NCBI GenBank assembly: GCA_964019695.1
Contig: OZ026517.1
Coordinates: 52,631,672-52,695,671, forward strand
Origin: Loripinus fragilis
Lineage: Eukaryota > Mollusca > Bivalvia > Lucinida > Lucinidae
Reading direction: 5' to 3'
Length of the DNA: 64,000 nucleotides
Positions 1 to 64,000 of the stretch are shown piece after piece. Below the pieces are notes generated by a model. The model was not told where the DNA came from. It saw only the letters and a program-made list of their open reading frames with translations, and made no database searches. Each line of letters begins with the position of its first letter. Position 1 is the first letter of the stretch. The position numbers were made by a program, and so were the translations under genes.

Positions 1-255
1 ATCCCTCTGGGATTTTTGTGCCTAAAACTCCATAATAAAAATGCAAGAAAAGACGCAATTAAAATATTCTTATTACTGAAAACAAAGCCGCGAAAAGCAA
101 TAATTACAAATCAACAAGTTCATTCTCTTTTTTCACAATTATCTCCTTTGCTTCTTGGTCAAATAAGTGTAGTCAAAGTACAGGCTAGTTTTAAATCTTA
201 AAAAAATCTCAGAATTAAGTATCCATTTATGCAAAATAATTCTAAAATGACACCA

Positions 256-470
256 TTAACCCTTAAAGCGCCAATCACGACTGCAGCAGACGACAAATTT
301 TTCAACATCTTTCTGAACTTTCGAAAAAAATAAGGTATGATATTTCATGAAAGCCGTCTGCCAGCAGACGATTCTCATGAAATATCATGCCTTATTTGTT
401 ATTTTTGATAAAAACTGCAAAATTTGAAATTGTCGTCTGCTGCAAATTATAGGTGGCGCTTTAAGGGTTA
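256..470. mobile_element. MITE-like inverted-repeat element with TTAACCCTT ends
   Basis: The ends are inverted copies: TTAACCCTTAAAGCGCCA on the left and its complement TGGCGCTTTAAGGGTTA on the right. Most of the interior is also self-complementary, so the strand could fold into one long hairpin centred near 365. The motif CAGCAGACGA or its complement lies near both ends and in the centre, and it recurs in other short elements of this window. No coding capacity is seen. The non-autonomous DNA transposon assignment is inferred from structure. Confidence 0.7.
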
Positions 471-780
471 GAAGGCCAAGTTAGAGTTAACCCCATTGTT
501 TTACAAGATCGATTGTGTGATATATTTGAAAAGTTCCTTCAAACATATCTCAAACAAACCAGCTTCCAAATGATGATCAGATTGAAAAACAGTTAGAGTG
601 AACCCTCTCTTCGAAAACAGTTTGTAGAAGTGACCGGTAAACTACAGGCTAATTTCCTTGACATGTAGTTTGTGTAAGGTCATGAGACATACCGTTGCCT
701 CAAATCTTACACCGCACCCAAACAAAAATAATATTCTCTACGCACTCCAGTATGGTTTTTGTAAGAAACGTTCATGCGAC

Positions 781-898
781 CACAGGAGCATGAAGTTCGG
801 TCCTTATATCACCTATATAGCCTAAAAACAAAAGCTCACGGTGTCATTACTACGTAATGACATCGTGAGCTTTTGGTTTTGAGGCTATAGCTCCTGTG
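781..898. mobile_element. hAT-like MITE nested in the LINE relic
   Basis: The element starts CACAGGAGC and ends GCTCCTGTG. It is flanked by a 7-bp direct duplication ATGCGAC (774-780 and 899-905). The reverse transcriptase frame reads through once the insert and one duplication are disregarded, which confirms the boundaries. The interior is a near-perfect hairpin around TACGTAATGACA. The duplication length suggests the hAT superfamily. A relative lies at 45230-45377. Confidence 0.8.
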
Positions 899-1174
899 AT
901 GCGACACGCAACTCATTCAACTAGCAGAGGATCTGAGAAGTCATCTCAAGTTGACTACAGTAATCTTGCTAGATTTTACTGAGGCTTTAAACATGATACA
1001 CCAACTTAAATACTGTTTAAGCTGTCTACCCAAAATTGGATCAGCTCCTGTCTATAGGGCAGCCCAGACGGTAGTGATTGAAAGGAAGCGTTCTTCAGAA
1101 GTACCTGTTTTATCAGGCGCACCACAAGGCTCTGTACTTGGAACACCTCACTTCCTACATAAACACATGATAAA

Positions 1175-1400
1175 TGAGCCACAACATGTGATATCCAACA
1201 ATGTGGTATGTTGACAAGTGTAGACTCAGACGAGCCTGTGCAGCATCCTTTTAAGCTTAGAAACTCCAAATGATGTTCAGTCAGTAGCTTAAGACTCAAA
1301 GGATATGCATACGACTAGTAAATGCTTTGACCAGACTGCGCGTATGCGCAGGCTGATCTGTGGCTTTGCTGGTCGCAGATACATCTCATGTCGCGGCTCA
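1175..1400. mobile_element. MITE family A (TGAGCC ends) nested in the LINE relic
   Basis: The ends are TGAGCCACAACATG and CATGTCGCGGCTCA, an imperfect inverted repeat. The interior carries a GC-rich palindromic core, GACTGCGCGTATGCGCAG, at about 1337-1354. Removing the element joins two parts of the reverse transcriptase frame around N-D-L, so the boundaries are supported by the host gene. The target duplication looks short (about 2 bp). Relatives lie at 9991-10235, 10442-10666 and 46917-47156. The TA-like target suggests Tc1/mariner mobilisation, which is inference. Confidence 0.8.
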
Positions 1401-1830
1401 AATGACCTCCAGGAAAATATCCAATCACAGGCCGGACTGTTAGCAGGTGATAATGCAGTTTACATCACAGTTAAGAGTAAAAATGACAGCAACATTTTCC
1501 AAAGGCACAATGATTACTTGAATAAACCTGGGGCATGAAATTCGATCCAAGTAAATGCCAGTTCACAGAAGTTCTGTATATTGGTAAGATTTGGCAGCCT
1601 ATCCATTCCCATTAAGCCCTCAATGGTGAGATCCTGGAATCTGTTGATTGTGCACGTTTGTATAAATGCATGTATTTGAAATGACCTGAGTTGGAATACC
1701 AAATGATTAAAAAAACCGCAGGTAACGCTAATCGTACTTTGGGCTTCGTTAAAAAGAACGTGAGAGCCAATAATCAGTTATTCAGTGAATAACCCTACAA
1801 TATCGGACACTCTTGTTAGATTTCAGGTTG

Positions 1831-2177
1831 GCTAAGGCCAGATTTTTTATAGTTGATTTACGGGATTCAGATTTAGGGTCGGGGGGGGGGGCGAAAAAAA
1901 AAGCTCTGAACTGGTCATTTTCACAGCTTTTTTTAATATCTCCAGAACAAATAGTAAAACTAGTAAAGTTAACAAACAGTCTGTTTTAAATCTTATATAG
2001 TTAATACTTTTCCTGCATAGGACAATCACTTTCAACAGTGGCGCTCTCGAAAATATACAAACATAATGTTTATAGTTGGAGGATAAAATAAAAAAAATAT
2101 CTTTGATTTTTTTCTACTTTCTGGAAAATTACAGTTGGAGGGTTCGCAAATCAAATGATAAAAAATCTGGCCTAAGC
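1831..2177. mobile_element. MITE-like element with GGCCAGATTTTTTAT ends
   Basis: Left end GCTAAGGCCAGATTTTTTAT matches the complement of the right end ATAAAAAATCTGGCCTAAGC with one or two mismatches. The interior holds a G10 run (about 1881-1890) and A/T-rich sequence without coding potential. It lies just past the last recognisable LINE codons. Confidence 0.6.
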
Positions 2178-2244
2178 TTGCACCACCCCACCTTGTGCAG
2201 CCCTAGCAGACGTTGTGCATGGTATGGTGTATAGTAATGAGAGT

Positions 2245-2435
2245 GCAGTACTACCTGTCTAAAGATGCCACTCTAAATAAGACCAATAATGGGTTGCCAA
2301 GACCAATTGTTGCTTAATGCCGGTCAAAAGTATAGGAGCATTCTGCAAAATGTTCGACCTTCATTAAGCTACCATTGTCTTTTGAGACCTTTGTTTTGTC
2401 TTTTTGAGTGGTCGTTTTAGACAGGTTTTACTGTA
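2245..2435. mobile_element. MITE with ACCTGTCTAAA-type ends
   Basis: The left end has ACTACCTGTCTAAAGATG and the right end CGTTTTAGACAGGTTTTACT, which are imperfect inverted copies. A related element with the same outer motif (CAGTAAAGCCTGTCTTAAGC) lies at 36872-37065. No coding capacity. Confidence 0.6.
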
Positions 2436-2758
2436 TTACACATTTTCTTTACGGAGATGATTTATTTCGGATTTTAGCCCATGTTTTGCTTTAAAATCAA
2501 TGGAGTACTTTTGTCTTGTTATCAGATCATTAATTGTTTTCTACTTTAAACTTATTTAAATGGCTAATGGAATCTCAGGGGGAGGGGGTAACTGCCTATA
2601 TATAACACAGTACGGAGCTGCGTGCCGAAGAGTTCCCTTTTTCAGCTCCGCAAGGTATATGATAAACCCCATTTTTAAAAAGAGAAAGTATATGTATGGC
2701 CCTATTTTCTGATGTTGGTATATAAACGGCCAAAATTTTTTGACACCAATGTATATGC
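2436..2758. other. No gene seen
   Basis: AT-rich sequence between a MITE and the GATA microsatellite. I see no open frame, RNA motif or inverted repeat here. Confidence 0.5.
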
Positions 2759-2859
<101 letters not shown>

Positions 2860-3090
2860 CTTACTTGTTATACACTTTCTTAACTATATTTTAATGTTCA
2901 CTGTTTAATACCATATTACTTTTTTTCCTTTTCAATATTTCAACCAACTCTGTTATCTTGAGCCCTTTCATTGATACTGGTCTTCTCTGTCTTCCGTTAT
3001 TACACTATATCCACTTAAACGATCATTTCTCATTTGCAACTATTAATTAGAACATTGCTCGTATAACAGTTATCAAATAAACTAGTTTCA

Positions 3091-3247
3091 TTAACTCTGT
3101 GCCTACTAGTGTCGTCTGCTGATGACATTTGCAAACAGTTTGGCACTGTAATGATATTCCCTTAAAGAATTAAAAAAAAAAAGTTAATTTTGAAAAAAAA
3201 AAATCAGCAGACGACATATGAAAAAATACCCAGTACGCAAAGAGTAA
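3091..3247. mobile_element. Short MITE carrying GTCGTCTGCTGA
   Basis: Left end TTAACTCTGTGCCTACT and the complement of the right end TTTACTCTTTGCGTACTGG are imperfect inverted repeats. GTCGTCTGCTGA on the left and TCAGCAGACGAC on the right lie about 20 bp inside each end. The centre is A-rich. It belongs with the elements at 256-470 and 30980-31203 that share the CAGCAGACGA subterminal motif. Confidence 0.65.
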
Positions 3248-4101
3248 AACAACAAAATATCATTATATGTATATATCAGTTATCGTTTCTTTTGGACCCT
3301 AAATTTAAAGTGCCCGATTGTTTATTTGTGTAGAATGATGCAAAGCTTATTTTAATGTTAATTACTGTATTTTTCACCTACTAAATATATGTGGCTTACA
3401 CATGATTTTTTCTCAATTAATGGTAATCTATTTTAAATACTATCCCTCCAACAGAGACAGTAGCAAATTTTACTGAGAGCGAAAATAGTTTACACTATTA
3501 TTGGCCACACTATCAATATAAGTGTGATTTATTACATTTACTTATGATAAATGTCGTGCAACAGAAAAACAAACATTATGCCATATTCCACATCTCAGTC
3601 CAAAGCAGAGCTGGTCAAAATCAGCGACGGCCCCTAAGTGAATTTTGAGCGCAACATGCGACCCTGTCATGATATATGCGTATAAGACGTGAGACCTGAC
3701 ATTTGATACCCTTTAATGCTATAAGGGAATTTATTTCTCGATGAGGCACTGGCGATAAGATGAAAGAAGACCTACAAATTAAGAAATAATGGTAAGCAAA
3801 TTTTAAAGATCAGTTTATCAAATTTTCAATTTAAGTTTGACAGTATTTAAACATTCGATATTAACGACCTTATTACAGAAAAATGTAATGTATATGTATA
3901 CACTCTTTATAACAGCCCATTTAGTATGCAATGAAATAATACACTTTTTACATTGAACAATGTCTGTTAGACCACAATCGTAACAAATCACATATGTAAC
4001 AGCTATGTCACGAGTGTGATCACAAACTTAGTCAGGAAATAATATGTTACAAAATAGGGTTTGGCATTAGAATCATATTTGTCACATGTGTGCTTAACTA
4101 T
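3248..4101. other. No gene seen
   Basis: AT-rich sequence without a credible open frame, RNA gene or strong repeat. Confidence 0.5.
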
Positions 4102-4984
4102 GGAACGACTCAACTGCCTTATATTCGACACTTTCTAGTCGTCATGTGCAAGAGTCACTTTGTTATGTTACAAAATCTGTTCGTTCTTTGGATTCAACTA
4201 TATGTTGTGCATACATTGTAATTTGGCCTCTGCCAAAGTAAAGTTGTTGTGCGCAAAATGTGGTCAAATTATTTAATCATGGGCGAAATTTAAATTTATT
4301 TCGCCCTGTGCATTATTAGTTCGTTGTGGGAATAAAGTCAACTGTTATGTCATTACTCTAGTTATTAAGTATACAATGCGACCAGTCTTGTTCAATTATG
4401 AATTTGTTTGGTACTTAAAACAAGTCGTTATGTGCAAAATGTAATTCGTTATGTGCAAAATGAATTGCATGCTGTGCTGTATTAGTTCGTCATATGCATA
4501 AATTCATTTGTTATGTCGTTAAACAAGTTGTTATGTATACATTGCGGTCAGTCTTGTCCAAATATCAATTTGTTTGGTACTCAAAAAAGTTGTTATCTTC
4601 AAAATTTATTTCGTTATGTGCAAAATCTATTTGTTTCTGTGCATAAATTCATTTGTTTTGTAAATTACACGTTGTTATGTATACACTGTAATCGGTCTTG
4701 CACAAGTATCAATATGTTTGGAACTCAAAACAATTCGTCATGTGGTACCATCGTTTGTCATGCGGAAATGTATTTCACGAATATGTCCTGTCAACTTGTA
4801 GTTAGCCTCATCACCATTATCATCATCATCGTCATCATCATGAAGTTTAAACACCATATGAAGTACGACAAATTAATACTGAACAGGACGAAATGCATTT
4901 TGCACATAACGAAATAGACTTTGCACACAACGGCATGTTTTGAGTACCAAACAAATTGATATTTGGATAATACCAGTTACTGTC

Positions 4985-5200
4985 GTGCCAACCAAGAGTG
5001 GCAGTGACGTAGTATTTTGTTTACAGTTGTAAAGTAAAATTTAACTTGTACACTCCGCTTAAGCTAACGCTAATCGATAGATCACTTGTGTATTCATCCT
5101 ATCCTGCGGATAGGATGAATACACAAGTGATTTATCGGTTAGAAGTCGCTGATAACGTTGTAAACAAAACGTGACGTCACTGTCACTCTTGGCTGGTAGG
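4985..5200. mobile_element. Foldback element inside unit 1
   Basis: Ends GTGCCAACCAAGAGTGGCAG and CTGTCACTCTTGGCTGGTAG are imperfect inverted repeats of about 40 bp. At the centre lies a hairpin with arms of about 35 bp (5071-5105 and 5107-5141) containing GATCACTTGTGTATTCATCC. A second copy at 6266-6480 lies in the opposite orientation although its flanks are in the same orientation. Confidence 0.7.
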
Positions 5201-6265
5201 ATAGTACAATATATACTTAACAACTTGCTTAATGACATAACAAACCAATTTATACATACAGCGAACTAATACTACACAGTGCGAAATAAGTTTTGCACAT
5301 GAAAAAAAAAACCCAAAAAACACATAACAAATTGTGTTGTGTACACAACAAATTTACTTTTGCAAAGGACCAATTGCAATGTATATGTTCTGCACAAAGT
5401 GAAAATCTAGACAATTCCGGAATCACTCTGCCAAAGTGAGAATTCCTAAATTGGCGGACAGAGTGAGAATTCTCACTTTGCGCGGTTCAATTCCGGAATT
5501 GTCCGTGCGCAAAGTGGGAATCTGGACGAAGTCAGAATATTTATCGATCGTTTTTTTCTTTAAAATCGGTATGTAGAAATAATATACCAATCTCCAAATA
5601 ATTCAAAGCCGTTTTTTAGTGTGAATAATTTCATTTGTTATGTCATTACTCTAGTTATTAAGTATTCAATGCCACCAGTCTTGTTCAAATATGAATTTGT
5701 TTGGTACTTAAAACAAGTCGTTATGTGCAAAATGCAATTCGTTGTGTGCAAAATGAATTGCATGCTGTGTCATATGCATAAATTAATTTGTTATGTCGTT
5801 AAACAAGTTGTTATGTATACATTGCGGTCAGTCTTGTCCAAATATCAATTTGTTTGGTACTCAAAAAAGTTGTTATGTTCAAAATTTATTTCGTTATGTG
5901 CAAAATGTATTTGTTTCTGTGCATAGATTCATTTGTTTTGTAAATAACACGTTGTGATGTACACACTGTTACCGGTCTTGCACAAGTATCAATTTGCTTG
6001 GAACTCAAAACAATTCGTCATGTGGTACAGATGGTTTGTCATGCGGAAATGTATTTCACGAATATGTCCTGTCAACTTGTAGTTAGCCTCATCACCATTA
6101 TCATCATCATCGTCATCATCATGAAGTTTAAACACCATATGAAGTACGACAAATTAATACTGAACAGGACGAAATGCATTTTGCACATAACGAAATAGAC
6201 TTTGCACATAACGGCATGTTTTGAGTACCAAACAAATTGATATTTGGATAATACCAGTTACTGTC

Positions 6266-6480
6266 GTGCCAAACAAGAGTGACAGTGGCGTCATGTTTTG
6301 TTTACAAAGTAAGCAGGGACTAATAATCGATAGATCACTTGTGTATTGATCCTATCCACAGGATAGGATCAATACACAAGTGATCTATCGATTCGCGTTA
6401 ACTCAAATGGAGTGTAAAGTTAGTGTTTTACTTAACAATTGTAAACAAAATACTACGTCACTGTCACTCTTGGTTGGCAT
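6266..6480. mobile_element. Foldback element inside unit 2, flipped
   Basis: Same family as 4985-5200. The central hairpin has perfect 33-bp arms (6325-6357 and 6361-6393) with loop ACA. The asymmetric spacer (GAGTGTAAAGTTAGTGTTTT and neighbours) is on the right here and on the left, as its complement, in the other copy. Confidence 0.7.
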
Positions 6481-6768
6481 TACAGTACAATATACATTTA
6501 ACAACTTGTTTAATGACATAACAAATCAATTTATACATACAGCGAACTAATACTACACAGTGCGAAATAAGTTTTGCACATAAAAAAATAATTTAACCAC
6601 ATAACAAATTGTGTTGTGTACACAACAAATTTACTTTTGCAAAGGACCAATTGCAATGTATACACAACGGAGTATAGCATCCAAAGAACGAATTTAGTTT
6701 GTACATAACAAAGTGACCCTTGCAGATGACGAATAGAATGTACACAATATGAGGCAGTCGAGGCGTTC

Positions 6769-7480
6769 TATGAACATATTTGACCTGGACCTTTGACTCC
6801 AATGTCTTATCCGTATTCCTGAGACCTTTTCTGTGATCTACACACGATAGGCAATTATTGAGCTAAATATGAACACCTTTCTTATAACAAGACATTTGTA
6901 GCAATTTACACACCATAGGCAATCGTTGAGCCAAATATAAAAAATGAAAGAGGAGTTCGCGTTACGAGCCGTAGACAGGTTTAAAGTATATGTGACCTTG
7001 ATTTTTGACTCCAAGGTCGTGCCAGTGATCTGAAACCTTTGTTGTAATCTACACACCAGAAGTAATCATTTTAATAAATATTTACACCCTACATCAAAAA
7101 ATGAAAGAAGAGTTCGTGTTATGAGACGCAAGATAGCTTTTGACAGATTTCAGGTTTATTTGACATTGACCAATGTGATATCGTATTATGAGGCCTGCTT
7201 TGTAATCAACACACTATATAGGCAACCGTTGTGCCAAATCTGAACACCCTTGATAAAAATGAAAGAAGAGGTCGCGTTACAAGCTGTAAGACAGATTTGA
7301 AGTGTATGCGACCTTGACCTTTGACTCCATGGTCATATCGGTGATTTTTATTGCTCGTTGTAATCCACACGCCATTGGCAATAATTGTACCAGATATGAA
7401 CATCCTCGGTTCAAAAATGAAAGAGGAGTTTGCGTTAAAAGCAAAACCGACTGAAAAAGAGTGGATATAACTTCTGAGCA
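6769..7480. repeat. Degenerate tandem repeat rich in TGACCTTTGACTCC
   Basis: Diverged copies of a monomer of about 150-200 bp. Landmarks are the TGACC-n-GACCTTTGACTCC-like motif near 6783, 6991, 7155 and 7308, followed by ACACACNATAGGCAATNNTTG near 6838, 6906, 7206 and 7364, and then ATGAAAGAAGAGTTCGCGTT-like sequence. Short frames on the minus strand are by-products. Confidence 0.65.
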
Positions 7481-8408
7481 ATGAAATATAGGTCAGACTG
7501 GCCTATATATATTCTGAGATCAAACTTAGGGTCGTACTTTTGCAAACTCAAATGTTTGATGTCAAGGGTCCGGTCATACAAACCTTTATTACAAATTGTC
7601 ATGTCTAAATATCGCTGAACCTTGAAATATAGTTCGCAGTGGACTACTTTTATTTTGATGTCAACCATGCTGTCATACTGACCATTAAACCTAAAATGTC
7701 TTGTCCAAACGCCCAATAATCTTCAGCCGCATATCAGGCAAAGTCACTGACCCATGGAATAAAGGTCACAGTGATCGAGTTTTATTTTGAGGCCAAACAT
7801 CTAGCCATGAGATAATCCTTGCAGGTAACTCAATAGCCAGTGGTCAAATAGTGTCGTTACTCCTACTTACAAGTGCGAGATTTTCTGCCTTCTCTGACTA
7901 GAAAATGAAAGTTTCATAGAGTTACAATTAAACACCAGAGGGCATTAGGTCCTCAAGCGCTCACCTGACATTGAGTCACAAGAATAACCTAATATAAGGT
8001 TTTACAATGTCAAGATCAATCTAGGACCATCATTGGAACACAATTTGTATACTGAGACAAAACAAGACTAAAGGTGATTGGCCCATTAGTTTCAGAGACG
8101 AAGAATTTAATAGCTTTTACCTAACATGGCATGGAACACATTTTGGTCATGCGACATGGATACTACAGTCATAATTATTTAAGGTTGTCTAATTTTCAAT
8201 CCAATAACAGCTACGTTGGCTGAGAGGTCAAATGTCAATCATGACCTTTTGTAGTTACTAAAAGTCAATGATTCATTAGGTTAAATATATCTAGTAAGTA
8301 TTATAACTTTGTTGACGCAAAAGTTATCGAAAATCATCTTTTCTAGGTTTCCCCCATATCAATACATTCAGAAACACATTTGACCTGGTCGTAAAGTAGT
8401 TAAGAAAT
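7481..8408. other. No gene seen
   Basis: Continues faint TGACC/AGGTCA-containing repeat sequence and then featureless AT-rich DNA. The 93-codon minus-strand frame at 7435-7716 has no recognisable domain. Confidence 0.4.
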
Positions 8409-8549
8409 GAATTCAATTTTTCGAATGTTCATGGAATCATGAATACTTCGGGTCTCGTGCAAAGTAAGTGAAGCCCGAATGGCTTCACGTTTACTTTGCA
8501 AGAGACCCGAAGTATTCATGATTCCATGAACATTCCAAAAGTTGAATTT
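8409..8549. repeat. Long hairpin (palindromic element)
   Basis: Near-perfect inverted arms of about 60 bp meet around GTGAAGCCCGAATGGCTTCAC. The arms contain ATGAATACTTCGGGTCTC and its complement. This is probably a foldback MITE. No target duplication was resolved. Confidence 0.7.
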
Positions 8550-9294
8550 GTTACATATATTTACATTTTATATTATCAGTCAAGTATCAATTTTCAATTT
8601 TCACCTAACATGGCTGGTTTTCCAGATATTTTGAATTAAATCAGACATAACGTAGGGTTTGGAATAGCCAAAACGCCAAATTTCCGCGCTTAACGTCATG
8701 GCGATACGTGTTCGACGTCATGCAAACGTCAGTAAACAAGCAACGTTATTGGATGGGCTTGACTCTAGCCCGCTCAAATGGCGCGTAAGTGGGTGTGGCT
8801 TAGATCGATTTGTTCATGAAGGTATGAACCACATCTCAAATGTAAAGGTTCATTTAAATACTCGCAGTGGAAATGTAAATATATCAAGATAACCCTTGGA
8901 TCATTAGTCAAACATACGTTAAAGAGCCCACATACACAATGCTACATACCAAGCAGCCAATCATTGCGCTTTATTTTGAGTCTGAGAATGAACTCAAGTT
9001 TTATAACCTCGAGGCCAAAATCCAGGGTCATTGAACCTTTGGTTCTGGAGAATAAGCTTTTTTTAAAGGTTTGACCTAATATAGGCATGACGGCCATTTT
9101 TGTCATCTGACCTAGACCACATAGTCATTTTCGCATTGTCTCATCTAATGGATGATCCATATTAGATTTGAGTTCAATTAAGAAAATATGCTCAAATATA
9201 CCGATGACCGTCCAACATGAGCGACCTTGGCTGAAAATTTGGTGTTTGTAATCATGGCAACTAGGGAAAATACACGCCTCATCGCTAGAGCTCC
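8550..9294. other. No gene seen
   Basis: AT-rich sequence up to the start of the large duplication. The 64-codon frame at 8698-8892 has no recognisable features. Confidence 0.4.
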
Positions 9295-9980
9295 TTTGGA
9301 ATGATAAGTATATGAGTCGTTATATGAGAAAAACAACAATGTGGCTATGCGTCATGAGGAGACACAGATCAGCCTAGACATTATCTTCCGATAGATGGTA
9401 TTCATATCTTCAGAGAATATAGACATGCGCAGACAATGAGAAAATATATATACGTAGTATAGGCTGACCATTTTGATCAGCCCCCATTCTATACATTTTA
9501 TATCCCGGTGTGTTTCATGTATTGATTATTCCTTTTAAAATATGTTAAAGTGTCTTTAGAAATTAATACGAGAGAGTCATATGAAAATACCGCAGGTAAA
9601 ATTTGATTTATTTTATTATTTATTTTTTGTAGTAAAACATGGCCCGTTAAAATTCTTAGCTCGCCTTAAGCAAAATCATAGATTTTTGCAGCAGACGATA
9701 TTTACTTTAGGAATCCTTAATATATGCCTTGACAGTTCACGTGAATTGTCTGCTGAATGGACGACTTACGCGAAATTTCAAACATTACTTATTCAGGTTC
9801 GAAATAGTTAACCCTTAACACGCAAGCTTTTTTTGTCTGTTTGCTTTTTTTCGTCTGCATGTATCGAAGTGCGCCTCAGACTGTTTTTTTCATGGAAGCA
9901 AAATCAGACTGCTTCTAACAAGAGCAGTCCGATCAGGGTCCACAGATAGAGTAAACGACAAAAGTCGTGACTGGCGGGAA
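9295..9980. repeat. Duplication block A, copy 1
   Basis: Matches 36186-36868 in direct orientation with only scattered substitutions. It starts at TTTGGAATGATAAG and ends near CGGGAAAT in both copies. A 76-codon frame (9581-9811; partner 36472-36702) is kept in both copies. Its conservation is what a recent duplication predicts, and I recognise no domain, so it is not called a gene. The motif GCAGCAGACGAT and a TTAACCCTTAACACGC end motif link part of this block to the 256-470 MITE family. Confidence 0.75.
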
Positions 9981-9990
9981 ATAGGTTATA

Positions 9991-10235
9991 TGAGCGGTGA
10001 CATCTGATTTCCAACATTGTGGTATTTTGACAAAAGTAGACCCAGACGAGTCTGTGCAGCCTCCTTTTAAGCTTAGAATCTCCAAATGCTGTTCAGTCAG
10101 TAGCTTAACACTCATAGAACATTTAAACGACTAGCAAAGGCTCTGATCAGACTGCGCGTATGCACAGGCTGATCTGAGGCTTTGCTGATCGCACGTACCA
10201 CATTGTTGGAAATCTCAATCTCATGTCACGGCTCA
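9991..10235. mobile_element. MITE family A, copy 2
   Basis: Starts TGAGCGGTGACATC and ends CATGTCACGGCTCA, with TA on each side. Subterminal TTCCAACATTGTGG on the left and CCACATTGTTGGAA on the right are complements. The core GACTGCGCGTATGCACAG lies at about 10150-10167. It is absent at the matching place in the second duplication copy. Confidence 0.75.
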
Positions 10236-10273
10236 TATCAGAACATCGTCTCCTCCCAGCCAGCATACAGTAT

Positions 10274-10343
10274 CAGGCCACCATCGGCCAGCCTGCGAAA
10301 CGTCATTTAAATAGCGATGCGATGGCGGGCCGATGGTGGCCTG
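10274..10343. repeat. Inverted repeat AGGCCACCATCGGCC
   Basis: CAGGCCACCATCGGCCAGCC and GGCGGGCCGATGGTGGCCTG form a stem around a short AT-rich loop. The same stem with a different loop occurs at about 37433-37492 in the second duplication copy, so it belonged to the ancestral sequence. Confidence 0.6.
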
Positions 10344-10441
10344 CTTTCAGATGTCCACAGGCTAAAGTCGTGATTTGTGTTTTAAAGGTCAAAGTAGTCA
10401 GGGTAGGTATTGTTTATTATTGATTGTTATTGTTTGGTCCT

Positions 10442-10666
10442 TGAGCCGCGACATGAGATTTCCAACAATGTGGCATGAGCGACCAGCAAAGGCTCCGATC
10501 AGCCTGCGCATACGCGCAGTCTGATTAGAGCCTATGTTAGTCGCTTGATTATTCTATGACGGTTAAGCTTCTGACTGAACATCATTTTGAGTTTCTAAGC
10601 TACATGCTAGTCTCAGTCCACACATGTCAAAATGCCACATTGTTGGAAATCACATGTCGCTGCTCG
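10442..10666. mobile_element. MITE family A, copy 3 (reversed)
   Basis: Starts TGAGCCGCGACATGAG and ends in a damaged CATGTCGCTGCTCG. Subterminal TTCCAACAATGTGGCA and its complement TGCCACATTGTTGGAA are intact. The core AGCCTGCGCATACGCGCAG is read in the opposite orientation to the other copies. Confidence 0.7.
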
Positions 10667-10984
10667 TATACACGTACTTGTGGTCAATACCTTTTAAGTG
10701 GCGGAATTCAATATATTATTGTCTTCAATATAATGAAAATCAATAAGTTTGCTAAAACATGTACGAAGCCCTTATATATACTCGAGTATATATATAGTTA
10801 ATGGGCTTGAATGAGCATCTATTTTGCCTTAACTCTTGCCAATCACGGCTTCTGTATACGTGAAGTGTGTGGGATTATATCTCCAGCTTTTGATATTTCT
10901 CCAAGTTTTGATTTTCAATTTGAATGGTCCGACTCAAAGTACAATTATTAAAATTCGACAACGTTAGACATGCAGATTTATACA

Positions 10985-11214
10985 TGGGCCTCGACGCGAG
11001 ATAACCTGTCTTCGGGAGTTTGCGAACAACAAAGGCGCAGACCAGCCTGCACATCTACACAGTCTGTTCAGCGCCTTTGTTATTCGCCTTTTAGAAACTT
11101 TCATATATTAACTTGCTACTAGCGAAATTTCAGTTTTCTAGCTAGTCGAGGAGACTGGTTTGAGTCTCGGTTTGTCGGAAACCCCAAAGACAGATTTTGT
11201 CGCGTCGAGGCCCA
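10985..11214. mobile_element. MITE family B (TGGGCCTCG ends), copy 1
   Basis: Left end TGGGCCTCGACGCGAGATAA and right end TTTGTCGCGTCGAGGCCCA are inverted copies, with GTCTTCGGG / CCCCAAAGAC just inside. The interior carries AGCCTGCACATCTACACAG, the same type of palindromic core as in family A. Relatives are at 49293-49531 and, decayed, at 12081-12259. Confidence 0.75.
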
Positions 11215-12049
11215 GTCATTATCTAAGTAATATCAACGTCGATGCGACGCTGTGCCTTTTTGAATAAGAATATCGTGATATCGCTAGAGATATCATTGCA
11301 CGACCCTTTGGTGTGCACTTTATCACTGTGTGAGTCCGTCCGTTAACAGTTAGTGAAAATTAATGCTCATAACTCTTGGACCACATGGTATATCTTAAGG
11401 CAAGGTCTGCTACCAGTTAACTGGCAGCAGCGTTTTTACGTTAAAATCGCTGCTACCAGTTAACTGGCAGCAGCGAATTTACGTTAAAATCGCTGCTGCC
11501 AGTTAACTGGTAGCAGCGATTTTAACGTAAATTCGCTGCTTCCAGTTAAATTTTTATTTTTATTTTGACAAGAAGGTTTGAGTCGGTGACGCATGGTGCA
11601 AACCAGTGTTTATACATGCAATAATGTAAACCTGGATCCAGAAATGTGTCTCAGGAGGGGAGAGGGTGTCTAGTTGGAGACCAGGGTGGTTCAGACAAAG
11701 TTGCACAATTTAAAATGGAGGGTCTCAGGTCCAGATCCGCAGTTCCCCCATTGGATCCGCGCATGTAATTATTCACAGAGGGTTTGGAAACAAAATGGGA
11801 TTTTAAGTTTTATTAATTTTATTTTGCTTTTGAAGAACATATATATATATATATATATCGTACAAACATTGTATAGAAAGCAACAATAAAATTAACGACT
11901 AATGTTAGCAAATACATTAGGCCTTTTTGTGACATAATTTAAACATATTTGACTACGATCGTCCTGTGCATCCTGCATTACGTGAACGTCTCCGTACTCA
12001 TAAGTTTTTTTTCAAAAAGAACAGCGTTTTACCTTCATTATCCTAAGTT

Positions 12050-12760
12050 AAGTTTTCAATAAGTTCTCCATAAAATAATATGAGCCTCGTTGTGAGAAAC
12101 CCGGGTTTTTGCATATGTTTTCGTTACACGGATAGAACGATCCCTCTACTTCCTATATACGAAATTTCAAGCATGTAGCCATCTTGTATGGTTGTACAGC
12201 CTGGTTTGTGTGGAGTCTGGTCGGAAATCCCGAAGACCATTTTCTCACGACGAGACTCATATGTTGTGGATCGCCGCAGTGAGGAGATTCTAATACCTAT
12301 CGACAACATATGATTTTATGGAGAAATTCTGAAAATTATCACGTTTTATCACTTTAATACCAACCCCAATTTTCCTCTATTTTCACTTTGTACAGTTAAG
12401 TTATCAATAAGTTCTCCATAAAATCATATGTTGTGGATATGTACCAGAATCGCCGCGGTAAGGAGATTCTAATACCTATCCGCAACATATGATTTTATGG
12501 AGAAATTCTGAAAATTATCACGTTTTATCACTTTAATACCAACCCCAATTTTCCTCTATTTTCACTTTGTACAGTTAAGTTATCAATAAGTTCTCCATCA
12601 AATCATATGTTGGATATATACCAGAATCGCCGCGGTGAGGAGATTCTAATACTTATCCACAACATATGATTTTATGGAGAAATTCTGAAAATTATCACGT
12701 TTTATCACTTTAATACCAACCTCAATTTTCCTCTATTTTCACTTTGTACAGGTAATCTTG
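12050..12760. repeat. Tandem repeat of about 179 bp with internal hairpins
   Basis: CAACCCCAATTTTCCTCTAT recurs at about 12361, 12540 and 12717 (periods 179 and 177). Each unit contains CTCCATAAAATCATATGTTG and, about 60 bp later, its complement CAACATATGATTTTATGGAG, so each unit can form a hairpin. The first unit is interrupted by the decayed MITE at 12081-12259. Confidence 0.85.
12081..12259. mobile_element. Decayed MITE family B inside the tandem repeat
   Basis: Left end TGAGCCTCGTTGTGAGAAAC and right end TTTCTCACGACGAGACTCA are inverted copies, and TA flanks both sides. GAAATCCCGAAGACC just inside matches the family-B subterminal sequence. Confidence 0.6.
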
Positions 12761-13290
12761 CGGAATGAGTAAACCTTTCTTCGGGGTTTACGACCAGGAT
12801 GTTATCGAAGCAGCTTACGCAATCACAGCGACTAACAAAACTCTTTAGGTTTTTGTACATGAAGTGACATTGCAAAGTATTAACTCCCGAAGAATGATAG
12901 GAGATTGTACTGAATTTCAAATAATTTCAGCAGAAGATGTTTTAGTTTAAATTCTTGCATTGTTGGGTCCATTAAAAAGGCCATGAGATTCAAACAGCAA
13001 AACTATTATTTTCCGTAATAAAAAGATGTGCGCTTTTAAAATTAATCAAAACTAGCAACAGCATATTTGTTTGTTTGTTTGTTATATAGTCACTCTTTTA
13101 CGTTTTTGGAAGCTCAACATAGCCCATACACACACTTTAACTTTCTATACACGCTACAATAAAAATACGGAAGCGAACTGGCAGCAGCGATTTCAAGTTA
13201 AAATGGCTATAACCAGTTAACTGGCAGCAGCCATTTTACGTTAAAATCGCTGCTACCAGTTAACTGGCAGCAGCCACTTCGATATCTTAA

Positions 13291-14095
13291 TCAAATGTTG
13301 CATACGTATGCATGTCAACATTGTGTTACCACTGGCATGCCAAATAGCCCTTTTCAATGGACGAGGCTTTGCTGAGAATCATTTCGGCCGTTCATGGTCA
13401 GTTAGTGAAAATACTCATAACTCTTGAACAAAATGGTATATGTTAAAGATGCATAGCCTTTAACTTTTGATCTTTTAATTTTAGGACTAATGTTTCTATT
13501 TTTCAAGAACACAGTAAAAAAACCTTAAATTCAGGTATGCATTTTACCAATTTCGTAAATCTTAACAAATTATCAGCATCAAAACAACAGCATGTATGTT
13601 AAATTTAACTGTCATTATAGAGGGACGCAAATAATTACCAACAAGAGAAAAACACAGCTGTTTTTTAAGAGAATTCACTTTTCCTCGCAGTTCTCAGCTA
13701 TAGTGAACAGATTTTATTGTGAAAACATAACTTAATTCTACTTTTTCAAATGATTTAAAAAGAAAATAAAAAATTGCAAAAAATGTTCATAGTTGCAGAC
13801 TTAGTCTCTTTAATCAAGTTTTGCATACTTACACATTTTAACATTGTCTAGACACTGGTTTGAAAAACGATTAATTGCACGACTCTTTGGTGTACTCTAT
13901 CATCACTGTGTGAATGTCCCGTCCGTCGAAAATTAATGCTCATAGTTATAGCCCAACACTAGGTGTCATTGGAGTGTTTTTATATCCCCATCAACACTTT
14001 TACAAAAGTGAAATACGATTAACCCGACACAATTTATATGGAAACCGAAAGCTACCTGCATGGAACTAGCCCTAACACTCACTTATCGACAGTTT
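13291..14095. repeat. Duplication copy 1, blocks E-F
   Basis: Matches 38100-38382 plus 38800-38942 in direct orientation, with shared landmarks GCATACGTATGCATGTCAAC and TTTTACAAAAGTGAAATACG. Copy 1 has extra sequence at about 13450-13810. Copy 2 has a palindromic insertion at 38383-38799. No gene is seen. Confidence 0.7.
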
Positions 14096-14699
14096 TAGTA
14101 TCAGGAAGGTGTCCTGTTTCAAAGAAAAAAGTCCTCAAAAAATCCGTGGGGAAATGTTATTTTTTAGGGTGAAAAATAAAAAAATGAATAAAAAACCCGC
14201 TGAAAACCGGCAAATATTATCATGTTATAGGTACCCCCCTAGGATCTAATTTGAACTACCTTGCTACCCCAGGGCAAGATTCAATGTGTGTCAAATTCAA
14301 GAATATTAATATTAACTTTAAAATGTGGGAAAATCGTAAAAAATACCCCTATATTAAGTGATTTCTGCCCGAAAACATCAATAGTTTACATTGTATGTTG
14401 TTATACCATAAGTGATACGATTTGACAAGTTCGTTCATCTGGTGTCCATAGATGTGAATCATCTCATTTGCGTATTCAAGAGTAATTATGAATACTTAAA
14501 AATGACAGGAAATTCATTGGAAAGAAAAAAAGTAAGCAACGACTAGAAACGTGTACCCTGTGATAGAAGACCTAGTCCTTACACCCTATGGCAATTTCTA
14601 ATGGATGCCGAATTATTCATTTGGACCACCAAAATGCAAAAGTGTTCTCAAAATTTAACCCATTTGGGTTAATATGTCATTTGTGAAATTGAATGTTTT
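14096..14699. other. No gene seen
   Basis: AT-rich sequence absent from the second duplication copy. It leads into the inverted 180-bp repeat array. Confidence 0.4.
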
Positions 14700-15290
14700 C
14701 CATGACAACCTATAAAATAATTCTAAAAAATGGAATGTACCTACAGAAATACTCATATCTCAGAAGCAACTCCTCTAAGAATTTAGAATACTTAACTTGG
14801 TATAAAACTAATTCCCATTCATATATTTTTCTGCACTGTCCAGTATGCAAGTTATCTCTTTTGTATATTCACAAATATTTATGAAAACCTAAGTTTCAGG
14901 AAAAATGGGTGTACATACTCAGCTGCTAATTGCTCTAGAATACAAAACTGGAACTAAACTGAGACAAAGCTCTTCTAAATAATCTGGAAAAACTCTGGTT
15001 AAATATATAAATTATATAATTGTCATATCCATCATTAATTCATTATTAATAAAAATTATAGAAGTAAGAGAAAATTTGCCAAAAAAGAAAAGCAAGAACA
15101 GAAAAACAAGGGGTATACTCATATCTCAGAATTCTTTTACACAGTCGTTAAACATTCAAATGACTTTTAAATATTCAAAAATATCAATGCAAATAATGGA
15201 AACGATAAACAAATCACAGAAAAACTTAGTGGGCATACCTACAAGCTACAAAATCACTCATATCGAAGCTGCTAAATGCCCTAAATTATC
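14700..15290 (-). repeat. Degenerate repeat array of about 180 bp, reverse arm
   Basis: Copies of the sequence seen at 15960-16760, but in the opposite orientation. The landmark (complement) ATACTCATATCTCAGAAG occurs near 14750 and 15113, with weaker versions near 14910 and 15232. The copies are strongly diverged. Short frames here have no recognisable domain. Confidence 0.5.
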
Positions 15291-15959
15291 AAACTTGGGT
15301 CTTAATTGATGCTAAGACAAAGTCTTTATACCCTGTGTTTCAATATGCATATGATCTAATTTTATTAAAAATATATATATTAGATGAATGGAGGAAATGG
15401 CCGGAAAGCGGGAATCCCCATATAATATTAAATAAGAGTGGGTGGCTGGAGGACTTTTTGTTAGACATAATTGAATAATGTTGAGCAATATAAGGAACAT
15501 AGATCAATCAGATTATTTATGTAATTATTCTGAATCTGGATAAATGAATCAGATGTTGTGTAAAGAGTTCTGGCGACTATTCTGTTCAGCAGAGCAGAAC
15601 TGGTTGTGCAGCTTTGGTAGAAGGTCTCACGAGGAATGTCATTACATATTGTATGAAATTATTTCCAGTTCGGACCAGTTTGGACCAGACCAGTAGCTCA
15701 GGAGTTGAGGTTGTTGAGGTTGTTTAAAATATTTCTTATCTAGAGCTCTGGTGGTCATCTTTGTTGGCAGAGTAGAATCATTTAGACATTTTTAGAAGTC
15801 AAAGAGTCACAGCAGTTGAAGTATCGCTATAAAAGTTTCAACATTTTTTTCTCATTTCTTGTATTTTAATTGATATCGGTGATTTTGCAATTCAGATACT
15901 TCTAATAAAGAATAGATGATTACCCGTTAGGCTCTAACATTATTTTAGTATCATGTTTG
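15291..15959. other. No gene seen; spacer between opposed repeat arms
   Basis: AT-rich spacer separating the reverse and direct arms of the 180-bp repeat. Nothing else is recognised. Confidence 0.4.
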
Positions 15960-16760
15960 TTTCTCTATGGCAATTAGCAGCTGAGATATTAGTAATTTTG
16001 TAGGTATACCCCCTTATTTTTTCTGTGATTTTTCTGTGATTTCTAATGTTCTCTTTAATAATCATGAGTATCAAAATTAATTTACTCTCGCGTTGAACCA
16101 ATGGATAAAAGGAATGTATCTTAGCATCGACTCAAAACCCAATCGGGTAACTCAGGGAAACTAACTTCTGAGTAACTTTGTAGGAATATCCCTTAATTTT
16201 CTGTGATTTTTCCATATTATCTAATGTTTTATTAATAGTCATGGATATTTAAAGCTAGTTATTTGCATGTTGAACCAATGGGTAAAATGGTTGTTTTTTT
16301 TAAATCAATTTGGTACCATCTTTGGTTATTTAGGGAAATTAGTAGCCAAGATATAATCAATTTATTGGTATACCCCCTTAATTTTTCTTAGAATTTTCTC
16401 GAATTTCTTATGTTTTCATTAACATTGCTGTATATGAAAATTAGATACTTTGCATGTTAAACCGCTTAGTAGGAGTAATGTCTCGGCATCAAGTTTATGC
16501 CAAGTTTTGACCTGTAGTTAAACTAGCAGCCGAGATATAGGTTATTTTGTAGGTATACCCCCTTAATTTCCTTGCATTTTTCTCTGATTTCTAATGTTCT
16601 CGTAAATATTCATGAATTTACAAATTGGATAATTTGCATATCAAACAGTCAGGAAAATGTTAAACACCTCAGAATAATTTGGTACCAAGTTTAGTATTAA
16701 ATGATGAGTTGCTGCTGAGATATGCATATTTTTGTTGACATACACCCATTATTTCTAGAT
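15960..16760 (+). repeat. Degenerate repeat array of about 180 bp, direct arm
   Basis: TAGGTATACCCCCTTAATTT-like sequence recurs near 16001, 16181, 16365, 16550 and 16733 (spacing 180-185). It is preceded each time by AGCAGCTGAGATAT-like sequence and followed by TTTTTCTGTGATTTCTAATG-like sequence. This is an old satellite-type array. Confidence 0.7.
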
Positions 16761-18401
16761 TATGGATTGCCATGAAACGGATATGCCTTTTTCTAACCAC
16801 TCTATTTACACACTTATAATCAGAAAACCATCCACACCTGATATATTCAACATTTACTTAAAAATAATGTGAAATATATAAGCATATTTTGTCAAAAATC
16901 ATCGTTTCCATTGTTCAGGTACCCACCCACTAAAGATAAAATCTTAAATCTTAATTTTCTCGAATTTGGCACAGATATTTTTGAGGACTTTTTTATGGTT
17001 ATTTACGTTTCACAACCCTATAGTTTGGTGTTGTATACGTTACTTAATTTCAAATATATTCATATTTAGTACAGTGCTATCACTTGACCATGGGCTGTCA
17101 AAAGACCCCTGAACCTCTGTTGTTCATTGCGTTTACTATAAAAAATCTCATTATATAAGCAACGAACTAATATCTATATAATAGTCCTTCAGCAGATGGA
17201 GGATCACCCTGCAATATCAAAATTAACTACGTTACCCTTAAAATAGGAACACCTATAGTGATTATATCAAATTATTTCTTATTTGTACGTTTCAATATTA
17301 TTATTTTCTATTCAAAGCAAATGACTAGCAGTATAATTTCAGCTTATTGAGGACACCTATTCTTACTGTTATATATGTTACTTTCTTTATGTTCAGTATT
17401 TTAGTGTAATAAAAGCATTATCTAAGTTAAAAACTCTTAGTGGGTATAAAGTGCTGCCATTTGAAAAAAATACTTGAACATAGCATATCAAACACATTGG
17501 AAGTTTTTTTTCTTATTAAATATGTAGACAGCCTTTAAAACTACTTATTTCTACGATCAATTTATTTTTCTTAAAAGGTTAAATGATATTGTTTATCTCT
17601 CCTATGCTTATATTTGTTGCTTAATTGTCAATAGATAATTGATATATACAAGACATTTTCTTCACTATCTACAGCTCAATTTAGATTATACGATAATAGT
17701 GAGCATTTAGTAGCTAATTAAGATATATTATTCCTTGCATAAGCCATAAAACATATATACTCATCAGCTATTGATTACAACAACAGCTAAATTTATTACA
17801 ATCAAGGATAAAAGCTAACTCACAATATTTTAAATTGCAAGTCATTTTAAGGCTAGGTCGAAATCAAGTAAGGAAAAAAATGAAAACATGCATTCATTCT
17901 CTTTTAAATTGCAATAGTTCTGTCCACATATGGTAACCTTCATGCTCACTTCTATGGCTATCATCTCTTTGTATCTAAAGAATGTTAGGTTTGGCTCGAT
18001 TCAATGCCAAGAATAAATCAAATGAGCTAGAAGATTTGATTTTGGTACTTATCGCAGTGTGACACAAAAAGGCTCAGTCGAGCCTATGCAAATGTGTTGA
18101 TTAGGCAGAGTCATCACTGCTCCCATACACAAAGAATAGATGTAGATTGAGTCTCAGACCAGAATTTAGCCCCACTATGTCAGACTGGCCCATATCTGAT
18201 ATAAGTATCAACAATTCATGTGTTGTTCCAAATCTTCAGTTGAGCATTCATATTTTATGACAAAAAATATTTTTTTCTAGGCAATGCAACTGATACTTTA
18301 GCTATTGTCACATAATTAATCTCTGATGTGATATTCAGTATGTGGTATAACTATATCATACACAGCACATATAAAACAAGTGACAGGAGGAGAACTACTA
18401 G
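16761..18401. repeat. Duplication copy 1, block G (diverged)
   Basis: From about 17010 the sequence aligns with 39280-41120, but with far more differences than the gene block. Landmarks are ATACGTTACTTA-TTTCAAATAT, AATGACTAGCAGTATAA and AGCTATTGATTACAAC. At 18030-18190 it carries one diverged copy of the monomer that builds the 52-64 kb array (GGCTCAGTCGAGCCTATGCA). No gene is seen. Confidence 0.5.
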
Positions 18402-18542
18402 AGTTCGTGCTAGATAAGAGTATAGTTTCGTAGTTGGTCACGTTATGGTGCTTTATTCACCTGATTGGACAAATATAGGGTTTCCATTCATACTTCTAAC
18501 TGTAAATTTGTTTCGTCACTCTACTTTTATCTAGCACGGACT
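18402..18542. mobile_element. Short MITE with GTGCTAGATAA ends
   Basis: AGTTCGTGCTAGATAAGAGT on the left matches the complement of ACTTTTATCTAGCACGGACT on the right. The interior is non-coding. Confidence 0.65.
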
Positions 18543-21500
18543 ATATATCAATATCTGACATTTATAATGATATCCTTCGCAAGGTGAAAGAAATGAATTC
18601 TTTAGGAGATCATTAGGCAAAATACATATGCATAGTATTGGTGACAATGTTGACACATTTCCACACAATATTCTAAACATTTAGAATTTATTCCTAATTA
18701 ACTCTAATGTCACCTGGTCAAGTTTGATCTTATCTATTTAGGTCTGAAAAAACCATAAAAGTTAAATTGGTATCGTAAGTAACAATTGACCTGTTTCCCT
18801 TGATATGATCATGTGAATTGTGATTATTGCCATGTTCAGTCCACACGTATAGCTGTTTCCCAATTGTTACAGTTTTGTTCTTAATAAATTACTTATTTAT
18901 AAAGTTCACATGGCTCATTGACAAGCAAATGATCAGAAGACTAAAGTTGATATGATTTACAGTTTTATTAATTAAACAATGAAAGCTATGCAGAACATAA
19001 ACTAAACTCATTTTTAAAGCTAAATATAAATTAATGTGTCATCATCTGTATACACAAATGTGGGTATAAATTTGATATGGCGACAGTCTCTTTAAACAGT
19101 AACTGATTGCAGACAGTTATAATGCATAATATCAAAAGTAACATGTATCATTTTTTATTGTACCAACTTATGCTAAATTCTATATAAATTGTAAGCAAAT
19201 CTTATTTGTATCCTACCATGTTTAGTAATTAGCAGCTTTGTATTGTAAATAAACTTGAATATGCAAGGAAATTAGCTGAAGCATGTTACTAACTATGTGT
19301 GTACAATGTGGGCAACAGTTTACTGGGTACGCAAAAATATTCAGTTGCTATTAAACTTTTAAATGTTTAAATAACTGATTGAATCAAACTTTCTTCAGAT
19401 GAATACTGTGGGTGGTAGGGAGCTGCGATCTTTGCTGGAGCTTTAAGCGATATGGTCCTGTCATATTTGGCTTGTTGTTAGGATAAACTTTGCTTCACTG
19501 GCGGCATATTTGATTTTGGGCCAAGGCCTTTTAGTTTGTCCTATTCTTCTTTTCTTTCTCTAGGAGAAGCCCTAGCATGATTGGAATATTGCTGACTAGA
19601 TGTGTAACCTTAACTCAGCCAATCAATCTAAATAAATATTACAACAATCTAAATTCACTGTATCTTATCATTTCAGGCAAAATATTATCTTTGACTGTAT
19701 TTTGGACAAACATAGGGCCAGATGATATATTTATATGGTTATATATGTTACCTTAAAACATATGACAGAAAATGGGTATTGTCTTTATTCAGCTGTTACT
19801 TGAATTAAGTCATATTTTCTTTGTTTATGAGCTTTAAAACCTAAAACGTGGGACAAATCAATAAATTTATACTCCTTAAAATAATTAAAGGACCAGTACT
19901 ATCAATTATAACATTAACACATTTTGTGTTCAACGTATTTTGAAAACAAATTTAACAATCAAGTCTAAATTTTTCCAACATCTTTGATGCCCTGTTGCCC
20001 AGTTAACCAGCAAAAAGAAAAAGGTAGAAAATGTTACAAACATTGATTTTATGTCATTTTAAAACTTGACCTAAATGTTTTGGAATGTCATATTTTATCT
20101 GTGATCCATGGACCACATGACTGCATGAAACGAGTGAATAAAGCTTTAAGATAATTGAGATTTCTGTTTCCGCATGATATTTTGGTGTTTTAATCCAGTC
20201 GATACCACCCACCTCTTCCTGTAAGAGAAAATTGCCCCTTTTGGCTGTGTCATAATGGCCTGGTGTTAGGTCCAGACAACTGGTTTTGGCGTTTGTCTGG
20301 GACAATCTTTGTACAATTTGTAGGGACATCTTTCTAACACTCAAAGGCATAGAATTATGATTGACAATCTGATTCTTAATGGTCAAGTGCACACATTGCT
20401 TAATGAAAACAAAACAATGTCAAAACTCTATTGTCAGAGATGAAATTGTTTGCTTCCCAGTTTTATGAAACTGTTTGAAGAAAGATTTTGCATGTTAGCT
20501 GAACTGTTTAAAACAAAGTTTAAGTTGGTGTCACTTTAATTCTACTCGAATGACCACAGAAGAATTCTTTTACCCCACCCACTGCCTTTTGAAAGTAGGT
20601 TTTGGGGTATGTGCATATAAGACACAGTTACGGCAAAATTAGGCATGGAAATCAGTAACAATAATTCTTCATTTATGGGCATAAAAAGAAGACAGTTTTA
20701 GGCCAGGTTTTACATAATTTAAATGTTTGTGCTTGATATACTCGCCTTCGAAAATTTTGTTCCTTTAATTATTTTGAGGAGTATATCTTGTTGCTTTAAG
20801 AAGTTTTTTTACAGCTAATATGTTTTGCTAAACTAAGTACGCATTGCTAATGCCTTTTAATAATAACTATTGAGTTCCATTTGTGACAAACTGGTAGCTA
20901 TATCGATTTAGTGCAAGTAAAATAGGTTTAAAATAAATGAAAACATCCTATGATGCATAATTTAAAACAAGAATTAGGCATTAAAAAGAATGTTTTAATG
21001 TTAGTTATATATGCTACCCATAATAAAATAAGAAACAGAATGATAATTTACTCTAGAAAATGTTTAATATCACCATACACTATTCTTTATCAATGGTTTA
21101 TTCATATTATGGCGTTTAAATGCTTACAGATAGGAATACCTGTTCAATTTCAATGAAAAAGTATTAACCTTATAATACATTTTATTAAGGGTCATCATAC
21201 TCTGAAGCTTATAACTCTTACAATTTCTGTGATAGACGCAAGTTATTTGCAGTTTTGAATTTGCGAGTTAATTGCCTTTTAAGGTGATGGTATTGTGATA
21301 AAAAATATGCATTTAATGTTTATAAAATGAATGTATTAAAATAAAAACCAATTCAATGATTTTATAGGGGGTAGTTCACGAATATAACGTATGTAACATG
21401 AATTAATGTTAGTTACACACGTCTGCTTGAATAAAACACTTTTAAAAGTCATCCCACAATACAATGAGCATATACAAGATTAAAAATCTGTATGCAACTT

Positions 21501-21717
21501 TGTCTAAGAGTACTTTAGCATTGGCACCAAAGTATTATTTAACATTTTTGGGGTAACGTATGTAATTTTGATGTTAAATGCTTACGTGACACTTCTCAGA
21601 GGGCTCACATGTCTCATTTTGTTACACATATATAGTAGTATCAAGAAATAATAGTCCCCGAAATTCCCACTTGGGGGAATAGGGTCTATAGCCATCCCAA
21701 GGTCTATATACTTTTTA
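18543..21717. other. No gene seen
   Basis: AT-rich intergenic DNA. The longest frame (20054-20392, minus, 112 codons) has no domain I recognise and no counterpart in the second duplication copy. Near-palindromes such as GTTATATATGTTAC (19739) and TAACGTATGTAA (about 21385 and 21554) recur. Confidence 0.4.
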
Positions 21718-21849
21718 TAACGTGATATAAGATGAACGTTTCATTTGCAGATGAATTGATTCGGAACTGTCTTCATTTGCCAGTGAAAAGATTTGCTATA
21801 GTGAAATATGAAGTGTAAATATGAAAAGGGAAAATATATTTTTCAGCCG

Positions 21850-22035
21850 TCATGATGTGATGAAGACAGTGGGGGGAGCTAATATTCGTTACACACAGAA
21901 TGCGCTTCACAGAAGAAAGTGGGGGGAGCTAAAATTTCACGAAGAGTGAAGCAGCCTTCATAATGACTTATTGTGATGAAGACAGTGGGCGGTATTAAAC
22001 TACCATTAGCAGCTCTGCCCACTATCTTCATCACA
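21850..22035 (+). promoter_or_regulatory. Upstream repeats with GTGGGCGG-type boxes, ASB-like gene 1
   Basis: GAAGACAGTGGGGGGAGCTA-type repeats occur near 21862 and 21915, with a third variant GACAGTGGGCGG near 21984. An inverted partner, CCCACTATCTTCATCACA, ends at 22035 and forms a hairpin with 21973-21995. GGGCGG resembles Sp1/KLF boxes. The block lies immediately before the coding exon and is kept in both gene copies (compare 46755-47225). A promoter role is inference; it could equally be an old repeat caught in the duplication. Confidence 0.35.
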
Positions 22036-22070
22036 AATTGAAAGTTGGAAAGTAAAAATGAAACTCTTAA

Positions 22071-23864
22071 TTGAACTTGGTAAATATATTTCTAACATCA
22101 TTAATGTCTTTTTCAGACCCAATTTCATTTGGACTAGAAAATCATATGTCAATGGAGAAAGGCAAAACATTCAGAGCTTTGGTAACGAGCAAATTCAATC
22201 CGTTTCAGGATTACACACGTAGCGTTTTCTCTTTTCAAACGTTATTTTATCAATCCATTCACTACTATTATTGCTGCCAATGTAGTTTTGAGCATGAATA
22301 CATCGACTATGTGTCTGAGACAAGAACAATAGATAAAGAAATGTTAGAAAGAGTAGCGCAAAATATCATCGACGGATATTGCCCGCATACCAGGATAACT
22401 TTTCCTCATAAAGACATTCGGGAATCTTTTAAACATATTCGGGAAACAAAGGTTCATGCTTTGCATATTGCTGCAGCTTTGGACAAAAGGGCGCGGACTC
22501 CTGATACCATGAGCTCAAAAGATATGAAAAGTAGAATATATGCTTTATATCCAACTGATATAGCAGTCATGAAGAATTGTGATAACTTTCTTAGAAGTTA
22601 CTACACGCAAATCAAAGAGCGATCTGAAGAAAACGCTCCATACTACAGCTACTCAGGTACCCTCAAGTATGGTTTCAGAGCCCATGGTAAGGGATGTAAA
22701 GTTACCTTCAGAAAACAATCAGCATTGGAAATATGTATCGCTTCCAGGAACAAAGAAGCTTTGAAAATCCTTTTAGACCCTGGTATTATTCACTTCAATA
22801 TTAGTAAAGGCCTAGAACTGATCTTGGAACATGGTCGTCTTTCGGACTTTCTAGAAGATATACTAGCATATATTAGAGTGTTTCGATGTGAAAACCGAGT
22901 TTCTTGTTTAGAGCGCTGTGCTGTATCAGCTATTGTTTATGAAAACAATTACGTGTTAAGTGTTATTCTTGATGTTTTAAAAACATGTAAATGGACTGAT
23001 GATTTACAGCGCAATTTCCAATATATCTGTGATGTTCTGGGAAAGCCTGGTCAGAAAGAAATAATTTTAAAATACCAACGACCTTACACAAAATCTGGGA
23101 CTGATCACTTCCGATTGAAAGTGTTACATTATCTTCTACAAAATTATGGTGACAAATACACTGATGAGTTAAAAACTGCGTTTAAAGCCCTCACTGAATA
23201 TGCCAGTGCTGTTGACCATGCATATAATAACGGTGCTGAGAAGACGCCACTTCATAACTGCTTCGATAGATATTACAACAGCAAGTTAAATCCAAGAAAA
23301 GCTGAGCTCCTTTTTCAGTATGGTGCTAATCAAGACATTCTTGACAGCCATGGTAACACCCCTTTGTTAGTACTGCTAGATTTAGAACCTAAGACGAACA
23401 TACAGAATTTCCTTCACGGATTTGCCTTGCTTATTTGTGAAAATCCTGACGTTGAATTTAATAGATCAGCATTTAAAGCAGCTATACAACTTGATGAAAG
23501 ATTTGAAAGAGATAGCATAGCGTTCTCAATTGAAGGAAATTATATTCTAGATGCTAGAAAACGTTGCATGATCTCAGGTGATGAATTCTGTGAAAAGATT
23601 TATCTAGGTCCTCTATTAATAGAATGTGGATTTCAATATGACCAAGATGTGCTTCGGGGGATAAGATTTGATGAAACTGTTAAGAAATATATAAACTTTT
23701 GTTCATCAAACCCTCGTTCATTGAAACTCAGTTGTCGAGATACATTGAGGCGCCATTTCAAAAGGCATGACCTACATAAGTACGTTAACAATGTTCTTAT
23801 ACCAGAAGGAATTCGAGACTTCATTCTAATAAAACCATACCTATTATTTAACCAACAATCATAA
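22071..23864 (+). CDS. ASB-like protein, ankyrin repeats plus SOCS box (copy 1)
   Basis: The protein is 597 residues, probably the substrate receptor of a Cullin-5 ubiquitin ligase. The C-terminal SOCS box (about 547-590) has a perfect BC-box pattern S550-L551-x3-C555-x3-L559 for Elongin C. It is followed by V-L-I-P (575-578) where ASB proteins carry the L-P-x-P Cul5 box, so that part is degenerate. Ankyrin-like stretches are H129-A-L-H-I-A-A, S217-A-L-E-I-C to about 238, K391-T-P-L-H to about 424, and H427-G-N-T-P-L. The rest is helical-looking without a domain I know. The first 15 codons may be intron: TCTTTTTCAG ends at 22116 and makes a good 3' splice site, so translation may start in an upstream exon or at M26/M28. 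A near-identical paralogue is at 47260-49059. The substrate is unknown. Frame certainty is high and family certainty moderate. Confidence 0.8.
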   Translation: MNLVNIFLTSLMSFSDPISFGLENHMSMEKGKTFRALVTSKFNPFQDYTRSVFSFQTLFYQSIHYYYCCQCSFEHEYIDYVSETRTIDKEMLERVAQNIIDGYCPHTRITFPHKDIRESFKHIRETKVHALHIAAALDKRARTPDTMSSKDMKSRIYALYPTDIAVMKNCDNFLRSYYTQIKERSEENAPYYSYSGTLKYGFRAHGKGCKVTFRKQSALEICIASRNKEALKILLDPGIIHFNISKGLELILEHGRLSDFLEDILAYIRVFRCENRVSCLERCAVSAIVYENNYVLSVILDVLKTCKWTDDLQRNFQYICDVLGKPGQKEIILKYQRPYTKSGTDHFRLKVLHYLLQNYGDKYTDELKTAFKALTEYASAVDHAYNNGAEKTPLHNCFDRYYNSKLNPRKAELLFQYGANQDILDSHGNTPLLVLLDLEPKTNIQNFLHGFALLICENPDVEFNRSAFKAAIQLDERFERDSIAFSIEGNYILDARKRCMISGDEFCEKIYLGPLLIECGFQYDQDVLRGIRFDETVKKYINFCSSNPRSLKLSCRDTLRRHFKRHDLHKYVNNVLIPEGIRDFILIKPYLLFNQQS

Positions 23865-25689
23865 TTAGTGACGGTATGACACTGTGACTTGCTTTTTTTC
23901 TGTGCAATGTGGTTCTACTATTGTAAATCAAGACATATTGTGTTAGTTTTAAAATGGTGGAAGAACTGAGCTGCAGTCTGACCAGGGCCTTCACTGTTTT
24001 CACCTCTGAAAGTATTTAACCTTTTGTAGACCTGAAAACCCTAAACTGGTACTTTGGCAAACAGCGTCATGTATGATATCGCTACCACACCTGAAGTAAC
24101 TATGTCATAATTATTTCTACAACAATTGGCATATCATGTAACTAACGCTGAAATGTTTTATGAATTAACGCTATCATTGTCAAGTTCGTTGATACTATAA
24201 ATGGCTTTGTTTGCATAAGAGTAGTGGGTGGCATTCATTTTTCCACGGTATCCCAATACTTCAACTGTATTTTTTGTATTTCGTCAAAATTGGAATTCAA
24301 ATTTTAACATGTTCCGACCTTTGTCAAGATACCATTTAATACAAAAACTGTCCATATATGTTTAGAAGATGTTGACCAAATTTCATGAAAATCAAGGACT
24401 GGTAAAATTATGTTCTTAACTTGATGCAAACACATGGTCCTATTTCATCGAAATGTAAAACCCACAATAATTATTTTTCAGTGTAAAACATACTCAGATG
24501 CTGACTTCAGCTTGAATGACCATACTAATTTGTTGATTGCAAGAAGTTGATATGTGTAAGTGTTTTTTTTTTTTTTTTTTTTTGAATTGACAAAAAATAA
24601 TACTTAACTTTGATTATAAGTAAGTTCCATGATTCTTATTTAATGAGGTGCTTGCATAATATTTTTACCCCAAATGACACAATACGGTGACAACTCTTCT
24701 TATATAATAATACACTTCCTTTCTAACGTTAAAACTACGTCTACGCTTAATATGTAACATTATTAAGAATGCAAATTCATGCAGGAGGAGAACCTCATAC
24801 CAAGTCAATTCATACAGGAAAAGAACCTTATATCCATGATATCATATTTGTAAGATTCATTTAACCAAGTTCACAAAACTTGCCCCCCAGTCGAACCCAT
24901 TGATTAAAAATGAACTATTTTGTTCATAGAAACTCTTGACCACAAAGATATTGCTAATTCAATGTGTATATCTTCTCTATTCGTCCTGTTCTGAAAAACT
25001 GGTGCTGATTTTCATCAGCGAGAGGCATTTATACTTTAGTTAGCTGGTCTCTTTATTTCTATATTCTAGGCATACAACTTCGTTTCTGGATCTCACTTGA
25101 CCATGTAGACCCATTTGTTCTATGATACCACTGATCGGTCTCTGTTTCACTTTATCCTGGTCACGGCAACACAATGTGGCTATTCTAGTTCAGTTGAGAT
25201 GTAAAGAAAATAGTTGGTCTTCTCGTTTTCACACGTTTGTTGTTACTATTTCTTGTTTCTTCAACAATGTTATGACGTAGTGATACATGACGTCTTGGCC
25301 CCGTGGTGCCACAAAGTAAGGCATTCCTAACCTTCCAATCGTTCGAAATTGTCTAAATATATTTTGTGTAAGAAAGGCGTAAGTAGGTTTAAAAGCAACG
25401 TCCTTCTCTGAAGTTTTTGATTCATTTTAATAAAATTATTAATTTTGAAAAAACCGACCTACATCAAAAAAGGAAAGAAATGGCAAAGTTACTGGTTTTG
25501 AATTTTCATGAAATTAGGCTCAGATCAACGGTATATATATGGCATGTTGTATGGTGATATGCTAACTTGACAAAGACTAGAACATATCTATCTTTTAAAA
25601 AAATTGAAATTAAACTTGGGTATTTTTGTACACTTCAGTGAAAAAAATATACGTTTTCTAATTACTTCTACAGAAAACGTAAACCATAA
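23865..25689. other. 3' flank of gene 1, then no gene seen
   Basis: Up to about 24065 the sequence matches the 3' flank of the second gene (49060-49265), marking the end of the duplication. Beyond that it is AT-rich, with a T run at about 24567-24584. No clear AATAAA was noted close to the stop codon. Confidence 0.5.
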
Positions 25690-26160
25690 TTTAGTTGGCC
25701 ATCCAGAGCTTAAAAAAAATTCTGTTGGCATTTTTGAGTACATTTTGGCATCCATGCTCAAAGTGTATCTTGGTGTGTTTTAAGAAGGATAGGGGTGAAT
25801 GCCAAGTCTGGAAATATCCCAAAGTCCCAGAATTAGGTCAAAGGTCAACTGAGTGCATATTCTTGTATATACGTCAGATTTTAGCGATTTTATCAATTAG
25901 CTATCCAAAATTATGAATTGAAATAATGCAAAATCTCTTTTGGATAATACAGTCATACCATATAAACAAACAGCATCATCAAGGCATGATGTGTGTTTGG
26001 ATCAAAGGTCATTTAAGTGCAAAATTGGTGAAAATTGTAGCAATTTTTTATCTATATAGGGGCAAAATTCAAATTTTTAGTTCCCTTCTATCCAAATGGA
26101 AGATTTGCTGCTATCTTGCTAGGTGTGTGTCTATCATGTTTGGAAAGCAATGATTTACCA
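25690..26160 (+). repeat. Dispersed repeat R, direct copy
   Basis: Shares GTTGGCATTTTTGAGTACAT, TAGGGGTGAATGCCAAGTCTG-like sequence and AGGTCAAAGGTCAACTGAGTG with the complement of 33700-34120, in the same order. The AGGTCAAAGGTCA core is a direct repeat of AGGTCA half-sites spaced by one base. Short frames here are not accepted as genes. Confidence 0.65.
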
Positions 26161-27741
26161 AGTTTCTCGTTTTCAAATGTTCATAATAGGCATGTAAAGT
26201 ATGTTACAGTATAAAATCAATTAAAATGTAATACAACTAAGAAAAACATTTCATTTTAAAGAAATATTTTTTTTGCTTAATGCTTTGTATGAATACGTCA
26301 TTTTATGCAATTACCCATCCTTTTATACAGGTGTGTCAAAGTTGTTACTTACGTTACATTTAACCATCTGTAATTGAATCAATTGTCAAAGGTATATGTT
26401 TCTAGCTACAGCTTTCATGAAGGACTTGGCCATGACCTCATGCTTAAAGGACTAAAACATATTTCTTTTCTCAGTTTACACATTTGTTGTGTTTGTTCCC
26501 ATCTATGAGTAATTGTAAAACACTTTTTACAAGGCCACTACCTGCTAATTGCATATACTAAGCATAGCTTCATGAAAACGCAAAGACCACGCCTCCTTTC
26601 ATAAAACAACAGGCATGTTGAAACTATGATAGAATATGGTAAATACCATATACTGGAAGGAATATATCCCCACATTGTTCTTCACATCGGCCTGTTAGCA
26701 GATGGTAACATACATAACATAAAGCTAATATAAAGGTACATTTCTAATAATGACCATTGTTACGATGCAGAATGGCTGGAATAACAGAATCAGCTATGGT
26801 TGCGTATACGCACAAATACGCAGAGGTTTAGGTATGCACCTGGTCACCTATTCGAACCATGATACGGTACTCTTTCTATTGATAGTCCCAATAAAAGGTC
26901 GGTTTGTCTGAGATGGAATTCATTGTGTCTATAGTTATCAACGCTTGCACGATTTCCTTACTCTTCTTGAATATCTCGGGAATCTTGTGCGTTTTTCAAT
27001 ATATAAAGGATGGAATTTCCCATTCTTGTTAGGGGACATTTTAAACATACCATTGAAAGGTTCGATATAGCGACGCTATTCATTATTATAAAAGGTATGT
27101 GAAGTTATATATATTGTTACTGTGTTGAAATTGTACATGACAGGGAGATGGCGATTCGTGTAATTGCATTGAATCGCGATGTCTCTAGCATGTCACATTG
27201 TATTGAAATAATAAGTCACTCGTTTTCTATTTTTGTCGTCTGTTGAATCGGCCAGCATTCCGTGTATGAGTTCTTTCAGGTGTTATCAATAACGTCCCGT
27301 TTTTTCGGTGAAATAGCGATTGTTACGCACTTGCGTATGAAGCTACGCACATGCGTATTGCCTAAAAATCTGCTGGGACCATTCTTGCGGCTATAGTAAA
27401 AGCTGTCCGGATGGACTCGTCGGGTTATTTTGGACAAAAGTAGTCACAGGCCATGTCGGGCCTGCACCTAAAACTATAATGGTATGCTGAAAGATTTACC
27501 AGGGACCGATAGGTGAAAAACAATTGTAGCAGCTAGATTTTAAATTGTTGTGATTTTATATGGCGTTGTTGGAAAGACGATTTAACTGCCAGTGATAATC
27601 GACTTTCTGTAGCTACCTGTATGTGTCACCTCGAGTTATATCTGACGCATATAAGAATAAGGGTTAGGTGCATACACTACAACACACTTACATAAATAAG
27701 GTGATAGCTGACATGTATGTTTAGAGATTAGGTAGGTGTAA
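26161..27741. other. No gene seen
   Basis: AT-rich DNA with recurring GTTACTTACGTTAC-type near-palindromes (26344, 26704). No coding or RNA signal is recognised. Confidence 0.4.
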
Positions 27742-27862
27742 TGTTACACCAAAGTAAATGTAAAATATTTTTTGTTACACCAAAGTAAATGTAAAATATT
27801 TTTCGTTACACCAAAGTAAATGTAAAATATTTTTGTGTTACACCAAAATAAATGTAAGAAAG
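27742..27862. repeat. Tandem repeat of 31-32 bp, four units
   Basis: GTTACACCAAAGTAAATGTA begins at 27743, 27774, 27805 and 27837 (last copy slightly changed), each followed by AAATATTTTT-like sequence. Confidence 0.9.
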
Positions 27863-28960
27863 CATTGTACGGTTTTACACACATAAAACAGCAGAATGTA
27901 ATCTCTCAATATTGATGTAAATATTTTTTGCCGAGAGGTCATAATTAGTTGTTTACAACTGATACGTTATACTTGTACGAAATTAGTGCGTGGGCAGGGT
28001 GATGTCCGACGTAAACGTCCAAACGTTACGTCGGCACCACACTGTTCAACCTTTTTTCCTGGAATTTTAAGAGAATTGGTATCAGTGTTTGTAAACCTCG
28101 AAACTATCTAGATAACGTGACCTTGAAGGGGAAAAAAAGCCACGGGATCTTGATGTTTCGGCTGCGATAGCGTCTCAACCAGGGTGACGTTACAACAGTG
28201 TATAGAAAAGTTTGTTACGTATGGGTTTGTTCGTTTGGCATAAGAGGTATTGTTTAGCGCTGACATAGGCCAGTCACTAAAAATACTTCTCTATTATATA
28301 AAGTTAAGTGTGGATATTTAGAAGAGCCGATCCATCCTAACCGCATGGGAGCCATTAGCCATACACCCACAGGTGAGGGCTAATCGCGCGCTTATAGGGT
28401 TAGGATGTAATTTAAAAGAGTAAGACCACTGAAATTATTTCTATTTTTGTGAACTTCGAACGAACAACCCCATTATTGACGCAAAAGAGTGATTCTGAGA
28501 TTCTAAATATAGATTGTTTTTGCAGAATCGTCTCTTGTGTCCCCTCCTACGTTGGAGGCTGAATGTTGGTGAGCCGTATGATTATAACCTGAGGGCACAT
28601 ATCAGCTGTCCCCCTCAGGCCACGACCAGCGTGGATCAAGGCCCAATCGTTACCACGTAGCACAATCGAATGGGAAGCCAACCGGCTTGAATTGTTATAT
28701 GTGAATCTGACACCCCAACGTGGGGATATGATCAGGAAGAACTACTTATATTAATCCTGACGTCTTGAACGACGATCAGCAGTACGCGTAAGAAATATTA
28801 CGTGAGACCAGTGACGACCAAAGTACAGGCTCGATCACCTCAGCGCCGATGGTCTGAAGTAGACACACGTGCAGCTTAGAAGACATAGTGTTCGCGAGAC
28901 GCGTATAATCTCGAGATTTCTCGTCAATACGGGAACTGAAATATTAAAGGGCCCAATTTT
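27863..28960. other. GC-richer patch of unknown origin
   Basis: This stretch has clearly higher GC than its surroundings. A small hairpin pairs CATCCTAACC (about 28335) with GGTTAGGATG (about 28400). From 28480 to 28950 the sequence has no long frame and no repeat I recognise. It might be a transposon long terminal repeat or an untranslated exon, but I cannot tell. Confidence 0.3.
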
Positions 28961-30979
28961 TTTTTATGAGAACTTAAGCTATATGTTAATCATATTCTTT
29001 ACGTCTCTTATTTCTGACTGGTTGACGTACATCTAGAACAGGACAGTCCAAGATTGGTTCTAATTGAAATGATCTTGGAGTGGCAACTTGCTCTAGTATA
29101 GGATGGTCAATTAGCCAGAAATAACAGCGTAGGTGGTGTCATTGTATATTAATGTGTTGTTGATGTTTTCTTAGTACATAAAGTACTGAAAAGTTTTTGC
29201 TAGTTGTGTGCATTATTTTTCCCTGGTAGCATCGTCATCGCATAAAGGAATTTTCCAATAAGATTTCCCCTCTTCCTTCCTGACCGGCTTTATGTCGTAA
29301 CAACCATCCAGTGTAAACATTGTTAACTTTTAAGGGTAATCCTCCATATAACTTTTAACATTTAATTGTAGGGGTGTCTTTTCATTTGCACATATTAATG
29401 AAATGATGTTGATTCAAAAGCAGCATTTTTTGAAATCAGGCTGCTTGTATAAACCTATTCATCCATATATAGAAGCAGTTAAGATATGATATTAAAGGTA
29501 CCCTCTAATTTTAAGATACCATAAAATATATATCTATGTCTTTCACAGCGCAACTTTTGATACATTGTTATTGTTTCAGTGTCGATAAATTCAATTCTAA
29601 GTAAACATATTTTTCTTCTTATTTTTTGCAATCATGATCCGAGATCAAATGCTATGAGGTTATTGACATGTGTTTCTTTATGTTATTCTTTTTAACTGTA
29701 AAATACCAATGCAAGTTTTATTCTAAATTAAATTTCTCCAAAACAGATGTCTGGTTACTTCTTGGGAACACAGGCATTCACCATATTGGAGCACCTGATG
29801 ATTTGATTGTGTTCATAGTTTTCCATCAGTTTAGGGTCATTTCTTAGTATTTAGAGTAAATGTGTCCTGAAATGGTTATCTAATATGTACATTTACTAGC
29901 ATAATCAATTAATTTAACATCTCTAATTTGCTTGATGTATATAAGATCCTAAGGTAGTTTACTCGCCTGTTCTAGTGTAGAATCTATCTGTTAACTATGA
30001 CAATTTGCTAAGACAGGGATTGATTGCATGTAGGATAGGTGACTTACATTAATGTATACATCTACTGCTCGTAGATACAAGTGCAATATATCAGATTGGA
30101 TAGCACTTGTAACTGGTAACATACTCGAAATATGTAGTTTAAATATGGCATTACTCTTGAAATAAAACTGAACTACTTTCCTTTCACTATATACAAAACA
30201 GTCCTCAAACAGTTTTAGTCTTCATGTGAGCAAGTTTATGCTTAAAATGCTTTCTGCAAGCTGTTGTCAGCAATGTTGTTCACATTTTCGATGGTTTTGC
30301 ACATATATTTAAGATTATCACAATAAGCCTAAGGATCATTGACGGTTTGGGCCTTATACGCCTATTTTTCTGATTCCCAGAATGCTGCTTTTGGGCTTCT
30401 AGTGTGGTGCATGTAGTATCAGTGCAATAGGTGAATCTAATGGCAAGAGCCAGCTAGCAAAATATTTGCAAAATTCCTACGCATTCGAGAGTTATGGCGG
30501 GTAGAAAGGGGAGGGGGTCTGAAATTTCATGAAAATAAAAAGTGCTTTAAAAAGTGATTTCTGCACGTTTTCTTGATTTATTTGGTAGGCATGGTGATAT
30601 CTATTGAACATACCATACGCATAGTATTAACAAATCACGATAATTGATGAAATTGTTTTAAAAACAAAATACATTTTGTAATAAAATGATTTTGGGGAGA
30701 TAATTTAGAAGTTACCTGTACATTTTTGACTACATGTACCGTAATTAATACAAAACTGAAAGCTCAACAAAAGATATAAATATTTTTGAAGGAATGAAAG
30801 TGTCCCATTTAGCATTGGAAAGTAAAACCGATTCTAACTAGATCCTTTGAATATTACTTTTGCTTTGTTTAAAGGGCATAGCATGTTGAATGTATTTAAA
30901 GTGTCCGAATATTTATGGTATACGTATGCATGTATATCCCTATATGAGACAATATATTGAACGCTAAAGTATTTACCTG
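28961..30979. other. No gene seen
   Basis: AT-rich sequence with no supported feature. Confidence 0.4.
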
Positions 30980-31203
30980 TTAAAACTCTTTGCATGTCAG
31001 TGGATAATTTTGTCGTCTGCCAATAGCCTTTTGCAAACAGTTTGAACCCAGATGAAGACCAACAGAATGTCGGTCTTGATCTGGATCCGAACTGTTTGAC
31101 ACTCTGATGGTGGTCCTGGGTGGGTTTTTTTAAAAAAAAAATTGAAGAAAGTCAGCAGACGAACATAAAAACATGAACAATTCCCTAGCATGCAAATATA
31201 TAA
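30980..31203. mobile_element. MITE with TTTGCATG ends and TCGTCTGC motif
   Basis: CTCTTTGCATGTCAGTGG on the left resembles the complement of CCCTAGCATGCAAATATA on the right. TTTTGTCGTCTGCC and GTCAGCAGACGAAC lie just inside each end. An internal inverted repeat pairs GCAAACAGTTTGAACC with GATCCGAACTGTTTGAC. Confidence 0.65.
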
Positions 31204-31441
31204 GTACAGGACGTTTGCAAAATAATGTGTCATTTAATAACAGTGAGATTTTTCTTGTGAAAAAATGTTTAAAACCTTGCTAATTCTACTTTTAATCTTT
31301 AAGTACTTTATATTAAACTAGCACAGAATACAAAGTAATTTAGGAGGTTGGTTCTAAAGAAGTTCATTACTGTCATTAATTTCTTATTTGGTAGAAAAGG
31401 CATTTTATGGGCTTAGGCCCTGGGTTTTTGGGCTGCTGAAC
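31204..31441. other. No gene seen
   Basis: Short AT-rich stretch between two inverted-repeat elements. Confidence 0.4.
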
Positions 31442-31542
31442 ATCTTCCCCCCCCCGTGTGCCAGCAAGCCACTTCCATACAATGTGTAAAATATGGTAAC
31501 ACATATACATGCAAAAGCTTTTGCTGGCACACGGGGGGGAAT
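31442..31542. repeat. Short inverted repeat, CCCCGTGTGCCAGCAA arms
   Basis: CCCCCCCGTGTGCCAGCAAG and CTTTTGCTGGCACACGGGGG are complements separated by about 55 bp. This is probably a small MITE. Confidence 0.6.
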
Positions 31543-33699
31543 GATATTTAAAAAATGTTTTCGGATTTCTATATATCTTAATGTAAAACTGATTATTCTA
31601 CCCAAAATTTTACATCCTTGAAGCATTAAATATCGAAAACGGATTTCACAGCCATAAAGTACTCAGGTCAGGGTAGCTTCAAGGTGAAGAAAGGGACGAT
31701 TGAAAAACTTTTATTTTCGCTGAAAACCATAGGCATTTACCCATAGCAAGTGTCAATGATCCTTTAGTAAACCTTTTAAAACAGACAAACAGACCAAAAC
31801 TCACTTTTCATAGGACATATATAAAACATGCACCAGGGTTACAAATAGCTCAACAAAATCAAATAGTGCATAAACAAAACTTAAAGCAAACTACCTTGTG
31901 TATAAGAAAGCAAAGAAATCGGCTGTGTATGACACTACTTTTTTAACATTCAGTTTAATCTGTGAGTTTCAGAGATGCAAACCATACTAGTGAATTTTGG
32001 GGGTCATGTTTTTGTTTTATGCTTAAGAATAAAACAGTCAACTGATCCTTAAATTAAAGTATCACAAACGTTGGAATGATTTGTTGTTTATGTAACCATG
32101 AAATATGTTCAGATGTTTTACAAGACTGCTACATGGCTCAGGTAACCTTACCTCAAACAACCTTAGTCTAAGATAATTAACAAGCAGAATAATTTCAGAA
32201 TTGCTGCAGAATATAATAAAATAATCATCATTACAATATGATATGAAATCATGTTCAACAAAACATAGAAAATTTTAATGGGGACAGATGATAAATTAAT
32301 TTTATAATGTAATTGTTAAACAGTGAAAAGTGAAAAATAAAAAAAATCAGTATACAAGGAAAATCTTCAATACTAGATCTATGTAACATCCTATATTTGG
32401 ATATAAACCATGCTGGTTCTGTACTATGATGTTATATTTGCAATCTTCAAAAACCCATACCTCCGATAGAAGGCACTCAGCACTACCCCTGCCTTAATTC
32501 CTGCCTTGCCACTAGATGTATGAAATATTGCTATGCTATTTTAAGTAAATTATTGATATAAAGTCAATATTGAAATCATGATGTAGATTGCATGTTTGTC
32601 ATTATGTACCATTGGTAGAAATCTGAAAACTGCAATATGAATGTAAAAGAACCAAGCAAATTACAAAAAGTAATTGAGTAAGACCAGGAAAGCTACATTC
32701 ACATATTGCAGACCAACCCATAGCACTCTTTTAAATGAAAGTAAGTAAGGGTGCAAAGAAGTTTTATATAGAATAAAATGTGTGTAGTATATGTAAGCGA
32801 ATTGTGGAGGGCAGACCTAAATTTTATATAAGCCTAACAACAATTCACTACCTTTATCCATTTATGTAAGGCACCTTTTGTTACCTACGTTACCTCATTA
32901 ATATATGTGCAACAATTTAAGATCCATTATTGTTTATATAGTTATAATTTGATTTCATTATGAAAGATATTTTGCCAATTCCAATGCATATTAAATAATA
33001 GAAAAAGAATCTGTAAGCAGCTGTGCGTTACATGCTGGAGCCAGTACAAATTACATACTAATTAGCATATTTAAATATTTACTTGATTTCACTTCATTGC
33101 AAGTTAAAAGTTATAAACAACTTCAAATATATGAAAACAAACATTTTCAATTAGAATATAGATCAACATCATGTATATTTCTGGTCAGGTATCATAGTTT
33201 ATTCTAATACATGTAATTTGTAAAGCCATTATCTGCAATTTAGTATAAAATGTAAAATAAGTATCGCTGACGAGCAGAAATACATATCACAGATATATGC
33301 AATTGATTTTTATGTCTAGTTTAATTTAATGCTTAAACTTTTTCACTAATTCTATTAAAATAAATCAACATTAGCCTTGTATTGTGTGTACTGTTATTTT
33401 CAATGTCAGTAGGGTAACGTTGATTACAGGTGATTTATAGAAAAATGACAACAGAAAAGTTATTAAATTCTGGGTTTCTTAGGCACCAAGACATGTCCCA
33501 AACTGAAAATAGTTTTACTTTCTGAGAGGTGCAGCAAACTCTCAAAGTAGCCCATATATCTCAGTTTAGCCCAATTGAGGGAAAATTTCCGTTAGAATTG
33601 CGCAAAACATACGATGTTTGTCTTTGTAAAATCCATAAAATGATGCTTCCAAAGGGGTTTCTTTAATTATAAACATGTTAATTTAAGCCTTCTTAAAGA
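31543..33699. other. No gene seen
   Basis: AT-rich DNA. GTAAGTAAGGGTGCAAAG at 32733-32750 equals the complement of the 3' end of the Penelope-like element at 41675. GTTACCTACGTTACC lies near 32880. Confidence 0.4.
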
Positions 33700-34120
33700 C
33701 TTCTACCCCTTTTAGAGTTTGAAAAACATCTTGTTGTTGAACCAGAGAAAAAAAAGAAACACAGTTTGTAAAAATGCTCTGATTATTGCACTTGATGACC
33801 TTTGACCCCATTTTAAGTCATTATATGAACATTTAGTTTTAAAACATATTTTCTCAATGTTTTTCAGACTTATAACTATAAGCATACTAAATTTGACTTG
33901 AAATAAAATATGCTTACATATAAAAGATAAAGTTGTTTTACAGTAGTACATAGTTTCATATTTTTGCACTCAATGACCTTTGACCTTATTTCTGGCCTTC
34001 ATATGCAAATTCAGACTTGGCATCCACCCCTATGGCTTTGTACACGTGTTAAATATTATGTTAAAAGTGGTCTAACAAATGTACTCAAAAATGCCAACAA
34101 AACCAAAAATATGCATCCTT
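33700..34120 (-). repeat. Dispersed repeat R, inverted copy
   Basis: Complement of the family at 25690-26160. ATGACCTTTGACC occurs twice (about 33795 and 33971), followed by CAGACTTGGCATCCACCCCTA and ATGTACTCAAAAATGCCAAC. Similarity is patchy, which indicates age. Confidence 0.6.
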
Positions 34121-34249
34121 TTTCGATTCGGATTGCCAACTAAATTTACAAAAATGGTTTTGTGATATTAATATAATGCCTGTTGTGTTCTGAAGTCAAT
34201 CTGTTTGACAAATTTTGGAAATAAATAAAACTATAGATTTAGTAGAGAC

Positions 34250-34335
34250 AGGTATCACCTCGAAACGAGAGTCATTCAGGGTTGCCTCCTGGGCCCTATT
34301 TTTAATTATCTAAATCAATTAATAGGCCTATATTT
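34250..34335 (+). pseudogene. Possible LINE reverse transcriptase scrap
   Basis: One frame reads R-V-I-Q-G-C-L-L-G-P-I-F, close to the Q-G-x-x-L-G-P-L-L-F block of LINE reverse transcriptases. Nothing else of the enzyme is recognisable around it, so chance resemblance is possible. Confidence 0.35.
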
Positions 34336-36185
34336 TCATAACTACATGTTGAGTTATTACGAGGGGATTTGGAAAGTTCTTAGCATGGCATCATAAGTCC
34401 ACAATGCGTTGATAAAATGCTATCAAATAACACACTTTTGGAAACTAGAATTCAACGGCTACTTGATGGTTTAATTTTTGTCGAAAAAGGACACAGAGTG
34501 CAGGTGCTGCGCAGGCTCAAAATGTGTAATGGTTTATACACTGGCTGAGCAAAATATTAAAAAAAAAAAAAAAAACAATGGAAAATTGGGGACCTTATAT
34601 ACGATTATGGCTCGACAAAATAACAGTTTGGTGCCAACTTAATTTTTATTAAAATGTATTATGCGATCACTGCTTGCGCGACTTACACCTTTACATTCGG
34701 AAAATATTGACTAATAGATAGAGAAATGGTAATCTTTCAAAAATGGGACTTTTTTTTCGATTTTTCTTTAAACTTTTACTATAAATTGTGTCACTACAGG
34801 AGCACGAAAAATGCCGATTGAGTATATATTGTGCTTTATTTTTAGCTAACAATGCATAAAAGTCATTTCGTCACGCAAAAGTGTGGCTTGTTTAGTTCTG
34901 TATTCAAGGAAATTATTCCTAATAATACAGACGCTACTTTTCAAGAAGTGGGTGGGGTAACCTAGCCCCTCACATTTTGTCGATGGCATGAGAACTTCTC
35001 ATGGTATCGCGTTAACCATCACTGTGACAAAAGTGATTGATTTCTACTCTCAAAGTATTTTTATTTTTTGTTTGCCATTGTTTTCAATTGAAATGAACAA
35101 GAACATCAACTCATAGTTAAACTAAATCTTCCTTACAAGAGTTATCTTCCCTTTGTTCTGGTTTACAAAATTTCTTTTGGTTTCAATGCAAAGAGCATAA
35201 AGTGTGCTTGACAAAAATACCTATGCACAGCATTTTTAAACTACTGTCGGTTATATATTTTCAAAATGTGTGCATTGTGATATATGTGATTTTTAGCCGG
35301 AAAAACTAGCGCATTGCTTTGCTTTCTAGACAGTTTTGGTATTGCTGATCTAGTATTTAGTTATTAGAAACATTCAACTCGGTCATCAATTGTATAATAA
35401 CTGTGACAGATTGTGGCCTACCAAATGGTACAAAATTATTTGATTTCATGAACTATTGTTAATGTTCTGCACACTTTTCAAAAGGTAAAATGTTTTATTT
35501 TCCATTGAAATTTTGCGTTTTCCAGTAGTACATGCATTCACAATAATATTTTTCGTGTCTGCATTATAATATCCTCATGAAATTTGTGCCATAACATAGA
35601 GGAAAGATAGCTCTTTAACATGATACCAAACATGATAGAGGTTGTAAATTGGTTACTGAGATAAAAGACCCGGCCAAATACTTTCCAAATGCCCTTCGTA
35701 TAATGCAAAGTTTAAAGAAAACCCATGCGTGGGCACAGATGTAAGTGCCCCTTTATGTCATACAGATCAAAGATTGGGTTACACTGTCTTATTTTCTGAA
35801 AAAAAGGTAATTATTTAACGTATGGGACCTTTTTATTGCCATGGTGTTAACAGTTTTAATCTTATCTGTCTCAAATTTGATTGTGTTGTTGTTATTCTTA
35901 AACAATGACAATTATTAAACACATGGTACTTTATATTGCCTTGTGGGGATCACACTTTTAATCTGATATGTTTCAAAGCTGTGTTGTTTTTTCGGTCAAT
36001 CCCCTAGCCCATCAATGCTAGACATACAATTGATCAAGATTGGTTGAATAGATATTTGTGCTTGAAAGTGTGGATATACGATGGATGACAAATATAAGCT
36101 CTTATTGAAGCCGAACATTCGGCTCAATTGTGCCAATAAAATATTAACTGATATTTGAATGGTGAACGCAGCCTGATGCAAGGAA
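34336..36185. other. No gene seen
   Basis: AT-rich sequence with an A17 run near 34560. No supported feature up to the start of duplication copy 2. Confidence 0.4.
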
Positions 36186-36868
36186 TTTGGAATGATAAGT
36201 ATATGAGTCGTAATATGAGAAAACCAACAATGTGGCTATGCATCATAAGGAGACACAGATCAGCCTAGACATTATCTTCCGATAGGTGGTATTCATATCT
36301 TCAGAGAATATAGACATGTGCAGACAATGAGATAATATATATACGTAGTATAGGCTGACCATTTTGATCAGCCCCCATTCTATGCATTTTATATCTCGGT
36401 GTGTTTCATGCATTGATTATTTCTTTTGAAATATGTCAAAGTGTCTTTAGAAATTAATACGAGAGAGTCATATGAAAATACCGCAGGTAAAATTTGATTT
36501 ATTTTATTATTCATTTTTTGTAGTAAAACACGGCTCGATAAAATTCTTAGCTCGCCTTAAGCGGAATCATAGACTTTTGCAGCAGACGATATTTATTTTA
36601 GGAATCCTTAATATATGCCTTGACAGTTCACGTGAATTGTCTGCTGAATGGACGACTTACACGAAATTTCAAACATTACTTATTCAGGTTCGAAATCGTT
36701 AACCCTTAACACGCGGGCTTTTTTTTATGTTTTTTCGTCTGCATGTATCGAAGTGCTCCTCAGCCTGTTTTTTTTTCATGGAAGCAAGATCAGACTGCTT
36801 CTAAAAAGAGCAGTCCGATCAGGGTCCAAAGATAGAGTAAACGACAAAAGTAGTGACTGTCGGGAAAT
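36186..36868. repeat. Duplication block A, copy 2
   Basis: Direct match of 9295-9980. The end of the match coincides with a different MITE here (36872-37065) from the one at copy 1 (9991-10235). Confidence 0.75.
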
Positions 36869-36871
36869 GAG

Positions 36872-37065
36872 TACAGTAAAGCCTGTCTTAAGCGGCAAAA
36901 CAAAAATCGACAAAACAAAGGTCTTAAAGACAAATAGTAACTTAATAAAGGTCGAAAGTAATGCAGAATGCTCACTGCAATACTTTTGACCTACATTAAG
37001 CGATAATCGGTCTTGAAAACCAATTTTGGTGTTCTTTTTGAGTGGCCGCTTAAGGCAGGTTTTAT
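36872..37065. mobile_element. MITE with TACAGTAAAGCCTGTCTTAAG ends
   Basis: Left CAGTAAAGCCTGTCTTAAGC and right CCGCTTAAGGCAGGTTTTA are imperfect inverted repeats. AAAGGTCTTAAAGAC and CGGTCTTGAAAACC lie further inside. It is related to 2245-2435 and absent at the matching site of copy 1. Confidence 0.65.
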
Positions 37066-37142
37066 GGCCCAGGAAATATGCACACTCTTGTTTCAGTTCT
37101 TTGTGGCCCAGGAAATATGCACACTCTAGTTTCAGTTCTTTG
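37065..37142. repeat. Two tandem copies of a 39-bp unit
   Basis: TGGCCCAGGAAATATGCACA begins at 37065 and 37104, each followed by CTCTTGTTTCAGTTCTTTG or nearly so. Confidence 0.85.
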
Positions 37143-38382
37143 GTGCAGTCTTTGCTTCCAAAGGATACCCTTTTAAGAACATATTTTACTGTAATTGCTT
37201 ACTTTGATATTATAACCAATTTAGAAATCTAACCTTATCTTTTGCACTTTTCTGACGTCTTAAAATTTATGTAAATTGTCAAAGGCTGTTACACGTTAAT
37301 GCTGCCATTGTCAGAGGGCTAACATGTTGCATTAATCCTTGCAAGACATTGGGCTTGAAGAAAAATATGGTCTACAAAATCCCCCGAGGGGGGGGAATAC
37401 CTAGCCAGCGGCCTAATAAGCCAATAACAGTATCAGGCCACCATCGGCCAGCCTGCGAAACGGTTTCGCTGGCGGGCCGATGGGGACCTACTTTCAGATG
37501 TCTACAGGGCTAATCGTCGTGATTTGTGCTTCTAAGTAGTCAGGGTAGGCATTGTTTATTATTGATCGAAGACATAAAATGTTCATTGTCTGATCTTTTT
37601 AAAATCCTCTATACACGTACTTGTAGTCCATACCTTTTAAGTGCGTTCAGGATATCAATATATTATTTTTGAAATAATAATGAAAATCAATACGTTTGCT
37701 AAAACATGTACGAAGCGGTTAAAGTTAATGGGCTTTAATGAACATCTACTTTGCCTAACTCTTGCCAGTCACGGCTTCTGTATACGTCAAGTGTGTGGGG
37801 TTATATATCCAGCTTTTGATATTGCTCCAAGTTTTGATATTCCATTTGAATTGCCTGACTCAAAGTACAACTATTAAAATTCAACAACGTTACACATGAG
37901 CAAATGTATACATAATCTCAGCAGGCACGTCATATCAAGGTCGATGCGACGTTATTTGGACAGCACGTGCCTTTTGGAATAAGACTATCGTGATATCGCT
38001 AGCGAACCATTGCACGACCCTTTGGTGCGCACTATAACAGTCCGTCCTTCCGTTAGCAGTTAGTGAAAATTAATGCTCATAACTCTTGAACCACATGGTA
38101 TATCTTAATCAAATTTCGCATACGTATGCATGTCAACATTATGTAACCAATGGCATGCATAACAGCCTTTTTTGATGGACGAGCAGTTCGGCCGGTCATG
38201 ACCAGTAAGCAAAAATTCTCATAACTCTTGAACAACATGGTTTATGTTTATCAAGTTTTGCATACTTATACATTTTAACATTGTCTAGACACTGGTTTGA
38301 AAAACGATAAATTGCACGACCCTTTGGTGTGCTCTATAATCACTGTGTGAGTGTCCGTCCGTCGAAAATTTATGCTCATAGT
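37143..38382. repeat. Duplication copy 2, blocks B-E
   Basis: Aligns in order with 10271-10420, 10668-10960, 11237-11398, 13282-13440 and part of 13815-13940. It lacks the MITEs and the 1.9-kb foldback element found in copy 1. No gene is seen. Confidence 0.7.
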
Positions 38383-38799
38383 CACACTGGTAAATGTTTA
38401 CGTCGATTTGCTGGTATTTACGCGTATTGCCGGTATTTCATAAACCGGAAGTGGTTGATATTGAAGTTAATACTATATAGAAAAACATGCCATATGCCTA
38501 AAGGACTATAGAATTAGATCATTTTTAAGTACTCGGTATGCACATGGCGATTTTTGTAAGAATTTAGAAATAGATTCGAGTACCGATCTGGATGATCGGT
38601 ACTCGAATCTATTCCTAAATGCTTACATAAATCGCCATGCACATACTTAATACTTAAAAATGATTGAAGTCTATAGTCCTTTAGGCATATGGCATGTTTT
38701 TCTATATAGTATTAACACCAATATCTACCACATCCGGTCTATGAAGTACAGGCAATACGCGTAAATACCATCAAATCGACGTATACATTTACCAGTGTA
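38383..38799. mobile_element. 417-bp palindromic element with ATAGT duplication
   Basis: Both halves are near-perfect complements of about 200 bp, meeting around CCGATCTGGATGATCGG near 38590. It starts CACACTGGTAAATG and ends CATTTACCAGTGTA. ATAGT flanks it on both sides (38378-38382 and 38800-38804). Copy 1 of the duplication has a single ATAGT and no element at the matching site (about 13951), so this is a clean insertion. Confidence 0.85.
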
Positions 38800-41674
38800 A
38801 TAGTTATGGCCCAACACTAGGTGCCAGTGGAGTGTTTTTATATCCCCATCAACACTTTTACAAAAGTGAAATACGCTTAACCCACCACAATTTGTAAGGA
38901 AACCGAAAATTACCTCCACGGAACCAGCCCTACCGCTCACTTTTAGTCTGTAGAACATTATTACACAATATTTAAACCAAATGATAGACCGTGAGCTGCT
39001 TTTAAACCCCCTCCCTCCTGGGGAAATTCTGTACACTATGGTTTTCTAAAACAGCACTAAATATGACGCAAAATAAAACATGTTAGCCTCTGGCAGTTGG
39101 GGTGTTACCGTGTTACAGCCATGTTAAATACGTTACCCTATAACAGCTTCCAATCATATTGTGCAAATACAAACCTATACCTAAATCTTATTCATCGACA
39201 TGCTGATGGCATTAAAGGCACTTAATTAAACACAACAAACAGCTAGTATGCACCAAAACAACCTAAGCCCATTATATTGCAGTTATATACGTTACTTACT
39301 TTCAAATATACTACAGTTTAGTGTTGTGCTATCACTAGACCATGAACTGCCAAAATATATCTGAGGGGGAGTTTTATACACTATAATTTTCTAAAACCAC
39401 ATTACATAAGCCACAAAATGATGCATGTTATCTCTTTATGTGTTAAGGCGTTACACTGCAAAAGCAGAGTTTAACACGTTACCCTAAAATAAAAGGAATT
39501 CCTCCAGTATATATATCAAAATGTTTATTATTCTTACATATCAATATTATCTTGTAACTGAAATTAAATGACTAGCAGTATAAGTTGAACAAATTTAGGC
39601 ACCTTTTATTACTGTTACATACGTAACATTTCTTTAAATACATTATTTAAGTTCAATATTAGCATCATAAGTGGTAAAACTGCTTGAGAATGTAGATTAT
39701 TGACATTTGAGGGCTAAATTAAATGAAAAAAAAAAACAAAAAACAATAAAAATTGTCTTTTATAACATTTAAGTGGGATTAAACTCTTACAAAAGCATGG
39801 GTGATGAAAAGGAAGAAACTTGAACTCAAAGCACATAAAATGTCATTTCAATTAAAGAGTGTTTTATCGAATATGTAAACATAACTTACAGTAAACATAA
39901 CTTACAGAAAATGCTTAATTCAACGATCAATTTATGTTTCTTAAATGCTTAAATAATATCATTTATTTGTCGTAAACTTCTGTGTGTTTAGTTTTTTATA
40001 TATGAAATGATACATTGTATATGCAAGACATTTTTCCTCATTGTCTACAGTTCAATTTAGATGAAACATGATATTAACCATGTAGTAGTTTAGTAAGATA
40101 TATTTACCAATACGTAAGTCACAAAATACATATATAGCTTATTAGCTATTGATTACAACTAATTTGAAAACAATCAAGGAAGAAAGTTACCTCACAATTT
40201 CTAAAATTGTAGGTTATTTTAAGCATGGTCGAAACCGAGAAATGAATAATTAAAACAGTCGTTTATCCTTTGAACAAAAACTAGTTTTTTAATCGTAGTG
40301 ATTTCTGACCCATATCTCGCACCCACCATGTAAAACCATTGGTTATATCCCCTATGGTAATGAATCTCTTTATATCTAAAGCATGTCCAGTATACACTTT
40401 ATCTCGCCAACATGCATAGCAAGAATATTTTAAGAGAATATAACACTTGTCATCTGTTTCATCTGGTTATACAATTTTGTGAAGTAATGATATATGACAG
40501 CATAAGTTTTGTTCTAAGGGTTCTTTGTTAGTCTTTTATTTTAAAGGGATAATACAGAGACAAGCTCCCTTGTATTTTTAGTATTGTACTGTAGACATGA
40601 CTAACTGAATGGACTTAAATAATTCATTGGTAATTCTGCTTTGAGTTATTCTGTCAATTATAATAAGTCTAACAATGAACATTTGTTTTACTCATATGTA
40701 GCATTCCAAATGAAAATATGATCATGGTTACAAAATTACTAATCCTACTTATCATTGGCATAATTCAAATCAAGCTAAATAATTATAACTAGTAACGCAA
40801 AGAATAAATCAAATGAGCGAGCACATAAATACTTATCACAGTTTTAAGAAATGAAGGCTCTTCAGGCATGTGTAAATGTGTAGACTCGCCAGAGACTTTG
40901 CTGTCTGCATACGCTAAGTATAGATGTAGACCAGAATTAAGACAGCTGGCTCCACTGCGTCAGCAAAGACAATGCTGGCTTTTGACAATATGTGATCAGT
41001 ACCAAAACCTCATGTGCTGGTCAAATCTTCATTTGAGCACTTTATATATTACACTAAAATAAGATCAGCAATTATTTTTTCATCTATATGTAATAATGTT
41101 CATACTTTTGCTACTGTCAAAGAACAACCGTGCTTCAAAAAGCTCGTTAGATGATACGCTTTATGAAAAACATGGTCTACAAAATTCCCCCTGGGAGGGA
41201 GGGGAGAGCAAAACCAATAGTAGCTAATAGCCTAAAATGAGGACACTTCAATAACCAATTACCTTTGCAAAATCTCTTGGCAAACAGGACACTTTTGGGG
41301 TTCATAGAAAACAGCTGACAACTGCAGCCAACGCAATTTCGTTCGCCTCAAGATGGGCTATATGATATTACCTTTGTTTCACATTTTATTCCAACCTGTA
41401 GAAATATCCACCCTACAAGTTTCTTTAGCTGAAAGTTGCTCATATATCATGATTTTGAATTCAAATGTGATATTTTGGAACCCTATACTAGAATAGCATG
41501 AAATTCGTCTACGCCCAAATTCGAAACTATCCCATATTTTTCTCTCTTTGGTAGCAAACCACTCTTCTCAAAGGCTCCGGATGTTGCCTAAGGGCGCACT
41601 AAGATAATTTCTATTTACGACCATAAAAGCAAATTAGACCATAAAAGCCAATTCTCTTCAGTCTACATGTAAAA
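38800..41674. repeat. Duplication copy 2, blocks F-G (diverged)
   Basis: 38800-38942 matches 13951-14095 closely. 39280-41120 matches 17010-18300 only loosely, including the array-type monomer at about 40826-40960. Beyond 41120 no match to copy 1 was found. No gene is seen. Confidence 0.5.
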
Positions 41675-44330
41675 GTAAGTAAGGGTGCAAAGATCAGGAA
41701 TCAATATAATCAAGTATCACACCTGACCCAGGATACTCACAGTTAGACAAAAGAAAGTGACAAACTCACAGTTAGACACCACAAACGAGAGCCAAGAGGT
41801 CAGCCCTTTCCCAGCAGGTGACCACAAAGCACATATAAACAGATGTGCACAAAGACATAGCAAATACAAGACAGAACAAAAACATAAAAGATCCACAAAA
41901 GAAGTACCGCCTTGGAACGGTCAGTAAAATATTTTACTAGAGGGCTTAAACAGGTTTCACGGCGCGCCAACCTCACCCTTAATTCAGATGTGTTTCAAGA
42001 CACATAGATATTTGGTTTGCATGAAAGACCCCTAACTTATCAATGCATCATCTCCTAAAACATATAAATCAATATATAACAAGGAGATAGAGCAAAGATA
42101 AGGACTCAACAGTAAATAAAACTGAATACCAGAGCAAAAGAAATCTAACAGGTAAACCCCAGTGGGCCCGACAAACAGCCAAAGCTTCAGGCCCCTACCA
42201 TCTCATCAATAGATAAGTCTTTAAGTCAGAACCATCATAGAGTCTGAAGTCCGACCCACCGGCGTGCAATTAAAGAGGAAAGCAAAGTTACCAACCATGA
42301 TTGGGTTGACCACCAAACATACAGTCTGTTGCAATACATTAATGTTATAGCCAATCTTTTATAATGGGAAATTATTTTAATGAACTGCGCTGAAAAATTA
42401 TTAGAGCCAACAATCTTCTTCAATTTATACATCAAGTAACCATAGAAATCAGGTTCCGAAAGTCCTTGGCGCAAGAGAGATTTAAGTCCAACTTGGAATT
42501 TAGAAATCAAATCATAGTATTGTCTATAAAATTTTGAAAAAGTTTTGCGAAGTTTATGATACCGATAGCCTTGTTTAAGAAGTTTCTGAGTTAACAATTT
42601 ATTGCGAGTGTTGAAGTCAGCAACATAGCTAGATGCTCTGGCAAAACGAATGAGTTGAGAGATATAGACTCCGTAGAATGTAAAACGAGGAACATCACCA
42701 TCTAAAAATGGGAAATTGACAATTTCAAAATCAAAGTCGTCACGTTTATCATAAATTTTGGTAGAAACAATATCATTAGAAATTGACAAATGCAAGTCTA
42801 AAAATGCGGCTTTTCACCGTTAAGTTGAGGTTGGCGCCGTTAAACCGGTTTAAGCCCTCCAGTAAAATTTTTTTACTGACCGTTCCAAGGCGGTACTTCT
42901 TTTGTGGATCTTTTATGTTTTTGTTCTGTCTTGTGTTTGCTATGTCTTTGTGTGCGTCTGTTTATATGTGCTTTGTGGTCACCTGCTGGGAAAGGGCTGA
43001 CCTCTTGGCTCTCGTTTGTGGTGTCTACTGTGAGTTTGTCACTTTCCCATTGGTATCCTGGGTCAGGTGTGGTACTTGATTGTATCGATTCCTGATCTTT
43101 GCTCCCTTACCTACTTTGGTATCAGAGGTATTGGCTTTATTCAGTTGAAGCTCTGAAGGGTATATTTGAATAGCCATATTGTCAATATAAACATTATTAA
43201 TATTTAAAATATCGTCCAAATATCTGGATGTAGTGTTAAACGCATCAATAACATCAGCCTGCTTATCATCAGAAAGAGACATCATAAAGTCCCTCTCATA
43301 ACAAAACAGGAATAAATCTGCAACCAGGGGAGCACAATTAGTGCCCATAGGAATCTCAACTACTTGTCTATACAGCTTGGTGCCAAATCGTATAAAAATG
43401 TTGTCCAACAAAAAGGTCAGCGCATCACATACATTTTGACACGGCCATGCATGATATTTTTTAGGTTTTTCTGAAGTACAAAATGCATTTCTGTCATTAC
43501 ATGCAAGGTAAGGAGAGCCTTCTCTCTGGAAGGTTCTTTCAGTAAGATCAATAAGATTATCTTTAATTAAATTATGAGGTAAAGAAGTGTAAAGAGTAGA
43601 AAAATCATAAGCAGAAAAACTGGTCGCATTGAAATCTCTAGCTTTAAGTTTATCTAAAATTTCACCTGAATTTTTAATAGACCAAAATAAGTTTTTACCG
43701 GATCTCTCATATACCTTTTCACAATACTTGATAACATGTTTTTAACAGCTGTAAGACACGAGGTTAACAATTTAAAAAGTTCTGTTGTCGTACACGAACT
43801 AGAATTAGCAATAAATCTTGCTTTATAGGGTTTTTATGTAACCAGTACAACGTAGGAACTTTGTCTTGATTTTCCTTAGATTTGACACCAAAATGCAAGG
43901 CTGTATGACAACCATGCCCATCAACAATCACCCTCTCACTTAAAGAAGGCTGCAATTTTTTGCTGGAACCAAAACATAGTTCATATGAAAATCCTGGATG
44001 CCTCGTTTAAGATGACGAAGAGAAGATTTAGGTTTAGGGGGTAAAAGATGTGTATCACGAGAGTAAAATAAAATACGTGTATCAATAATTTTAAAAATGT
44101 TAATCTTCCATTCATTTAAATCAGGATCAGATATGTTTTTGTCGCTTCTGGAGAAATAAAACACTGAAATTGATGTACCATAAGAAAGTCACCAGCATAA
44201 AAATCTTCTCTGAACCCATTGTTTAACAACAATTTTTACGCAAAATATACCAATTCTGATGGTCTGCTAGACAGTGTGCATAAGCAAGCTGCTCGAATCT
44301 TGATGAATCATGCAGAAATCCCCATGATCA
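41675..44330 (-). pseudogene. Penelope-like retroelement, disrupted reverse transcriptase
   Basis: Read on the minus strand, the coding part runs from about 44200 to 42180. Blocks in order are a D-P-D-L-N-E-W-K segment (about 44100), V-P-T-L-Y-W-L (about 43860), D-F-S-T-L-Y-T-S-L-P (about 43600), E-I-P-M-G-T-N-C-A-P-L (about 43330-43360), the catalytic Y-L-D-D (43211-43222), and after a 317-bp insertion F-L-D-L-H-L-S-I, I-Y-D-K-R-D-D-F and a basic tail. The motif set fits Penelope-like reverse transcriptases. I see no GIY-YIG nuclease. About 500 bp of 3' untranslated sequence follows, ending at 41675. Frameshifts near 43960 and 43760, a frameshift in the tail and the insertion make it non-functional. 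Confidence 0.7.
42812..43128 (+). mobile_element. 5'-truncated antisense Penelope-like tail inside the RT frame
   Basis: The segment is the inverted counterpart of 41675-41975, the 3' end of the host element. Shared landmarks are ACTGACCGTTCCAAGGCGGT, GGTCACCTGCTGGGAAAGGG and the terminal CTTTGCACCCTTAC-type sequence. It separates S-D-T-K from A-A-F-L-D-L in the reverse transcriptase frame. CTTT occurs at both edges and may be the target duplication. The structure fits reverse-transcriptase-primed insertion of a second, truncated copy. Confidence 0.7.
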
Positions 44331-44529
44331 TGCGAAACATCAAATTCAACTCTATACATGTACCTGATTTTGTAACGCAACGTCTGATTGGATAACGTCA
44401 AAAATTGCGACAGTATTTGTTTAGTTTGACGTCATTAATTACGTCACATCTCGTTGGATGGCGTGCGGCTTTATGCGTTTCCCACACTCCAATTCGAGAC
44501 GAAACTGCATTCAAATTGGGAGAACCATA
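44331..44529. other. No gene seen
   Basis: Short stretch between the retroelement and a long hairpin, with TGACGTCA-like sites near 44430. Confidence 0.4.
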
Positions 44530-44668
44530 TTCAAAATTTTCACTTGGGGAGGTAGATCGTCGGATACACGTTCGGAAATCACGTTTTACGGCTCCGCTCT
44601 CACGTCGCCGTAAAACTACATTTCCGACCGTATATCCGACGATATACCTCCCTAAATGAAAATTTTGA
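44530..44668. repeat. Long hairpin, arms of about 60 bp
   Basis: TTCAAAATTTTCACTTGGGG at the left end and its imperfect complement CCTAAATGAAAATTTTGAA at the right end. Inside, GTCGGATACACGTTCGGAAA pairs with TTTCCGACCGTATATCCGAC, and TTTTACGGC pairs with GCCGTAAAA. This is probably a foldback MITE. Confidence 0.75.
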
Positions 44669-44870
44669 ATACAGTTATCCAGTCCACAGTTTCGCAGGAA
44701 TGGCCCTGGGGAAAAAATAAAATAACAAGGGGTCGGGCTGTATGTCCGTCTGTACAATGTTGTTGTTTTTTTTAATTTAATGAAGAAATGTTGGATTGCA
44801 CCTGGCAGAGGCTTAGTCAGCAGTGAGAAGAAATGCATTTTGTAAGTGTTACTGGACCTTACAATCAGAA

Positions 44871-45010
44871 CTGCCTCGACCACTTCCGCGAAATTCCGTG
44901 GAATCAGACCACGGTGTACATCGAGGATCTACTCTGGTAACGCGGGTGATAACGTGACGCTGACGTCACAGAAACCATGTTAACAAGTGTGATCGCAGCA
45001 AAACAATCGG
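44871..45010. repeat. Dispersed repeat S, copy 1
   Basis: GAACTGCCTCG, GGAATCAGACC, GTACATCGAGGATCTA and GACGCTGACGTCA-AGAAACCATG occur in the same order at 50130-50292. The sequence contains a TGACGTCA site. Function unknown. Confidence 0.65.
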
Positions 45011-45229
45011 TTATGACCAGTCTGGTACTCTGTGTTTGCCTTATTGATATTAGTGCATTAAGCATACGGCCATGCGAAAAATGCGATTATTTTCTTATCC
45101 ATTCGTTTAAACATGTGTTTTGGGTACTCTTAAGAACCGTATCATTGAGACGGTTATTTTGGGTACCTACCCACAACATATGTTTTGGTTGAGAAATAAG
45201 AAAAATAATTTTCAGTCACGCACTCTTAT

Positions 45230-45377
45230 CACAGGAGCTTGAAGTTCGATCCTTATATCACTTCTAAACCCTACCCTAAAACCGAAAATCTCATAATGTC
45301 ATTACGTAATGTCATTGTGAGATTTTGGTTTTGAGGCTATAGAGGTTAGATAAAGACAGAACGTCAAGCTCATGTGC
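45230..45377. mobile_element. hAT-like MITE, relative of 781-898
   Basis: Starts CACAGGAGCTTGAAGTTCG and ends AGCTCATGTG, flanked by CTCTTAT on both sides (7 bp, or 8 bp if the adjoining C is counted). The central hairpin around CATTACGTAATG matches that of 781-898. Confidence 0.75.
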
Positions 45378-46059
45378 TCTTATCTGGGGGCCTGCATTCA
45401 GGTGGCAAAGGTGTGCTAAAAATCAAAGTGGGTGATGGATGATGAATTCTTGACACACTTGTTTCTCTGAAGTGTGTCTGTGGACAAATTGTCTTATTTC
45501 ATTATTTTTTTTTGTATTTTGGGAGTGACAACCTTTTGAAAAGGCGGCCAGGCAGAGCATAAAATGGGCTTAGAAACCGTGAAATGCAACATCAGATTTT
45601 TCAATAATCAGCTTCCAGTTTGTGTATATGAAAATGAAAGTTGAATTCTGAGTCAATTCCTGACCCGCCCACACTTTCGTATTTTTGCCTGATAGTCATA
45701 TTTAGAGTTGCAAAAAAGTGCCTTTTATTCATAATCAAACATTCCCAGACACACAGAAACAAACTTTACTTTATAAAATTTAGCAAAATGTATTTAGAGC
45801 CACAAATTGAAGGCTAGCCCCGTATATTTGTCAAATTTGCCCATGTACAGCTAATGGGATCAGCTTTTTGCTACCTCAACTAGTCACTGCAAAAAAAAAG
45901 AAAACTGATTCAAATCTCAGTGAAATGTATAACCGCAACTGAAAAATATCACCAATGATGCCCCCTTTTTTCAGTAACTGTACAAAAATGATTTTAACTT
46001 AAAAATGTGTTTCAAAAGTCCATGTTCACCACGGGTCGTGCACATGGCGGTCAGGATAT
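45378..46059. other. No gene seen
   Basis: AT-rich sequence without a supported feature. Confidence 0.4.
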
Positions 46060-46206
46060 TCACTTTTTTGAGGGTAACTATCAAATATATATCATCGAGT
46101 GTGTTGAAAACATCAACATTTTCACGAGTGCGCAGCACGAGTTAAAATTCTGACGTTTTCAACTCACTAGATGAAATATATTTGGTATTCACCGAGAAAA
46201 AGTAAA
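46060..46206. mobile_element. MITE with CACTTTTT ends
   Basis: Left arm CACTTTTTTGAGGGTAACTA with GTGTTGAAAACATCA; the right arm is the complement, TGACGTTTTCAACTCACTAG and CACCGAGAAAAAGTA. The arms are about 60 bp and imperfect. Confidence 0.6.
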
Positions 46207-46619
46207 TTTTCTTTTTATTTTATACTTTGTATAGGCTACATGCAATGTCTCGCCCACTGAAAAAAGGAGGTGCTGAAAATGCAAAACGAAATTTTTTAGC
46301 AAACCCAAATGATTTTGGAACCAATATATTCGACACGTTCTAACTAAGAAAATTCATACAAACACTTGATATAAGAAAGTTATGGGCGTTTGAAATTCTG
46401 AAGTGAAATGCATTTAGTGAATGGAAAAGTCAGAGGTAACAGTGAAAATATAGGCTTATTTCAATCACTAGTGAATGATATATTATTTCATTAGTGATTG
46501 ATACATGCACCACTTTAATTTAATTTTGATATGCATTGATTTCACTGCTAAGCATAAAATAAAATTGAGCAATACGCTTTTAGATATTATGTCTGTGATC
46601 TTGGTGAACGCATCCACTT
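46207..46619. other. No gene seen
   Basis: AT-rich. A small inverted repeat pairs TCAATCACTAGTGAA with TTCATTAGTGATTGA near 46463-46502. Duplication block H begins near 46625. Confidence 0.4.
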
Positions 46620-46754
46620 TGTAATACTTGTATAACGCGAGATTAGATGAACGTTTCATTTGCAGATGAATAGATTTGGAACTGTTTTCATTTGCTAATG
46701 ATTAGATTTGCTAACGTGAAATTTGAAGTGACATTATATTTTTTCAACCTTCAT

Positions 46755-47225
46755 GATGTGATTAAGACAGTGGGCGGAGCTAAAATTCGTTAAACACAGA
46801 ATGTGCTTCACGGAAGACAGTGGGTGGAGCTAAAATTCGTTAAACACAGAATGCGCTTCACGGAAGACAGTGGACGGAGCTAAAATTTCACGAAGAGTGA
46901 AGCAACCTTCATAATGTGAGCCATGACACGTGATTTCCAACAATGTGGCATTTTGTCAAGAGTAGTCTCAGACGAGCCTGTGCAACCCTCTTTTGAGCTT
47001 AGAAATGCCATATTATGTTCAGTCAATAGATTAACACTCATAGAATATTTTAAGCGACTATCAAAGGCTCTGATCAGACTGCGCGTATGCGCAGGCTGAT
47101 CTGAGGCTTTGCTGGTTGCACATGCCACATTGTTGGAAATATCATGCCACGGCTCATTATTGTGATAAAGACAGTGGGCTGAATTAAACGACCATTAGCA
47201 GCTCCGCTCACTATCTTCATCACAA
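46755..47225 (+). promoter_or_regulatory. Upstream repeats with GTGGGCGG boxes, ASB-like gene 2
   Basis: Three direct repeats of about 53 bp begin near 46762, 46815 and 46868, each with ACAGTGGGCGGAGCTAAAAT or a one-base variant. Copy 1 of the gene has two comparable units. A family-A MITE (46917-47156) has since split the block. The inverted partner CCACTATCTTCATCACA (about 47206-47224) is retained as in copy 1. A promoter role is inference. Confidence 0.35.
46917..47156. mobile_element. MITE family A in the upstream region of gene 2
   Basis: Starts TGAGCCATGACACG and ends CATGCCACGGCTCA. Subterminal TTCCAACAATGTGGCA and TGCCACATTGTTGGAA are exact complements. The core GACTGCGCGTATGCGCAG lies at about 47075-47092. 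Gene 1 has no insert at the matching place (about 21964), so it arrived after the duplication. Confidence 0.85.
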
Positions 47226-47259
47226 ATTGAAAGTTAGAAAATAACAATTTATTTCATAT

Positions 47260-49059
47260 TTGAACTTGGTAAATATATTTCTAACATCATTAATGTCTTT
47301 TTCAGACCCGATTTCATTTAGACAAGAAAATCATATGACAATGGAGAAAGGCAAAAGATTCAAAGCTTTGGTAACGAGCCGATTCAACCCGTTTCTGGAT
47401 TACACACATGGCGTTTTCTCTTTTAAAACGGTATTTTATCAATCTATTCACTACTATTATTGCTGCCAATGTAGCTTTGAGCATGAATACATAGACTATG
47501 TCTCTGAGAGAAGAACAATAGATGAAGAAATGTTAGATAGAGTAGCACAAAATATCATCAACGGATATTGCCCGCATGCCAGGATAACTTTTCCTCATAA
47601 CTATATGCTGGAATCTTTGAAACATATTCGGGAAACAAAGGTTCATGCTTTGCATATTGCTGCAGCTTTGGACAAAAGGGCACAGACTCCTGATAGCATG
47701 AGCTCAAAAGATATGAAAAGTGGAATATATGCTTTATATCCAACTGATATAGCAGTCATGAAGAATTGTGATAACTTTCTTAGAAGTTACTACACGCAAA
47801 TCAAAGAGCGATCTGAAGAAAACGCTCCATACTACAGCTACTCAGGTACCCTCAAGTATGGTTTCAGAGCACATGGCAAGGGATGTAATGTTACCTTCAG
47901 AAAACAATCAGCATTGGAAATATGTATCGCTTCCAGGAACAAAGAAGCTTTGAAAATCCTTTTAGACCCTGGTATTATTCACTTCTATATTAGTAAAGGC
48001 CTAGAACTGATCTTGGAACATGGTCGTCTTTCCAACTTTCTAGAAGATATACTTGCATATATTAGAGTATTTCGATGTGAAAACCGAGTTCCTTGTTTAG
48101 AGCGCTGTGCTGTATCAGCTATTGTTTATGAAAACAATTACGTGTTAAGTGTCATTCTTGATGTTTTAGAAACATGTATTTACAGCGATGATGATTTACA
48201 GCGCAATTTCCAATATATATGTGATGTTCTGGGAAAGCCTGGGCAGAAAGAAATCATTTTAAGATACCAACAACCTTACACAAAATCTGGGCCAGATCAC
48301 TTCTTCCGATTGAGAGTGTTACATTATCTTCTACAAAATTATGGTGACAAATATACTTATGAGATCAAAACTGCGTTTAAAGCCCTCACTGAATATGCCA
48401 GTGCTGTTGACCATGTATATGATAACTGTGTTAAGATGACGCCACTTCATAACTGCTTCTATAGATCTTACACCAGCAAGCTAAATCCGAGAATAGCTGA
48501 GCTCCTTTTTCAGTATGGTGCTAATCAAGACCTTCTTGACAGCCATGGTAACACCCCTTTGTTAGTACTGCTTGATTCAGCACCTAAGACAAACATACAG
48601 ACTTTTCTTTACGGATTTGCCTTGCTTATTTGTGAAAATCCTGATGTTGAATTAAATAGATCAGCATTTAAAGCAGCTATAAAACTAGATGAAAGATTTG
48701 AAAGAGATGGCATAGAGTTCTCAATCGAAGGAAATTATATTCTAGATGCTAGAAAACGTTGCATGATCTCAGGTGATGAATTCTGTGAAAAGGTTTATCT
48801 AGGTCCTCTATTAATAGAATGTGGATTTCACCATGACCAAGATGTGATTCAGGGGATAAGATTTGATAAAACTGTTAAGAAATATATAAACTTTTGTTCA
48901 TCAAACCCTCGTTCATTGAAACTCAGTTGTCGAGATACATTGAGGCACCATTTCAAAAGACATGACCTACATAACTACGTTAACAATGTTTTTATGCCAG
49001 AAGGAATAAGAGACTTCATTCTAATAAAACCATACCTATTATTTAATCAACCATCATAA
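47260..49059 (+). CDS. ASB-like protein, ankyrin repeats plus SOCS box (copy 2)
   Basis: The protein is 599 residues, a paralogue of 22071-23864 that by eye is the same at roughly nine residues in ten. Two single-residue insertions explain the length difference: one in Y-S-D-D-D-L-Q near 309 and one in D-H-F-F-R near 349. The BC box is intact (S552-L-x3-C557-x3-L561); the Cul5-box position reads V-F-M-P, again degenerate. Ankyrin-like stretches are conserved, including T-P-L-H-N-C-F and H-G-N-T-P-L. TCTTTTTCAG just before codon 16 is kept, so as in copy 1 the first codons may be intronic and M26/M28 the first methionines of this exon. No stop or frameshift is present, so both copies are probably under constraint. 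The ubiquitin-ligase adaptor role is inferred from the SOCS box; the substrate is unknown. Confidence 0.8.
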   Translation: MNLVNIFLTSLMSFSDPISFRQENHMTMEKGKRFKALVTSRFNPFLDYTHGVFSFKTVFYQSIHYYYCCQCSFEHEYIDYVSERRTIDEEMLDRVAQNIINGYCPHARITFPHNYMLESLKHIRETKVHALHIAAALDKRAQTPDSMSSKDMKSGIYALYPTDIAVMKNCDNFLRSYYTQIKERSEENAPYYSYSGTLKYGFRAHGKGCNVTFRKQSALEICIASRNKEALKILLDPGIIHFYISKGLELILEHGRLSNFLEDILAYIRVFRCENRVPCLERCAVSAIVYENNYVLSVILDVLETCIYSDDDLQRNFQYICDVLGKPGQKEIILRYQQPYTKSGPDHFFRLRVLHYLLQNYGDKYTYEIKTAFKALTEYASAVDHVYDNCVKMTPLHNCFYRSYTSKLNPRIAELLFQYGANQDLLDSHGNTPLLVLLDSAPKTNIQTFLYGFALLICENPDVELNRSAFKAAIKLDERFERDGIEFSIEGNYILDARKRCMISGDEFCEKVYLGPLLIECGFHHDQDVIQGIRFDKTVKKYINFCSSNPRSLKLSCRDTLRHHFKRHDLHNYVNNVFMPEGIRDFILIKPYLLFNQPS

Positions 49060-49292
49060 TTAGTGACGGTATGACACTGTGACTGGCATTGATATCCGTG
49101 TAATGGTGGTTCTACTATATGTTAAAACAAGCAATATTGTGTTAGTTTTAAAATGCTGAAAGAACTGAGCAGCAGTCTTACTAGAGCATTCACTGTTTTC
49201 ACTTATGAAAGTATTTAACCTTTCGTAGACCTGAAAACTCTAAACTGGTACTTTGGCAAACAGTGAAGACCCTGATGAAATGCCACATAATA
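49060..49292. other. 3' flank of gene 2; end of the duplication
   Basis: Matches 23865-24065 through CTTTGGCAAACAG (about 49251-49263), then diverges completely just before the family-B MITE. Confidence 0.6.
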
Positions 49293-49531
49293 TGGGCCTC
49301 ATCGCGAGAAAACCTGTCTTCGGTGGTTTGCGAACAACACAGGCGCAGACCAGCCTGCGCATCCGGGCAGTCTGATCAGCGCCTTTGTTATTCGCTTTTT
49401 TTAAAGTATCATATAAAAAATTGCTACAGGCGAAATTTCAATTCACTAGCTAGTCTATGTAGCTGAGGAGACTGGTTTGAAACTCGCTTAGTCGGAAACA
49501 CCGAAGACATGTTTTCTCGTGACGAGGCCCA
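49293..49531. mobile_element. MITE family B, copy 2
   Basis: Starts TGGGCCTCATCGCGAGAAAA and ends TTTTCTCGTGACGAGGCCCA, flanked by TA on both sides. The interior core AGCCTGCGCATCCGGGCAG lies at about 49350-49368. Its sequence closely follows 10985-11214. Confidence 0.8.
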
Positions 49532-49738
49532 TATATACAGTGGAACATCCTGATTTTAATGTATGTAACTTTATGGAAAATTCCATTGGTCTGAAAAGGT
49601 TTACTGGATCAAATTTAAGACTTGATAAACAATATCTATTCTGACCATATGCTGTTCCAACTGTTTTATTGCTTATATCGTAACGCTGCTCAACAGTCAG
49701 AAGTTATTTTCTAACATTAGTTTACATGGACGGGAGCT

Positions 49739-49975
49739 AGTAAACAGAGTAGAGCATACATAGGCCTATATCTGTAATAATCTTAATGGAGGATGGCTCT
49801 TCAAGCGTGATCAGGATATGCTTCAGTGGATAAGAGTTGTCAAAACTATCAAGAAATGTATTAACCTGAGTATTCCTCAGCTGTCCAGATACATCGGTTG
49901 TCATTTCAAAAGATGCTACCTGCAAAAGGAAAGATTCAAAGACTTCGTTGTTTATAATTCATGCAGTGCTTTTTA
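49739..49975 (+). pseudogene. Relic of a third ASB-like gene (C-terminal end)
   Basis: One plus-strand frame reads D-Q-D-M-L-Q-W-I-R, then T-I-K-K-C-I-N-L-S, then C-H-F-K-R-C and F-K-D-F-V. These follow, in order and at similar spacing, D-Q-D-V-L-R-G-I-R, T-V-K-K-Y-I-N-F-C, R-H-F-K-R-H and I-R-D-F-I at the C-terminus of the two intact genes. The BC-box serine and cysteine are lost, the region between is shortened, and a stop lies upstream near 49763. It is on the same strand, about 700 bp past gene 2, beyond the duplication end, so it is probably an older member of a local cluster. No transcript role is implied. Confidence 0.6.
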
Positions 49976-50129
49976 GCATTTCTAATTGATCCGTTGCCTT
50001 GGTAAAATGCCTCAACAAATACTGTGACCCTGAACAGACTGGTCCTGAAGGAGCAATAGGATCAGGGCCTTCGTTGTTAGTCCTTCTGGCAGCCATTTAC
50101 TGGATCAATAATAAATAAAATTCTCTAAG
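49976..50129. other. No gene seen
   Basis: Short non-coding stretch after the SOCS-box relic. Confidence 0.4.
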
Positions 50130-50292
50130 TGCAATCGGAACTGCCTCGGCTGATTTCTTGGAATTCCATGGAATCAGACCTGGGATGTACATCGAGGATC
50201 TATTTTGAAACTTGACGCTGACGTTACACAACTTGACGCTGACGTCAAAGAAACCATGCTGACATAATAACAAGTGTGATTGCAGCAAAACA
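50130..50292. repeat. Dispersed repeat S, copy 2
   Basis: Shares ordered blocks with 44871-45010, ending AACAAGTGTGAT-GCAGCAAAACAA. Here GACGCTGACGT is duplicated within the copy. Confidence 0.65.
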
Positions 50293-50412
50293 AAGTTTAT
50301 GTTGTTGTTTTTGTTTTTTTGTTTTTTTTTTCAATAAAATGTGGCTATATGTATATTTTATTAAAAATATATCAACTTCATTGATTCTGCTGATTAGTCA
50401 TTTTGGGTAATC

Positions 50413-51535
50413 CACGCTAGAGAACAACTGTACTCAACCAGCGCAGTCATCGCGTGTAGGTTGCAGTCCACGAGTGCACAAATAGTATACCAGCTAATAA
50501 AAAGGATAATAATTTGGTCAATATTTTACTTCTGAAAATATTGATCTCGAATGATTGTCACTTATAAATTATGCCGTGTATCTGCATTACAAATTTTTTG
50601 TGGGTTGAGTGATAGTCGTTGCAGCGCCAGATTTATGCCAAAAATGTGATTTTTTCCTGAAAAAGAGGATAAAGAACTTTTGCTTATCTTCTGGAATTTA
50701 TGCTTACTTTAGCCAAAATGCAAAATAAAAGTACTTTAATGTGAAAAAGTTCGAAATCTGAGCCTGGAGCATTTTGAAAGCTAGTCAAGCATTTTATACT
50801 GTATGCATAGTTCTGTATATGGGCTGTTCTGGCCCAGTGGTCTGGTCGTTGACTGCAAAAAATTAATTTTATTTGGTCACTCGCTTACTTGGCCAGAACA
50901 CCTGTTTTACAGAACTATGCGTACAGTATGAAAAGCTTGAATAACTTTCAAAATGCTCTGTGATTGTGAAAAAGTTCAAAATCTGAGGCTGGAGCATTTT
51001 GAAATTTATCACGTTTTTTTATTCTTTACGCATAGTTCTGTATATCGGGTGTTCTGGACCAGTAATCGGGTCATCGACTGCAACATATTGATTTTATATT
51101 GATCCTCGACAACTGGGCCAGAACACCCAATATACAGAACTAATGTGTACAGTATGAAAAGCTAGAATAACTTTCAAAATGCTCTGCCCTCAGATATCGA
51201 AGTTTGTGTACATTAAACGACTGGTTTTTTGCATTTTATCAAAAGTAAGTATTATTACCTGAACATCAACAAAAATTCCTTTCATCCTTTTTTCAGGGAA
51301 AAAACTAAATTTTTGGCATAGCTCTGGCGCTGTGGTGACTACTACTCAGTACATATAAATATTATTAAACAGATACACTGCCGGATTTAAAAGTGACAAT
51401 TATTAGCGATATATATTTTCAGGAGTAAAATATTAACCAAAATATTACCCTTTTTAACAGCTAGGTCTGTGCAAATGTCGACTGCAACCAACACACGATG
51501 ACTTCGCTGTTCGAGTGCCATGGTTCTCTAGCGTG
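50413..51535. mobile_element. 1.1-kb foldback element with tandem inner palindromes
   Basis: Outer arms of about 300 bp are complements: CACGCTAGAGAAC at 50413 and GTTCTCTAGCGTG ending at 51535, with TGCAGTCCACGAGTGCACAA / TGTGCAAATGTCGACTGCA and GCGCCAGATTTATGCC / GGCATAGCTCTGGCGC further in. The centre has two tandem palindromes (about 50764-50957 and 50995-51184), each pairing CATAGTTCTGTATA with its complement around TGTTCTGG-CCAGAACA. No transposase frame is seen. Confidence 0.8.
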
Positions 51536-52135
51536 AGTTGTAGTTTTACATTACACAAATCATGTAAAAATGGCATGCTTGATAAAGAGGGGGCGGCTGT
51601 TAAAATGCGGAAAAACAATAATCCTAACAGCTCAATAGTGTAAACAATATCTTTTTTTATATACAAAGTAAAGCAGTACAGGAAAATATTGATTAAATAT
51701 AATGCATAATTATTTAAAAAAAAAACTGTATTTCACAGCCGTGAAAATATAAAAAGTTGTATTTCACTGCAGTGAAAATATAAATTGTATTTCAAGGTTG
51801 AATTTGGATGTGCTCTGCTTTCTCTATTGACTTCATTTTGCTCACTTCAGAATTTCAAACGCATGTATTTTTCTTATTGGTGGACAAAAACACAAAGTGA
51901 GGGTATTCATTTTCTTAGTAAGATCGTAAGGAAAATTTTGGTTATCAAATTGGTCAAGGTTTGCTGAAATTTCGCCTTTTCTACTCCTGCTCCTGTGATT
52001 TCAGTTTTGGCCGTCATTGCACACTATGCAACGTCATCATAATTATGACGTAATGTAAGAACGTGTATGACGTCATTGAGTGCAAAAAAATCAATTTTTC
52101 ATTTTTTTTGAATGTATATGCCATTAGTTTCTTCG
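51536..52135. other. No gene seen; CRE-like sites near the array edge
   Basis: AT-rich. Around 52026-52075 are AACGTCATCA, ATGACGTAATG and GTATGACGTCATTG, a cluster of TGACGT-type sites directly before the tandem array. Regulatory meaning is unknown. Confidence 0.4.
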
Positions 52136-55044
52136 CAGCTCATACAAAAAGTGGACATCTATTTACAATATATCCAGGTTTGCCTTGCCAAGAATATAAT
52201 TGGACCAGCTGAATTGAAAATGATACATATATCGCTCATGCGTAGAATCCGTCTTTAAACGTGTATACGCAGTTATCCAGTGGGCTAGATGTCAAATTGT
52301 AGATTCAAATCTACATCTGCACTTTTAAACTTTGTTAATGCGATCAGCGCGGATTTTAGTGGAACTGTGTTGATGCATTGATTAATCTAAGCATTCACTG
52401 TTTGCCTGAAGTAATTAGTAACAAAATCTCACTAACAGACTCAAATGAGCCAACACATAGGATTTTAACAAGAATTGGTACTTATTGCATGAGCAAGCAC
52501 GGATGGCTCAGACGAGCCTGCACAAATGCACAGCCTCATCAGAGCCTTCACTTTTTGTAAACACAATGAATGGAAGTAGAGTATATCTCACGCCTTAACT
52601 AAGGTTTTTAGCCGTACTAATAGCTGAACTTTTATCTGCATCCATACTTTGAATGATGAGTGCCCAACCTTTATCTGCATTTATACTTTGTATGATGAGC
52701 GAGCAACGATAGCTTTAATTGGACTGTGCAGACGCTCAAGATAACCAGAACATTCGCTGTTGCGAAAATGTTAAAAGTAACAAAAATTCATGAACTGGCT
52801 CAACAAAGCCAGCACACCCAATGCTGACGCGATTGATGTTTGTCGCATATGCGAGCAGACAAGGCCCAGATGAGCCTGTGCAAATGTGCGGTCTCAGCAG
52901 AGCCTTCACTGCTTCCATACATAGTATGGAAGTAGATGTGAAGGCGTAGTCTTGTCAGAGCCTTCGCTTCTCGCAGACAAGAAGTATGGTAGTTGGTGAA
53001 ATATCACCCCAAAATTAAGACCTTGAGCCCCTCTAGATAGCGCTGAAACTTCATCTGCGTCCACACTGGCTATGTAAAATGAGTGAGTAGTGATGGATAA
53101 AGTGGGACTATGCGTACGCCTACTAGGCAAATCTGAGTGTTTAGTGTTGTGATTTAGTGATAAGAAACAGAATCTCATGAACTGGTTCAACAGAGACAGT
53201 GCGAGATTTGTTCTTATCGCATATGTTATCAGAAAAGAACAGTCGAGACTGAGCCTTCACTGCTTGCACACAATGTATAGACGTAAATATAAAACTTATG
53301 CCAAAATTAAGACATCTTTTTCCATTAAATAGCCGAACCTATATTTGTTTTCATACTTTTTATATATTGACGAGCAGCAATGACTAATAGGATTATGCGG
53401 AAGCTCAGCTTGATTTACGCACTCAATGGTCGCCAATGTGATCATGAGTAACATCACATTATCATGAAGACACTCAACTGGGCCAGCACACGTGATTTGG
53501 GTACTTATCCAGAATTATCCAACATGCAAACAGTCATAAAAGCCTGCATAGTAATCATGCACGTAGCTTTGTTGCTTGCAAACAACAAAATTAGGCTCAG
53601 ATCAGCCTGCACAACAGCACAGTCTGATCAGCACTTTGTCATTCGCTATCTAAAAGGTAAGTGGCTAGGTTAGATATCTCTTAATTCTTATATTTTGGGT
53701 AGGCTTCAACATGATACAGTCCCTGCGGCTACGCCCTTGCTAATCGTTTGCGTCCAATGGCAGTATCTCGTTTTTATTTACATTCAAATTGTGGGCCAAA
53801 ACTTTTTTGTACACAAATATTGATGATGTGTACAAAGATACCAATAACGTATTTACAAACGTCACTCCATGTACAAGATCCAGTCTAATGTAGTTCATTA
53901 ATCTATGCATATCTCGTGTTTAAATACTGTACTGTGCATAATATCCAAGGTCAGCGAGAATATCATATCATATCATCATAACATTCAAGTAATACAACCA
54001 TTAGCCAGCATATACCAGCACATTTCAATTATCTCATAAAAAGATAGAAGGGGAAAGAGTTATGTAAGCAAGAATCTCAAAACTAAACAAACTCTAGTAG
54101 GGTGTAAGAGAATTAAAAAAAAACGAAAAAAATAAATAAAAAGGCATCAGATGGGGATCTTCTTTTGCAAATCCTCTATGAGGTATTCGCTTGATGACAA
54201 GACTGCATAAATCTATCTCGTCAAGCACAGTCCAAACATATTTGGACATAGTGGGGGTGTATAAATATAGGATGAAACAATTGTTGATCCACTTAGATTA
54301 AGAATATGTCAAATATTAATTAGTAAAGGTGTTACTTAAGCTGTATTTGAAAAATTTTGATGTTTGCCTAGTTGTTTCATTATATACTACAACGGGAATG
54401 AAAGAAACAAATGTAAAAATTCAAATCACTTCATTTTAGAACAAAACTTCTACTTTATTCAATTTTTAGGTTTGTTTGAACAGTGGGTAATGTCCCTTTA
54501 CAATTGTTGATTTCTGTTTAGATGTTAACAATACCTGTAGATTAATGGGCCAGAATAGCCAAGGGGTCTAGTGAGCATTTCAAATTATAAGAACACTCAA
54601 AATCCCAAAGTTGCAGGTTCGATTCCTGCTTATGGCTTGAAAAAAACTAAGAAAAGTTAAAAATCATTTTTTAATGTATTTTTTTTTTCAAATTGTCATT
54701 ATCATTACCATTTTCTTTATTAGAATAAATACAAGTTTAAAACAAGATCTTTGTTTTCCTTCCTACAACAATTCTTATATTATTGTTCTCATAGATGCAA
54801 CAGGTAATGCCATGCTTGGATAACCCATTGACATGTTCACTGCGTAGCCAAAGACCATACCCAGTGATGACCTCTATTTTTCTGACGAAGGACATTGGTG
54901 TGCTCTTATAGCTTTTTCAGGTACTAGCTAGAGCTTATGTTGACAATCTATAGATGAGCATCTCTTAATCTTAGCATGAAGTTTCATGCTTATCTGGGTC
55001 TCTCTGTTATCTGTTTATGCAGGGACATCTCATTTCTAACTTCG
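52136..55044. repeat. Macro-repeat unit 1 (2909 bp)
   Basis: First full unit of the terminal array. Successive landmarks GATCAGCGCGGATTTT fall at 52342, 55237, 58121, 60968 and 63796. Within the unit a monomer of about 350 bp recurs: GAGCCTTCACT lies at 52542, 52900 and 53251 in the same context (a TTATCGCAT or similar box before it and an AGCCTG-GCA core), and a fourth diverged monomer begins near 53370. The rest is an AT-rich spacer with one 88-nt tRNA-like sequence. This unit carries an extra 16 bp or so near its start and is the most diverged. Confidence 0.9.
54549..54636 (+). pseudogene. tRNA-like sequence, unit 1
   Basis: 88 nt with an A-box-like TAGCCAAGGGGTCTAGTG and a canonical B box GGTTCGATTCC in a perfect 5-bp T stem (GCAGG/CCTGC). 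GCCAGAA at the 5' end pairs with TTATGGC at the 3' end with one mismatch. The D-loop spacing and extra length suggest a leucine-type tRNA ancestor. The anticodon arm is degenerate and no anticodon can be assigned. T runs about 40-60 nt downstream could end a Pol III transcript. Confidence 0.5.
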
Positions 55045-57928
55045 CAGCATATACAAAATACAATGTATCCAGGTTTGCCTTGCCAAGAATATAATTGGAC
55101 CAGCTGAATTGAAAATGATACATGTATCGCACATGCGTAGAATCCGTCTTCTGACGTGTATACGCAGTTATCCAGTGGGCTAGATGTCAAATTGTAGATT
55201 CAAATCTACATCTGCACTTTTAAACTTTGTTAATGCGATCAGCGCGGATTTTAGTGGAACTGTGTTGATGCATTGATTAATCTAAGCATTCGCTGTTTGC
55301 CTAAAGTAATTAGTAACAAAATCTCACTAACAGACTCAAATGAGCCAACACATAGGATTTTAACAAGAATTGGTACTTATTGCATGAGCAAGCAGGGATG
55401 GCTCAGACGAGCCTGCACAAATGCACAGCCTCATCAGAGCCTTCACTTTTTGTAAACACAATGAATGGAAGTAGAGTATATCTCACGCCTTAACTAAGGC
55501 TTTTAGCCATACTAATAGCTGAACCTTTATCTGCATCCTTACTTTGAGTGATGAGCGCAGAACTTTTGTCTGCATTTATACTTTGTATGATGAGCGATCA
55601 GCGATAGCTTTAATTGGACTGTGCAGACGCTTAAGTTAACCAGAGCATTCGCTGTTGCGAAAATGTTAAAAGTAACAAAAATTCATGAACTGGCTCAACA
55701 AAGCCAGCACACCCAATGCTGACGCGATTGTTGTTTGTCGCATATGCGAGCAGACAAGGCCCAGATGAGCCTGTGCAAATGTGTGGTCTCAGCAGAGCAT
55801 TCACTGCTTCCATACATAGTATGGAAGTAGATGTGAAGGCGTAGTCTTGTCAGAGCCTTCGCTTCTCGCAGACAAGAAGTATGGTAGTTGGTGAAATATC
55901 AACCCAAAATTAAGACCTTGAGCCCCTCTAGATAGCGCTGAAATTTCATCTGCGTCCACACTTGCTGCGTATAATGAGTGAGTAGTGATGGATATGGTGG
56001 GACTGTGCGTACGCCTACTAGGCTAATCTGAGTGTTTAGTGTTGTAATTTAGTGATAAGAAACAGAATCTCATGATCTGGTTCAACAGAGACAGTGCGAG
56101 ATTTGTTCTTATCGCATATGTAATCAGAAAAGTACAGTCGAGACTGAGCCTTCACTGCTTGCACACAAAGTATAGACGTAAATATAAAACGTATGCCAAA
56201 ATTTAGATATCTTTTTCCCCTAAATAGCCGAACCTATATTTGTTTTCATACTGTGCATATATAGACGAGCAGCAATGACTAATAGGATTATACGGAAGCT
56301 CAGCTTGATTTACGCACTCAATGGTCGCCAATGTGATCATGAGTAACATCACATTATCATGAAGACACTCAACTGGGCCAGCACACGTGATTTGGGTACT
56401 TATCCAGAATTATCCAACATGCAAACAGTCATAAAAGCCTGCATAGTAATCATGCACGTAGCTTTGTTGCTTGCAAACACCAAAATTAGGCTTAGAGCAG
56501 CCTGCACAACTGCACAGTCTGATCAGCACTTTGTCATTCGCTATCTAAAAGGTAAGTGGCTAGGTCAGATATCTCTTAGTTCTTATATTTTGGGTAGGCT
56601 TCAACACGATAAAGTCCCTGTGGCTACGCCCTTGATAATATTTTGCGTCCAATGGCAGAATCTCGTTTTTCATTTACATTCAAATTGTGGGCCAAAACTT
56701 TTGTGTACACAAATATTGATGATGTGTACAAAGATACCAATGACGTATTTCCAAACGTCACTCCATGTACAAGATCCAGTCTAATGTAGTTCATTAATCT
56801 ATGCATCTCACGTGTTTAAATACTGTACTGTGCATAATATCCAAGCTCAGCGAGAATATCATATCATCATAACATTCAATTAATACAACCATTTGCCAGC
56901 ATATACCAGCACATTTCAATTAACTCATAAAAAGATAGAAGGGGAAAGAGTTATATAAGCAAGAATCTCACAACTAAACAAACTCTAGTAGGGTGAAAGA
57001 GAAAAAAGACGAAAAAAATAAATAAAAAGACATCAGATGGGGAACTTCTTTTGCAAACCCTCTATGAGGTATTCGCTTGATGACAAGACCGCATAAATCT
57101 ATCTCGTCAAGCACAGTCCAAAATATTTGGACATAGTGTGGGTGTATAAATATAGGATGAAACAATTGTTGATCCACTTACATTAAGAATACGTCAAATA
57201 TTAATTAGTAAAGGTGTTACTTAAGCTGTATTTGAAGAATTTTGATGTTTGCCTAGTTGTTTCATTGTATACTACAACGGGAATGAAAGAAACAAATGTA
57301 AAAATTCAAATCACTTCTTTTTAGAACAAAACTTCTATTTTATTCATTTTTTAGGTTTGTTTGAACAGTGGGTAATGTCCCTTTACAATTGTTGATTTCT
57401 GTTTAAATGTTAACAATACCTGTAGATTAATGGGCCAGAATAGCCAAGGGGTCTAGTGAGCGTTTCAAATTATGGGAACACTCAAAATCCCAAAGTTGCA
57501 GGTTCAAATCCTGCTAATGGCTTGAAAAAACTAAGTAAAGTTAAAAATTATTTTTAATGTATTTTTTTTTCAAATTGTCATTATCAGTACCATTTTCTTT
57601 ATTAGAACAAATACAAGTTTAAAACAAGATCTTTGTTTTCCTTCCTACAACAATTCTTATATTATTGTTCTCATAGATGCAACAGGTAATGCCATGTTTG
57701 GATAACCCAGGGACATGTTCACTGCGTTGCCAAAGACCATACCCAGTGATGATCTTTATTTTTCTGACCAAGGACATTTGTGTGCTCTTATAGCTTGTTT
57801 TCAGGTACTAGCTAGAGCTTATGTTGATAATCTATAGATGAGCATCTCTTAATCTTAGCATGAAGTTTCATGCTGATCTGGGTCTCTCTGTTATCTGTAT
57901 ATGCAGGGACATGACATTTCCAACTTGG
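55045..57928. repeat. Macro-repeat unit 2 (2884 bp)
   Basis: Direct repeat of unit 1 with scattered substitutions and small indels. Same internal order: four monomer-like segments, a spacer with the tRNA-like sequence, and the TAGCTAGAGCTTATG-type end. The 60- to 70-codon frames shared by the units are by-products of the repeat. Confidence 0.9.
57434..57521 (+). pseudogene. tRNA-like sequence, unit 2
   Basis: Same 88 nt as in unit 1. The B box is changed to GGTTCAAATCC and the anticodon region reads ATTATGGGAAC instead of ATTATAAGAAC. Confidence 0.5.
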
Positions 57929-60775
57929 CAGCTCATACAAAATACAATGTATCCAGGTTCGCCTTGCCAAGAATATAATTGAACTAGCTGAATTGAAAAT
58001 GATAATTGTATCGCACATGCGTAGAATCCGTCTTTTGACGTGTATACGCAGATATCCAGTGGGCTAGATGTCAAATTGTAGCTTCAAATCTACATCTGCA
58101 CTTTTAAACTTTGTAAATGTGATCAGCGCGGATTTTAGTGGAACTGTGTTGATGCATTGATTAATCTAAGCATTCACTGTTTGCCTAAAGTAATTAGTAA
58201 CAAAATCTCACTAACAGACTCAAATGAGCCAACACATAGGATTTTAACAAGAATTGGTACTTATTGCATGAGCAAGCAGGATGGCTCAGACAAGCCTGCA
58301 CAAATGCGCAGCCTCCTCAGAGCCTTCACTTTTTATAAACGCAATGAATGGAAGTAGAGTATATCTCACGCCTTAATTAAGGTTTTTAGCCATACTAATA
58401 GCTAAACCTTTATCTGCATCCATACTTTGAATGATGAGCGAGCAGCGATAGCTTTAATTGGACTATACAGACAGTCAAGTTAACTAGAGCATTCACTGTT
58501 GCGAAAATGTTAAAAGTAACAAAAATTCATGAACTGGCTCAACAAAGCTAGCACACCCAATGCTGACGCGATTGATGTTTGTCGCATATGCGAGCAAACA
58601 AGGCCCAGATGAGCCTGTGCAAATGTGTGGTCTCAGCAAAGCCTTCACTGTTTACATACATAGTATGGAAGTAGATGTGAAGGCGTAGTCTTGTCTGAGC
58701 CTTCGCTTTTCGCAGACAAGAAGTATGGTAGTTGGTGAAATATCACCCCAAAATTAAGACCTTGAGCCCCTCTAGATAGCGCTGAAATTTCATCTGTGTC
58801 CACACTGGCTGTGTATAATGAGTGAGTAGTGATGGATATAGTGGGACTGTGCGTACGCCTACTAGGCTAATCTGAGTGTTTAGTGTTGTGATTTAGTGAT
58901 AAGAAACAGAATCTCATGAACTGGTTCAAAAAAGACAGTGCGAGATTTGTTCTTATCGCATATGTTATCAGAAAAGTACAGTCGAGACTGAGCCTTCACT
59001 GCTTGCACACAAAGTATAGACGTAAATATAAAACTTATGCCAAAATTTAGACATCTTTTTCCCCTAAATAGCCAAACCTATAAATGTTTTCATACTGTGT
59101 ATATATAGACGAGCAGCAATGACTAATAGGATCATACGGAAGCTCAGCTTGATTTACGCACTCAATGGTCGCCAATGTGATCATGAGTAACATCACATTA
59201 TCATAAAGAGACTCAACTGGGCCAGCACACGTGATTTGGGTACTTATCCAGAATTATCCAACATGCAAACAGTCATAAAAGCCTGCATAGTAATCATGCA
59301 CGTAGCTTTGTTGCTTGCAAACAACGAAATTAGGCTCAGAGCAGCCTGCACAACTGCACAGTCTGATCAGCACTTTGTCATTCGCTATCTAAAAGGTAAG
59401 TGGGTAGTCAGATATCTCTTAATTCTTATATTTTGGGTAGGCTTCAACACGATAAAGTCCCAGTTGGCTACGCCCTTGATAATCGTTTGCGTCCAATGGC
59501 AGAATCTCGTTTTTTATTTACATTCAAATTGTGGGCCAAAACTTTTGTGTACACAAATATTGATGATGTGTACAAAGATAACAATGACGTATTTCCAAAC
59601 GTTACTCCATGTACAAGATCCAGTCTAATGTAGTTCATTAATCTATGCATCTCAAGTGTTTAAATACTGTACTGTGCATAATATCCAAGCTCAGCGAGCA
59701 TATCATATCATCATAAAATTCAATTAATACAAACATTAGCCAGCATATACCAGCACATTTCAATTAACTCATAAAAAGATAGAAGGGGAAAGAGTTGTAT
59801 AAGCAAGAATCTCACAACTAAACAAACTCTAGTAGGGTGAAAGAGAATTTAAAAAAATCGAAATAAATAAATAAAAAGGCATCAGATGGGGAACTTCTAT
59901 TGCAAATCCTCTATGAGGTATTCGCTTGATGACAAGACCGCATAAATCTATCTCGTCAAGCACAGTCCAAAAATATTTGGACATAGTGTGGGTGTATAAA
60001 TATAGGATGAAACAATTGTTGATCCACTTACATTAAGAATACGTCAAATATTAATTAGTAAAGGTGTTACTTAAGCTGTATTTGAAGAATTTTGATGTTT
60101 GCCTAGTTGTTTCATTATATACTACAACGGGAATGAAAAAAACAAATGTATTAAATCAAATCACTTCTTTTTAGAACAAAACTTCTATTTTATTCAATTT
60201 TTAGGTTTGTTTGAACAGTGGGTAATGTCCCTTTACAATTGTTGATTTCTGTTTAGATGTTAACAATACCTGTAGATTAATGGGCCAGAATAGCCAAGGG
60301 GTCTAGTGAGCGTTTCAAATTATAAGAACACTCAAAATCCCAAAGTTGCAGGTTCGAATCATGCTAATGGCTTCAAAAACTAAGAAAAGATAAAATTATT
60401 TTTAATGTATTTTTTTTTTCAAATTGTCATTATCAGTACCATTTTCTTTATTAGAATAAATACAAGTTTAAAACAAGATCTTTGTTTTCCTTCCTACAAA
60501 AATTCTTATATTATTGTTCTCATAGATGCAACAGGTAATGCCATGTTTGGATAACCCATGGACATGTTCACTGCGTTGCCAAAGACCATACCCAGTGATG
60601 ATCTCTATTTTTCTGACGAAGGGCATTTGTGTGCTCTTATAGCTTTTTCAGGTACTAGCTAGAGCTTATGTTGACAATCTATAGATGAGCATCTCTTAAT
60701 CTTAGCATGAAGTTTCATGCTTATCTGGGTCTCTCTGTTATCTGTATATGCAAGGACATGACAGTTCCAACTTCG
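57929..60775. repeat. Macro-repeat unit 3 (2847 bp)
   Basis: Direct repeat of the preceding unit. It lacks about 40 bp relative to unit 2 in the first monomer junction (after ATACTTTGAATGATGAGCG, near 58440), and one G is missing in GCAGGATGGCTC, which shifts the 60-codon frame seen in other units. Confidence 0.9.
60284..60371 (+). pseudogene. tRNA-like sequence, unit 3
   Basis: Same 88 nt. B box GGTTCGAATC is followed by A instead of C, which breaks one pair of the T stem. Confidence 0.5.
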
Positions 60776-63603
60776 CAGCTCATACAAAACACAATGTATC
60801 CAGGTCCGCCTTGCCAAGAATATAATTGGACCAGCTGAATTGAAAATGATACATGTATCGCACATGCGTAGAATCCGTCTTTTGACGTGTATACGCAGTT
60901 ATCTAGTGGGCTAGATGTCAAATTGTAGCTTCAAATCTACATCTGCACTTTTAAACTTTGTTAATGCGATCAGCGCGGATTTTAGTGGAACTGTGTTGAT
61001 GCATTGATTAATCTAAGCATTCACTGTTTGCCTAAAGTAATTAGTAACAAAATCTCACTAACAGACTCAAATGAGCCAACACATAGGATTTTAACAAGAA
61101 TTGGTACTTATTGCATGAGCAAGCAGGGATGGCTCAGACAAGCCTGCACAAATGCGCAGCCTCATCAGAGCCTTCACTTTTTGTAAACACAATGAATGGA
61201 AGTAGAGTATATCTCACGCCTTAACTAAGGTTTTTAGCCATACTAATAGCTGAACCTTTATCTGCATCCATACTTTGAATGATGAGCGAGCAGCGATAGC
61301 TTTAATTGGACTGTACAGACGCTCAAGTTAACAAGAGCATTCGCTGTTGCGAAAATGTTAAAAGTAACAAAAATTCATGAACTGGCTCAACAAAGCCAGC
61401 ACACCCAATGCTGACGCGATTGATGTTTGTCGCATATGCGAGCAGACAAGGCCCAGATGAGCCTGTGCAAATGTGCGGTCTCAGCAGAGCCTTCACTGCT
61501 TACATACATAGTATGGAAGTAGATGTAAAGGCGTAGTCTTGTCAGAGCCTTCGCTTCTCGCAGACAAGAAGTATGGTAGTTGGTGAAATATCACCCCAAA
61601 ATTAAGACCTTGAGCCCCTCTAGATAGCGCTGAAACTTCATATGCGTCCACACTGGCTGTGTATAATGAGTGAGTAGTGATGGATATAGTGGGACTGTGC
61701 GTATGCCTACTAGGCTAATCTGAGTGTTTAGTGTTGTGATTTAGTGAGAAGAAACAGAATCTAATGAACTGGTTCAACAGAGACAGTGAGAGATTTGTTC
61801 TTATCGCATATGTTATCAGAAAAATACAGTCGAGACTGAGCCTTCACTGCTTGCACACAAAGTATAGACGTAAATATCAAACTTATGCCAAAATTTAGAC
61901 ATTTTTTTCCATTAAATAGCCGAACCTATATTTGTTTTCATACTGTGTATATATAGACGAGCAGCAATGACTAATAGGATTATGCGGAAGCTCAGCTTGA
62001 TTTACGCACTCAATGGTCGCCAATGTGATCATGAGTAACATCACATTCTCATGAAGAGACTCAACTGGGCCAGCACACGTGATTTGGGTACTTATCCAGA
62101 ATTATCCAACATGCAAACAGTCATAAAAGCCTGCATAGTAATCATGCACGTAGCTTTGGTGCTTGCAAACAACAAAATTAGGCTCAGACCAGCCTGTACA
62201 ACTGCACAGTCTGATCAGCACCTTTGTAAGTGACTAGGTCAGATATCTCTTAATTCTTATGTTTTGGGTAGGCTTCAACATGATAAAGTCCCTGCGGCTA
62301 CGCCCTTGATAATCGTTTGCATCCAATGGCAGAATCTGGTTTTTATTTACATTCAAATTGTGGGCCAAAACTTTTGCGTACACAAATATTGATGATGTGT
62401 ACAAAGATACCAATGACATATTTCCAAACGTCACTCCATGTACAAGATCCAGTCTAATGTAGTTCATTAATCTATGCATCTCACGTGTTTAAATACTGTA
62501 CTGTGCATAATATCCAAGCTCAGCGAGCATATCATATCATCATAACATTCAATTAATACAAACATTAGCCAGCATATACCAGCACATTTCAATTAACTCA
62601 TAAAAAGATAAAATGTAAAGAGTTATATAAGCAAGAATCTCACAACTTAACAAACTCTAGCAGGGTGAAAGAGAATTAAAAAAAAACGAAATAAATAAAT
62701 AAAAAGGCATCAGATGGGGAACTTCTTTTGCAAATCCTCTATGAGGTATTCGCTTGATGACAAGACCGCATAAATCTATCTCGTCAAGCACAGTCCAAAC
62801 ATATTTGGACATAGTGTGGGTGTATAAATATAGGATGAAACAATCGTTGATCCACTTACATTAAGAATACGTCAAATATTAATTAGTAAAGGTGTTACTT
62901 AAGCTTATTTGAAGAATTTTGATGTTTGCCTAGTTGTTTCATTATATACTACAACGGGAATGAAAGAAACAAATGTAAAAATTCAAATCACTTCTTTTTA
63001 GAACAAAACTTCTATTTTATTCAATTTTTAGGTTTGTTTGAACAGTGGGTAATGTCCCTTTACAAGTGTTGATTTCTGTTTAGATGTTAACAATACCTGT
63101 AGATTAATGGGCCAGAATAGCCAAGGGGTCTAGTGAGCGTTTCAAATTATAAGAACACTCAAAATCCCAAAGTTGCAGGTTCGAATCCTGCTAATGGCTT
63201 GAAAAACTAAGAACAGTTAAAAATTATTTTTAATGTATTTTTTTTTTCAAATTGTCATTATCAGTACCATTTTCTTTATTAGAATAAATACAAGTTTAAA
63301 ACAAGATCTTTGTTTTCCTTCCTACAAAAATTCTTATATTATTGTTCTCATAGATGCAACAGGTAATGCCATGTTTGGATAACCCATGGACATGTTCACT
63401 GCGTTGCCAAAGACCATACCCAGTGATGATCTCTATTTTTCTGACGAAGGGCATTTGTGTGCTCTTATAGCTTTTTCAGGTACTTGCTAGAGCTTATGTT
63501 GACAATCTATAGATGAGCATCTCTTAATCTTAGCATGAAGTTTCATGCTTATCTGGGTCTCTCTGTTATCTGTATATGCAAGGACATGACATTTCCAACT
63601 TCG
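60776..63603. repeat. Macro-repeat unit 4 (2828 bp)
   Basis: Direct repeat, by eye closest to unit 3 and sharing its short first junction. About 20 bp are missing after GATCAGCACCTTTG (near 62225) compared with other units. Confidence 0.9.
63111..63198 (+). pseudogene. tRNA-like sequence, unit 4
   Basis: Same 88 nt with the fully canonical B box GGTTCGAATCC and an intact T stem. This is the best-preserved promoter-like core of the four. Confidence 0.5.
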
Positions 63604-64000
63604 CAGCTCATACAAAACACAATGTATCCAGGTTCGCCTTGCCAAGAATATAATTGGACCAGCTGAATTGAAAATGATACATGTATCGCACATGCGTAGA
63701 ATCCGTCTTTTGACGTGTATACGCAGTTATCCAGTGGGCTAGATGTCAAATTGTAGCTTCAAATCTACATCTGCACTTTTAAACTTTGTTAATGCGATCA
63801 GCGCGGATTTTAGTGGAACTGTGTTGATGCATTGATTAATCTAAGCATTCACTGTTTGCCTAAAGTAATTAGTAACAAAATCTCACTAACAGACTCAAAT
63901 GAGCCAACACATAGGATTTTAACAAGAATTGGTACTTATTGCATGAGCAAGCAGGGATGGCTCAGACAAACCTGCACAAATGCGCAGCCTCATCAGAGCC
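63604..64000. repeat. Macro-repeat unit 5, cut by the window end
   Basis: Continues the array in the same phase through the first monomer (AGCCTCATCAGAGCC at the last base), so the array extends past the window. Confidence 0.9.

What the first reader, a model, noticed from the sequence alone, without database searches (positions are those of the whole stretch)
52136..64000. Higher-order tandem array: 2.8-2.9-kb units built from about 350-bp monomers
At least four full units and the start of a fifth lie head to tail, with periods 2909, 2884, 2847 and 2828 bp. Inside each unit, four diverged monomers of about 350 bp form a second level (GAGCCTTCACT at 52542, 52900 and 53251 in unit 1). Single diverged monomers also lie at about 18030-18190 and 40826-40960, so the macro-array seems to have been built from a dispersed element and then amplified as a block. 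Units 3 and 4 share deletions, which suggests recent unit-by-unit expansion at the right side.
Basis: seen in the sequence. Interest (0 to 1): 0.75.

Follow-up and report, generated by a model that had tools for sequence, protein, structure and literature searches.

The report
Chromosome-specific tandem arrays of composite repeats
The repeat block at the window's right edge is the start of a 106-kb satellite-like array with sister arrays on five other chromosome-sized contigs; each copy carries four old hairpin-type repeats and a small tRNA-like segment with a promoter-like pattern, so it is mostly an ordinary kind of satellite DNA with one feature worth testing.

Summary
The array starts at window 52131 and runs 106 kb (to 158211 in window-extended coordinates): 35 complete units plus one truncated, consensus 2,848 bp, units 4-36 about 99% identical to it. 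Related arrays lie on contigs C6, C11, C13 (two), C16 and C19; C16 and C6 pieces are 80-88% like C4.

The monomer half (unit 146-1458) is related to a repeat dispersed genome-wide. The other half was found almost only in arrays and carries a tRNA-like sequence with Pol III-type A and B boxes in 30 of the 35 complete C4 units.

The left edge keeps ancestral indel states shared with C16 (one also with C6), while the core is homogenised. This fits unequal crossing-over or conversion. 'Expansion at the right side' holds only in that the left edge is oldest.

Best reading: a non-coding composite macrosatellite. A bolder, testable reading is an array of Pol III RNA genes, laid out like rodent 4.5SH: the tRNA-like ~200 bp is the best conserved block between arrays, but support is modest and within-array polymorphism is not reduced.

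The parts
52131..64000 (+). Part of the array inside the window; it continues to 158211 in window-extended coordinates (G000:C4:52683802-52789882)
   Evidence: Self-BLAST; unit BLAST against fetched C4 sequence
52131..52163 (+). Left-edge remnant of a preceding unit, with a segment (GGACATCTATTTACA at 52153) found nowhere else in the fetched C4 sequence but present in C16 (8 matches in 50 kb) and in the C6 unit (1)
52164..55058 (+). Unit 1 (edge unit, 96.9% to consensus)
55059..57942 (+). Unit 2 (97.4% to consensus)
57943..60789 (+). Unit 3 (97.5% to consensus; first unit with the 39-bp short state)
60790..63617 (+). Unit 4 (99.3% to consensus)
63618..64000 (+). Start of unit 5 (continues outside the window; carries a 2.3-kb insertion at 65418-67708 extended)
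52309..53659 (+). Monomers M1-M4 of unit 1 (325, 389, 313 and 324 bp as extracted; boundaries set by hand from self-matches, approximate)
52627..52705 (+). 39-bp tandem duplication in unit 1 (also in unit 2, TRF 55521-55596, and in the C16 consensus; single in units 3-36 and in the C6 unit)
54549..54637 (+). tRNA-like sequence of unit 1: A box 54556-54566, B box GGTTCGATTCC 54616-54626, first T-run of a possible terminator at about 54667
   Evidence: Rfam match seen in the L001 copy
57434..57522 (+). tRNA-like sequence of unit 2 (end approximate): A box at 57441, B box changed (GGTTCAAATCC)
60284..60372 (+). tRNA-like sequence of unit 3 (end approximate): A box at 60291, B box changed (GGTTCGAATCA)
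63111..63199 (+). tRNA-like sequence of unit 4: A box 63118-63128, B box 63178-63188, first T-run at about 63227
18042..18169 (+). Dispersed monomer relative outside the array
40866..40930 (+). Weak dispersed monomer relative (E 4.4e-4)

Best explanation
This is a non-coding composite macrosatellite family. An ancestral ~2.8-kb unit formed from four successive copies of an old interspersed repeat joined to a ~1.4-kb segment containing a tRNA-like, Pol III-promoter-bearing sequence. The unit was tandemly amplified, and the family came to occupy at least six chromosome-sized contigs (C4, C6, C11, C13 twice, C16, C19). Each array then evolved as its own subfamily by unequal crossing-over and/or gene conversion between nearby units: the core is homogenised to ~99% while the left edge on C4 escapes and keeps ancestral variants. 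C16 units lack about one monomer (consensus ~870-1290), probably by recombination between monomers. SHOWN: array extent, unit structure, positional monomer clustering, array-specific sequence, edge relics, dispersed monomer relatives, A/B boxes. INFERRED: the exchange mechanism, the order of events, lack of coding function, how copies moved between chromosomes. (The readings below overlap in part, so the probabilities do not sum to 1.)
For: Array of 106,081 bp with 35 complete units and one truncated. Units 4-36 are 98.6-99.3% identical to consensus, units 1-3 96.9-97.5%. Mean identity falls with unit offset from 0.992 to 0.984. A 55-bp C4 pattern (<=3 mismatches) hits 34 times genome-wide, all in the C4 array. 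Collinear C4-C16 matches 80-88%, two C4-C6 pieces 82 and 87%; one C6 piece against C13/C19 90-91% over 688 bp. Monomer clans by position across C4, C16 and C6. Ancestral states at the left edge: a segment shared with C16 and C6 and a 39-bp duplication shared with C16. Four array ORFs tested had no Pfam hit; the longest open segment is 84 aa in the consensus and 145 aa in any unit. No Rfam family reached its gathering score in the window.
Against: The ~200-bp tRNA-like block is better conserved between arrays than the rest (17 of 204 against 240 of 1272 variable columns, Fisher P 1.4e-4), which a purely neutral satellite would not need; block permutation gives only P 0.06. The right edge (unit 36) is not diverged (99.0%), so the edge effect is one-sided. 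No reads or transcripts could be examined. Apart from 50 kb of C16, the other arrays were sampled by 2,001 bp (C6) and 181 bp each (C11, C13, C19).
Confidence: 0.68

Rival explanations
1. The arrays are multicopy gene arrays for a short Pol III-transcribed, tRNA-related RNA of about 115-125 nt (one gene per unit, ~200 genes), comparable in layout to rodent 4.5SH RNA arrays. The monomers and the rest are spacer.
For: A box (consensus TRGYNNARNGG) and B box (GGTTCGANTCC) always 71 bp end to end in 30 of 35 complete C4 units (unit 36 is truncated before the block); 30 such pairs in 184 kb of C4 sequence, all in the array and none on the minus strand; 0 pairs in 300 dinucleotide shuffles of the window; 8 pairs in the 50 kb of C16. 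First T-run 116-123 nt from the start in the three units printed. The 5' part (41 bp, <=3 mismatches) has 82+114 genomic matches, control 0; all 100 rows listed lie in arrays, 96 were not listed. Both boxes are exact in the C4 consensus and the C11, C13 and C19 copies and in 6 of 8 C16 copies; the sampled C6 unit has an A-box change, but 12 of 13 listed C6 rows do not. The block 2260-2459 is the most conserved 200 bp between C4, C16 and C6.
Against: Rfam tRNA score 23.8, below the cut-off of 29; ARAGORN finds no tRNA in the window or in 14 extracted copies. Within the C4 array the block is as polymorphic as the rest (19 of 204 against 120 of 1272, P 1.0). Conservation is P 0.004 by simple and 0.06 by block permutation, and the block was chosen after seeing the data. 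No compensating changes were seen by eye, and the C11 copies have T-stem mismatches. Units 2, 3 and 14 have a broken B box, and units 32 and 35 lack the A box.
Confidence: 0.22
2. The arrays are centromeric or pericentromeric satellite DNA with a chromosome-specific higher-order structure.
For: Chromosome-specific homogenised arrays with positional monomer clusters resemble centromeric higher-order repeats (recalled). The C4 and C6 arrays lie mid-contig (46% and 57%; positions, lengths).
Against: The C16, C11, C13 and C19 arrays lie at about 30%, 89%, 11% and 9.5% of their contigs (positions; lengths). C13 has two arrays in opposite orientation ~210 kb apart. All rows listed are on six contigs, though three of these lists were capped. 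No CENP-B-like box with at most one core mismatch (motif recalled). Arrays are about 20-170 kb long.
Confidence: 0.05
3. The unit is, or derives from, a mobile element that formed tandem arrays (Helitron/Helentron rolling circle, or tandem LTR/TRIM elements), as reported for the most abundant oyster satellites.
For: The monomer half is related to a dispersed repeat: a 25-bp motif has 8,869 matches at <=3 mismatches, control 1, and relatives lie beside other repeats in the window. The 11 most abundant C. gigas satellites inspected are associated with Helitrons (PMC8268682, passages).
Against: The whole unit was not seen as a dispersed element: the non-monomer half has one weak hit (E 0.002) in 78 kb of flanks; the best 40 of 758 candidates for unit 1's 54020-55010 are all in the C4 and C6 arrays (capped); listed tRNA-like pattern rows lie only in arrays. 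No coding domain. I recognised no element ends at the array borders (by eye). Helitron boxes could not be tested (no Repbase).
Confidence: 0.2
4. Assembly artefact: one or few real units multiplied by the assembler.
For: Long near-identical arrays are error-prone (general knowledge), and no reads could be checked.
Against: 217 singleton and 96 shared variants among units 4-36. Three different insertions with inverted ends, each in one unit. Related but distinct arrays on five other contigs.
Confidence: 0.03

Closest known systems
Higher-order-repeat satellites (alpha-satellite type; features recalled)
   Same: Unit of several diverged monomers; monomers at the same position cluster across units and arrays; homogenised core and diverged edge
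   Different: Only about half of the unit is monomeric; the rest is array-specific sequence with a tRNA-like block. No CENP-B-like box. No evidence of a centromeric position.
Long-monomer bivalve satellite DNAs (C. gigas units 21-3287 bp, PMC8268682 passages; Limnoperna fortunei units 22-2891 bp, PMC12818792 passages)
   Same: Unit length is in the known range; mixed with repeat-derived sequence
   Different: Homology to any of those families was not tested (no sequences at hand). The term 'higher-order' does not occur in the main text of either paper.
Rodent 4.5SH RNA gene arrays (PMC7279448 passages; PMC10137851 abstract start in listing)
   Same: Hundreds of copies; each copy of a small Pol III gene sits in a kb-sized tandem repeat; A and B boxes
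   Different: 4.5SH derives from 7SL RNA; the sequence here is tRNA-like. Transcription here is unknown. Unit 2.5-2.9 kb against 4-5 kb.
Tandem Cassandra retroelement arrays (PMC7215508, search listing only)
   Same: Long tandem arrays of non-coding units with a Pol III-type sequence (5S in Cassandra: recalled)
   Different: No LTR structure noticed here; tRNA-like rather than 5S

Membership tests
Higher-order-repeat satellite | Head-to-tail multi-monomer units, highly similar to each other | tested here: met
Higher-order-repeat satellite | Monomers at the same position in different units cluster together | tested here: met
   M1 0.998 (15), M2 0.754 (15), M3 1.0 (11), M4 1.0 (13). The tree held 10 of 36 C4 units, 4 C16 units, 1 C6 unit and 4 dispersed copies (58 sequences); pieces below 180-200 bp and the C6 M4 were left out.
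Higher-order-repeat satellite | Unit made wholly of monomers | tested here: not met
   Monomer region is about 146-1458 of 2848
Satellite/macrosatellite DNA | Long non-coding tandem array with a kb-scale unit | tested here: met
   106 kb, 2,848-bp consensus unit; no Pfam hit in the 4 array ORFs tested; longest open frame in any unit 145 aa
Centromeric satellite | CENH3 binding / primary constriction | not testable with these tools
   No ChIP or cytology data
Centromeric satellite | CENP-B-like box | tested here: not met
   No match with at most 1 core mismatch on either strand of the C4 consensus (motif recalled)
4.5SH-like tandem Pol III RNA gene array | Internal A and B boxes and a T-run terminator in each unit | tested here: met
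   A+B in 30 of 35 complete C4 units, 8 pairs in the fetched C16 50 kb; T-run seen in the 3 units printed and the copies aligned
4.5SH-like tandem Pol III RNA gene array | A transcript is made | not testable with these tools
   No RNA data
4.5SH-like tandem Pol III RNA gene array | Purifying selection on the gene | tested here: inconclusive
   Less divergence between arrays (Fisher P 1.4e-4; simple permutation 0.004; block permutation 0.06) but no reduction of polymorphism within C4 (P 1.0)
tRNA gene | Recognisable tRNA by covariance model or ARAGORN | tested here: not met
   23.8 bits < 29 in L001; ARAGORN 0
tRNA-derived SINE | Dispersed copies of the tRNA-like head outside the arrays | tested here: inconclusive
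   No such copy among the rows listed, but 96 of the 196 matches were not listed, and copies with more than 3 mismatches were not sought
Helitron/Helentron-carried satellite | Helitron end boxes flanking the repeats | not tested

The most novel reading that the evidence does not exclude
The family on six chromosome-sized contigs is a dispersed multigene family of about 200 Pol III genes for an undescribed tRNA-related small RNA, kept in homogenised kb-scale tandem units. The dispersed-repeat monomers are the carrier of the array, and selection on the RNA gene keeps the arrays alive.
Probability: 0.2. Interest if true: 0.7.

Novelty: new member of a known kind. Interest (0 to 1): 0.4.

Why it matters
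It is a clear case of a higher-order satellite unit built from relatives of an old interspersed repeat, with relic sequence at one edge that preserves ancestral indel states, and with sister arrays on several chromosomes, so the order of monomer duplication, spread and homogenisation can be read directly. If the tRNA-like block is transcribed, the arrays would be a further example of a small Pol III RNA gene amplified inside long tandem repeats; 4.5SH in rodents has that layout (PMC7279448, passages).

Tried and rejected
Protein-coding tandem genes: the longest open segment is 84 aa in the consensus and 145 aa in any unit; the four array ORFs tested, a 145-aa one among them, had no Pfam hit. 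Known structured RNAs: no Rfam family at gathering score in the window; weak SNORD45, Plastid-ycf2 and mir-5879 matches at E 1.5-3.7 are taken as chance. A first impression that unit positions 1-1850 vary much less than 1851-2848 was an artefact of counting the truncated unit 36 as gaps; counted as singleton variants the halves are alike (7.24 against 8.32 per 100 sites). Conserved hairpins as the functional part: the M1 and M2 hairpins are as variable between arrays as the rest (11 of 49 and 11 of 53). Centromere: little support. I first took the extra left-edge segment to be absent from C16, because my C16 units had been cut at that junction; a recheck found it 8 times in C16, which makes the ancestral reading stronger. 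Naming the species: one literature search on assembly size did not settle it. Literature: searches, seen as listings with abstract starts, showed no title on such an array; that is weak evidence that it is not in print.
Full report
WHAT IS THERE. The window is G000:C4:52631672-52695671 of a 1.99-Gb genome in 685 contigs. Self-BLAST confirms head-to-tail repetition from about 52131 to the window's end. Fetching the sequence to the right and aligning one unit shows that the array runs on to 158211 in window-extended coordinates: 106,081 bp, 35 complete units plus unit 36, which is cut at about position 1881 of unit 1, all in one orientation; nothing further was found up to 184000. Three insertions interrupt it, at 65418-67708, 71849-73437 and 95576-96288. 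Each has inverted ends and what look like short target duplications, so they are probably later transposon insertions.

UNIT ANATOMY (consensus coordinates). The consensus is 2,848 bp. Positions ~146-1458 hold four diverged monomers (325, 350, 313 and 325 bp as cut; boundaries set by hand from self-matches). M1, M2 and M4 share a ~44-bp palindrome-like core (342-385, 660-704, 1391-1435); in M3 it is partly missing. Positions ~1459-2848 are not monomeric. At 2343-2431 lies a tRNA-like sequence: in one fetched copy (L001) it scores 23.8 bits against Rfam tRNA, below the gathering score of 29, and ARAGORN does not recognise it. It has an A box TAGCCAAGGGG at 2350 and a B box GGTTCGAATCC at 2410. 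A-plus-B pairs (TRGYNNARNGG, 25-60 bp, GGTTCGANTCC) occur 30 times in the 184 kb of C4 sequence, all inside the array, and never in 300 dinucleotide shuffles of the window; they are in 30 of the 35 complete units, always 71 bp end to end. Failing units are 2, 3 and 14 (B box changed) and 32 and 35 (A box deleted); unit 1's B box differs from consensus but still fits. In the three units printed, the first T-run lies 116-123 nt from the start of the tRNA-like sequence.

HOMOGENISATION AND EDGES. Units 4-36 are 98.6-99.3% identical to consensus; units 1-3 are 96.9, 97.4 and 97.5%. Mean identity falls with distance from 0.992 (neighbours) to 0.984 (12 apart) among units 4-35. Units 1 and 2 carry a 39-bp tandem duplication; the other 34 units carry the short state. 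The C16 consensus has the duplication, the C6 unit does not. The left-edge remnant has a segment (GGACATCTATTTACA at 52153) found once in the fetched C4 sequence but 8 times in 50 kb of C16 and once in the C6 unit. So the left edge keeps ancestral states that the core has lost. The right edge is not diverged (unit 36, 99.0%); it is cut in mid-unit.

THE FAMILY. DNA and pattern searches of the same genome found arrays on C6 (57.487-57.530 Mb, +, ~2.83-kb spacing), C11 (88.186-88.335, -, ~2.475 kb), C13 (10.427-10.449, - and 10.657-10.684, +, ~2.84 kb), C16 (28.283-28.451, -, ~2.48 kb) and C19 (6.849-6.896, +, ~2.835 kb where regular). Genome-wide counts with at most 3 mismatches: 181 for a 35-bp pattern (72+109, control 0), 120 for the 3' part of the tRNA-like block (71+49, control 0) and 196 for its 5' part (82+114, control 0). 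These outputs are capped: one search lists 100 of 196 rows. The rows listed lie in the arrays above; the unlisted ones were not seen. An exact 35-place pattern listed in full gave 36 matches, all in the C13, C16 and C19 arrays. A C4-specific 55-bp pattern hits 34 times, all on C4. The C16 array is rearranged and interrupted, and its units lack consensus ~870-1290; collinear C16 matches are 80-88% like C4, and four C16 units are 93-98% alike. Two C6 pieces are 82 and 87% like C4; a 688-bp C6 piece is 90-91% like C13 and C19.

MONOMER ORIGIN. A 25-bp motif composed from dispersed copies has 8,869 genomic matches at up to 3 mismatches (4361+4508, control 1+0); this counts a motif, not whole monomers. 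In 77,919 bp of flanks the monomer region has hits merging into 9 loci at E<=1e-4, with none in 20 shuffles or the reversed control, while the non-monomer half has one weak hit (E 0.002). In a tree of 58 sequences (10 of 36 C4 units, 4 C16 units, 1 C6 unit, 4 dispersed copies; short pieces dropped) each position forms its own clan across contigs: M1 0.998, M2 0.754, M3 1.0, M4 1.0. M4 aligns poorly to the others (mean identity about 0.50-0.55), so its register is uncertain. Hence the four-monomer unit existed before the C4, C16 and C6 arrays diverged.

IS ANY PART UNDER SELECTION? With the C4 consensus, the C16 consensus and one C6 unit aligned over 1,476 ungapped columns, positions 2263-2466 have 17 of 204 variable columns against 240 of 1,272 elsewhere (Fisher P 1.4e-4). 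The best 200-bp window, 2260-2459, is significant by simple permutation (P 0.004) but not by 20-bp block permutation (P 0.06). Polymorphism within C4 units 4-36 is not reduced there (19 of 204 against 120 of 1,272, P 1.0); divergence against polymorphism gives P 0.027. The block was chosen after seeing the profile. Tested alone, the 27-33-bp A-box and B-box parts are not significant (P 0.06 and 0.28), the whole 89 bp gives P 0.02, and the M1 and M2 hairpins are not conserved above average. This is a lead for a Pol III RNA gene, not a demonstration.

MECHANISM. Most likely: duplication of a dispersed repeat next to a tRNA-like segment made a composite unit; unequal exchange amplified it; copies reached other chromosomes by an unknown route; each array was then homogenised separately by exchange between nearby units, leaving relic sequence at the left edge on C4. 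Exchange, order and route are inferred.

COMPARISON WITH THE KNOWN. It behaves like other higher-order satellites but is not made wholly of monomers. Long satellite units are known in bivalves: 21-3287 bp in C. gigas, where the 11 most abundant families inspected are Helitron-associated (PMC8268682, passages), and 22-2891 bp in Limnoperna (PMC12818792, passages). Rodent 4.5SH RNA genes, hundreds of copies in 4-5-kb tandem repeats (PMC7279448, passages), are the closest layout for the RNA-gene reading.

Noticed in passing
22071-23864 and 47245-49059: Two long open frames (597 and 604 aa) within a 2.1-kb repeat 93% identical; the first has a SOCS box match (E 9.8e-5, just under the Pfam cut-off) and a weak ankyrin match; the second was not scanned. 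Relatives of the array monomer core lie beside the second copy (47053-47129, 49323-49408); it may be a gene captured in a repeat.
   Followed up: partly
9988-11214, 46914-47157, 49292-49531, 1171-1401: Related ~200-250-bp repeats, partly inverted to each other, several with a GATCAGCCTG...GCAGTCTGATC palindrome; possibly ends of a short element.
   Followed up: partly
42235-44928 (minus): Broken open frames that look like a Penelope-type reverse transcriptase (from memory; no significant Pfam match).
   Followed up: no
65418-67708, 71849-73437, 95576-96288 (window-extended coordinates, in L017 and L020): Three different insertions with inverted ends inside the array, each in one unit; apparent target duplications of 8 bp, TTA-like and TA, read by eye.
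   Followed up: partly
G000:C13:10427288-10448681 (-) and 10656804-10684485 (+): Two arrays of the same family in opposite orientation about 210 kb apart, as if split by an inversion.
   Followed up: no
L029-L033 (C16:28410000-28459999): The C16 array is rearranged, with kb-size gaps and partial units, unlike the tidy C4 array.
   Followed up: partly
12270-12755: A short tandem array of a 179-bp unit, 2.7 copies, 95% matches.
   Followed up: no
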